46,412 bases of DNA from an uncultured Pelagibacteraceae bacterium (GTDB lineage Bacteria > Pseudomonadota > Alphaproteobacteria > Pelagibacterales > Pelagibacteraceae): assembly GCA_902547825.1 (NCBI GenBank), contig CACCPE010000008.1, positions 1-46,412 of the forward strand, written 5' to 3'. This document shows positions 1 through 46,412 of this stretch, piece after piece; within the stretch, counting starts at the first letter, position 1; the number at the start of each line of letters is the position of its first letter. The notes under the pieces are model-generated. The model was not told the origin of the DNA, searched no databases, and saw nothing but the letters and a program-made list of their open reading frames with translations. A program made the translations under genes and the position numbers.

Positions 1-1051
1 ATCTGCAACTGTAGTTGATAGTAAAGGTGTTTTTAAAAAAAGGTGGGTAACTTCTCTTATAAAAGATATAAAAAAATTCGGAAAAGGAAAAAACTTCGTT
101 ATTGTCTCTTCAGGGGCAATTGCTCTAGGCCAGAAATATCTCAAAATCAAAAAAGGTAAAATTAAACTAGAAATGAGCCAAGCTATTGCAGCAATTGGTC
201 AAATTCACTTAGCAGGAGAATTTCAGAAGCTGTTTGATAAACATAAAATTAAAACAGGTCAAATATTAATTAGTCCAGATGATACAGAACAAAGACGGAG
301 AGCTATTAATGTTAGAAGAACTTTTGACAATCTGTTTAAGCTTAAAGCTATTCCAGTAGTAAATGAAAACGACTCAACAGCCACGAGTGAAATAAAATAT
401 GGAGATAATGACAGATTGGCTGCAAGAGTGGCTCAAATTATCGGAGCTGATATATTGATACTATTTTCTGATGTTGATGGGCTATATGATAAGTCGAAAG
501 GTAAAAAAATTGTAAGAGAGGTTTCTTCAATAAATGACAAAATAACATCACTTGTAGAAAATAACAGAAACAAATTTGGCTCAGGGGGAATCGCTACAAA
601 GTTAGACGCTGCAAAAATTTGTATGAATTCAGGAAGCCACATGTTTATAGCAAATGGTAAAGTAAATAACCCAATTTTAAATATGATTAAAAGTAAAAAA
701 TTTACCCATTTCTTACCAAAAATTTCTACTTTGGATGCTAGAAAAAAATGGATCATCGGTTCTCTTAATTACAATGGAACTATATATATCGATAGTGGAG
801 CAGCTAAAGCTTTATTAAATGGTAAAAGTTTGCTCGCAGCTGGTATAACTAAGATCAATGGAAATTTCAAAAAGGGAGAAAACGTCATAGTTTTAGATCA
901 AAATAATACTCAGCTAGCTCGAGGTTTGTCCTCTTTCAGTTCTAATGAAATAGATAAAATTAAAGGCAAACAAAGTAAAGAGATTGAAACAATTCTTGGT
1001 TATCATAGTAAAACTGAGGTAATCCATAAAGATGATATGGTATTATTATAA
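1..1051 (+). CDS. proB: Glutamate 5-kinase (partial, 5' end outside window)
   Basis: First enzyme of proline synthesis: phosphorylates L-glutamate with ATP to glutamyl 5-phosphate in the cytoplasm. The frame is open from base 2, well upstream of the first in-window ATG (173), and reads SATVVDSKG then VSSGAIALG, the conserved start of the amino-acid kinase fold; so the ATG at 173 is internal and only about a dozen N-terminal residues are missing. Further on are the substrate-loop stretch NENDS and the nucleotide-site stretch LFSDVDGLY. The last 80 or so residues look like the PUA domain found in full-length bacterial ProB. The stop codon abuts the proA start with no gap, so the two are surely co-transcribed and the labile product is handed to ProA. 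Confidence 0.96.
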   Translation, partial: SATVVDSKGVFKKRWVTSLIKDIKKFGKGKNFVIVSSGAIALGQKYLKIKKGKIKLEMSQAIAAIGQIHLAGEFQKLFDKHKIKTGQILISPDDTEQRRRAINVRRTFDNLFKLKAIPVVNENDSTATSEIKYGDNDRLAARVAQIIGADILILFSDVDGLYDKSKGKKIVREVSSINDKITSLVENNRNKFGSGGIATKLDAAKICMNSGSHMFIANGKVNNPILNMIKSKKFTHFLPKISTLDARKKWIIGSLNYNGTIYIDSGAAKALLNGKSLLAAGITKINGNFKKGENVIVLDQNNTQLARGLSSFSSNEIDKIKGKQSKEIETILGYHSKTEVIHKDDMVLL

Positions 1052-2293
1052 ATGAATTATTTAAAGTCGATAGGAAAGAAAGCAAAAAAAGCCTTTGAAG
1101 ATTTAAAGGATGTTGAGCATAAAAAAATAAAAAAAGTTTTAGAGAATTACAATCAATCTCTGTTAAGAAATATTAATAAAATAATCAGAGAAAATTCAAA
1201 AGATGTTAAAAATATAAAGAGAAAGCATTTAGTTGATAGACTTATTTTAAATAAACAAAGAATTGAAGGTATAAGACATTCAATTAATGAAATAGCAAAA
1301 TTCAAAGATCCTATTGGAAAAGTTTTAGAAACATGGCGTAGACCTAATAATTTAACGATTAAAAGAGTTACAACTCCTATTGGTGTTATAGGTGTTATAT
1401 ATGAAAGCAGACCTAATGTGACTGCTGATGTTGCAGCATTATGTTTAAAATCAGGTAATTGTTCTATTTTAAGAGGAGGATCAGAGGCTTTTAATTCAAA
1501 CAAATTACTTGCTAATTTGTTCAAAGATAATTTACGAAAAAATAATATCAATCAAAACTGTGTTCAGTTTATTGAGAATAAAAATAGAAAAATAGTTGAT
1601 CAAATGTTATCAAAAATGAGCGCATACATTGATGTAATTGTGCCAAGAGGTGGAAAAGGACTAGTTGCGAAAGTACAAAAATTTTCAAATGTACACGTAA
1701 TTGGTCATCTCGAGGGATTGTGCCATATTTATGTTGATAAAACTGCAAATATAAAAATGGCAAAAAATATAATTACTAATGCAAAAATGCGAAGGACAAG
1801 TATTTGTGGAGCTTTAGAAACTCTTTTAATTGAGGAAAAAGCTTTAAAAACTCATGCAATTGAAATTATTAATACCTTAAGGAAATCAGGTTGTGAGGTC
1901 AGAGTTGATAGTAAAATAAATAAACTGTTCAAAAATAGTCTCAAGGTTGCAAAAGAAAAAGATTGGAAAACAGAATATTTGAAAGCGATCATTTCAATTA
2001 AAACTGTTAAAAATGTTAAAGAGGCAGTTAAACATATTTTAAAGTATGGAACTATGCACACTGATAGTATAATTAGTAGTAATTCCAAAAACGCGAATGT
2101 TTTTTTAAATGGAGTTAATAGCTCAATTGCAATGCATAATGTTTCGACACAATTTGCTGACGGAGGAGAATTCGGCTTTGGAGGCGAAATAGGAATATCA
2201 ACAAACAAACTGCCTCCAAGAGGTCCCGTAGGAATTGATCAATTAACATCTTATAAATATATTGTGTCTGGAAAAGGTGTAGTCCGATCATAA
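1052..2293 (+). CDS. proA: Gamma-glutamyl phosphate reductase
   Basis: Reduces glutamyl 5-phosphate with NADPH to glutamate 5-semialdehyde, the second step of proline synthesis. At 413 residues it has the usual family length. Aldehyde-dehydrogenase-superfamily signatures are visible: the nucleotide-binding stretch PIGVIGVIYESRPNVTADVA near residue 110, LRGGSEA, and the catalytic cysteine at residue 252 in MRRTSICGALETLL. The C-terminal part carries TQFADGGEFGFGGEIGIST, a strong ProA signature. It starts on the base after the proB stop and is followed within a few bases by nadD, so all sit in one plus-strand operon. Confidence 0.97.
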   Translation: MNYLKSIGKKAKKAFEDLKDVEHKKIKKVLENYNQSLLRNINKIIRENSKDVKNIKRKHLVDRLILNKQRIEGIRHSINEIAKFKDPIGKVLETWRRPNNLTIKRVTTPIGVIGVIYESRPNVTADVAALCLKSGNCSILRGGSEAFNSNKLLANLFKDNLRKNNINQNCVQFIENKNRKIVDQMLSKMSAYIDVIVPRGGKGLVAKVQKFSNVHVIGHLEGLCHIYVDKTANIKMAKNIITNAKMRRTSICGALETLLIEEKALKTHAIEIINTLRKSGCEVRVDSKINKLFKNSLKVAKEKDWKTEYLKAIISIKTVKNVKEAVKHILKYGTMHTDSIISSNSKNANVFLNGVNSSIAMHNVSTQFADGGEFGFGGEIGISTNKLPPRGPVGIDQLTSYKYIVSGKGVVRS

Positions 2294-2296
2294 TTG

Positions 2297-2839
2297 ATGA
2301 AAAATTATAAGAAAACAAAAATTGGTATCTTAGGCGGAAGTTTCGATCCAGCTCATAAAGGTCACTTAATTATTTCTAAAATTGCAATAAGAAAGGAAAA
2401 GTTAAAAAAAATTTATTGGATAGTGACAAAAAAAAATCCTTTTAAAAAAAAATCTTTTTTTTCTCTAAGAGAAAGATTAAACTATGCGAGAAGTCTTGTT
2501 AAAAATTTAAGAAAAATAAAAGTTTTATATCTTGAGGACAAAGTAAAATCCTCGAGATCAATAGATGTTGTTAATTACATTTTAAAAAAGAAAAAACCTA
2601 AAAATCTTTATTTTATTGTTGGTTCAGATATTTTACTTGAACTTCACAGATGGAAGAGTTGGAAAAAAATAGTAAAATTAACAAAATTAATTGTTTTTTC
2701 TCGTAGAGGATATGATAGAAAGAGTAAAAATACTATTGTGTCAAATTATTTAGATAAAAATAAAATCACTTATATTAAAAATAAGCCTATAAAAATTTCA
2801 TCCACAGTATTAAGAAAAAAAATGAAAAGAATTAATTAA
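2297..2839 (+). CDS. nadD: Nicotinate-nucleotide adenylyltransferase
   Basis: Adenylates nicotinate mononucleotide to deamido-NAD, a required step in NAD synthesis. The nucleotidyltransferase signature GGSFDPAHKGH lies at residues 13-23 (GSFDPxHxGH is the family motif), and the second motif ISSTVLRKKM is near the C-terminus. A TTG at 2294 directly follows the proA stop in frame, but the ATG at 2297 is the more ordinary start and gives 180 residues; both are possible. The protein is unusually lysine-rich, as expected in an A/T-rich genome. The stop overlaps the rsfS start by one base, implying translational coupling. Confidence 0.93.
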   Translation: MKNYKKTKIGILGGSFDPAHKGHLIISKIAIRKEKLKKIYWIVTKKNPFKKKSFFSLRERLNYARSLVKNLRKIKVLYLEDKVKSSRSIDVVNYILKKKKPKNLYFIVGSDILLELHRWKSWKKIVKLTKLIVFSRRGYDRKSKNTIVSNYLDKNKITYIKNKPIKISSTVLRKKMKRIN

Positions 2840-3186
2840 TGAAGGTTTCGGATATTAAAAAAAATATAGAAATAATTTTAGATAATAATAAAGCTCAAAA
2901 TATCACGTCAATAAACTTAAAAAATAAGTCCTATATTGCCGATTATATGATTATAGCCTCAGGTAACTCGTCTCGCCATCTGCAAGCTTTATCAGAAATA
3001 CTTGTCGCAGAGTTAAAAAAAATTGGCTTAGAAAATTGTAGGATAGAGGGTAAAGATAGTAAAGATTGGAAATTAGTTGATACTCAGGATGTAATAGTTC
3101 ATATATTTCATCCAGAAAAAAGAGAGTTTTATGATTTGGAAAAAATGTGGTCAGAAGAAATTCCAAAAGAGAAAGCGATGATATGA
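2839..3186 (+). CDS. rsfS: Ribosomal silencing factor RsfS
   Basis: Small cytoplasmic protein that in studied bacteria binds uL14 on the 50S subunit and blocks subunit joining under nutrient limitation. The 115-residue protein shows the family pattern: SYIADYMIIASGNSSRHLQA near residues 31-50, IEGKDSKDWKLVDTQDVIVHIFHPEKREFYDLEKMW in the second half. The nadD-rsfS pairing is very common in bacteria and supports the call. The stop overlaps the next start in an ATGA arrangement. Many proteobacteria have rlmH immediately after rsfS; it is not here. Confidence 0.95.
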   Translation: MKVSDIKKNIEIILDNNKAQNITSINLKNKSYIADYMIIASGNSSRHLQALSEILVAELKKIGLENCRIEGKDSKDWKLVDTQDVIVHIFHPEKREFYDLEKMWSEEIPKEKAMI

Positions 3187-4319
3187 GAAAAACTTTTATT
3201 TTAATAACTATAATATCAAATTTATTTTACAGTGCAGCATATCCAAAAAATAATCTTTACGAAAAAATAGATCTATTTGGAGAGGTGCTAGAGAATATTA
3301 AAAAAGATTATGTAGATGACGTTGACCACGCTGAGATGATGGACTCCGCTATTAATGGCGTACTTCAATCTCTTGATCCTTATTCTGCTTATATGAGTCC
3401 AGAACTTTTTAAGGAAATGCAAACTGATACCAGAGGAGAATTTGGAGGACTAGGTATTGAAATCGGTATGGAGGCCGGTGTTGTAAAAGTAATTTCTCCA
3501 ATCGATGATACTCCTGCAGCCAAAGCAGGTATTAAAGCCGGAGATTACATAGTAAAAATTGGAAAAGAACAAGTTCAAGGAAAATCATTATTAGAAGCTG
3601 TTAAACTTATGAGAGGACCAGTGGGAACATCAATTGATCTTACCGTAAGAAGAAAAAATGTAAAAAAACCATTGGAATTTAAAATATTAAGAGAAATAAT
3701 AGAAGTTAAATCGGTAAGCTCTAAAATAATCGGCCAAGAAAAGAATTTAGGTTACATTAGACTTAAGTCATTCAATGAAAATAGTGATAAACAATTTTTG
3801 AAATCTATAAAAGAATTTGAAAAAAAATATAAATTAAAAGGATATGTTCTAGACCTAAGAAATAATCCAGGTGGGCTTCTTACACAAGCAATTAACATCA
3901 CTGACTTTTTTTTAGAAGACGGTGAAATTGTTTCTACAAAAGGTAGAAAAGTTTCAGAAACAAGAAAATTTTTTGCAAGAAAAGGTGATGAAGTTAAAGG
4001 TAAACCGATTATTGTATTAATAAATAATGGTTCAGCTTCAGCATCAGAAATATTTGCTGGAGCCTTAAAAGATCATAAAAGAGCAATAATTTTAGGTGAA
4101 AACTCTTATGGAAAAGGTTCTGTGCAATCTATCATACCTCTAAAAAATGGTGGTGGAATAAGATTAACCATATCAAAATATTATCTTCCTTCAGGAAAAT
4201 CAATTTCAGAAGTTGGGGTTGCTCCAGATATATTTGTTGAAGAGAACAGTGAAGATTTTCAAATTAATTCAGAAAAAGATAATCAGCTTAATTACGCCAT
4301 TAAACTTTTTAACTCATAA
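3183..4319 (+). CDS. ctpA: S41 C-terminal processing peptidase with PDZ domain
   Basis: Periplasmic serine protease that trims or degrades exported proteins from their C-termini. I place the start at the ATG at 3183, which overlaps the rsfS stop and begins a clear signal peptide (MRKTFILITIISNLFYSAAYP); a longer frame from 3147 would put charged residues ahead of it. A PDZ domain follows (about residues 75-160: GEFGGLGIEIG, GIKAGDYIVKIG), then the S41 domain. The expected catalytic dyad is visible: serine about residue 286 in GSASASEIF and lysine 311 in GENSYGKGSVQ, 25 residues apart as in Prc/CtpA proteins. At 378 residues it is on the short side for the family. Confidence 0.94.
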   Translation: MRKTFILITIISNLFYSAAYPKNNLYEKIDLFGEVLENIKKDYVDDVDHAEMMDSAINGVLQSLDPYSAYMSPELFKEMQTDTRGEFGGLGIEIGMEAGVVKVISPIDDTPAAKAGIKAGDYIVKIGKEQVQGKSLLEAVKLMRGPVGTSIDLTVRRKNVKKPLEFKILREIIEVKSVSSKIIGQEKNLGYIRLKSFNENSDKQFLKSIKEFEKKYKLKGYVLDLRNNPGGLLTQAINITDFFLEDGEIVSTKGRKVSETRKFFARKGDEVKGKPIIVLINNGSASASEIFAGALKDHKRAIILGENSYGKGSVQSIIPLKNGGGIRLTISKYYLPSGKSISEVGVAPDIFVEENSEDFQINSEKDNQLNYAIKLFNS

Positions 4320-4324
4320 TAATT

Positions 4325-4795
4325 ATGATTGCTAAAAAACTGCCAATGCGCACTGGCGTAGGAATTGTTGTTTTAAACAGTAACAATAAAGTCTTTGTGG
4401 CAAAAAGAAAAGATAACCCTGTAAATAAGTGGCAAATGCCTCAAGGTGGTGTTGATCAAGGTGAGGATTATTTCACAGCTATGAAAAGAGAACTTTTTGA
4501 AGAAACTAGTATAAAAAATATTAAAATCTTAAAAGAAATAGATGAGATTTTTGAGTATGAACTTCCAAATCATTTGATAGGGAAAATTTGGAAAGGTAAA
4601 TTTAGAGGACAAAAACAGAAGTGGTTCATTACGAAATTTACAGGAGAAGATAGTGAAATAAATCTTAAAACAAATAACCAAGAGTTTATTGATTGGAAGT
4701 GGATTTTTCCTAATGAACTTCCTACAGTAATAGTGGATTTTAAAAGGGAATTATATATTAAATTACTTGAGAAAATAAAAGAAGTTATTAATTAA
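4325..4795 (+). CDS. rppH: RNA pyrophosphohydrolase (Nudix)
   Basis: Removes pyrophosphate from the 5' triphosphate end of mRNA, which opens transcripts to decay. The Nudix box is at residues 41-63 (GGVDQGED...RELFEETSI), matching GX5EX7REUXEEXGU except that the glycine near its end is serine 62. The N-terminal RTGVGIVVLN, KWQMPQGG and C-terminal DWKWIFPNELP also fit RppH, and the 156-residue length is normal. It is the last gene of the plus-strand run; its final 8 bases overlap the 3' end of atpC on the other strand. Dinucleoside polyphosphate hydrolysis is a possible second activity. Confidence 0.93.
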   Translation: MIAKKLPMRTGVGIVVLNSNNKVFVAKRKDNPVNKWQMPQGGVDQGEDYFTAMKRELFEETSIKNIKILKEIDEIFEYELPNHLIGKIWKGKFRGQKQKWFITKFTGEDSEINLKTNNQEFIDWKWIFPNELPTVIVDFKRELYIKLLEKIKEVIN

Positions 4796-5173
4796 TACTT
4801 TTTAAAGTTGAAATTTTGTGGGATAACAAATATCTATCTTTATCTGAGTAATCCTTGTTTTCAACTTTTGACTCGGCTTCTTTAATCATTTTTTCCTTAA
4901 AATTTTTATCTAATTCTGAAAGTTCTTTTGCAGTTGAAGTTAGAATTAAAAGGTTATTATTTGAAAATTCTACAGTTCCCTCCTCTACGAAAAAAATTTT
5001 TTCTGATTCATCTTTGATCTTTATTAATCCAGGTCTTAAAAAAGTTATTAAAGAAACATGATCTTTTAATATACCGATTTCACCTTCAAATGCAGGTATA
5101 ATAACTTCGTTAGTTTCTATTTTTAAAATTGTTCTATCAGGTGATATAATTTCAAATGTAATTTTTTCAGACA

Positions 5174-5174
<1 letters not shown>
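4788..5174 (-). CDS. atpC: ATP synthase F1 subunit epsilon
   Basis: Part of the central stalk of F1F0 ATP synthase on the cytoplasmic side of the membrane; couples rotation to gamma and can inhibit ATP hydrolysis. The N-terminal beta-sandwich is recognisable from FEIISPDRTIL, VIIPAFEGEIGILKDH and VEEGTVEFSNN; a helical C-terminal part of about 40 residues follows. At 128 residues it is normal to slightly short. It is the last gene of atpHAGDC, overlaps the atpD stop by one base, and its 3' end overlaps the convergent rppH by 8 bases. Confidence 0.95.
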
Positions 5175-7475
<2,301 letters not shown>

Positions 7476-7476
<1 letters not shown>

Positions 7477-9002
7477 TATTTAACTTTTTTATATTTTTCG
7501 ATTATTTGTACTAAAAGTTTCTCAGTTTTATCCTCGAGTTTGCCAGAAGATTGAATTGCATCTATAACCTCTGGATTTTGGGATTTGACTTTTTCGATAA
7601 CACCTTTTTCAAACTCTTTTATTTTGTTTAAATCAACGTCATCTAAATACCCTTTTACGCCAGTAAAAACTGATATAACCTGTTCCGCAACTGTCATTGG
7701 TGAATATTGATCTTGTTTCAAAAGTTCAGTTAGTTTTGCGCCTCTATTAAGCAATTGTTGAGTAGAGGCATCTAAATCTGAACCAAATTGTGCGAAAGCA
7801 GCCATTTCCCTGTATTGTGCTAATTCTAATTTTATTGATCCTGCAACTTTTTTCATTGCTTTAGTTTGTGCAGCTGATCCAACTCTAGAAACTGATAAAC
7901 CCACGTTTACAGCTGGACGTATTCCTTGGTTAAATAATTCTGTTTCTAAAAATATTTGTCCATCAGTAATTGAGATAACATTTGTTGGTATATAAGCCGA
8001 GACATCTCCAGCTTGAGTTTCAATAATAGGTAAAGCTGTAAGAGATCCACCACCGCTCTTATCGTTTAATTTAGCAGCACGCTCCAATAGTCTGCTGTGT
8101 AAATAGAATACATCACCTGGATAAGCTTCTCTTCCCGGAGGTCTTCTTAAAAGAAGAGACATTTGTCTATATGCAACGGCTTGTTTTGATAAATCATCAT
8201 AAACTATCAGAGCATGCATTCCATTATCTCTAAAATATTCTCCAATAGTGCATCCTGTGTAAGGAGCTAAAAATTGTAAAGGCGCTGAGTCAGATGCTGT
8301 AGCTGCAACAATTGTTGTATATTTCAATGCTCCAGCTTCTTCTAATGTTTTAGTAATTTGAGCCACAGTAGAACGTTTTTGACCTATTGCTACATAGACA
8401 CAATATAATTTTTTCTTTTCATCTGAAGACTCATTTATTTTTTTTTGATTGATAATCGCATCAATAGCTACAGCTGTTTTACCTGTCTGTCTATCACCTA
8501 TGATTAACTCTCTTTGACCTCTTCCTATAGGAATTAACGAGTCTATCGATTTCAAACCTGTTTGCATTGGCTCATTTACTGATTGCCGGGGAATAATTCC
8601 TGGAGCTTTTACCTCAACACGTTTTCTTGTTTTTACTGAAAGCGATCCTTTTCCATCAATAGGATTTCCTAATCCGTCTACTACCCTTCCTAAAAGTTCT
8701 TTGCCAACTGGTACATCTACGATTGCGTTTGTTCTTTTGATGGTGTCACCTTCTCTAATATTTCTATCATCTCCGAAGATAACTACTCCCACATTGTCAT
8801 TTTCTAAGTTTAATGCCATTCCTTTTGACCCATCTTCAAATTCAACCATTTCCCCTGCTTGGACGTTATCTAAACCGTACACTCGAGCAATTCCATCACC
8901 AACGGACAAGACTTTTCCTATTTCAGATACTTCAGCTTTTTCTCCAAAGTTTTTTATTTGATCTTTCAGTAATTTCGTTACTTCTGATGGATTAACAGCC
9001 AT
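7476..9002 (-). CDS. atpA: ATP synthase F1 subunit alpha
   Basis: Non-catalytic nucleotide-binding subunit of the F1 hexamer. The P-loop GDRQTGKT is at residues 169-176; other family segments include [59 protein letters not shown] and [18 protein letters not shown]. The 508-residue length is standard. One base separates it from atpH, and it overlaps atpG by one base, so the five F1 genes form one tight operon. No F0 genes (a, b, c) occur in the window, which matches the split F1/F0 operons of alphaproteobacteria. Confidence 0.99.
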
Positions 9003-9003
9003 A

Positions 9004-9561
9004 TTAACTTTCTAACATTAATTGTTTGTATTTTTTAAGCTTATTTTTTATGGAGGTGTCAATCATGAAACTTCCTAGTTGAAGTTTTAAACCTCCAATT
9101 AACTCTTTATCTACCTTATAGTCAAATTTTAGAATTGCTCCCATCGATTGTGATAATTCTTTACTTATTTCATCTAAATCTTTTTTAGTTAATTCTTTAG
9201 ACGAAATTAGTGAAACTTTTACTTCCCCCCTTTTTTTTGAGCACAATCTCAAAAATGAGTTAGTGATTTTTTCTGAGAAAAAAATTCTCCTTTTCTTAAC
9301 AAGTAATAAAAAAAAGTTTATTAAGATTTTTGAAAACTCTAGCTTTTTTGCTAATAGATTAATAACTTCAGTCTGCTGATCTATAGTTTGGGTTGGATCT
9401 TTAACAAAATTTTTAAAATCAGAACTTGATTGGATTAGTAGTTGAAAGTTTTTTACATCATGTTCGACTTTATCCAGTTGGTTTGATTCTTTTGAAATTT
9501 CAAATAAGGCACGAGAGTATCTTTCTGAAGTTTCAGTTGAGAAAGATTTTATTGAGTTCAT
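9004..9561 (-). CDS. atpH: ATP synthase F1 subunit delta
   Basis: Peripheral-stalk protein (OSCP homologue) that holds the F1 head to the b subunits. The N-terminal helical domain shows [12 protein letters not shown], and the C-terminal part carries the OSCP pattern [37 protein letters not shown]. 185 residues is normal. It is first in atpHAGDC; the 79 bases upstream, between it and priA, hold two inverted repeats and are the largest gap inside this minus-strand run, making them the likeliest place for an atp promoter. Confidence 0.95.
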
Positions 9562-9586
9562 TTTTATTGTCTGACTTTAATGAAAA

Positions 9587-9606
9587 TATGGTGTGGTCGT
9601 ACCATA
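9587..9606 (-). terminator. Small hairpin with T-run downstream of priA
   Basis: On the minus strand TATGGT, an 8-base loop and ACCATA form a six-pair stem followed by TTTT. It sits 34 bases past the priA stop and before atpH. The stem is weak (two G/C pairs), so it could be a poor rho-independent terminator for priA or an element of the atp leader. Confidence 0.25.
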
Positions 9607-9613
9607 AGAGTAT

Positions 9614-9627
9614 AACTTGATCAAGTT
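9614..9627. promoter_or_regulatory. 14-base perfect palindrome in the atp leader
   Basis: AACTTGATCAAGTT equals its own reverse complement. It lies in the 79-base gap between the priA stop and the atpH start, 53 bases upstream of atpH. A dyad this exact in a genome with almost no spare DNA could be an operator. On the minus strand a -10-like TATACT overlaps its downstream end, but no good -35 stands at the normal distance. Function is inferred only from symmetry and position. Confidence 0.35.
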
Positions 9628-9640
9628 GCCAATTTAGAAC

Positions 9641-11584
9641 TTAAGCAAAGTTAATAGGATCAACATCAACCGTAAGTTTTATTTTAGGTGAGATTTTAAG
9701 GCCATTTAAGACATTTGTTATTTTTTTTTGCATTAAAAGCTGGTTATCAAATCTTATTAGTAATCTAGATCTATAATTCTTTTTAACCTTTAATAACGGC
9801 GAGTCTACAGGTCCTAAAACCTCAAGCTTTCTGATTTTATTTAATTTTAATTTAATTTCTCTGGCGCCTTGCAAACTTAATCCTCTATCTTTGGATGACA
9901 CTATAATTGCGATAAGTCTAATATATGGAGGAAGTTTATTTTTTGCTCTTATTTGAAGTTCATTTTTTAAAAGATCTTCAGATTTGTTTTTTATTAATTC
10001 ATTAAGAGTGAAATTTTGAGGTGCTAGAGTTTGATAAATTATCAAAGACTTTGAGCTAAACCTGCCCGCTCTTCCACTCAACTGATGATATAATTGAATA
10101 TTTTTTTCTGTTGTTCTTAAGTCATACCCTCTTCCAGAAAAATCTGCATCAATTACTACTATACAATTTAACTTAGGAAAATTAAAACCTTTAGAAATCA
10201 TTTGTGTTCCAACTAAAATATTTACTTTATTTTCGTAAATTGATTTAAATAAATTTTTTGTTTTTTCTTTTGATTTTAAGTAGTCGCTTGAAAATATATT
10301 TATTTTTTTTTGAGGAAATAATTCTTTTACTTCTTCGTATATCTTTTCTACACCCGGGCCATACATTATAAATTCACAATCACCGCTAGATTTACATTTT
10401 ACTTTTAATGATTTTTCAAATGAACAATGGTGACATACTGCTTTATTTTTTAATTTATGAAATGTTAAATATAAAGAACAGTTAGGACAAACCTTTTTAT
10501 AACCGCATTTCTTACAAATTAGGTACGGAGCAAATCCTCTTCTGTTTATAAAAAATAAAACTTGATCTCCCTTACTGAGAAAATCATCAACTAAATTTAT
10601 TGTTTCATTAGCAATAAATTTATTTTTAATTTTATTTAAATTTAAATTTATAATTTTTGTTTTAGGTAGTGGGTAGTTATCAAATCTTTTTGAAATCTTA
10701 ATATGTCTATATCTTTTATTTTGAATGTTATTGAATGTTTCTATCGAAGGAACTGAAGACACTAAATGTACTGGTATTTTTTCAAAATTTGCTCTTGCTA
10801 TAGCCATATCTCTAGCATTGTAAATTACGCCTTCATCTTGTTTATAAGAAGTATCGTGCTCTTCATCGACAATAATTATTCCAAGTTTTTTGAAAGGTAA
10901 AAGTAAGGCAGATCTAGCTCCAACTAAAATTTTTATCTTATTGTCAATTAATCCTTTCCAAATTATTCTTTTTTGTTTTGGCGTTATTTTAGAGTGCCAA
11001 ATCGCAGGCTCAAAACCAAAAAATTCCTCAAATCTTGATTTAAAATCATTTGTTAAAAATATTTCTGGTAGCAAAACTAATGCTTGGTTATTTTTTTCAA
11101 TTATTTTTTTAATTCGGGAAAAATAAACAAGAGTTTTACCTGAACCCGTCGTCCCTTGTAAAACTGATACATCAAATTTTTTATCTATTTTTTCTAAAAA
11201 ATCAAGTGCATTAGCTTGCTCGTCAGTTAAATTGAAAGTTTTTTTTTTTGTTTTTTTTGCTTCTGTCAAATTATCTTTTATTCTAACAAATTTATCTGAG
11301 CCACCAATAACCATTTTTAAAACAAGACCGATTGGAACCATATTATAAGTTGAAAACCATTCAATAAAATCAATTAGATTTTTATCAATCGAATATTGTG
11401 TTTTATTTGTTATATCTTTTATCTTTATATTTTTTGGTTCAGTATAATTATTTTTCCAGATAACACCAATTTCCTTTTTAGAACCAAAAGGTACTTCAAC
11501 AAGATTTCCAATTTTATTTTCAGGTTTTGAATTGTAGGTAAATGGAAAATTAAAAACTTTAGGCAACATCACTTGTGCTTTCAT
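9641..11584 (-). CDS. priA: Primosomal replication-restart helicase PriA
   Basis: Superfamily 2 DNA helicase that reloads the replisome at stalled forks. The Walker A motif GTTGSGKT is at residues 144-151 and the DEAH-like box is VDEEHD. The zinc-binding cysteines are all present (CKKCGYKKVCPNC, CHHC, then CKSSGDC), followed by the C-terminal helicase motifs VGTQMISKGFNFP and QLSGRAGR. At 647 residues it is shorter than the roughly 730 of E. coli, mainly at the N-terminal DNA-binding domain. The priA-atpHAGDC order is common in alphaproteobacteria. Confidence 0.96.
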   Translation of the reverse strand: MKAQVMLPKVFNFPFTYNSKPENKIGNLVEVPFGSKKEIGVIWKNNYTEPKNIKIKDITNKTQYSIDKNLIDFIEWFSTYNMVPIGLVLKMVIGGSDKFVRIKDNLTEAKKTKKKTFNLTDEQANALDFLEKIDKKFDVSVLQGTTGSGKTLVYFSRIKKIIEKNNQALVLLPEIFLTNDFKSRFEEFFGFEPAIWHSKITPKQKRIIWKGLIDNKIKILVGARSALLLPFKKLGIIIVDEEHDTSYKQDEGVIYNARDMAIARANFEKIPVHLVSSVPSIETFNNIQNKRYRHIKISKRFDNYPLPKTKIINLNLNKIKNKFIANETINLVDDFLSKGDQVLFFINRRGFAPYLICKKCGYKKVCPNCSLYLTFHKLKNKAVCHHCSFEKSLKVKCKSSGDCEFIMYGPGVEKIYEEVKELFPQKKINIFSSDYLKSKEKTKNLFKSIYENKVNILVGTQMISKGFNFPKLNCIVVIDADFSGRGYDLRTTEKNIQLYHQLSGRAGRFSSKSLIIYQTLAPQNFTLNELIKNKSEDLLKNELQIRAKNKLPPYIRLIAIIVSSKDRGLSLQGAREIKLKLNKIRKLEVLGPVDSPLLKVKKNYRSRLLIRFDNQLLMQKKITNVLNGLKISPKIKLTVDVDPINFA

Positions 11585-11612
11585 GACCCAATAGTATTAG
11601 AAATTTTTTTTT

Positions 11613-13013
11613 TTAAAAATGAATTGGTCTCTTATCAACAGCTAATGCCGCTTCTTTTATTGCTTCTGTATGAGTGGGATGGGCATGACAAGTCCTTGCA
11701 ATGTCTTCAGCGCTCGCACCAAATTCCATGGCTAAAGCCATTTCTGCGATCATATCACCGCAATGAGGACCAATAATATGGACACCCAAAACTTTATCAG
11801 TTTTGCTATCCGCTAAAATTTTCACGAATCCCTCTGTTTCATTGTTTACTTTTGCACGTGAGTTCGCTAAAAATGGAAATTTTCCAACTTTGTAAGACCT
11901 TTTTTCATCTTTTAATTGCTCTTCTGTTTTTCCGACTGTTGCGACCTCTGGAGAAGTATAAACAACTCCTGGAATAACGTCATAATTTACATGACCTGCT
12001 TGACCTGCGAGAATTTCTGCAACCGCTATTCCTTCCTCTTCTGCTTTATGAGCCAACATTGGTCCTTTAATTACGTCACCAATAGCATAAATATTTTTTA
12101 TCGATGTTTGTAATTTATCATTTACTTCAATCCTTCCTTTATTATCTTTTTTTACACCAACTTTTGTTAAATTCAAACCCTCTGTGTAAGGTTTACGGCC
12201 AACTGAAACTAAAACTTTGTCATAGTCTTCCGTTTCGTTTTTTGAATTTTTTATATCAGTGTAATTAATTGATACACTAGAACCATTATTTTTGACAGAA
12301 TTGACCTTGGAGCCCATTTTAAATTTTATGCCTTGTTTAGTTAAGATTTTTTTAAATTCATCAGAAATTTCTCTATCCATACCTGGAGTTATATAATCAA
12401 GATATTCAATGACTGTAACTTTCGAACCAAGTCTTGACCAAACAGATCCCATTTCTAAACCGATGTAACCACCGCCAATAACTGCCAATTTATTTGGGAC
12501 TTTGTTTAAAGATAGTGCTCCTGTAGAAGAAATAATATTTTTTTCGTCTATATTTATACCCGGTAGGGATGCTACTGCTGAACCTGTAGCGATTACAATA
12601 TTTTTTGCTTTATAATTAGTTTTTTCATTTTTTTCATAAACTACTATATCATTTTTGGAAAAAAGAACGCCTTTTCCTTTTATATAAGTGACTTTATTTT
12701 TTTTGAATAAAAATTCTACGCCTTTAGTTAGCACTTGGATCGATTTATTCTTATTAGCCATCATTTTTTCAATATTTAGTTTTATACCCTCTATCTCAAT
12801 TCCCTGCTGATTAAAGTCTTTTTTAGCCTTATGGAAATTTTCCGATAGATTTAATAAGCTTTTAGATGGAATACATCCTACGTTTAAACAAGTGCCTCCT
12901 AACGCCCCTCTGGACTCAACGCAGGCGGTTTTCAATCCAAGTTGGGCTGCTCGTATTGCACAAACATATCCACCGGGTCCTCCACCAATTACTACTAAAT
13001 CAAAATTATCCAT
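11613..13013 (-). CDS. lpdA: Dihydrolipoamide dehydrogenase (E3)
   Basis: FAD enzyme that re-oxidises dihydrolipoyl groups with NAD+ for the 2-oxoglutarate dehydrogenase complex, and possibly others. The FAD dinucleotide site GGGPGG is at residues 10-15, the redox disulfide is C42/C47 in GGTCLNVGCIPSK, and the NAD site is VIGGGYIGLEMGSVW. The C-terminal catalytic stretch CHAHPTHTEAIKEAA contains the active-site histidine. 466 residues is normal. The start overlaps the sucB stop by one base, which ties it to the 2-oxoglutarate complex rather than to pyruvate or glycine cleavage. Confidence 0.97.
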   Translation of the reverse strand: MDNFDLVVIGGGPGGYVCAIRAAQLGLKTACVESRGALGGTCLNVGCIPSKSLLNLSENFHKAKKDFNQQGIEIEGIKLNIEKMMANKNKSIQVLTKGVEFLFKKNKVTYIKGKGVLFSKNDIVVYEKNEKTNYKAKNIVIATGSAVASLPGINIDEKNIISSTGALSLNKVPNKLAVIGGGYIGLEMGSVWSRLGSKVTVIEYLDYITPGMDREISDEFKKILTKQGIKFKMGSKVNSVKNNGSSVSINYTDIKNSKNETEDYDKVLVSVGRKPYTEGLNLTKVGVKKDNKGRIEVNDKLQTSIKNIYAIGDVIKGPMLAHKAEEEGIAVAEILAGQAGHVNYDVIPGVVYTSPEVATVGKTEEQLKDEKRSYKVGKFPFLANSRAKVNNETEGFVKILADSKTDKVLGVHIIGPHCGDMIAEMALAMEFGASAEDIARTCHAHPTHTEAIKEAALAVDKRPIHF

Positions 13014-14350
13014 TAAATATTCAAAAATAATCTTTTTGGTTGTTCAAGAGATTCTTTAACAATTTTTAAAAATGAGACAGCCTCTTTACCATCAATAATT
13101 CTATGATCATAAGATAAAGCTAAATACATTACTGGTCTTACTTCAACATTTCCATTAACTGCTAATGGCCTTTGAATGATATTGTGCATTCCTAACACAG
13201 CTGACTGAGGTGGATTTAAAATAGGTGTTGATAACATTGATCCATAAATTCCACCATTGGTTATTGTAAAAGTTCCACCCTGTAAATCCTCAATTGTTAT
13301 TTTTCCATTTCTCGCTTTTTGCCCCAGCTCTGTAATATTTTTTTCAATATCCGCAAAAGACATCTCATCTGTTTCTCTTAATACTGGAACCACTAATCCT
13401 CTATCAGTTCCTACTGCGATACTTACATTATAATAATTTTTGTATACTATGTCTTCACCTTGTATTTCTGCATTAATCGACGGATAATTTTTTAATCCTA
13501 TTACACAAGCTTTTACAAAAAATGACATGAAGCCAAGTTTAATACCATAATTTTTTTGAAATTCGTCTTTATATTGACTTCTCATAGAAATTACCTCACT
13601 CATGTCTACTTCATTAAATGTGGTTAACATTGCTGCATTTTCTTGTGCCTCTTTTAATCTTTTAGCAATTGTTAATCTTAATCTTGTCATTTTGACTCTC
13701 TCTTCTGGCCCATGTTTAATTTTTCTCTCTGATGGTGAAGGTTTGGATCCCATTAATCTCATTATATCTTCTTTTAAAATGATTCCGCTTTTACCAGTTC
13801 CATGAATCGTATTAATATCTATTTTTGCTTCACTCGCCATTTTACGAGCTGCGGGAGATATTTTAGTTTCTTTTTCTATATTGCTAGTTTTTTTTATAAC
13901 TTTTTCTTTATGAATTTCATTTAAAATTAAGGTATCTTCTTCCTCTATTAAACTTTGTTTGTCTAATCTCAAAACTGGCTCGTCAAATTTTTTTTCTTTT
14001 TTAGGACTCGATACTTTTTTTTCCTCTTTAAATAGTTTTGGTTCTTTATTAATATTCTTTTTAGGAGGGTTATATATTTTTACTTCCTTGGGAGCGCTTT
14101 CTTTTTGATTTGATTTACTACTAATTATTCCTAATAATGAACCAACGTTTACTGTCTCTCCCTCCTTAACTGCAATGCTACCTAAAAAACCATTTGATGG
14201 CGCTGGCACCTCTACGTTAACTTTATCTGTTTCTAATTCAACGATCGGCTCATCTGCTATAACCTTATCTCCTTGTGATTTTAACCACTTTGATACTGTG
14301 GCTTCAGTAACTGATTCACCTAGTGTTGGTACTGTAATTTTTTCTGACAT
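13013..14350 (-). CDS. sucB: Dihydrolipoyl succinyltransferase (E2 of 2-oxoglutarate dehydrogenase)
   Basis: Core of the 2-oxoglutarate dehydrogenase complex; moves the succinyl group from lipoate to CoA. Domains in order: one lipoyl domain (residues 1-75) with the lipoylated lysine 43 in [12 protein letters not shown]; a charged K/E-rich linker (about 80-160); the E1/E3-binding domain ([20 protein letters not shown], near 165-200); and the catalytic domain ending with DHRIIDG, histidine 416. The single lipoyl domain and gene order point to succinyl- rather than acetyltransferase. It is directly adjacent to sucA and overlaps lpdA by one base. Confidence 0.97.
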
Positions 14351-17242
14351 TTAAACTTTAAGTATCTTTTCTAATATTTCTTTTTGTTGTGCAAGATGTT
14401 TGTTTGCATTTCCAGTCGCAGTTGATGAAGAAGCTTTTCTACCCACATATTTTACGTTAATATCTCTTAAATTTATCATCTCCAGCGTTCTTTCTATATA
14501 GTTTCTGACAGTATTCCATGCACCCATGTTTTTTGGTTCTTCTTGACACCAAATAAATTTGGCTTTTTTATATCTTTTAAGGACATTTGCTAAAGTTTTT
14601 GCGGGAAAAGGATAAAGTTGTTCTAGTCTAATAAATACAACTTCTGGATTTTTAAACTTTTCACGAGCCTCTATTAAATCATAATAAATTTTACCTGAGC
14701 ACATAACAACTTTTCTAATTTTATTATCTTTATTTAAAGACAATAATTTATTGCCTTTAATATATGCATCATCCTCTAGAACTCTATGGAAAGTGCTTTT
14801 TATAGAAAATTCTGAGATATCCGAAATACATCTTTTATGTCTTAATAAAGACTTCGGTGTCATAACAATTAGTGGTTTTCTAAATTCTCTATGCATTTGT
14901 CTTCTTAAAACATGAAAATAATTTGAAGGTGTTGTACAATTCACTACTTGAATATTTTCTCCCGCACAAAGTTGTAAGAATCTCTCTAATCTTGCAGATG
15001 AGTGCTCTGGTCCTTGTCCTTCGTATCCATGTGGTAATAACATAACTAATCCACTTGCACGACCCCACTTTGACTCTCCTGATGTAATGAATTGATCTAT
15101 TATAATTTGTGCTCCATTCGCAAAATCACCAAATTGAGCTTCCCAAAGAACAAGTGTTTCAGGTTCAGAAAGCGAGTAACCAAATTCAAAACCAAGTACT
15201 GCAAGTTCAGATAATAAACTATCAATTATTTCAAAATTTTTTTGATCTTTTTGAATATTATTTAGAGGTATATATCTTTCATGATTATCTTGATTTCTCA
15301 GGACCGCGTGTCTTTGACTAAAAGTTCCTCTTCCTGAGTCTTGACCAGACAATCTAACCGAGAATCCCTCGGTTAATAATGTTCCAAATGCTAAGCTTTC
15401 AGCAGTCGACCAGTCAATTTTCTTTTTTTTTTCAAAAATTTCTAATCTTGATTCGAAAATTCTCTTCAGAGTTTTATGAACGTTAAAATTCTCAGGTACT
15501 GAAGAAATTTTTTTACCAATTTCAATTAATTTATTACTGTCTACACCACTTGCTCCTCTTTTGTCTTTTCCTAAGCCGGGTTTGAATCTTGACCATACAC
15601 CGTCAAACCATTTCAATTCTGATTTATAATTTTTTGATGAGTCAAATTCTTTTTCTAAATATTTTTTAAAACTCAGCTTTTCATGGTCTAATTTATCCAA
15701 TGAAGTAAGACCCTCTTGGCTTAACTTTTTTCCATATATCGAAAGCGTTGATGGATGTGATTTAATTTTTTTGTACATTATTGGTTGGGTAAATGATGGT
15801 TCATCTCCTTCATTGTGCCCAAATCTTCTATAACAAACCATATCAATAACCACATCGCGATTAAATTTTTGTCTGTATTCAGTAGCGATTTTTGCACAAT
15901 GTACCACAGCCTCAGGGTCATCTCCATTTACATGAAAAATTGGAGCTTGAGCTGTTTTTGCAACATCGGATGGATAAGGAGATGATCTTGCAAATCTTGG
16001 AGCAGTTGTAAACCCTATTTGATTATTTACAATAACATGGATTGTTCCACCAATGTTGTGACCTGGCAAACCAGACATTGCAAAGCATTCAGCAACTATA
16101 CCTTGTCCAGCAAAAGCGGCATCGCCATGCATGAGAACTGGTATAACTTTTTTTCTATGTTTATCTTTATGAAAAAATTGTTTTGCTCTCACTTGCCCCA
16201 AAACAACTGGATTTACAGCTTCAAGATGTGAAGGATTATCAGTCAAGCTTATGTGTACTAGATTTCCATCAAACTCTCTGTTGGAAGATGCTCCCAAATG
16301 ATATTTAACATCTCCCTCAAAATCTTTGCTTGCATTTACCGATTTACCAAAAAATTCACTAAAAATTGCCTTATAAGGTTTCCCCATAACATTGGCTAAT
16401 ACGTTTAACCTTCCTCTATGTGGCATTCCAATTTTAATTTCTTTAGCGCCAAGGTTTCCACCTCTTTTAATAATTTGTTCTAAAGCAGGGATCAACGACT
16501 CGCCACCATCTAAGCCAAATCTTTTAGTTCCTACAAATTTTACATGAAGATATTTTTCAAAACCTTCTGCATGAATAATCTTATTCAAAATTGCTTTTTT
16601 TCCGTTTTCTGTAAATAAAATATCTTTTTCTGGTCCTTCAATTCTATTTCTAATCCAAGCTTTTTCATCAGGATCCCCCATATGCATAAATTCGTAACCT
16701 ATTGTTGCGCAATAAGTTTTCTGAAGAATTTTCAAAATTTGATTCAGATTGGCGTACTGAAGCCCGAGGACTCCATCTAAAAATATTTTTCTATCATAAT
16801 CTTTTTTTGTGAAACCATAAGTTTCTGGTTTTAATTCGGGATGCTCTTCTTTTTTTTGAAGGGAAAGGGGATCTAAATTTGCAATTAAATGTCCTCGAAT
16901 TCTATAAGCTCTTATCAACATAATTGCTCTAACAGAGTCTTTTGAAGCTTGCTTTACAGATCCTAAATCTAAATTATCAAATTTTTTCTCCTCTTGATTT
17001 TTTTCTATTAATGAAATGTTTGTCTTTTTAATTTTTTTTTCGGGCGACCAACTAGGACCACTTAGATCATTAAGAACCAACCTTTCGTTCTCGCTCAAAC
17101 CTTGAAAAAATTTTCTCCATCCCTCAGGCAGAGATTTTGGATCCGATAAGTAATCAGAGTAAAATTGATTTATAAACTCAGAATTTACTCCTGAAAGAAA
17201 AGAAGTTTTTTTATAAGTAATATTGTTATCTGAAGATGACAT
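14351..17242 (-). CDS. sucA: 2-oxoglutarate dehydrogenase E1
   Basis: Thiamine-diphosphate enzyme that decarboxylates 2-oxoglutarate and succinylates the E2 lipoate. Recognisable segments are the N-terminal E2-interacting SEFINQFYSDYLSDPKSLP, the core IGMPHRGRLNVLANVMG, MHGDAAFAGQGIVAE, HVNGDDPEAVVHC (ThDP/Mg site) and the C-terminal SGQDSGRGTFSQRHAVL and EAQFGDFANGAQ. 963 residues matches the family. The 32-base gap to sucD lacks any obvious terminator, so sucCDAB-lpdA is probably one transcript. Confidence 0.98.
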   Translation of the reverse strand: MSSSDNNITYKKTSFLSGVNSEFINQFYSDYLSDPKSLPEGWRKFFQGLSENERLVLNDLSGPSWSPEKKIKKTNISLIEKNQEEKKFDNLDLGSVKQASKDSVRAIMLIRAYRIRGHLIANLDPLSLQKKEEHPELKPETYGFTKKDYDRKIFLDGVLGLQYANLNQILKILQKTYCATIGYEFMHMGDPDEKAWIRNRIEGPEKDILFTENGKKAILNKIIHAEGFEKYLHVKFVGTKRFGLDGGESLIPALEQIIKRGGNLGAKEIKIGMPHRGRLNVLANVMGKPYKAIFSEFFGKSVNASKDFEGDVKYHLGASSNREFDGNLVHISLTDNPSHLEAVNPVVLGQVRAKQFFHKDKHRKKVIPVLMHGDAAFAGQGIVAECFAMSGLPGHNIGGTIHVIVNNQIGFTTAPRFARSSPYPSDVAKTAQAPIFHVNGDDPEAVVHCAKIATEYRQKFNRDVVIDMVCYRRFGHNEGDEPSFTQPIMYKKIKSHPSTLSIYGKKLSQEGLTSLDKLDHEKLSFKKYLEKEFDSSKNYKSELKWFDGVWSRFKPGLGKDKRGASGVDSNKLIEIGKKISSVPENFNVHKTLKRIFESRLEIFEKKKKIDWSTAESLAFGTLLTEGFSVRLSGQDSGRGTFSQRHAVLRNQDNHERYIPLNNIQKDQKNFEIIDSLLSELAVLGFEFGYSLSEPETLVLWEAQFGDFANGAQIIIDQFITSGESKWGRASGLVMLLPHGYEGQGPEHSSARLERFLQLCAGENIQVVNCTTPSNYFHVLRRQMHREFRKPLIVMTPKSLLRHKRCISDISEFSIKSTFHRVLEDDAYIKGNKLLSLNKDNKIRKVVMCSGKIYYDLIEAREKFKNPEVVFIRLEQLYPFPAKTLANVLKRYKKAKFIWCQEEPKNMGAWNTVRNYIERTLEMINLRDINVKYVGRKASSSTATGNANKHLAQQKEILEKILKV

Positions 17243-17274
17243 TAATAATTTATCTTAACATAAATAAGGGGAAA

Positions 17275-18150
17275 TCAACCATTAAGTTTTTTATACAATG
17301 TTTTTCCAATATCTGCTGGGGACTTGGAAATTGTTATTCCAGCTGATTTCATAATTTCAATTTTTTCCTCTGCTCCTCCTTTACCTCCAGAAATAATTGC
17401 ACCTGCGTGCCCCATTCTTCTGCCAGGTGGAGCTGTCAGACCAGCAACAAATCCTACGGTTGGCTTCTTTATTTTTTCTTTCTTTAAAAATTCAGCCGCT
17501 TCCTCTTCGGCAGATCCACCTATTTCACCTATCATAACTATTGATTTAGTATCATTATCTTTAAGAAAAAGCTCTAAACAATCAATAAAATTTGTTCCAT
17601 TAATAGGATCTCCACCAATTCCAATACAGGTCGATTGTCCCATTTTGTTTTCTGAAGTTTGTGCAACAGCCTCATATGTTAAAGTTCCAGATCTTGAAAT
17701 AATACCAACTGAACCTTTTCTATGAATATTTCCTGGCATAATACCAATTTTACATTCTTCAGGTGTGATTATTCCTGGACAATTAGGGCCAATCAATCTT
17801 GATTTACTTTTTTTTAAAATTTGTTTTACTTTTAACATATCTAAAATAGGAATTCCTTCAGTGATACAAACTATCAGTTCCATTTTAGACTCTATCGCCT
17901 CTATAATAGCAGAGCCTGCAAACTTAGGAGGAACATAAATCATTGTTGCATTAGCAGATGTTTTGTCCTTGGCCTCCTGCACAGAGTTGAATACAGGCAA
18001 GTTTAGATGCTTTTGACCACCTTTTTTTGGTGTCACACCTCCAACAAGCTGTGTTCCATATTTCAACGCTTGCTCGGAATGGAAAGTACCATGTGTGCCT
18101 GTAAAACCCTGGCATATTACTTTTGTATTTTTATTTATTAGCACTGACAT
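17275..18150 (-). CDS. sucD: Succinyl-CoA synthetase subunit alpha
   Basis: Alpha subunit of succinyl-CoA ligase, which forms ATP or GTP from succinyl-CoA. The CoA-binding Rossmann segment [15 protein letters not shown] is near residues 15-29, [13 protein letters not shown] at 118-130, and the phosphorylated histidine is residue 248 in [18 protein letters not shown]. 291 residues is normal. Its ATG overlaps the sucC stop by one base, fitting the need for equal subunit amounts. Confidence 0.98.
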
Positions 18151-19313
18151 TATTTTATTGCTTCCACAATTTTTTTTGCAGCATCATTTAAATCATAAGC
18201 TGATAAAATTTTTAAATTAGATCTATCAAGTATTTCTTTACCTTCTTTAAAATTAGTGCCAGCCAGCCTTACAACGAGCGGTACAGAAAGGTTAACTTGT
18301 TTAGCAGCCTCAACAACTCCTTGTGCTAAAATATCACATCTCATAATTCCACCAAAAATATTAATTAAAATTCCTTTAACATTTTTATCTGCCAAAATTA
18401 ATTTAAATGCTTCAGTAACTTTTTCTTTTGACGCTCCACCACCTACATCTAAAAAGTTTGCAGGTTCCTTACCATAAAGTTTTATTATATCCATTGTGGC
18501 CATTGCTAAGCCGGCTCCATTAACCATACATCCAATTGAACCATTAAGTTTTATATATGAAAGATCATGTTTGCTTGCCTCTGTCTCAGCAGGATCTTCC
18601 TCATTAAGATCTCTTAGCTTTAAAATTTCAGGTCTTCTAAAAATAGCATTATCATCGAAGTTCATTTTAGCGTCTAAACAAACAATTTTATTAGTCTTTG
18701 TTAATATCAAAGGATTAATTTCTATTAAATTTGCGTCTTTCTCTATTAAAATTTTGTATAATGATTTAATTAATTTAATACCTTCAGATTTTTGTTCATT
18801 GTTTAGGTTGAATATTTTTATCACTTTATTTAACTCATCTTCACTAGGACCCTCTTTTTTAAAGTCGATTTTATTGGTTATTATCTTTTCTGGAGAGTCG
18901 GCTGCTACTTTTTCTATGTCCATACCTCCCTCGGTGCTGCTGATAAATGCAATTTTTGAGCTTTCTCTATCAACTAAACAGGATAAGTAAAATTCTTTTT
19001 TTATCTCTGAAGCCTCTTCAATATAAAGTCTTTTTACTTTTTTTCCTTCTGGTCCAGTTTGATGTGTTATTAAAGTTTTACCCATAATACTTTTTGCAAC
19101 GGTTTCTAATTCAGAAATACTTTTCACAAGTTTTACCCCTCCAGCTTTTCCTCTACCTCCAGCATGAATTTGGGCTTTAACAACATATTGGCTGCCTTTT
19201 AAAATAGATATTTTTTCTTTTATTTCATTCAGTGAAAATATTACTACCCCATTAGATACCGGGACTCCATAATTCTTTAAAATTTCTTTAGCTTGATGCT
19301 CATGTATATTCAT
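18150..19313 (-). CDS. sucC: Succinyl-CoA synthetase subunit beta
   Basis: ATP-grasp subunit that binds nucleotide and succinate. [20 protein letters not shown] starts the protein, followed by [29 protein letters not shown] and the Mg/nucleotide region, and then the succinate-site [17 protein letters not shown] and [18 protein letters not shown]. 387 residues is typical. It heads the suc operon. In many alphaproteobacteria mdh lies directly upstream; here the upstream neighbour is a divergent membrane glycosyltransferase gene, and mdh is 8.5 kb away on the far side of the island. Confidence 0.98.
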
Positions 19314-19360
19314 AAAATATATATATATAAGAATTGTTTAAATTAATATAATAATAAAAA
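19314..19360. promoter_or_regulatory. Divergent intergenic region between sucC and the island
   Basis: A 47-base gap of almost pure A/T must carry start signals for both the suc operon (leftward) and the first island operon (rightward). It includes an alternating AT run next to sucC. No -35 hexamer close to TTGACA stands at the usual distance for either direction. Confidence 0.5.
19347..19352 (+). promoter_or_regulatory. Candidate -10 element (TATAAT) of the first island operon
   Basis: A consensus TATAAT ends 8 bases before the ATG at 19361. If used, transcription would start within a couple of bases of the start codon, giving an essentially leaderless mRNA. In DNA this A/T-rich a chance match is likely, so support is weak. 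Confidence 0.3.
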
Positions 19361-20995
19361 ATGATTATAAAAAAGTATTCTTTATCAAATTTTTTTGTTT
19401 TTTTAACATTTATCATTTTATTAATCACAGGGTTTTTAACATATAAAGATTACGGAATTGGAATTGATGACAAATTTCACAGACTAAACGGATTTTATTG
19501 GTTAAATTATTTATTATCTTTTACTAGTTTTGAAGATTTAAAAAAAATAGTCGAGATTAAACTTTTATCATTTTCTGATTTTACTCTTCCTTCAATAGAA
19601 TATTACAATAGTTACAGCATAATTTTTGATGTACCCGCAGCATTATTAGAAGTTATTTTTAATAAAAATACACCTCAAGATTTTTATGAATTTAAACATT
19701 TATTAAATTTTTTATTTTTTTACTTAGGATGCTTTTTTTTCTACTTAATTTTAAATGAACGTTTTAATAAATTTATTTCATTAATTGGAACATTATTATT
19801 TATCTTATCGCCAAGAATATATGGTGAAAGTTTTTATAATATGAAAGACATTATCTATTTAACATTCATGTGTGCAGCATATTACTTTTGTTATAAAAGT
19901 TTTTTGTCTATGAATTTTAGAAATATTTTTTTTTTAGCTTCATTTTCAGCCGTGTGTATTCAATTACGTATATTTGGGTTACTTATTCCTTTTTCATTCA
20001 TTTCTTTTTATTTGCTGTCTCTTCTTGCAAGAACAAAAGATATTAAGGATGTTAATAAGATAATTTTTTTTACAATCCTCACTATATTATTAACGTATAT
20101 CCTTTGGCCTTATTTATGGGAAAATCCATTAAGCAGTTTTTTAAAAATATTTAAAAATATAATTCCTAATGTTTATATTCTTTTTAATGGTAGCTACATT
20201 GACAACGAATACTTACCTTATAGTTACCTGCCGCTTTGGATTTTTATAACAACGCCTATTTTACATCTATTTTTATTTTTTTTTGGTGCTTATTTTTTAT
20301 TAAGGAGATTTTTTAAAAGACTTATAAGTATTAAAGAAAAATCTATTACTTATGATTTGTGGAGAGGTAAAAAAGAAAAATTTGACATTTTTTTGCTTCT
20401 AAATTTTATGCTTTTATTTGGTTTAGTTATATTATTGAATTTAAAATTAATTAATGCATGGAAGCATTTATATTTTTTAAATTTCTTTTTAGTATATATT
20501 GGTGTTTTTTACATTAATATTATTTATATAAAATATTTTAAATTAAAAAATTTTAAGTATTTAATTGCGTTTTTTAGTTTAATCCTAATTTTTATCAGCT
20601 ACAGAATGATTTATTATCATCCTTATCAAGGTCTCTATTTTAATTTTCTAATATCAGATAAATTTAAAAATAAATTTGATAGAGATTTTACAGCATTATC
20701 TGCAAGAAATTTCTTTGATAAGATTTTATTAATTGAAGAGGATACAAAACTTATAAAAATTGCAAATGCATCATGGACTCCTCTTCAAAGGACACTAGAA
20801 ATTTATAAAAAAGACGAAAGAGAGAAAGTAAAACTTGTTAATCAAAATTACGAAGACGCTAACTATATTTACACAAACCATATCTCAGAGGTTGATAAAA
20901 CAGTAAATGATAAATATAATATTCCTAAAAGCTTTAGTAAATTTTACGATTTTACTGTAGATGGGGTTGTAATTTACAGTGTCTATAGGAGATGA
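19361..20995 (+). CDS. Polytopic membrane glycosyltransferase, GT-C (PMT/GT39-like)
   Basis: Probably transfers a sugar from a polyprenyl-phosphate donor on the outer face of the inner membrane. After TM helix 1 comes an acidic pair D36/D37 (GIGIDDKFHR), where GT-C enzymes hold their catalytic aspartate. SPRIYGESFYNMKDIIYL near residue 150 matches a pattern I associate with bacterial phospholipid-dependent GT39-type proteins. About ten hydrophobic segments fill residues 10-430, with a soluble C-terminal tail. Sugar and acceptor cannot be told from sequence. It is the first of four tightly packed plus-strand genes and divergent from sucC; the base composition is lower in G/C than in neighbouring TCA genes. 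Confidence 0.75.
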   Translation: MIIKKYSLSNFFVFLTFIILLITGFLTYKDYGIGIDDKFHRLNGFYWLNYLLSFTSFEDLKKIVEIKLLSFSDFTLPSIEYYNSYSIIFDVPAALLEVIFNKNTPQDFYEFKHLLNFLFFYLGCFFFYLILNERFNKFISLIGTLLFILSPRIYGESFYNMKDIIYLTFMCAAYYFCYKSFLSMNFRNIFFLASFSAVCIQLRIFGLLIPFSFISFYLLSLLARTKDIKDVNKIIFFTILTILLTYILWPYLWENPLSSFLKIFKNIIPNVYILFNGSYIDNEYLPYSYLPLWIFITTPILHLFLFFFGAYFLLRRFFKRLISIKEKSITYDLWRGKKEKFDIFLLLNFMLLFGLVILLNLKLINAWKHLYFLNFFLVYIGVFYINIIYIKYFKLKNFKYLIAFFSLILIFISYRMIYYHPYQGLYFNFLISDKFKNKFDRDFTALSARNFFDKILLIEEDTKLIKIANASWTPLQRTLEIYKKDEREKVKLVNQNYEDANYIYTNHISEVDKTVNDKYNIPKSFSKFYDFTVDGVVIYSVYRR

Positions 20996-21255
20996 AAGAA
21001 TTGAAAATATTTGTTTATAAATGTCTTACTGCTGCAATAATATTTTTTGTTTTATTTCAATTAACAATAGGTATTTCAATGAATCAAATAGAAAAAAAAA
21101 TAAATCTTTTAACTTCTGAAGAAAATATATTTAAAGTCAAAAATAAAATTAGAAAAGAATTGGAAACAGCAATCAAAAAAGATAGTTATTTTAATGATGA
21201 AGATGCATTACTTATAAAAAAATTTTTAAATAAAATAAAATCTGAATTAGAATAA
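20992..21255 (+). CDS. Small single-pass membrane protein, unknown
   Basis: Not a family I recognise. It has one N-terminal hydrophobic segment (about residues 9-30, CLTAAIIFFVLFQLTIGIS) followed by a charged, probably helical tail rich in K and E, suggesting a membrane-anchored helix with the tail in one compartment. The ATG overlaps the preceding stop (ATGA). An AGGAG at 20987-20991 touches that ATG directly, which is too close for a normal ribosome site, but stands 9 bases before an in-frame TTG at 21001; the real start may be that TTG (84 residues). Position between a GT-C enzyme and a GT2 enzyme suggests a helper role, by inference only. Confidence 0.65.
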   Translation: MKELKIFVYKCLTAAIIFFVLFQLTIGISMNQIEKKINLLTSEENIFKVKNKIRKELETAIKKDSYFNDEDALLIKKFLNKIKSELE

Positions 21256-21266
21256 CTTAATCTAAC

Positions 21267-22142
21267 TTGAAAAATTATCTTTTTTTAATACCTGTATTTA
21301 ATGACTGGAAATCTTTAAATCTACTTTTAAAAAAAATAAATGAGGAAATTCGTGAAAAATCAAGTTATTCACATATATTAATAATTGACGATAATTCTAC
21401 TGAAAAAATTTCCGTTGAAAAAAATTTACTTAAAAAATTTAAAAGTTTTAAAGTAATTAGTCTTAAAAAAAACTTAGGAAGCCAAAAATGTATAGCAATA
21501 GGTTTGAAATATTTACAGAAAGAAAATAAATACTATATAATTACAATTCTTGACTCAGACGGTGAAGATGATCCATCAAAAATAAATGAAATGATTGATA
21601 TGGCTAGCAATGCCTCAAATTTTGTAATTACATCAAATAGAACAAACAGAAAGGAAAACCTTTTTTTCAAATTACTATACTCTTTACATAAAATTTTTAC
21701 ATTTTTAGTTTCACTAAATTGGATAAGTTTTGGTAATTTTAGTTCATTTCATTCAAGAAATTTAAACATGATTTTAAAAAATAACAACGTTTGGCTTGCA
21801 TACTCTAGTGCTGTAGCTCTTAATTGCAAAATTAAAAGATTATACGCAAAAAGAAAACAAAGGTATTTTGGCAAATCTAAAGTAAATTTTCCAAGTTTAG
21901 CTTTACATTCATTGAGAGTTATAAGTGTTCTTTACAAAAGAGTTTTACTATTTTCATTTATTTATATAACAGCCTTATTTTTTTTGTATTATCTAAATAA
22001 AAGTATTTTAATATTTTTTTTGATTTTCTTTTTTATAATTTTCAATATATTGATTCTTATTGTAAAATTTTTTATAAATATAGAAAATTTAAATTCTTGG
22101 GATGAATACGTTAAAGAAATAAAAAAAATTAACAATTATTAA
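21267..22142 (+). CDS. GT2 family glycosyltransferase, polyprenyl-phosphate type
   Basis: Likely makes a polyprenyl-phosphate sugar at the cytoplasmic face that the neighbouring GT-C enzyme could use. The GT-A fold is visible: start IPVFND, nucleotide-site D41/D42 in IIDDNST and the metal-binding DSD at residues 96-98. Two hydrophobic helices near residues 215-265 resemble the C-terminal anchors of GtrB/DPM1-type enzymes. The start is TTG at 21267; no other start precedes it after the in-frame stop, and the fold needs those first residues. The RNRK-type catalytic loop is not obvious to me, so the exact subfamily is open. Confidence 0.8.
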   Translation: MKNYLFLIPVFNDWKSLNLLLKKINEEIREKSSYSHILIIDDNSTEKISVEKNLLKKFKSFKVISLKKNLGSQKCIAIGLKYLQKENKYYIITILDSDGEDDPSKINEMIDMASNASNFVITSNRTNRKENLFFKLLYSLHKIFTFLVSLNWISFGNFSSFHSRNLNMILKNNNVWLAYSSAVALNCKIKRLYAKRKQRYFGKSKVNFPSLALHSLRVISVLYKRVLLFSFIYITALFFLYYLNKSILIFFLIFFFIIFNILILIVKFFINIENLNSWDEYVKEIKKINNY

Positions 22143-22154
22143 TTTAATTACAAA

Positions 22155-22838
22155 ATGGAAAAATATCCTGAAGAAGCTACAGAAAGATTTGATAAAGCAA
22201 ATATTCACATAAATTATTGTCTCAGTTTTTTTAAGAAATTTATAAAGGGTAATATTCTAGAAGTTGGAGCAGGTTGTGGAAGTTTTACTAAGTTTTATCA
22301 AGAAAAAGAACAATCCATTACTTTAACAGAATTAGATAAAAAAAATTTTCTTGATCTTAAAAATAAATTTGATGGAAAAAAAAATATTTCTATTTCTAAT
22401 AGTTCTGTTGAGTTTCTGGAAAAAAAATTTGATACGATAATGTATTTACATGTTTTAGAACATATTTCAGATGATATTCAGGAATTAAAAAGAGCTATAG
22501 ATAAACTAAATAACAATGGTTATTTGGTAATAATGGTACCTGCTCATCAAAAAATTTATAGTAATTTAGATAAAGCTGTAGGTCATTTCAGAAGATATGA
22601 AAAAGAGTTTTTTAAAAAGGATTTACTTGGTTTGAAAAGAATAAAATTTATCTCTTTAGACTCTGTGGGATACTTTTTATATTTTCTAAATAAATTTTTT
22701 TTTAAAGAGGAAGTCTATCCTTCGAATTTAAAAATTTTTTTATGGGATAAAATCTTTACCCCAATAACCATGGTACTAGATATTTTTCTTATGTACAAAT
22801 TTGGTAAATGTTTTGTTGCAGTTTATAAAAAAGGATAA
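22155..22838 (+). CDS. Class I SAM-dependent methyltransferase
   Basis: SAM-binding motif I ILEVGAGCG is at residues 34-42, followed by the acidic end of strand 2 (TLTELD) and motif DTIMYLHVLEHISDD near residue 97. LVIMVPAHQKIYSNLDKAVGHFRRY is typical of methyltransferases that sit beside polyprenyl-phosphate glycosyltransferases in surface-glycan loci. Substrate unknown; probably a sugar or lipid-linked intermediate. It follows the GT2 gene by 12 bases, is last of the plus-strand half of the island, and faces the convergent GNAT gene across 55 bases. Confidence 0.8.
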   Translation: MEKYPEEATERFDKANIHINYCLSFFKKFIKGNILEVGAGCGSFTKFYQEKEQSITLTELDKKNFLDLKNKFDGKKNISISNSSVEFLEKKFDTIMYLHVLEHISDDIQELKRAIDKLNNNGYLVIMVPAHQKIYSNLDKAVGHFRRYEKEFFKKDLLGLKRIKFISLDSVGYFLYFLNKFFFKEEVYPSNLKIFLWDKIFTPITMVLDIFLMYKFGKCFVAVYKKG

Positions 22839-22893
22839 AAATAATTTAATATTAATTTTTTGAAAACTATTAAGTTCATATCTTAAGAAAAAA
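22839..22893. other. Convergent intergenic gap
   Basis: Fifty-five A/T-rich bases between the 3' ends of two facing gene sets. A 10-base palindrome TTAATATTAA followed by six T (22846-22861) is the closest thing to a plus-strand terminator, but it has no G/C stem. I see no gene in it. Confidence 0.3.
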
Positions 22894-23541
22894 TTATTCA
22901 AGATCAAATTTCTTTACTAACACTGTTAATAATCCCTTAGTTCTTAATTTTTTTCCTATTGTATCAAAATCAAATTTTTTAATATAAAAACTTTCTGCCT
23001 TTTCCGAATATGTTTCGCAACACATTGAGTTGAAGTTTTTATTTGTTGAGAATTTTTTTATTAAATCGTCCAAAAATAATTTTCCGTATCCTTTAGATCT
23101 AAAAGAATCTTTAATTGCTATTAAATTAAGATTTAAATTATCATTTAAAACTTTACGGTTTTTTCTTTCTATTTTTATCAAATCAATCCTTAATGATGAA
23201 ATTATTATGTCTAGAATGGTAAGAACATTTAAATTAGATATTAAATCATACAAGATTCTGAATTTAATATCTTTAAACTCATTTATTAAATATTTTGGTT
23301 TTTCGGCTAGGATTGCATAACCAATTATCTCGTTTTCTAAAATACAAGTAAATAGATATAATTTTTTTGATCTTATTAGTATGTCTAAATATTTACTAAT
23401 ATTAATATTAGAGAGCTGAGCTAAAATTGACTCTGGGTTACCTTCTTTAATAAGACTAATAATTTGTAATTTTTCGCTTTCATCAATAATATTTTTATAT
23501 TCTTTGATTTGTATTCTTTTTTCTTTATGATTTAAATTCAT
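22894..23541 (-). CDS. GNAT-family N-acetyltransferase
   Basis: Probable acetyl-CoA-dependent N-acyltransferase. Motif A is seen in LNLIAIKDSFRSKGYGKLFL near residues 135-155, where the R-x-x-G-x-G/A loop binds the acetyl-CoA pyrophosphate; CETYSEKAESFYIKKFDFDTIG behind it fits the usual motif B with its Asn/Tyr region. The N-terminal 100 residues are divergent. The start overlaps the end of the upstream membrane protein by 17 bases, so the two are co-expressed. An amino sugar made by the nearby DegT-like enzyme is a plausible acceptor, by inference. Confidence 0.75.
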   Translation of the reverse strand: MNLNHKEKRIQIKEYKNIIDESEKLQIISLIKEGNPESILAQLSNINISKYLDILIRSKKLYLFTCILENEIIGYAILAEKPKYLINEFKDIKFRILYDLISNLNVLTILDIIISSLRIDLIKIERKNRKVLNDNLNLNLIAIKDSFRSKGYGKLFLDDLIKKFSTNKNFNSMCCETYSEKAESFYIKKFDFDTIGKKLRTKGLLTVLVKKFDLE

Positions 23542-25108
23542 TACATTTTCTTACCACTAATTTTTTTAATAAAGAATTTATATCCATCAATTTAAAGCAA
23601 TCTTTAGAAACGTAATCAAAAATTAAATGCTCTAATCTCTCCTGATCAATTTTTTTAGGGTCAAATATATATAAATTTTGAATTTTTTTAGATAATATTT
23701 TATTAATTAAAAATTCTTTATAAACTTCGAAATATTTACTATTTTTTTTGGGATAACTGATATTGTCAAATGTTCTGCTAGGAGTATTTAAATTCTCACT
23801 TAATATACTTGAAAAAAAATTATATTCAGTAATAAGCATTTTATTAGATTTATCATTTTTTAATATATCATGTAAATTTTTTAGAATTTTTAACTCTTCA
23901 TCAGGATTTTCAAAGTATGGTGATATCCAATTTAAACTTTTTAGGTTTTCACTAAAAGAACCCATTTTAATTGAATTACTTTTTTTTACATTTTCAAGCT
24001 CATGAAATTTTCTATCAATATTATATCTATCTGTGTATTTAATTGTTGCAAATATACATAATGCTAAAAACGAATATATTATAAAAAAATTTTTTTTAAT
24101 TTTGAAAGCATTTATAAAATAAATTAAAAATCCAGTGAGTAATGGTATCAAATAAAATATATAAATTTGATTTTTAGTATAAACTTGGTGGAAAATATTT
24201 GAAAGAACAAAGAAAATAATAGCGATCAATATTTTAAACTCGTCGGAATCAAAATAATTTCTAATATTTTTGTAAAAGAACAAATTTAAAAATATTATTC
24301 CAAAAAGAACAATATATATAAATTTAAACTCTAAAATTGTATTATTTAAATTTAAGATATAATTTAAATATCTGTCTGTTCCGATTGATTGGGGGAATAA
24401 AAATATTTGTAAAATCAAATCGTTTAGATTTATTTCTCTCAAAATTAAGAAAAGTGTAAAAAATACTATAAATGTAAAAGCTCCTAGGATGTAGTAATAA
24501 ATTAAACTTAAATCTTTAGTATTTAGATAATAAATCAAGTTTAATAAACTGAATGTAATCATAAAATAAGCTGCTGGGACTTGCTTTGAAAAAAAAGCTA
24601 AGCAGAGGAAAAAAGATACAAAAAACCATAAATAATTTTTTTTTTTTGTTATCCATAAAATAATAAAATAAAATGAAAAAAGTGAAAAAAATGATGAATG
24701 AAGATCTAAAAAAGGACTACCGCTTACAGGGTAAGCAAGTAAAGAGAGCGAAACTGATATTATAAAAATATATTTAAGCTTTATCCTTAAATTAATAAAA
24801 ATTAAAATAGATGAGATGGCAACTGCTACATTCAATAAAGATGAATGAATTAAATACGATTTCCAATTATTCCCAAATATATAGAAGAAAATAGATTGCA
24901 AATAATCTATGAGCAAACCGTGAACAATCCAATAGTCTTTAATTGGATCGTCTCCTAAAAGAATTCTATAAGCAAAATCATAATGGATAAATGTATCAAC
25001 TGGAAAAACACCATTTGATCCCACTTGAAAATTTATAAAAAAAGCAAACAAACTTATAAAAATAATTAAACTGAATTCCTTATATTTATATTTTACCAAA
25101 TGGGACAT
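23525..25108 (-). CDS. Polytopic membrane protein, putative GT-C glycosyltransferase
   Basis: About ten to twelve hydrophobic segments over residues 12-355, then a soluble tail of some 170 residues. An acidic loop after TM1 (D38 in FPVDTFIHYDFAYRIL) and the general build fit a GT-C sugar transferase, but no diagnostic motif lets me assign the family, so it could be another integral membrane protein. It starts 5 bases after the DegT-like gene. Its 3' end overlaps the GNAT gene by 17 bases. Codon choice is extreme (TTT, ATT, AAA). Confidence 0.6.
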   Translation of the reverse strand: MSHLVKYKYKEFSLIIFISLFAFFINFQVGSNGVFPVDTFIHYDFAYRILLGDDPIKDYWIVHGLLIDYLQSIFFYIFGNNWKSYLIHSSLLNVAVAISSILIFINLRIKLKYIFIISVSLSLLAYPVSGSPFLDLHSSFFSLFSFYFIILWITKKKNYLWFFVSFFLCLAFFSKQVPAAYFMITFSLLNLIYYLNTKDLSLIYYYILGAFTFIVFFTLFLILREINLNDLILQIFLFPQSIGTDRYLNYILNLNNTILEFKFIYIVLFGIIFLNLFFYKNIRNYFDSDEFKILIAIIFFVLSNIFHQVYTKNQIYIFYLIPLLTGFLIYFINAFKIKKNFFIIYSFLALCIFATIKYTDRYNIDRKFHELENVKKSNSIKMGSFSENLKSLNWISPYFENPDEELKILKNLHDILKNDKSNKMLITEYNFFSSILSENLNTPSRTFDNISYPKKNSKYFEVYKEFLINKILSKKIQNLYIFDPKKIDQERLEHLIFDYVSKDCFKLMDINSLLKKLVVRKCNEFKS

Positions 25109-25112
25109 TTTT

Positions 25113-26360
25113 TTAACTTTGCTCGTAAAATTGCTTTATTTTTTTTGATACAAAATTAACATATGAAGGTGTTATTTTACGGTGAACAGGCAAACATATA
25201 AGTTCTCTCTCATATCTTTCAGCTACTTTATTAATAACTTTTTTGTTAAACATTTTCGAACAATTGTAATAGTGTTTTAACCTTACTTCGACTCCTTTAT
25301 TAAGTAAAAAATTATTTAATTTTTCTTTTTTTTTTACTAAAATAGGAAAATCTAAAAAGTTTTGATAGTTTTCGTCTGTTTTAAGTAGTAAAGAAAAATT
25401 CTTATTCTTATTTTTACCTAATATTTTTGAATAAAGCTTATGATTTTTTTTTCGTATCTTAAAGGAAATATTTTTATCTTTTTCTTTTAACTGAAAATAT
25501 GTTGCATTAATAGAAATCGGACTTATTTTAGAAAAATAATATTTTGGAAACTTTTTATTTATAGATTTTAATGATGGGTAGAATAATTCCAACAAAAATT
25601 TTATTTTATATTTGTGAGCAAACCTTATGATATAATTAAAAAAATACTTGTATAGTTTATTTACTGACATAATCTTTAAAATAAAAAAAATTAATATTTG
25701 TTTTAATAATGATAATTTTGGAAAATTCTTCAATTTTTTTTCTTGTTTAATATAAAAGTTGTTAAAATTTTTATCATTCGTAGACAAAGCTCCTCCGTAT
25801 AGAGCAGATATATTTTTCATTATATTAAAACTATAAATAGAATAGTCTCCTAGTGATCCTGAGAAATATTTTTTATTTCTCACATTCGAAAAGTTATCAA
25901 AATAAATAGCATTGTCTTCTATTAAAGGAATATTATTTTTTTTTGAGATAGACTTAACTTGTTTTGCCACATTGTAATTGTTAAACATATTAGTCATTAC
26001 AATTGCTAAAGTCTTTTTCGAAACTTTTCTTTTAACTTCTGCCAGATCTATAATCCCAGTTTGGTGATCTAAATCACAAAATTTTACTTTGAGTTTAAGG
26101 TTTACTGCAATATTTACCATCTCGGGAAGGTTATACGCACAAATTATAACTTCATTTTTTTTATTCTTATTTTTTTCTATTAAAAAATTTAGCAAAAATA
26201 AAAATCCTACTCTACATTGACTAAAAAGAAACACATTGTTCTTTTTTGATTGTTTTTGAATATAATTTTTAATAAATCTTATTTTTTCTAAGTTTTTTCC
26301 AAAGCTGATTAGGGCCAAGTAAAAATTTTTTATGCTAAGATAGATCCATATTCTAAACAT
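25113..26360 (-). CDS. DegT/DnrJ/EryC1-type PLP enzyme (sugar aminotransferase-like)
   Basis: Fold-type I PLP enzyme, related to those adding an amino group to nucleotide-linked keto sugars. Visible are the aspartate that contacts the PLP ring (D149 in PLIEDNA), GDYSIYSFNIMKNISALYGG with the Schiff-base lysine 182 and the GGA(L)STND that follows, and the C-terminal LPVHRKITPSYV. The usual EDAAQ/hga stretch is altered and the 40-residue N-terminal region is unlike typical members, so substrate and even transaminase activity are uncertain. It overlaps the preceding GMC-like gene by one base. Confidence 0.72.
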   Translation of the reverse strand: MFRIWIYLSIKNFYLALISFGKNLEKIRFIKNYIQKQSKKNNVFLFSQCRVGFLFLLNFLIEKNKNKKNEVIICAYNLPEMVNIAVNLKLKVKFCDLDHQTGIIDLAEVKRKVSKKTLAIVMTNMFNNYNVAKQVKSISKKNNIPLIEDNAIYFDNFSNVRNKKYFSGSLGDYSIYSFNIMKNISALYGGALSTNDKNFNNFYIKQEKKLKNFPKLSLLKQILIFFILKIMSVNKLYKYFFNYIIRFAHKYKIKFLLELFYPSLKSINKKFPKYYFSKISPISINATYFQLKEKDKNISFKIRKKNHKLYSKILGKNKNKNFSLLLKTDENYQNFLDFPILVKKKEKLNNFLLNKGVEVRLKHYYNCSKMFNKKVINKVAERYERELICLPVHRKITPSYVNFVSKKIKQFYEQS

Positions 26361-27763
26361 TATATTTCTTTTCCTATTCTTCGAGCGTTTGCCATGATAG
26401 CTCCGAGTGGATATTTATTACTTTTGAATTTAAGAACAGATCCATCAACAATATATATATTTTTATTTTTGTTAAGTTGACAATTTTCATTTACGTGTAA
26501 TTTTTTTGAAATACCCATAGTAAATGTTCCAAAATAATGAAAGTCTGCTCCATAACCCGGAAAATGGTTAATATACAATGGAAATATTTTTTTTGAAGTT
26601 TTAAGAAAGTTAAAAATTATTTTGCCAAATTTTTCAAAATAATTTTTTTGATTTTTTTTCTTTGAATAAATAATAAAAATGTTTTTTTGTTTTTTAATAT
26701 ATAAATTGCTGAATCTTGGATGAATAAAGATATTTGAAAAAATGAAATATTCTCTTAAAAAATTTAATAGAGGTTTAAATGGTGACAAGATCCTTTTAAA
26801 TTTAATAATAGCATCTATTATTAACCTATTTCCTGGTCTGAAGTCAGCAGTAAACAAGGTAGGATTTTTTCTTAATTTTAAATGGAAATGCGATGGTTGA
26901 AAATTCATTTTATTAGTCCATTTTTTTTTTGAAAAATAAAGTGAAAATAATCTTGGATGGTGATTAATTTTGATTTCAGTTTTTATTTTCAAATAGTCCA
27001 TAATTAACTTTGTGGTAATTAAGGTGCCACATCCTAAAACAAGTTTTTTTGTAGTGAATGATTTATTTTTTGATCCATTTGAACATTTTAAAATAATATT
27101 TTTTTTATCTTTAACTATTCTTTCGACAAAATAATTATGAAAAATTATTCTTTTATTTTTTAAATTTTTTTTAAAAAAATTAGTCGCTGTCAAACTGTCT
27201 TTTTTTTCGTTTATGAGGTTAAGATTTATTTTTTGCTTTTCTCTTTTTTTTTGAAAAGCCAAAATTGGTTCATCTGATTTTAAAATTTTATTTTTGTTTA
27301 GAAACTCATCATTAATAAAAGGGTTTCTTTCGAATAAGTTTTGATTTTTTTCGTTTATTTTTCCTAATAAATTTTGTTTTTTAAATATCTCCTTAAATGA
27401 ATTTAGTATTTTTTTTTGTGTTTTTTTTGAGAAATCCTGAAGATCATTTTTTATATTTTTATCTATTTGCAAACCCCAATAATTTGAAAGACCGCCAAAT
27501 TCTAATGAGCCAAAAAATTTTGTTTTTTTTTTTATTAAAATTTTATTTATTGAGAAATAATCCAGAACTTGTTTTTCTTCACCTATCATTTGAGGTGGTA
27601 AAATTTCTAAGATATGTTTGTTATTTATTTGAGAAAAACTTTTTTTTGTTTTTTTAAATGAAATAACATCTATTTTTTTTTGCTTTTTCAAATAGCTATC
27701 AATAAATGACAAACTAGAAAGCCCTGATCCTACTACTATAATGTCATATATTTTTTTTTTCAT
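26360..27763 (-). CDS. GMC-like FAD-dependent oxidoreductase
   Basis: Flavoprotein likely to oxidise an alcohol or sugar. The N-terminus DIIVVGSGLSSLSF is an FAD dinucleotide fold, but the third glycine of GxGxxG is serine 17. The C-terminus matches GMC_C: HYFGTFTMG with the catalytic-type histidine region, then IYIVDGSVLKFKSNKYPLGA for the usual D-x-S...NP segment. 467 residues is a little short for GMC enzymes. It is first in the minus-strand half of the island, starting 27 bases after the mdh stop, and overlaps the DegT-like gene, so oxidation followed by transamination of the same intermediate is a reasonable idea. A/T content is very high. Confidence 0.7.
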   Translation of the reverse strand: MKKKIYDIIVVGSGLSSLSFIDSYLKKQKKIDVISFKKTKKSFSQINNKHILEILPPQMIGEEKQVLDYFSINKILIKKKTKFFGSLEFGGLSNYWGLQIDKNIKNDLQDFSKKTQKKILNSFKEIFKKQNLLGKINEKNQNLFERNPFINDEFLNKNKILKSDEPILAFQKKREKQKINLNLINEKKDSLTATNFFKKNLKNKRIIFHNYFVERIVKDKKNIILKCSNGSKNKSFTTKKLVLGCGTLITTKLIMDYLKIKTEIKINHHPRLFSLYFSKKKWTNKMNFQPSHFHLKLRKNPTLFTADFRPGNRLIIDAIIKFKRILSPFKPLLNFLREYFIFSNIFIHPRFSNLYIKKQKNIFIIYSKKKNQKNYFEKFGKIIFNFLKTSKKIFPLYINHFPGYGADFHYFGTFTMGISKKLHVNENCQLNKNKNIYIVDGSVLKFKSNKYPLGAIMANARRIGKEI

Positions 27764-27790
27764 TTAATTGACTTTTAGAAAAATTAAATT

Positions 27791-28747
27791 CTATAAACTT
27801 GAGTCAATTTTTTTTGCAGCGTTGAAAAGTTCTTTGACTGCATCTACTGACTTTTTAAAGTTTTCTTTTTCATCAGCAGTTAACTCTAATTCAATTATTT
27901 TTTCTACTCCGCCTGAACCTATTATCACTGGCACACCAGCATATAAATTTTTTGTACCGTATTCCCCATTTAAATATGCGGCACATGGTAGTTTTTTTTT
28001 TAAATTTTTAAGGTAACACTCTGCCATCTCAACGCCAGACGCTGCTGGAGCATAAAAAGCTGAGCCTTTTTCTAAGTATTTTACAATTTCTGCTCCCCCT
28101 TTTTTAGTTCTATCAATTATTTCTTCCAACTTTTTCTGACTAAGTTTTCCCTCTGTCACAAAATCATTTAATTTTTTTCCTTTGATTTTAGTAGCACCCA
28201 ACATTGCGACCATGCTATCTCCATGCCCTCCTAAAACAAATGAGTTTATCTCTCCCACAGGTACATTTAATTCTTTTGATAAAAAATAGATAAATCTAGA
28301 GGAGTCTAAAATGCCTGCCATACCCACAACTTTATTATGAGGAAAGCCTGAGTATTTTTGTAAGGCCATTACTATTACATCTAATGGATTTGTAATACAA
28401 ATCACAAACGCATTAGGAGAAGTTTTTTTAATTCCTTCTGCAACTTCTTTGATTATTTTCAAGTTTATACCGAGTAAATCATCTCTCGTCATTCCTGGTT
28501 TTCTTGGGACACCGGCTGTTACAATTATTACATCTGAATTTTTTGTATCTTCATATTTATCTGTTCCAATTAGTTTAATATTAAAATTATTTACGGGGGA
28601 TGATTGAGCTATATCTAATGCTTTCCCTTTAGCTAGACCAGCTGCTACGTCAAATAACACAACGTCTGCTAGCTCTTTTAATGCGATAAGGTGAGCTAAG
28701 GTTCCTCCTATTTGTCCAGCTCCGATCAATGTAATCTTTTTATTCAT
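27791..28747 (-). CDS. mdh: Malate dehydrogenase (NAD)
   Basis: Oxidises malate to oxaloacetate in the TCA cycle. NAD site [16 protein letters not shown] at residues 5-20; substrate arginines R82 and R88 region in [13 protein letters not shown] (the arginine and methionine pattern of malate, not lactate, dehydrogenase); ICITNPLDV; and catalytic histidine 175 in LGGHGDSMV. 318 residues fits the LDH-like MDH group of alphaproteobacteria. It follows mmsA by 23 bases. Its classical partner sucC lies beyond the island. Confidence 0.97.
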
Positions 28748-28755
28748 TGCATCTT

Positions 28756-28781
28756 TCTTATTTCATTGTCTTATTTCATTG
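28756..28781. repeat. 13-base perfect tandem duplication across the mmsA stop
   Basis: TCTTATTTCATTG occurs twice back to back (28756-28768 and 28769-28781). The repeat contains the last codons and stop of mmsA on the minus strand, so the sequence encoding Met-Lys-stop is present a second time just downstream. Probable replication-slippage product. Confidence 0.85.
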
Positions 28782-30264
28782 TGGGCATAACAAATTCTGG
28801 GTCTGACCTTGGGCCTGATGGCCATCTTGAAGTTATGGTCTTTAATTTTGTATAAAATCTTACTCCTTCAGGCCCGTGCATATGTTGGTCCCCAAATAAA
28901 GACCGTTTCCATCCTCCAAAACTATGAAATGCCATAGGAACTGGTATTGGTATATTAACGCCAACCATTCCAATTTTTGTTTTATTAGCAAATGTTCTCC
29001 CTGTATCTCCATCTCTTGTGAAAATACTTACTCCATTTCCAAATTCATGATCATTAACTAATTTTAAAGCTTCATTAAAATCTTTAGCTCTAACTACTGA
29101 TAAAACTGGTCCAAATATTTCCTCTTTATATATTCTCATTTCTTTTGTAACATTATCAAATAAACTTCCACCAATAAAAAAACCATTTTCATAACCTTGC
29201 ATTTTAAAATTCCGTCCGTCTACAACTAATTTTGCTCCCTCTTTTTCGCCAATATCAACGTAACCTTTGACTTTTTCTAAATGCTCTTTTGTTACAAGAG
29301 GTCCCATTTCAGATTGTTTATCCATACCTGGTCCAACCTTTAAAGCTTCAACTTTTTTTGCTAGTGAATTAACTAATTTATCACCAATTCCTCCCACTGC
29401 TACTGCAACAGACTGCGCCATACATCTTTCTCCAGCAGATCCGTAAGCTGCCCCCATCAAACCGTTAACCGCTTGATCTAAATCACAATCAGGCATTACA
29501 ACACAATGATTCTTTGCTCCTCCTAAAGCTTGAACTCTTTTTTCATTTTTAGCACAATTTTCGTAAATATATTTAGCTATCGGAGTTGATCCTACAAAGC
29601 TCATAGCAACAACGTCTTTATTATTGATCAAAGCATCTACAGCCTCTTTGTCTCCATTTACAACATTAAATACTCCATCGGGAAGCCCTGCCTCTTTTAA
29701 AAGTTCAGCTAATCTTAAAGAGCAAGATGGATCTTTCTCCGAAGGTTTTAATACAAAAGTATTTCCACATGCGATTGCCATAGGGAACATCCACATAGGA
29801 ACCATTGCAGGAAAATTAAAGGGTGTTATACCTGCACAAACGCCTAGTGGTTGCCTAGTTGACCAACTATCAACATTTGAACCAACATTTTCAGTGAATT
29901 CTCCCTTTAACAATTGTGGAATTCCACAAGCATATTCTACTACTTCTAATCCTCTGGTCAAAGATCCTCTAGCATCTTCAAAAACTTTTCCATGTTCTGA
30001 AACGATTATTTTAGTAAGTTCTTCAGAATTTTTTTCTATAAGTTCTTTGAATTTAAACATTACCCTAGCCCTTTGAAGTGGGGGCTTATTTGACCAAGAC
30101 TCAAAAGCTTCTTTTGCATTTGAAACTGCATGATCTACATCTTTAGTAGTTGCTAATTTAACTTCAGCACTTTGTTCACCTGTAGCAGGATTAAAAACTT
30201 TCCCTATTCTTTTAGAATTTCCAGAGAAGCTTTTACCGTCTACGAAATGGTGAATAGTTTTCAT
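28771..30264 (-). CDS. mmsA: Methylmalonate-semialdehyde dehydrogenase (CoA-acylating)
   Basis: ALDH-superfamily enzyme that converts methylmalonate semialdehyde (or malonate semialdehyde) with NAD+ and CoA to propionyl-CoA or acetyl-CoA. Seen are GITPFNFPAMVPMWMFP with N150, FVGSTPIAKYI, and the catalytic C281 in GSAGERCMAQSV. This Phe-rich pattern and the 497-residue length mark the CoA-acylating MmsA group rather than ordinary aldehyde dehydrogenases. Its place between sdhB and mdh suggests feeding valine, beta-alanine or related carbon into the TCA cycle; substrate choice cannot be read from sequence. Confidence 0.92.
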   Translation of the reverse strand: MKTIHHFVDGKSFSGNSKRIGKVFNPATGEQSAEVKLATTKDVDHAVSNAKEAFESWSNKPPLQRARVMFKFKELIEKNSEELTKIIVSEHGKVFEDARGSLTRGLEVVEYACGIPQLLKGEFTENVGSNVDSWSTRQPLGVCAGITPFNFPAMVPMWMFPMAIACGNTFVLKPSEKDPSCSLRLAELLKEAGLPDGVFNVVNGDKEAVDALINNKDVVAMSFVGSTPIAKYIYENCAKNEKRVQALGGAKNHCVVMPDCDLDQAVNGLMGAAYGSAGERCMAQSVAVAVGGIGDKLVNSLAKKVEALKVGPGMDKQSEMGPLVTKEHLEKVKGYVDIGEKEGAKLVVDGRNFKMQGYENGFFIGGSLFDNVTKEMRIYKEEIFGPVLSVVRAKDFNEALKLVNDHEFGNGVSIFTRDGDTGRTFANKTKIGMVGVNIPIPVPMAFHSFGGWKRSLFGDQHMHGPEGVRFYTKLKTITSRWPSGPRSDPEFVMPTMK

Positions 30265-30287
30265 GATGTAATTGAATAAATAAGCTT

Positions 30288-31064
30288 TTAACTTGTTGCA
30301 AGCATTTTTTTTATAGAGCCTATCGCTTTTGCAGGATTAAGGCCTTTCGGACATGAATTGGTACAGTTCATTATAGTATGGCATCTATACAACTTTAATT
30401 CATCAGCAACTTTCTTTAATCTTTCTTTTTTATCACCATCTCTACTGTCATTTATCCATCTATATGCTTGTAAAAGTACAGCTGGTCCTAAGTATTTATC
30501 ACCATTCCACCAGTAACTTGGACAAGAAGTAGAACAACAAGCACATAAAATACATTCATAATATCCATCTAATTTTTCTCTATCTTTCTGTGATTGTTTA
30601 AGTTCAATTTTCTCTTGTCCAGTTTGATCTACTTTCAACCAAGGTTGGATAGACTCGTATTGTCTATACAAAGTCGTAAGATCTCCAATTAAATCTTTAA
30701 CTACTTTTAAATGAGGCAAGGGATAAACATTTAGATCTCCACTTATATCCGAGTGAGATTTTATACATGCTAATCCATTTACTCCATCAATATTCATCGC
30801 ACAAGAACCACAAACGCCATGAGCGCAAGATCTTCTGAATGTTAATGATGGATCAATTTCATTTTTTATCTTAAATAAAATATCTAATACTTTTGGACCG
30901 CAGTTATCCATGTCAACCTCATATGTATCAACTCTAGGATTTTTTCCTGTTGAGGGATCCCATCTATAAACATTTATTTTTCTAAGATTTTTTGAGTTAG
31001 TTTTATCTTTAAAATAATCTCCTACCTCAATTTTAGAATTTTGCGGTAGGCTAAATTGTGCCAT
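30288..31064 (-). CDS. sdhB: Succinate dehydrogenase iron-sulfur subunit
   Basis: Carries electrons from SdhA flavin to quinone through three clusters. The 2Fe-2S cysteines are in [18 protein letters not shown] plus LAC; the 4Fe-4S set is [12 protein letters not shown]; the 3Fe-4S set is [17 protein letters not shown]. 258 residues is normal. Two bases separate it from sdhA; mmsA starts 23 bases further on. Confidence 0.98.
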
Positions 31065-31066
31065 TA

Positions 31067-32842
31067 TTAATAAACTCTCTCCTTTGGAGGAAAATATTGA
31101 ACATCATTAGTAAGAGTTCTAGAGTGAACATCTCTATATTTTATTTCAACTTTGTTTCCGTTTTGCCAAGCCAAAGTATGTTTCATAAAATTTTTGTCAT
31201 CTCTTTTGGTAAAATCTTCTCTAGCGTGCGCCCCTCTACTTTCCTTTCTATTGTAAGCCGAGTCCATAGTAGTTAATGCTTGGCTTATCAAATTGTCGAA
31301 TTCCAAAGTTTCTACCAAATCAGTATTAAATAGCAAAGATTTGTCTTTAACAGAAATATCACTCATGCCTTCGTAGGGCTCCCTAATTTGATTTACACCT
31401 TCTTTTAAAGTTTTTTCTGTTCTAAATACAGCGCATTTTGACTGCATAGTTTTCTGCATTCGTAATCTTAGCTCTGATGTTTTTGTAGATCCGTTTGAAT
31501 TTCTAATTTTATCAAATCTTTGCAAACATTTATCTGTTTCTGAATTTGACACCTCTTCATGTGTAGCCCCAGGTTTTACGATTTCAGCCGCTCTTTTAGC
31601 TGCAGCTCTACCAAATACAACTAAGTCTATAAGAGAGTTAGAGCCCAACCTATTCGCGCCATGAACTGAAACGCAGGCTGCTTCTCCTATTGCCATTAAA
31701 CCAGGAACAGTTTTTTCAGATCCATTAAGTGTTAAAACCTCAGCTTTATAATTTGTTGGGATACCTCCCATATTATAGTGCACTGTTGGCACAACTGGTA
31801 TTGGTTCTTTACTTACGTCCACATTGGCAAATGTTTTAGCAGCCTCTGAAATTCCTGGAAGTCTCTCATCTATAACTTTTTTATCTATGTGATCTAAATG
31901 AAGATTTATATGATCTTTATTTTTTCCAACACCTCTTCCTTCATTTATTTCCATTTCCATAGATCGGCTGACAACGTCTCGAGATGCTAAATCTTTTGCA
32001 TTAGGAGCATATCTTTCCATGAACCTTTCTCCTTTACCATTAACTAAAAATCCACCTTCGCCTCTAACACCTTCTGTTATCAAACAACCTACTCCATATA
32101 TCCCAGTAGGATGAAACTGAACAAATTCCATATCTTGTAAAGGCAAACCAGCTCTTAAAACCATAGCGTTGCCATCTCCTGTACAAGTATGGGCAGATGT
32201 AGCTGAATAATAAACTTTACCGTACCCGCCAGTTGCAATTATAGTAATATGAGACCTAAATCTATGAATTGTGCCATCTGTTAAATTCCAAGCAATCACT
32301 CCTTTACATTCACCATTTTTCATAATTAAATCTAAAGCAAAGTACTCAATAAAAAATTCAGTGTTTTGTTTTAATGCTTGTCCATACAAAGTATGTAAAA
32401 TTGCATGACCTGTTCTATCAGCAGCAGCGCATGTTCTTTGGGCTGTACCGTTACCATAATTTTTTGTCATACCACCGAAAGGTCTTTGATAAATTTTTCC
32501 GTCGTCAGTTCTGCTAAATGGGACACCATATCTCTCTAATTCAACTACTGCCCTTGGTGCTTCTTTGCACAAATACTCAATTGCATCTTGATCGCCAAGC
32601 CAGTCAGATCCTTTTACCGTATCGTACATGTGCCATCTCCAATCATCTTCACCCATGTTTCCTAAGGCTGCAGAAATACCTCCTTGAGCTGCTGATGTGT
32701 GGCTTCGAGTTGGAAAAACTTTTGATATACAAGCAGTTTTTAAACCTGCTTCCGATAATCCAACCGCAGCTCTTAAGCCTGACCCACCAGCTCCAAGAAC
32801 TACAACATCGTATTCGTGATCTATAATTTTATATGCACTCAT
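31067..32842 (-). CDS. sdhA: Succinate dehydrogenase flavoprotein subunit
   Basis: Oxidises succinate to fumarate at the inner face of the cytoplasmic membrane. N-terminal FAD site [21 protein letters not shown], covalent FAD histidine 48 in [10 protein letters not shown], and [17 protein letters not shown] and [12 protein letters not shown] region further on; the C-terminal [10 protein letters not shown] is also conserved. 591 residues is normal. It begins directly after the sdhD stop. Confidence 0.98.
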
Positions 32843-33169
32843 TTAATTAAGGGTATATATACTTAAAATTGTTAATAATGGAATTGTTATAGCAAATAAA
32901 TATAGTGCTTTATTTGCGACATTTTTGATTTTTTCGTCATGTAAATAATCCTCAAAAATCTCACTTATTGTCAGTGCAGAAAAAAAGAAAGCAATTACAA
33001 TGAATAGTGAAAATAATATTTTTGACGGTTGTTCAGAAAAAAAGGTTGTTATTTGAGAATGATTCTTATCATAAATTGAGACAAAATTTACCAAGAACCA
33101 AGCCATCAAGGGAATCAAAATTAATGAGCTAATTTTTGTAAAAAGCCACTTTTTTGTGGATGTATGCAT
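32843..33169 (-). CDS. sdhD: Succinate dehydrogenase membrane anchor subunit SdhD
   Basis: Small membrane subunit with three hydrophobic helices (about residues 12-32, 50-70, 86-106) in the expected slot between sdhC and sdhA. EIFEDYLHDE (70-79) matches the conserved EDYVH end of helix 2, with D74 and quinone-site tyrosine Y75. By alignment with E. coli SdhD (heme ligand H71, 11 residues before D82) the ligand position falls on F63 here, and no other histidine lies in helix 2. The usual N-terminal HWW-QR pattern is also replaced (KKWLFTK). Identity rests largely on position, length and EDYLH. Confidence 0.88.
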   Translation of the reverse strand: MHTSTKKWLFTKISSLILIPLMAWFLVNFVSIYDKNHSQITTFFSEQPSKILFSLFIVIAFFFSALTISEIFEDYLHDEKIKNVANKALYLFAITIPLLTILSIYTLN

Positions 33170-33553
33170 TTAAAAAAAATTTCTCCCTAATATATAAAAC
33201 AAAATTGTTAATACAAATGAACCAATGAAAGCAATCATGCCTGTGATTTTTGCTACTTTTAAATCAAACCCATACCCAGCATCCCATGCTAAATGTCTTA
33301 ATTCATTTAAAATGTGAAAGCTAAAGGTCCAACACAAGGAAATAATAATAAATTTTCCAAAACTTGTGTTTAAAAAAAAATTTACAGCTGAATAATTATT
33401 TTGACCAAAAATTATTAATATTGCCCAAACACAAATTAAAATTATTGCAAAAAAATTGATTACACCAACTATTCTATGAGTAATGGATAGTAAAGAGGAA
33501 ATTTGCCATTTGTAAATTTGAAGATGAGGACTAAGGGGATTATTATTTTCCAT
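33170..33553 (-). CDS. sdhC: Succinate dehydrogenase cytochrome b556 subunit SdhC
   Basis: Membrane subunit that binds heme b and quinone. SPHLQIYKWQISSLLSITHR at residues 8-27 includes the conserved S23 and R27 of the quinone site; FHILNELRHLAWDAGYG contains H80, the expected heme ligand, plus H87 and D91. Three transmembrane helices, 127 residues, normal length. First gene of sdhCDAB, 20 bases after the asd stop, with no clear promoter in that gap. Confidence 0.95.
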   Translation of the reverse strand: MENNNPLSPHLQIYKWQISSLLSITHRIVGVINFFAIILICVWAILIIFGQNNYSAVNFFLNTSFGKFIIISLCWTFSFHILNELRHLAWDAGYGFDLKVAKITGMIAFIGSFVLTILFYILGRNFF

Positions 33554-33573
33554 TTTTAATTTATAAACTAAAA

Positions 33574-34566
33574 TTATATTTTTTTCATCAAACTCTCTGC
33601 TATTTGAACTGTATTTAAAGCCGCTCCTTTTAATAAATTATCAGAAACTACCCACAAATTGATAGCTTTAATATTGGAATTGTCCTTTCTTATCCTAGAA
33701 ATGAAAGTTGTATAGTCGCCTTCGGCTTCTAAGGGAGTTATATAACCACCATCTTTTCTTTCATCGACAACTTTACATCCTGGAGCTGTTTTAAGAATCT
33801 TAATTATATTTTCAAAATCATAAAGGTTTTCAAATTCAATATTAATTGACTCTGAATGCCCTGTTTTCACGGGAACCCTTACGCAAGTTGCTGTAACCTC
33901 GATTTCGGTATTTAAAATTTTTTTTGTCTCATTAGTCATTTTCAATTCTTCTTTTGTATACCCATCTTTTTCAAAAATGTCGATGTGAGGTATTAAGTTA
34001 AATGCTATTTGTTTCGTAAAGTTTTGAGAATTAATTTTTTTTCCCTCTAAATATTTTTTTGATTGGTCAAACAGCTCATCCATTGACGCTTTGCCAGCGC
34101 CAGATACAGCTTGATAAGTTGAGACTACTACTCTTTTAATTTTGTACTCATCATGTAAAGGTTTTAAAGCTAAAACCATTTGCATTGTCGAGCAGTTTGG
34201 GTTTGAAATTATATTGTTATGTTTATCAAGAGCTTCAGGATTAACTTCTGAAACAACAAGTGGAACATCTTTTTGCATTCTAAAATAACTTGAATTGTCA
34301 ATTATTATAGTTTTTTTTGATGCTTTTGGAGCCCATTCTTTCGCAATCTTACTTCCTGCTGCAAAAAAAGTAATTTGTGCTTTAGAAAAATCATAATTTT
34401 CTAAAACCTCAATCTCAATTTCTTTATTTCTAAATTTAATTTTTTTTCCTGCACTTTTTGAAGAAGCTACTAAAAAAAGGTTGTCGAGTTTAATTTTAGA
34501 TTTCTCTAAAATTTCAATTGTTTTTCTTCCAACATTTCCTGATGCACCGATTATAGCAAAATTCAT
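33574..34566 (-). CDS. asd: Aspartate-semialdehyde dehydrogenase
   Basis: Reduces aspartyl phosphate to aspartate semialdehyde for lysine, threonine, methionine and cell-wall diaminopimelate. NADP site IIGASGNVGRKTIEIL at residues 5-20, catalytic cysteine C125 in ISNPNCSTMQM, and the substrate-site CVRVPVKTGHSES with its histidine. 330 residues is normal. It follows leuB by 11 bases, an order (leuCDB-asd) widespread in alphaproteobacteria. Confidence 0.97.
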   Translation of the reverse strand: MNFAIIGASGNVGRKTIEILEKSKIKLDNLFLVASSKSAGKKIKFRNKEIEIEVLENYDFSKAQITFFAAGSKIAKEWAPKASKKTIIIDNSSYFRMQKDVPLVVSEVNPEALDKHNNIISNPNCSTMQMVLALKPLHDEYKIKRVVVSTYQAVSGAGKASMDELFDQSKKYLEGKKINSQNFTKQIAFNLIPHIDIFEKDGYTKEELKMTNETKKILNTEIEVTATCVRVPVKTGHSESINIEFENLYDFENIIKILKTAPGCKVVDERKDGGYITPLEAEGDYTTFISRIRKDNSNIKAINLWVVSDNLLKGAALNTVQIAESLMKKI

Positions 34567-34577
34567 AATAATCTACT

Positions 34578-35678
34578 TTATTTCAAATTTGCAATAATTG
34601 CATCACCCATATCGGTTGTTAAAACCTCTTTCTTATTTTTAGACATTATGTCTTTAGTTCTCAATCCCTCGTCGAGAACAGCTTGAACTGCATTATCAAG
34701 TTGATCAGCTTCTTTTCCTAAATCCAAAGAATATCTTAATGCCATTGATAAACTCAAAATAGCGGCTATAGGATTGGCAATATTTTTTCCCTCTATATCT
34801 GGAGCTGAGCCGTGTACTGGTTCATAAAGTGATCTTATTCTTCCATTCTTATCTTTAGCGCCTAATGATGCAGAAGGTAAAAGACCTAAGGAACCAGTAA
34901 GCATTGCAGCTTCATCAGATAAAATATCTCCAAATAAATTGTCGGCCAATATAACATCAAATTGTTTTGGATATCTTAATAGCTGCATCGCACAATTGTC
35001 TGCAAACATATGGTTTAATTCCACTTTTTTAAATTCTTTATCTTTAATAACCTGAACCTCCTCTCTCCATAAAACACCGGACTCCATTACATTAGATTTT
35101 TCACAAGAGGTAACTTTATTTCTTCTTTTCTTTGCTAAATCAAAAGCAACTCTAGCAATTCTGTGTATTTCCGACGTGGTATAAGTATGTGTGTTAATAC
35201 CTTTTCTTTGATTATTTTCCATTGGTTCTATACCTCGCGGTTCACCATAATAAATACCACCAGTTAATTCTCTTACTATCATAATGTCTAAACCAGAAAC
35301 TATTTCAGGTTTAAGTGTTGAGGACTCAACTAATTGTTTAAAGCAAATCGCAGGCCTTAGGTTAGCAAAAAGTTTTAATTCTTTTCTAAGTTTCAAAATG
35401 GCTCTCTCGGGTTTTTTTGAAAATTCTAGATTATCCCATTTCGGTCCTCCACAAGCCCCTAGTATTACTGCGTCAGACTCTAGAGACTTGTAAAAAACCT
35501 CATCTGTAATTGGAACTTTGTTAGCGTCAATGGATGCACCTCCAATTAGTTCTTGATTTAAAACAAAATCTAAAGATTTTGTTTTGTTCATCCAATCTAG
35601 TATTTTTTTTACTTCAGCAATCACCTCTGGGCCAATACCATCGCCAGGTAAAAGTAAAATTTTCCTAGTCTTAGGCAT
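34578..35678 (-). CDS. leuB: 3-isopropylmalate dehydrogenase
   Basis: Third step of leucine synthesis: oxidative decarboxylation of 3-isopropylmalate with NAD+. [17 protein letters not shown] at the N-terminus, the leucine-specific [14 protein letters not shown], the substrate region [14 protein letters not shown], and [21 protein letters not shown] near the metal site are all typical, as is [19 protein letters not shown]. 366 residues. The start overlaps the end of leuD by 8 bases. Confidence 0.98.
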
Positions 35679-36279
35679 TATTTAGAACCCAAGGTTTTGT
35701 TTTTCGTAATCTTTTTTCATAATCATTTATTTTTGAAATTTTTTCCATTGAAAGAGCAATATCATCCAATCCTTCCATCAAACACTTCTTTTTAAAAGCA
35801 TCTAATTCAAACCTTGCAACTTTATTTCCATATTTAATTTCTTGCTTTTGTAAATTTATTTCTATTTCTTCTTTTCTCTTAGAATACTCAGCTAACTCAA
35901 CTACGATTTTATCGTTAATCTTAATTGGGAGAATCCCATTTTTAAAACAATTATTATAAAAAATATCTGCAAAACTCGAACTTATTACGCTTTTAATACC
36001 AAAATCAGAAAGTGCCCACGGAGCATGTTCTCTAGATGAGCCACATCCAAAATTTTTTCCAGCTAAAAGGATTTTAGATTGGTTGTAAGGCTCCTTGTTG
36101 AGAATAAAATCGGAAATTTTGTTTCCGTTTTCATCATATCGCATTTCATAAAACAGACTCTTTCCTAAACCTGTTCTTTTAATAGTCTTTAAAAACTGCT
36201 TAGGAATAATCATATCTGTATCAATATTTTGTAATGATAAATATGATGGTATTGATTTTAAATTATTAAATTTTTCCAT
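35671..36279 (-). CDS. leuD: 3-isopropylmalate dehydratase small subunit
   Basis: Swivel domain of isopropylmalate isomerase, which pairs with LeuC. Segments [20 protein letters not shown] and [19 protein letters not shown] are diagnostic, and [22 protein letters not shown]-like residues (here [10 protein letters not shown]...) follow. 202 residues is usual for proteobacteria. One base separates its start from the leuC stop and its 3' end overlaps leuB, so the three leu genes are translationally coupled. Confidence 0.98.
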
Positions 36280-36280
36280 T

Positions 36281-37678
36281 CTATATTTCCCTTACGTCCG
36301 TTAGTCGCCCTTTAATTGCCGCTGCAATAGCCATACCTGGACTAACTAGATGTGTTCTTCCTCCACGACCTTGTCTACCTTCAAAATTTCTATTGGATGT
36401 TGATGCACATCTTTCTTTTGGCTTTAATTGATCTGGATTCATCCCTAAACACATTGAACAACCAGGTTCCCTCCACTCAAAACCCGCTTTTTTAAAGATT
36501 TTATCTATTCCCTCTTTTTCGGCTTGCTCTTTAACTAAACCGGATCCAGGCACGACCATAGCGCTTACATTCTCTGCGATCTTTTTTCCCTTTAAGAGAT
36601 CAGCGGCCAATCTTAGATCTTCTATTCTTCCATTAGTGCAGCTTCCTATAAAAATCTTATCAATTTTTATATCTGAAATTTTAGTATTTGCTTTTAAACC
36701 CATATAATCAAGGGATCTTTTCATAGCCATTTTTCTATCTTCGTTCTTCTCATTTTCAGGATCTGGAACAACACCTGTTACTGGTGAAACATCTTGAGGT
36801 GAAGTTCCCCAAGTTACCAGTGGTTCTATATTTTTGCCGTCAATATTGATCTCTTTATCGAATTTACAATTTTTATCTGAATACAAAGTCTTCCAGAATT
36901 CTACGGCTTTAGTCCAATTTTCACCTTTAGGGGACATCGTTTTACCTTTTAAATATTTAAATGTTTTTTCATCTGGTGCAATTAAACCTGCTCTAGCACC
37001 TGCTTCTATAGTCATATTACAAACAGTCATTCTTTCTTCCATGCTTAAGCTTTTGATTACATCTCCAGCAAATTCAACTACATATCCAGTTCCACCTGCA
37101 GTTCCAATCGTGCCAATAATTTTTAAGATTACATCTTTTGCGGTAACGCCTTTTGGTAAGTCACCATTCACGTTTATTCTTAAATTTTTTGATTTCTTCT
37201 GCATTAAAGTTTGTGTGGCAAGAACATGTTCGACTTCAGATGTTCCTATTCCAAAAGCTAATGCTCCAAATGCTCCGTGTGTTGCAGTATGGCTATCACC
37301 ACATACTATAACTGTTCCTGGCTGAGTAAAACCTTGTTCGGGTCCTATAATATGAACTATACCTTGACGCTTATCATTAACATCAAAAAGTTCTACTCCA
37401 AAGTCTTTGCAATTTTTTCTTAATGTTTCAACTTGTATTCTAGAGTCCTCATCATTTATACCTTTTGACCTATCGGTTGTAGGAACATTATGATCGGGCA
37501 CTGCAAGTGTTAATTTTGGTTGTCTGACTTTCCTTTTTTGTAATCTGAGTCCTTCAAAAGCTTGCGGGCTTGTAACCTCGTGAACCAAATGTCTATCAAC
37601 GTAAATTAATGATGTTCCATCGCTTTGTTGATGAACAAGATGGTTTTCCCATATCTTATCGTATAGTGTTTTTGACAT
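36281..37678 (-). CDS. leuC: 3-isopropylmalate dehydratase large subunit
   Basis: Aconitase-family enzyme with a 4Fe-4S cluster that isomerises 2-isopropylmalate. [18 protein letters not shown] at the start, the active-site [21 protein letters not shown], and cluster cysteines in [13 protein letters not shown] and [14 protein letters not shown] are all present. 465 residues is normal. It lies 6 bases after rplS; leuA is not in the window. Confidence 0.98.
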
Positions 37679-37684
37679 TTAATT

Positions 37685-38194
37685 TTATTTTTTTTCGCTA
37701 GTTGGCTTTTTAGCTTTAGCTTCGACTTTTGGAGCCTCTTTTTTAACTTCTTCGACTTTAATCTCTTGATTAGTAGGCTCGATCGGTTTTACTTTTGACT
37801 CTTCAGCTTTAACTGAAACGTCAACACCAATCTTCTTTTTAATTTTTTCAGCAATTCTTGCAGATTTTCCTTTTCTATCTCTTAAATAATAAAGTTTTGC
37901 CCTTCTAACTTTTCCTGATCTTATTACTTTTATTGAGTCTACATTAGGACTATAAAGTGCAAAAGTTCTCTCTACACCTTCGCCAAATGAAATTTTTCTA
38001 ACAGTAAAAGAAGAGTTTATATCTCTGTTTTTTTTAGCAATACAAACACCCTCAAAATATTGAATTCTCTCTCTTTTGCCCTCTACAATTTTAACACCAA
38101 CTTTTATTGTGTCTCCGGGAGAAAAATCTGTAATTTTTTTGTTAGCAACTATTTTTTTAATTGTTGCTTTGTTTATGTCTTCAATGTTTTTCAT
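37685..38194 (-). CDS. rplS: 50S ribosomal protein L19 (bL19) with acidic/basic tail
   Basis: Large-subunit protein at the 30S-50S interface. The core (residues 1-118) shows [40 protein letters not shown], and [19 protein letters not shown]. The remaining ~50 residues (121-169) are a low-complexity tail of K, E, P, V and A that most bacterial L19 proteins (about 115 residues) lack. Its start lies inside the end of trmD (14-base overlap), consistent with the usual trmD-rplS coupling. Confidence 0.96.
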
Positions 38195-38882
38195 TTTTTT
38201 TCTCTAAATATTTTTTCCAAAGATCTGGTCTCTGGCGACGTGTTATAGCCTCAGATTGAGATAAACGCCACCCTTTTATTTTGGCATGATCGCCTGAAAA
38301 TAAGACCTCTGGTGGGCTTTTACCTTCCCATTCTCGTGGTTTAGTATATTGAGGATATTCTAAAAGATGATTTTCAAAACTTTCTTCTTTAACGGAGTCT
38401 TTATTTCCAAGAACTCCTGGTAATAATCGAACTAAAGTATCAATAATCACAAAAGAAGCTGGTTCTCCCCCTGATAGGACAAAATCACCCAAACTATATT
38501 CTTCAATATTTCTTGTCTCTAAGAGTCTTTGATCAACACCCTCAAAATGACCACAGATAAAGTTTACATTTTTTTCTTTACTTAAACATCTTGCAACGTT
38601 TTGGTCAAATTTTTTACCTCTTGGAGATAAGTAGATAATTTTTTCACCTTTTTTTATATTATTATCAAGCGCTGATGCTAATATATCAGGACGTAAAAGC
38701 ATTCCATTTCCTCCGCCGAAAGGAGTATCGTCTACCTTACCGTGATTATCTTTTGAATAATCTCTAATATTAATTACTTTTAAATTCCAAATCTTGTTTT
38801 CCTTTGCCTTTTTAAATATCCCTATATCTAAAGGTCCAGGAAATAGATCTGGATATAAAGTAAAAATTTTTACCTCTAACAT
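38181..38882 (-). CDS. trmD: tRNA (guanine-37-N1)-methyltransferase
   Basis: Methylates G37 next to the anticodon, which prevents frameshifting. SPOUT-fold landmarks: [17 protein letters not shown] at the N-terminus, [15 protein letters not shown] and the knotted SAM site [20 protein letters not shown], then [24 protein letters not shown] (split here by its usual loop) near residue 185-205. 233 residues is normal. It follows rpsP by 17 bases; rimM, which commonly separates the two, is absent. Confidence 0.98.
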
Positions 38883-38899
38883 CTCTAATTTCCTTTTGG

Positions 38900-39424
38900 T
38901 TAAGCCTTTTTCTCTTCCTTCTTCGGTTCTTCTTTTTTAGCTTCTGCTTTAGGTTGTTCCTTTTTAGGTTCTTCCTTCTTTGGTTCTTCTTTTTTAGCTT
39001 CTGCTTTAGGTTGTTCCTTTTTAGGTTCTTCTTTTTTTGCATCGGCTTTTTGATCTGGCTTTTTGCCGTCAGCTGCTGTAGCATCTTTTTTAGTCTCTTC
39101 TTTTTTATCTCCCTCAGCTTTTTTTCTATCTTTTTTTGGTATTGCCTTTTGAGGATTATTCCCAGGTTTTGGCATTGGCATTAACTGCACCTCTCCTAGT
39201 AATCTAGAGACTCTCATTGTTGGTTGAGCTCCTTTACTCATCCAATATTTTACTCTTTCTGCTTCTACTTTAATTCTTTCCTTTTTATCCTTTGGAAGTA
39301 ATGGGTTGTAAGAACCAATTTTTTCAATAAATTTCCCGTCTCTTGGGTATCTACTGTCAGCAATTACAATTTTATAAATGGGTCTTTTTCTTACACCGCC
39401 CATTGATAGTCTTATTCTTAACAT
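38900..39424 (-). CDS. rpsP: 30S ribosomal protein S16 (bS16) with long charged tail
   Basis: Small-subunit assembly protein. The core fills residues 1-80 (MLRIRLSMGGVRKRPIYKIV, RDGKFIEKIGSYNPL, VKYWMSKGAQPT). Ordinary S16 proteins stop there or soon after; this one runs to 174 residues, the extra ~90 being lysine, glutamate, proline and alanine, ending in two 19-residue units built on KKEEPKKEQPKAEA. AAAGG 6 bases before the ATG is a fair ribosome site and overlaps the stop of the upstream ffh fragment. The tail may be unstructured and solvent-exposed; its role is unknown. Confidence 0.95.
   Translation of the reverse strand: MLRIRLSMGGVRKRPIYKIVIADSRYPRDGKFIEKIGSYNPLLPKDKKERIKVEAERVKYWMSKGAQPTMRVSRLLGEVQLMPMPKPGNNPQKAIPKKDRKKAEGDKKEETKKDATAADGKKPDQKADAKKEEPKKEQPKAEAKKEEPKKEEPKKEQPKAEAKKEEPKKEEKKA
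38925..39031. repeat. 50-base perfect direct repeat inside the rpsP tail
   Basis: Bases 38925-38974 recur exactly at 38982-39031, a period of 57 bases (19 codons), so the repeat keeps the rpsP frame. It encodes the repeated KKEEPKKEQPKAEA-type block. Identity at the DNA level, including synonymous positions, points to recent duplication or gene-conversion-like maintenance. Confidence 0.9.
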
Positions 39425-39434
39425 TTTATACCTT

Positions 39435-39674
39435 TCATTTTAGTTGATTGAGCATTTCATCCGGTATCATCCCAGATGGAATTTTTTTTCCTTGAGACAT
39501 TTTTTTCATCATGTCTGACATCATTTTAAATTGTTTTAATAGTTTATTAATTTTTGAAACATCTACACCTGCTCCTTTAGAAATTCTTTTACGTCTTGAT
39601 CCGCTAATAATTTTTGGATTTTCTCTTTCATTTTTAGTCATTGATAAAATAATTGCTTCATTCTCCACTAACAT
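39435..39674 (-). CDS. ffh: C-terminal M-domain fragment of signal recognition particle protein Ffh (stand-alone ORF or ffh remnant)
   Basis: The 79 residues match only the end of Ffh: [20 protein letters not shown], then [20 protein letters not shown] with the SRxxRIxxGxG helix-turn-helix that binds 4.5S RNA, then [13 protein letters not shown]. The NG GTPase domain and the signal-sequence-binding first part of the M domain are missing (intact Ffh is about 450 residues). A TAG stands four codons before the ATG, and only 34 bases lie between it and the EVE gene, so no frameshifted 5' part is hidden here. The codons between that TAG and the ATG (KEK) still look Ffh-like, which favours a truncation. 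Position just before rpsP is where ffh normally ends. Confidence 0.85.
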
Positions 39675-39708
39675 TTTTTCTTTCTAGCCACAAATACCCC
39701 TAAATTTT

Positions 39709-40122
39709 TTATACTTTACCCATGTTACAAATAATTTTCCAGCTTTTATAATCTATTGGCATTACTGACAACCTGCTTTGTTTTATCAACGCTAAATGAG
39801 AAATTTTCGTGTTTTTTTTAATTTTTTTCAAAGAAATTGCCCTTTTAAATTTACTTACAAACCTAACTTGAACGGCTACAAACCTCTTTTTTTTATCAGT
39901 TTTATCGATAAATGCTGATTTAATTACTTTAACTATACCAACAATTTCTTTTCCAATATTTGAATGGTAAAAAAAACATAAGTCACCATTTTTCATTTTT
40001 CTTAAATTGTTTGCAGCTTGATAATTTCTAACTCCATCCCAGGCAGCACCTTTTATGCCAGCTTTAATTTGCTGCTCAATTGACCAAACATCAGGCTCAG
40101 ATTTAAGTAACCAATATTTCAT
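39709..40122 (-). CDS. EVE-domain protein
   Basis: Small PUA-like fold protein of the EVE family, members of which bind modified bases in nucleic acids. MKYWLLKSEPDVWSIEQQ at the start, then GAAWDGVRNYQAANNLRKMKNGDLCFFYHS, IVGIVKVIKSAFID and LSVMPI(D/S)YKSWKII are classic for the family. 137 residues is normal. Its start overlaps the tsaD stop by one base. In many alphaproteobacteria an EVE gene lies near tsaD and gpsA; direct contact with the tRNA-modification gene tsaD fits an RNA-linked role, but function is unproven. Confidence 0.92.
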   Translation of the reverse strand: MKYWLLKSEPDVWSIEQQIKAGIKGAAWDGVRNYQAANNLRKMKNGDLCFFYHSNIGKEIVGIVKVIKSAFIDKTDKKKRFVAVQVRFVSKFKRAISLKKIKKNTKISHLALIKQSRLSVMPIDYKSWKIICNMGKV

Positions 40123-41198
40123 TACAACTTTAAACCTGGACCCTTCATGTAGGGAGCATTTTCATCCAAAGCCCATCTAGATTTAGCTTCGACATCAATT
40201 TTATTTAATAAATTTTTTTTAAATCTTTTTATACCTGCCCAGGCAATCATAGCAGCATTATCACCACAAAATTTTAAATCAGGATAAACAGTTTTAAATC
40301 CTATTTCTCTTGAAAGTTTTTTTAAATTTTCTCTTATCGAAATATTAGCAGCCACACCTCCAGCTACAACTAAATTAATATTTGGGGTATTAATTTTTTT
40401 TTTAAACATTTCGACTGCAATTTTTGTTTTTTTATAAAGAATTTTATTAATGGTATTTTGAAAAGATGCTGCAAGATTAAATTTTAATTTATCATTTCCA
40501 TTTATTTTTTTTGACTCTCTTAAAACTGCAGTTTTAAGACCAGCAAATGATAAATTACATCCTGCTTTATTTATTATTGGTTCAGGAAGCGTGAAAAAAT
40601 TTTTGTCTCCCAGTTTTGAAGCTTTTTCAACACTTGGCCCACCTGGATAACCTAGGTCAAGCATTTTTGCAGTTTTATCAAAAGCTTCACCTAAAGCATC
40701 ATCAATTGTGGTACCCAATTGTTCGTATTCATTTACATCTTTAACAATTAAAAACTGAGAGTGACCTCCAGAAATTAATAAAAGTAAATAAGGGAATTGA
40801 ATATTATTTTCTATTCCTGGACTTAAGGCATGACCTTCTAAATGATTAACTGCAACGAACGGTTTATTTGTAAATGCAGCGATTGATTTACCTATGTTTA
40901 ACCCAACTGTCAAACATACAATTAAACCTGGACCCGCAGTAGCTGCAATGCCATCTATTTCATTTAAAGAAACTTTACACTCCCCTAAAGCAGCTTTGAT
41001 TATATATTCAATATTTTCTATATGCGCTCTAGCAGCCAATTCAGGTACAACTCCTCCAAATTTTTTATGCTCTGAAATCTGACTTGAAACGATATTTGAT
41101 AAAACGTCTGCGGTGCCCTTATCATTTTCCCTAATTACAGATGCAGCAGTTTCATCACAACTGGTTTCAATTCCTAAAAATGTAATCTTTTTTGTCAT
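40122..41198 (-). CDS. tsaD: tRNA threonylcarbamoyladenosine synthase catalytic subunit TsaD
   Basis: Transfers the threonylcarbamoyl group to A37 of ANN-decoding tRNAs, with TsaB and TsaE. ASKHA-fold signatures are present: FLGIETSCDETAASVI at the N-terminus, SSQISEHKKFGGVVPELAAR, the metal-binding HLEGH (H119, H123), and VVAGGVAANISIRENL. 358 residues is normal. It is the first gene after the divergent gap with hemC, and thus a probable head of the long minus-strand run down to mdh. Confidence 0.98.
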   Translation of the reverse strand: MTKKITFLGIETSCDETAASVIRENDKGTADVLSNIVSSQISEHKKFGGVVPELAARAHIENIEYIIKAALGECKVSLNEIDGIAATAGPGLIVCLTVGLNIGKSIAAFTNKPFVAVNHLEGHALSPGIENNIQFPYLLLLISGGHSQFLIVKDVNEYEQLGTTIDDALGEAFDKTAKMLDLGYPGGPSVEKASKLGDKNFFTLPEPIINKAGCNLSFAGLKTAVLRESKKINGNDKLKFNLAASFQNTINKILYKKTKIAVEMFKKKINTPNINLVVAGGVAANISIRENLKKLSREIGFKTVYPDLKFCGDNAAMIAWAGIKRFKKNLLNKIDVEAKSRWALDENAPYMKGPGLKL

Positions 41199-41217
41199 CT
41201 CTTTAAAAAATTAAAAT

Positions 41218-41223
41218 AGTATA
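41218..41223 (-). promoter_or_regulatory. Candidate -10 element (TATACT) for tsaD
   Basis: On the minus strand TATACT lies 19 bases before the tsaD ATG, giving an expected leader of about a dozen bases with AAAGAG next to the ATG. A TTGATA upstream is too close to serve as a normal -35. Confidence 0.35.
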
Positions 41224-41241
41224 AAATACTTCTATCAAATA

Positions 41242-41247
41242 TATAAT
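41242..41247 (+). promoter_or_regulatory. Candidate -10 element (TATAAT) for hemC
   Basis: A consensus TATAAT ends only 6 bases before the hemC ATG at 41254, so transcription would begin at or next to the A of the start codon (leaderless mRNA). No TTGACA-like -35 stands 17 bases upstream. Confidence 0.35.
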
Positions 41248-41253
41248 CAATTA

Positions 41254-42171
41254 ATGACAAAAATTACAATTGGAGCTCGAAGCAGTAAACTTTCATTAGC
41301 CTATGTAGCTAAAGTTAAAGAGCTATTACTGAAAAACAATAATGTTCTTAAAGAGGAAAATATTAATTTTAAAGCTATAAAAACATCAGGTGATTTAAAT
41401 CTAAATAAGAACATCTCAGAAATAGGTGGAAAAAATTTATTTTGTAAAGAAATAGAAGAAAGTTTATTAAAGAGAGAAATAGACATTGCTGTTCATTCTT
41501 TAAAAGATATGGAGGCTAATGAAAACGAGAGTTTACTGATAGGAGCATACTTAAAAAGAAACGATTACCGAGATGTAATAATTAGTGAAAAAATTAAAAA
41601 TATTTCTGATTTAAGAAATGGTGTAAAAATTGGCTCAAGTTCAAAAAGGAGAGAACTTCAATTAAAAAAAATAAATAGTAATATTTCTGTAATTAACATT
41701 CGGGGTAATATTGATACTAGAATTAATAAAATTAATGAGAATAAATTAGATGGAGTCATTCTTGCAGCTGCTGGAGTTAAATCACTTAAACTCGATAAAA
41801 AAATTAGCTTAACTTTTAATTGTGATCACATTTTACCAGCGGTGGGACAAGGAATAATTGCAGTGCAATGTAGAAAGGAAGATAAAATTAAAAATTTAAT
41901 AAAAAGAATTAACGATAATACAACTAATCTTTGCGCAATCGCTGAAAGAAAAATGCTTCAAACCATTGGAGGTGATTGCGATACTGCAATAGGTGGATTA
42001 GCCGAAATTGAAAACCACAATTTAAAACTTAAAGCTCAGCTTTTTTCAGATAGCGGTCAAGAGAGTTTTGAATATGAACTTACAGGCAGAGAGGTTGACG
42101 CTTCTTTTATAGGAAGAAGTGTTGGGGAAAAATTATTAAATCTAGCCGGAGATAAATTTAAAAAAAAATGA
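41254..42171 (+). CDS. hemC: Hydroxymethylbilane synthase (porphobilinogen deaminase)
   Basis: Joins four porphobilinogens into the linear tetrapyrrole for heme. ITIGARSSKLSLAYVAKV at the N-terminus, VHSLKDMEA, KIGSSSKRRELQLK and IRGNIDTRINKI match the family. The dipyrromethane cofactor cysteine is C242 in GGDCDTAIGG, the same number as in E. coli. 305 residues. Its stop overlaps the hemD start by 4 bases. Confidence 0.97.
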   Translation: MTKITIGARSSKLSLAYVAKVKELLLKNNNVLKEENINFKAIKTSGDLNLNKNISEIGGKNLFCKEIEESLLKREIDIAVHSLKDMEANENESLLIGAYLKRNDYRDVIISEKIKNISDLRNGVKIGSSSKRRELQLKKINSNISVINIRGNIDTRINKINENKLDGVILAAAGVKSLKLDKKISLTFNCDHILPAVGQGIIAVQCRKEDKIKNLIKRINDNTTNLCAIAERKMLQTIGGDCDTAIGGLAEIENHNLKLKAQLFSDSGQESFEYELTGREVDASFIGRSVGEKLLNLAGDKFKKK

Positions 42172-42866
42172 ATATTATAATAACAAGACCCTTAATTGAC
42201 TCTGAAGATTTAATGGGCAAATTACTTTCTTTAGGCCATAAAATTATTCATGTACCTACTTTAAAGATTTCTAAAGCTGAACTTGATCCTATTGACTCCG
42301 AGAAATACAATGCATTTATATTTACAAGTGCTAATGCAATTAGGAATCTTAATTTATTAAAACCAGATAGAAATAAACTTTGTTTCTGTGTTGGAGCAAT
42401 TACCGAAAAGATTGTAAGGCAGCAAGGTTATAATAATACTATTTCAGCTGGAGGGACGATAAATGCCTTAAAGAATATTATTGTTAATTCAGGTGACTTA
42501 GATAAAAAAAAAGTCTTGGCGTATATATGTGGAGATAATATTACTTCAGACTTGGATTTAGAGCTACAAAAGGAAGGTTTTCAAATAGATAAAATTATCA
42601 ATTATAATTCAGAAAAAATTAAAGAATTAAATGAAGATACTAATAATTTAATCAACGATCATCCTCCTGACATAATTTTTGTTTACTCAAGGAGGAGTGC
42701 AGAAAGCTTTATTGATTTAGTAAAAAAGTACTCACTCAATGGACTAATGACAGGCTCAAGAGTTATGTGTATAAGTGAAAAAGTTATAAATGTTTTCAAA
42801 GAAGCTGGATGGAAAAATTTAGAAACCTTCGAAGCTGGAGATGAACTTTTAAAAATTGGTAATTAG
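42168..42866 (+). CDS. hemD: Uroporphyrinogen-III synthase
   Basis: Closes and inverts ring D of hydroxymethylbilane. Sequence is poorly conserved in this family, but IIITRPLIDSEDLMGKLLSLGH at the start, AFIFTSANAIRNL, CVGAITEKIVRQQGYN and IFVYSRRSAESFIDLVKKY fit HemD, and the ATGA overlap with hemC is decisive context. 232 residues is normal. The stop directly abuts the next gene. Confidence 0.92.
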   Translation: MNIIITRPLIDSEDLMGKLLSLGHKIIHVPTLKISKAELDPIDSEKYNAFIFTSANAIRNLNLLKPDRNKLCFCVGAITEKIVRQQGYNNTISAGGTINALKNIIVNSGDLDKKKVLAYICGDNITSDLDLELQKEGFQIDKIINYNSEKIKELNEDTNNLINDHPPDIIFVYSRRSAESFIDLVKKYSLNGLMTGSRVMCISEKVINVFKEAGWKNLETFEAGDELLKIGN

Positions 42867-43958
42867 ATGGAAGTATTACAAAATTTTAAGATATTATTTT
42901 TAGATGTTTGGAATAAAGGTATTTCAGGAGTTAATATTTCAGAAATTATTATTGCTTTGATAATTTTTTTATTTTTTCTTTTTTTGAGAGGAATATTTTC
43001 AAAATTCGTAATTAAAAGATTGGAGAATTACGTATCAAAAACCTCAAATAACTTTGATAATACTCTTGTAAAGTCCATGGAAGGGCCAGCTAAGTTTTTT
43101 CCAATTGTATTAGGTTTTTTTGTAGCTACTAGTTATCTAACTATTGAAACTCAAGCTGCAGATTTTTTAGAAACTATAAATCGTTCTTTAATTACAATTC
43201 TTATATTCTGGACCTTTCACCAAATTATTGGACCCTTTTCAACTGTTGTAAAATCAGTCAGCGATTTACTCTCAAAAGATTTAGTTAATTGGATTATTAA
43301 AGCTCTAAAGGTCTTAATAATAATTCTAGGATTTGCGGCTGTTTTAGAACTTTGGGGAATTAAAATTGGACCAATTATAGCCGGACTAGGACTATTTGGT
43401 GTTGCCGTTGCACTCGGAGCGCAAGATTTATTTAAAAATTTAATTTCAGGTATATTAGTTTTAGTTGAGAAAAGATTTAAAGTTGGAGATTGGATATATG
43501 TTGAAGATGTTATTGAAGGTACAGTTGAGTCAATAGGCTTTAGATCTACAGTTGTTAGAAGATTTGACAAATCTCTTGCAACAATCCCTAATTTTCAGTT
43601 TGCAGAAAAAGCAGTAATAAATAATTCTTTAATTACCAATAGGAGGATTAATTGGATTATAGGCCTAGAATATAGAACAACAAGCAAACAATTAATTGAT
43701 ATTAAACAACAGATAGAAAATTATATAAAAAATAGCGAATTATTTTCAAAATCAGAAAATACAATGCTATCAGTGAAAATCGATCAATTTGCTGCAAGTT
43801 CAATAGATATTAAACTAATATGTTTTACTAAAACTACAAAATACTTAGAGTGGATGAAGGTAAAAGATCTTTTAGCCCTTGAAATAAAAAATATAGTAGA
43901 AAAAAATAATGCGTCTTTTGCTTTTCCAAGTACATCAGTTTATGTGGAGAAAAATTAA
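42867..43958 (+). CDS. MscS-family mechanosensitive channel
   Basis: Inner-membrane channel that releases solutes on hypo-osmotic shock. Four or so hydrophobic helices in the first 180 residues, the last being the glycine/alanine-rich pore helix GLGLFGVAVALGAQDLFKNL-type segment near residue 175-195, then the beta domain EKRFKVGDWIYVEDVIEGTV and FRSTVVRRFDKSLATIPNFQF that define MscS proteins, then a cytoplasmic cage domain. 363 residues places it among mid-size members. It touches hemD at its start and overlaps the YggT gene by one base. Confidence 0.92.
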   Translation: MEVLQNFKILFLDVWNKGISGVNISEIIIALIIFLFFLFLRGIFSKFVIKRLENYVSKTSNNFDNTLVKSMEGPAKFFPIVLGFFVATSYLTIETQAADFLETINRSLITILIFWTFHQIIGPFSTVVKSVSDLLSKDLVNWIIKALKVLIIILGFAAVLELWGIKIGPIIAGLGLFGVAVALGAQDLFKNLISGILVLVEKRFKVGDWIYVEDVIEGTVESIGFRSTVVRRFDKSLATIPNFQFAEKAVINNSLITNRRINWIIGLEYRTTSKQLIDIKQQIENYIKNSELFSKSENTMLSVKIDQFAASSIDIKLICFTKTTKYLEWMKVKDLLALEIKNIVEKNNASFAFPSTSVYVEKN

Positions 43959-44254
43959 TGAAGTCGATATTAATTCTATTCGACAATATAGTTAATCTTT
44001 ACATTTGGATATTAATTATTCACGTAATATTTAGTTGGCTGGTTGCTTTTAATGTTTTAAATACAAGTAATAGGTTTGTATATTCTGTTTTAGATGTTTC
44101 TTACAAACTTACAGCTCCACCTTTAAATTTTATCAGAAGATTTTTACCCAACTTAGGGTCTATAGATATCTCTCCAGTGATACTGATCTTAGGATTAATG
44201 TTTTTTAGGAATTTGGTTTTTGAAATGTTTGCACCAGGATTATTTTTAAGATGA
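43958..44254 (+). CDS. YggT family membrane protein
   Basis: Small two-helix inner-membrane protein (98 residues). The pattern NIVNLYIWILIIHVIFSWL, then YKLTAPPLNFIRRFLPNLGSIDISPVILILGL is the YggT family. Members in other bacteria are linked to cell division site or osmotic functions, but the exact job is not settled. ATGA overlap with folD downstream and one-base overlap upstream put it in the hem-folD operon. Confidence 0.9.
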   Translation: MKSILILFDNIVNLYIWILIIHVIFSWLVAFNVLNTSNRFVYSVLDVSYKLTAPPLNFIRRFLPNLGSIDISPVILILGLMFFRNLVFEMFAPGLFLR

Positions 44255-45093
44255 TTATTGATGGAAAAAAACAAGCAGAGATTATTAGAAATGAAATTAA
44301 AAAAGAAATTTCAGATTTAAAGAAAAAGAGTGGCAAAACACCTAGTCTTACAGTTATATTGATCGGAGATTTTGCGCCCAGTTTATTATACGTAAAGAAT
44401 AAAGAAAAAAGTGCTAAAGAAGTTGGCATTAACTCTGAAATAATTAGATATCCAAAAAATGTGAGCGAAAAAGATATTTTAGAAAAAATTGAAGAACTGA
44501 ATAAAAATGATGAAATTTCTGGTATCTTAGTTCAGCTTCCCTTACCTAGCCAGATAAGTAAGGAGAAAATTATTAATGCAATTAATCCATCCAAAGACGT
44601 AGACGGTTTTAATCCAATAAATGTTGGTAATCTTTCATCAGGTTATGACTCAATCGTTCCTTGTACACCTTTGGGATGTCTTTTATTGATTAAAAAAATA
44701 GAATCAAATTTAGCAGGCAAACATGCTGTTATAATAGGAAGATCTAATTTAAATGGTAAACCAATGGCTCAATTATTATTAAAGGAAAATTGCACAGTAA
44801 CTATAGCTCACTCAAAAACAAATGATTTACAAAATGAGTGCCTCAAAGCAGATATTTTAGTAGCAGCTGTTGGAGTTCCAAATTTAATCAAAAAAGATTG
44901 GGTAAAAAAAAATGCGATTGTTATAGATGTCGGTATAAATAAAGTAGGAGAAAAAATAGTAGGAGATGTTAATTTTGATGAATTAAAAGATAATGTTAAA
45001 GCAATAACTCCTGTTCCTGGAGGAGTAGGACCAATGACAATTGCATGTTTATTAAAGAATACTTTAACGTGTTTTAAAGCTCGCTTGACCTAG
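44251..45093 (+). CDS. folD: Methylenetetrahydrofolate dehydrogenase/cyclohydrolase
   Basis: Bifunctional one-carbon enzyme interconverting methylene-, methenyl- and formyl-tetrahydrofolate. The catalytic YVKNK pair (Y47, K51) lies within SLLYVKNKEKSAKEVGI, followed by GILVQLPLP, KDVDGFNPINVG, the NADP site VIIGRSNLNGKPMAQLL and TPVPGGVGPMTIACLL. 280 residues is normal. Its last 20 bases overlap the 3' end of the convergent PsiE-like gene. Confidence 0.97.
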   Translation: MIIDGKKQAEIIRNEIKKEISDLKKKSGKTPSLTVILIGDFAPSLLYVKNKEKSAKEVGINSEIIRYPKNVSEKDILEKIEELNKNDEISGILVQLPLPSQISKEKIINAINPSKDVDGFNPINVGNLSSGYDSIVPCTPLGCLLLIKKIESNLAGKHAVIIGRSNLNGKPMAQLLLKENCTVTIAHSKTNDLQNECLKADILVAAVGVPNLIKKDWVKKNAIVIDVGINKVGEKIVGDVNFDELKDNVKAITPVPGGVGPMTIACLLKNTLTCFKARLT

Positions 45094-45460
45094 ACTTTTC
45101 AATTTTTAAGTACCTACTATTTCTAAATCTTATAATGACTGTAGCAATCGCAACTATTAAAATAGCTAAAGAAATATAAATTAAGTTTGCAGGATCACTC
45201 TCTTTATCTTGTAATATTATGAACCGAGCTAGCGCTGTAATAGCTATGATTAAAGGATATGTTATTCTTACTGATTGAGTTTCCCAATAAGATCTCACTA
45301 AACCAATTACTTCGATATAAATGAACATTAAAAGCAAATCAGCTAATGTAATGTCTTTGTTTTCGTACATTTCTTTCATTTCTAAGAAGAAAGCAATAAT
45401 AGTTGATACAAGAACAACTATAACCGCAACTAACTGAATATTTCGAATCGAACTGTTCAT
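45074..45460 (-). CDS. PsiE-like phosphate-starvation-inducible membrane protein
   Basis: 128 residues with four hydrophobic segments. The block LLLMFIYIEVIGLVRSYW then VRITYPLIIAITALARFIIL matches the PsiE family, whose role is unknown (in E. coli it is induced by phosphate starvation). It is 22 bases from argG and co-directional with it; no Pho box is visible, since the gene has almost no upstream space. Confidence 0.8.
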   Translation of the reverse strand: MNSSIRNIQLVAVIVVLVSTIIAFFLEMKEMYENKDITLADLLLMFIYIEVIGLVRSYWETQSVRITYPLIIAITALARFIILQDKESDPANLIYISLAILIVAIATVIIRFRNSRYLKIEKSRSSEL

Positions 45461-45482
45461 TTGATATTAATCTATCAAAAAT

Positions 45483-46412
45483 TTAGACTTTATTTAACTG
45501 TTTAGAGTGAAATTTTATGAAATTTTCAATTTTTCTTTTATTAAAGGTTTTATTCTCCTCAAAAGAAACTTTTTTCATTGAATAAGCTTTATTTTTTGTC
45601 CTTCTTGATAAAATAGTTACGTTCCCCTTGCATAAACTTAAAACAATATCACCAGATACTTTATTTCTTTTTTTATCAATTAGTTTTTGTAATTTTAATC
45701 TTTTTTTTGAAAACCAATAGCCGTTATATACTAGCTCAGCATACTCCGGCATTATTCTCTCTTTTTTATGAGCAGTTTCTTTATCAAGAGTAACAGATTC
45801 TATAGCTCTATGTGCAGCATACAACAAAGTTCCACCTGGAGTTTCATAAACGCCTCTAGATTTTATTCCAATAAACCTATTTTCAACTAGATCAACTCTT
45901 CCAATTCCATTTTTTCCAGCCAGAATATTTAATTTACTTAAAAGCTTTTCAGGACTTAATTTTTTTCCATTTACTGCAATTGGGTCACTGTTTTTAAAAG
46001 TAATTTTTACTTTTGTAGCCTTGTTAGGAGCTTTTTGTGGTGAAACTGTTCTTTGATAAATAAATTCAGGAGCTGAGTTTTTTGGGTCCTCTAAAACCTT
46101 ACCCTCTGTTGAGGTATGAAAAATATTGTCGTCTACAGAAAATGGCGGAGCACCTTTTTTATCTTTAGGAATTGGAATATTGTTTTTTTTTGCATATCTA
46201 ATTAAATCTGCTCTTGATTGTAATTTCCATTCTCTCCAAGGCGCAATTGTTTTAATCTTATTTTTACCAAAATATGAGTAACCAAGCTCGAATCTTACTT
46301 GATCATTGCCTTTTCCAGTTGCGCCATGCGAAACTGCAAAAGCCCTAAATTTTTTTGCAATTTCAACTTGTCTTTTTGCAATTAATGGCCTGGCGATAGA
46401 TGTGCCTAATAA
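45483..46412 (-). CDS. argG: Argininosuccinate synthase (partial, 5' end outside window)
   Basis: Condenses citrulline and aspartate using ATP. The frame remains open to the last base of the window, so the first in-frame ATG from the right (45825-45827) is internal; 309 codons are visible and roughly 90 N-terminal residues are cut off. Clear signatures are LLGTSIARPLIAKRQVEIA at the window edge, HGATGKGNDQVRFELGY, IAPWREW and FHTSTEGKVLEDP, followed by GRVDLVENRFIGIKSRGVYE and ETPGGTLLYAAHRA. Upstream partners of the arginine pathway lie outside. Confidence 0.96.
   Translation of the reverse strand, partial: LLGTSIARPLIAKRQVEIAKKFRAFAVSHGATGKGNDQVRFELGYSYFGKNKIKTIAPWREWKLQSRADLIRYAKKNNIPIPKDKKGAPPFSVDDNIFHTSTEGKVLEDPKNSAPEFIYQRTVSPQKAPNKATKVKITFKNSDPIAVNGKKLSPEKLLSKLNILAGKNGIGRVDLVENRFIGIKSRGVYETPGGTLLYAAHRAIESVTLDKETAHKKERIMPEYAELVYNGYWFSKKRLKLQKLIDKKRNKVSGDIVLSLCKGNVTILSRRTKNKAYSMKKVSFEENKTFNKRKIENFIKFHSKQLNKV

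What the first reader, a model, noticed from the sequence alone, without database searches (positions are those of the whole stretch)
19361..27763. Eight-gene surface-glycan-like island inserted exactly between mdh and sucC
mdh-sucCDAB-lpdA is a standard alphaproteobacterial string. Here the flanks are intact but about 8.4 kb of accessory genes sit between mdh and sucC: GT-C, small membrane protein, GT2 and methyltransferase on the plus strand; GMC-like, DegT-like, GT-C-like and GNAT on the minus strand. They are visibly poorer in G/C: the 60 bases from 26641 hold 5 G/C and those from 20401 hold 9, against 22 for the 60 bases from 31981 in sdhA. The facing halves suggest two acquisitions or an insertion with its own promoter. 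The gene set could build and modify a lipid-linked amino sugar, which is inference. This is the best candidate for an undescribed system in the window.
Basis: partly seen in the sequence, partly recalled or inferred. Interest (0 to 1): 0.62.

Follow-up and report, generated by a model that had tools for sequence, protein, structure and literature searches.

The report
Swappable surface-sugar gene island in SAR11
In a genus of SAR11 ocean bacteria, a slot inside the TCA-cycle genes almost always holds an interchangeable set of sugar-transferring genes that neighbours swap by recombination, probably to change their surface sugars; it is a new location and a new mix of parts for a known kind of variable surface island.

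Summary
In detail: eight tightly packed ORFs (19361-27763) lie exactly between mdh and sucC. The locus is not a one-off insertion. In 95 completely read mdh-sucC intervals from genus-mates, 90 carry 0.9-8.5 kb of cassettes and 5 are empty (4-15 bp). Eighteen named Pelagibacteraceae loci that appear to lie outside the genus are also empty. One gene, a GT-C-like transferase (GTC2), is in 89 of 90 inserts, always on the TCA strand. The other genes come and go in about 32 combinations; this exact eight-gene set was seen once. GTC2 alleles are 35% identical at the median although core proteins are 87% identical, and they do not follow the core tree. Sugar-tailoring modules do follow the GTC2 tree. 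Genomes with near-identical cores but different cassettes show a recombination footprint: flank identity falls from 0.91 to 0.76 next to the island. Genes are under purifying selection. Best reading: a replacement island for envelope-glycan decoration using polyprenyl-phosphate sugars. The oxidase-aminotransferase-acyltransferase module here probably makes an N-acylated amino sugar (inference). Low GC is mostly amino-acid composition, weak evidence of foreign origin. I found no description of this locus; it is a new variant of a known kind.

The parts
19361..20995 (+). GTC1: predicted GT-C polytopic glycosyltransferase; in 33 of 90 occupied loci
   Evidence: PMT_2 (PF13231) E=0.0045 alone, but 24 of 27 orthologues hit it, best 1.4e-10; seven hydrophobic segments
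20992..21255 (+). smp: 87-aa protein with one N-terminal membrane segment; found only with GTC1
   Evidence: 4-nt overlap with GTC1; 26 of 26 occur with GTC1; distances co-vary with GTC1, rho 0.44; no family match
21267..22142 (+). GT2: GtrB/ArnC-like polyprenyl-phosphate glycosyltransferase with C-terminal membrane segments
   Evidence: PF00535 1.3e-13; profile hits GtrB sll0501 3.5e-21 and ArnC 1.5e-18 in the PDB; invariant D96, D98, D101
22155..22838 (+). SAM-dependent methyltransferase (short form)
   Evidence: PF13489 4.4e-11
22894..23541 (-). GNAT-like N-acyltransferase; occurs only with GMC-DegT (7 of 7)
   Evidence: PF13673 9.7e-5, just under cut-off; co-occurrence
23525..25108 (-). 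GTC2: GT-C-like transferase that defines the locus (89 of 90 occupied loci, always TCA strand)
   Evidence: PMT_2 in 33 of 58 orthologues, best 1.5e-11
25113..26360 (-). DegT-family PLP aminotransferase, putative catalytic Lys182
   Evidence: PF01041 98.8 bits, over cut-off 19.8; K182 invariant in 10 of 10
26360..27763 (-). GMC-like FAD oxidoreductase; always paired with DegT (10 of 10)
   Evidence: PF05199 2.7e-4, under cut-off; GxG at 12-14 and H409 invariant in 10 of 10
27791..28747 (-). mdh, right flank; carries the recombination footprint
18150..19313 (-). sucC, left flank

Best explanation
This is a replacement flexible genomic island for decoration of an envelope glycan, sitting in a fixed slot of the TCA operon. 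Exchange: donor and recipient recombine through conserved mdh and sucC, so whole cassettes are swapped (shown by footprints; sucC side shown only in three related pairs). Chemistry (inferred): GT2 loads a sugar on polyprenyl phosphate; the GMC-like oxidase makes a keto sugar, DegT aminates it, GNAT N-acylates it, and the methyltransferase may methylate a sugar. The GT-C proteins GTC2 and GTC1 (with its small partner smp) then transfer sugars in the periplasm to a surface glycan. GTC2 alleles are matched to the sugar module they travel with, as expected if GTC2 recognises that sugar. The likely pay-off is a changed surface against phages or grazers. My estimates: replacement island 0.95; glycan decoration 0.8; N-acylated amino sugar in this window 0.5; tailoring at lipid-linked rather than nucleotide-sugar level 0.3.
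For: Occupancy: 90 of 95 intervals filled, GTC2 in 89 and never on the other strand, about 32 architectures. Decoupling from the core: median aa identity GTC2 0.345 vs core 0.870, Spearman -0.03; Mantel GTC2-core rho -0.03, p 0.78. Linkage: Mantel GTC2-GT2 0.61, GTC2-MT 0.67, GTC2-GMC 0.54, GMC-DegT 0.86; DegT changes state 2 times on the GTC2 tree, 10 on the core tree, 9.7 in shuffles; long methyltransferase 4 vs 17; FkbM 4 vs 11. Recombination: 21 near-core pairs with different cassettes show mdh-side identity 0.907 at about 3 kb falling to 0.763 at the border, 12 same-cassette pairs stay at 0.89-0.93; L123/L126/L151 (core 95-96%, GTC2 34-37%) drop on both sides. Function kept: dN/dS 0.07-0.34. 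Chemistry: GT2 closest to GtrB and ArnC; PMT_2 in GTC1 and GTC2 families; GMC and DegT always together, overlapping or nearly so; GNAT only with them, and in L131 a formyltransferase-like gene stands where GNAT is missing; other cassettes carry DprE1/DprE2-like or DprE1-like plus class III aminotransferase pairs.
Against: No substrate, glycan or phage phenotype was seen. GMC and GNAT matches are below curated cut-offs. The window's own GTC2 has no meaningful Pfam match and no usable structure was obtained (pLDDT 41.8). No GtrA flippase was found (1 of 169 genomes), so how the lipid-linked sugar crosses the membrane is open. Many cassettes lack GT2, so the donor must then be made elsewhere. The sucC-side footprint rests on three pairs that share members, and the first 800 bp of sucC is intrinsically about 5 points more variable.
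Confidence: 0.7

Rival explanations
1. The cassette glycosylates secreted or envelope proteins (PMT-like protein glycosylation) rather than a polysaccharide or LPS.
For: The only Pfam family matched widely by the GT-C proteins is PMT_2, named for protein mannosyltransferases.
Against: PMT_2 is a broad family whose bacterial members include lipid and glycan transferases (own knowledge); no adhesin, pilin or S-layer gene lies in any of the cassettes read.
Confidence: 0.2
2. An anti-phage defence or toxin island.
For: Hypervariable content with methyltransferase and GNAT genes at a fixed slot.
Against: PADLOC gives only one weak hit, a methyltransferase domain to mads_2 at 3.3e-7; the common genes are a GT-C-like membrane protein and GT2.
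Confidence: 0.03
3. A single recent foreign insertion particular to this genome, marked by low GC.
For: GC 19-24% against 30-37% in the flanks; exact eight-gene set seen once.
Against: 90 of 95 genus-mates have inserts at the same slot; GC3 is near that of the flanks.
Confidence: 0.03
4. GTC2 is a fast-evolving vertically inherited core gene and only its neighbours move.
For: 89 of 90 occupied loci have it, always in one orientation.
Against: Core pairs at 95-96% have GTC2 at 34-37%, while L120/L122 share GTC2 at 80% with core 86%; dN/dS 0.11-0.19 for GTC2; border drops of identity.
Confidence: 0.04

Closest known systems
SAR11 hypervariable region HVR2 and O-chain replacement islands (Wilhelm 2007 PMC2217521; Lopez-Perez 2014 PMC4033161)
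   Same: Fixed position, surface-glycan genes, different content in close relatives, exchange by homologous recombination with raised divergence at the borders.
   Different: HVR2 lies between the 16S-23S and 5S rRNA genes and spans almost 50 genes; this one is 0-8.5 kb between mdh and sucC, built round one GT-C gene. HVR1, 3 and 4 are other loci by their gene lists.
Gtr serotype-conversion operons gtrABC (PMC3688519)
   Same: GtrB-like GT2 plus a highly divergent membrane transferase that sorts into families; horizontally exchanged.
   Different: No GtrA; the transferase co-varies with sugar-tailoring enzymes; chromosomal slot exchanged through flanking genes rather than prophage-borne.
Arn pathway (ArnB DegT, ArnC GT2, ArnT GT-C, ArnA formyltransferase)
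   Same: Same enzyme classes: DegT, GT2, GT-C, and in some cassettes a formyltransferase-like gene.
   Different: All NCBIfam Arn models far under cut-off; a GMC-like oxidase replaces the nucleotide-sugar oxidation step.
DprE1/DprE2 epimerisation of polyprenyl-phosphoryl ribose
   Same: Sister cassette L158 carries a DprE1-like and a DprE2-like gene beside GTC2: oxidation then reduction of a lipid-linked sugar.
   Different: Not in the window; scores below the curated cut-offs.
Glycosyltransferase genes in host-recognition islands of pelagimyophages (PMC7029224)
   Same: Surface-modifying transferases linked to SAR11-phage interplay.
   Different: GT8-type dominates there; no GTC1, GTC2 or GMC homologue in the phage records.

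Membership tests
Replacement flexible genomic island | Same chromosomal position occupied in many relatives with different gene sets | tested here: met
   90 of 95 occupied, about 32 architectures
Replacement flexible genomic island | Raised divergence at the borders from homologous recombination | tested here: met
   0.907 to 0.763 on the mdh side in 21 pairs, flat in 12 controls; both sides in three related pairs
Replacement flexible genomic island | Codes for an exposed surface structure | not testable with these tools
   Inferred from gene families only
SAR11 HVR2 | Lies between 16S-23S and 5S rRNA genes | tested here: not met
   Lies between mdh and sucC
Gtr system | GtrB-like polyprenyl-phosphate glycosyltransferase | tested here: met
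   Profile vs sll0501 GtrB 3.5e-21
Gtr system | GtrA flippase in the operon | tested here: not met
   None in any cassette; PF04138 in 1 of 169 genomes
Gtr system | Serotype-specific divergent membrane transferase | tested here: inconclusive
   Divergence pattern fits; specificity not measurable here
Arn pathway | Members pass the curated ArnB/ArnC/ArnA models | tested here: not met
   ArnC model 33 of 529 bits, ArnB model 38 of 631
GT-C superfamily (GTC1, GTC2) | Sequence-profile match to a GT-C family | tested here: met
   PMT_2 in 24 of 27 and 33 of 58 members at E<=0.1, best 1.4e-10 and 1.5e-11; GTC2 of the window itself has none
GT-C superfamily (GTC1, GTC2) | GT-C fold | tested here: inconclusive
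   Single-sequence model of GTC2 unusable, pLDDT 41.8; no PDB sequence hit of note
DegT/DnrJ aminotransferase | Family score over cut-off and conserved PLP lysine | tested here: met
   98.8 bits; K182 invariant in 10 of 10
GMC oxidoreductase | Family score over cut-off | tested here: not met
   GMC_oxred_C 21.9 of 24.6 bits; GxG at 12-14 and H409 are conserved, so called GMC-like only
GNAT acetyltransferase | Family score over cut-off | tested here: not met
   22.8 of 23.6 and 20.3 of 20.7 bits, so called GNAT-like only

The most novel reading that the evidence does not exclude
A serotype-like locus in which each GT-C lineage comes with its own enzymes that oxidise and then aminate or reduce a sugar while it is attached to polyprenyl phosphate (GMC+DegT+GNAT here, DprE1-like pairs elsewhere), giving SAR11 a second exchangeable surface code, separate from the O-chain island and inserted in the TCA operon.
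Probability: 0.22. Interest if true: 0.72.

Novelty: new variant of a known kind. Interest (0 to 1): 0.52.

Why it matters
SAR11 are the most abundant marine bacteria and how they vary their surface against phages is open. This locus is small and bounded by conserved genes, and its alleles fall into discrete types that can be read from any assembled contig holding mdh-sucC. Cassette type can therefore be correlated with phage susceptibility, depth or season in existing genomes and metagenomes. It also offers natural experiments: near-identical genomes that differ by one swapped cassette.

Tried and rejected
Structure prediction of GTC2 and GMC from single sequences failed (pLDDT 41.8 and 32.9), so no fold search was run. 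PDB sequence searches with GTC2, GTC1 and GMC profiles found nothing credible. hhalign of GTC1 against GTC2 gave probability 23%, so common descent of the two is not shown. Phage records hold no homologue of GTC1, GTC2 or GMC, nor do plasmids of GMC; IMG/VR gave one partial GTC2 hit, possibly a chimera. Promoter-like matches are no more frequent than in shuffles (73 vs 70.2). Low GC as evidence of transfer was rejected as weak. Paper searches combining SAR11 with mdh or sucC found no description of this locus; subscription papers are not covered.

Full report
WHAT IS THERE. The window comes from a SAR11 (Pelagibacteraceae) genome of 34 contigs, 894 kb. The eight ORFs lie exactly as described between mdh and sucC. 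They form two closely packed facing groups. On the plus strand: GTC1 and smp overlap by 4 nt, smp-GT2 are 11 nt apart, GT2-MT 12 nt. On the minus strand: GMC and DegT overlap by 1 nt, DegT-GTC2 are 4 nt apart, GTC2 and GNAT overlap by 17 nt. The minus-strand group starts 27 bp after the mdh stop and could be read from the TCA operon (inference). GC drops to 19-24%, but the drop is in codon positions 1 and 2; GC3 is close to that of other window genes.

THE SLOT IN RELATIVES. sucC was located in 128 of 169 genus genomes, its upstream DNA was fetched, and 95 intervals (this window included) hold both sucC and mdh. Five are empty (4-15 bp); one of these, L202, is a second divergent sucC copy in a genome and may be a contaminant. 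Ninety hold 0.9-8.5 kb. GTC2 is in 89 of the 90, always on the TCA strand. Counts of the others: methyltransferase 41, GT2 36, GTC1 33, smp 26, FkbM methyltransferase 14, DegT 10, GMC 10, GNAT 7, others 6 or fewer. The exact set of this window occurs once; L146 (genome G034) has seven of the eight genes in the same order. In the named collection, 18 Pelagibacteraceae loci whose contigs do not match any genus genome have gaps of 6-49 bp, while two genomes of a sister genus (g9) carry related cassettes at the same slot (L220, L225). The slot is therefore near-universal in this genus and not confined to it.

CASSETTES ARE SWAPPED, NOT JUST DIVERGED. Median pairwise identity is 0.870 for mdh+aldehyde dehydrogenase+sdhB and 0.345 for GTC2, with no correlation (Mantel -0.03, p 0.78). 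L123, L126 and L151 have cores 95-96% identical, yet GTC2 at 34-37% and three different gene sets; L120 and L122 share GTC2 at 80% with cores at 86%. In 21 pairs with near-identical cores and different cassettes, nucleotide identity falls from 0.907 about 3 kb away to 0.763 in the 400 bp next to the island; 12 pairs with the same cassette stay at 0.89-0.93. On the sucC side the L123/L126/L151 pairs fall from 0.91-0.98 to 0.74-0.80; other pairs are uninformative there because that whole side is diverged. This is the border signature described for replacement islands exchanged by homologous recombination (PMC4033161). Genes remain under purifying selection, dN/dS 0.07-0.34, leaving aside one pair (MT of L200/L201) that compared two different copies.

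MODULES FOLLOW GTC2. On the core tree DegT/GMC needs 10 changes for 10 carriers, as scattered as random; on the GTC2 tree it needs 2 (shuffled mean 9.7). The long methyltransferase needs 4 against 17, the short one 5 against 13, FkbM 4 against 11, GT2 11 against 23. Distances of GTC2 correlate with those of GT2 (0.61), MT (0.67) and GMC (0.54), and GMC with DegT (0.86); GTC1 goes with smp (0.44) and GT2 (0.59) but hardly with GTC2 (0.11). So a cassette is a GTC2 type with its enzymes, plus a semi-independent GTC1-smp module. GTC1-smp also occurs at a second slot, leuB-asd, in L112 and L176. Shuffles and Mantel permutations ignore relatedness, so their p-values are guides only.

CHEMISTRY. GT2 is closest to GtrB (sll0501, 3.5e-21) and ArnC (1.5e-18) among solved proteins: enzymes that load a sugar on polyprenyl phosphate. 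GTC1 and GTC2 families match PMT_2, a GT-C family using such donors. DegT has its PLP lysine, K182, in all ten; GMC keeps the FAD motif and the C-terminal histidine, H409. GMC and DegT always occur together and overlap or nearly touch, and GNAT occurs only with them. In L131 a formyltransferase-like gene (ArnA-type region, E 0.0019 for its family member in L180) is present where GNAT is absent. Other cassettes use a DprE1-like oxidase with a DprE2-like reductase (L158) or with a class III aminotransferase (L145, L205). The recurring theme is oxidise a sugar, then aminate or reduce it, then cap it. Step by step: slot, modularity, linkage and recombination are shown; enzyme classes are shown at profile level (GMC and GNAT sub-threshold); donor lipid, sugar identity, acceptor and phage role are inferred.

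COMPARISON. It works like the O-chain replacement island HVR2 of SAR11 and, in its GtrB-like plus divergent GT-C pairing, like Gtr serotype conversion. It is not HVR2 (position) and not a Gtr operon (no GtrA). The four published HVRs of HTCC1062 are other loci, and I found no paper describing mdh-sucC, within an open-access library.

VERDICT. A real, well-supported and apparently undescribed location and architecture for a known kind of element. Interest 0.52: the biology is of a familiar kind, but the bounded slot, the GTC2-typed cassettes and the recombination footprints make surface variation in SAR11 directly testable.

Noticed in passing
window 33574-35678 (asd, leuB; empty here); L112 about 4663-8851, L176 about 4422-8603: A second, rarer slot between leuB and asd, about 6 kb from mdh: 5 of 83 readable loci carry 1.5-4.2 kb there; in L112 and L176 these include GT2-like, GTC1 and smp genes.
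   Followed up: partly
L207 (G021 contig 1, 366.5-386.4 kb), 7368-11557: GNAT-DegT-GMC-GT2 group near tuf and an RNA methyltransferase-like gene, in a genome whose mdh-sucC slot lacks it: a third place for the same module.
   Followed up: partly
L209 2-592 (IMGVR_UViG_3300006565_000104): A viral contig related to T4-like marine phages (85% to Marine virus AG-345-O18) ends in a 20% GC truncated GTC2-like frame, 52% to L200; real phage carriage or assembly chimera is undecided.
   Followed up: partly
L158, L145 and L205, mdh-sucC interval: Sister cassettes with DprE1-like (9.9e-26) and DprE2-like (4.1e-25) genes, or DprE1-like plus class III aminotransferase, in a SAR11 genus.
   Followed up: partly
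G101 contigs 12 and 26: One genus genome holds two divergent sucC copies (L202 and L176), suggesting contamination in that assembly.
   Followed up: no
G000 contig 2, 42974-44634: The window's genome has a separate, clearly scoring PMT_2 transferase (100.6 bits) next to a GtrB-like GT2 (34% to an island GT2).
   Followed up: no
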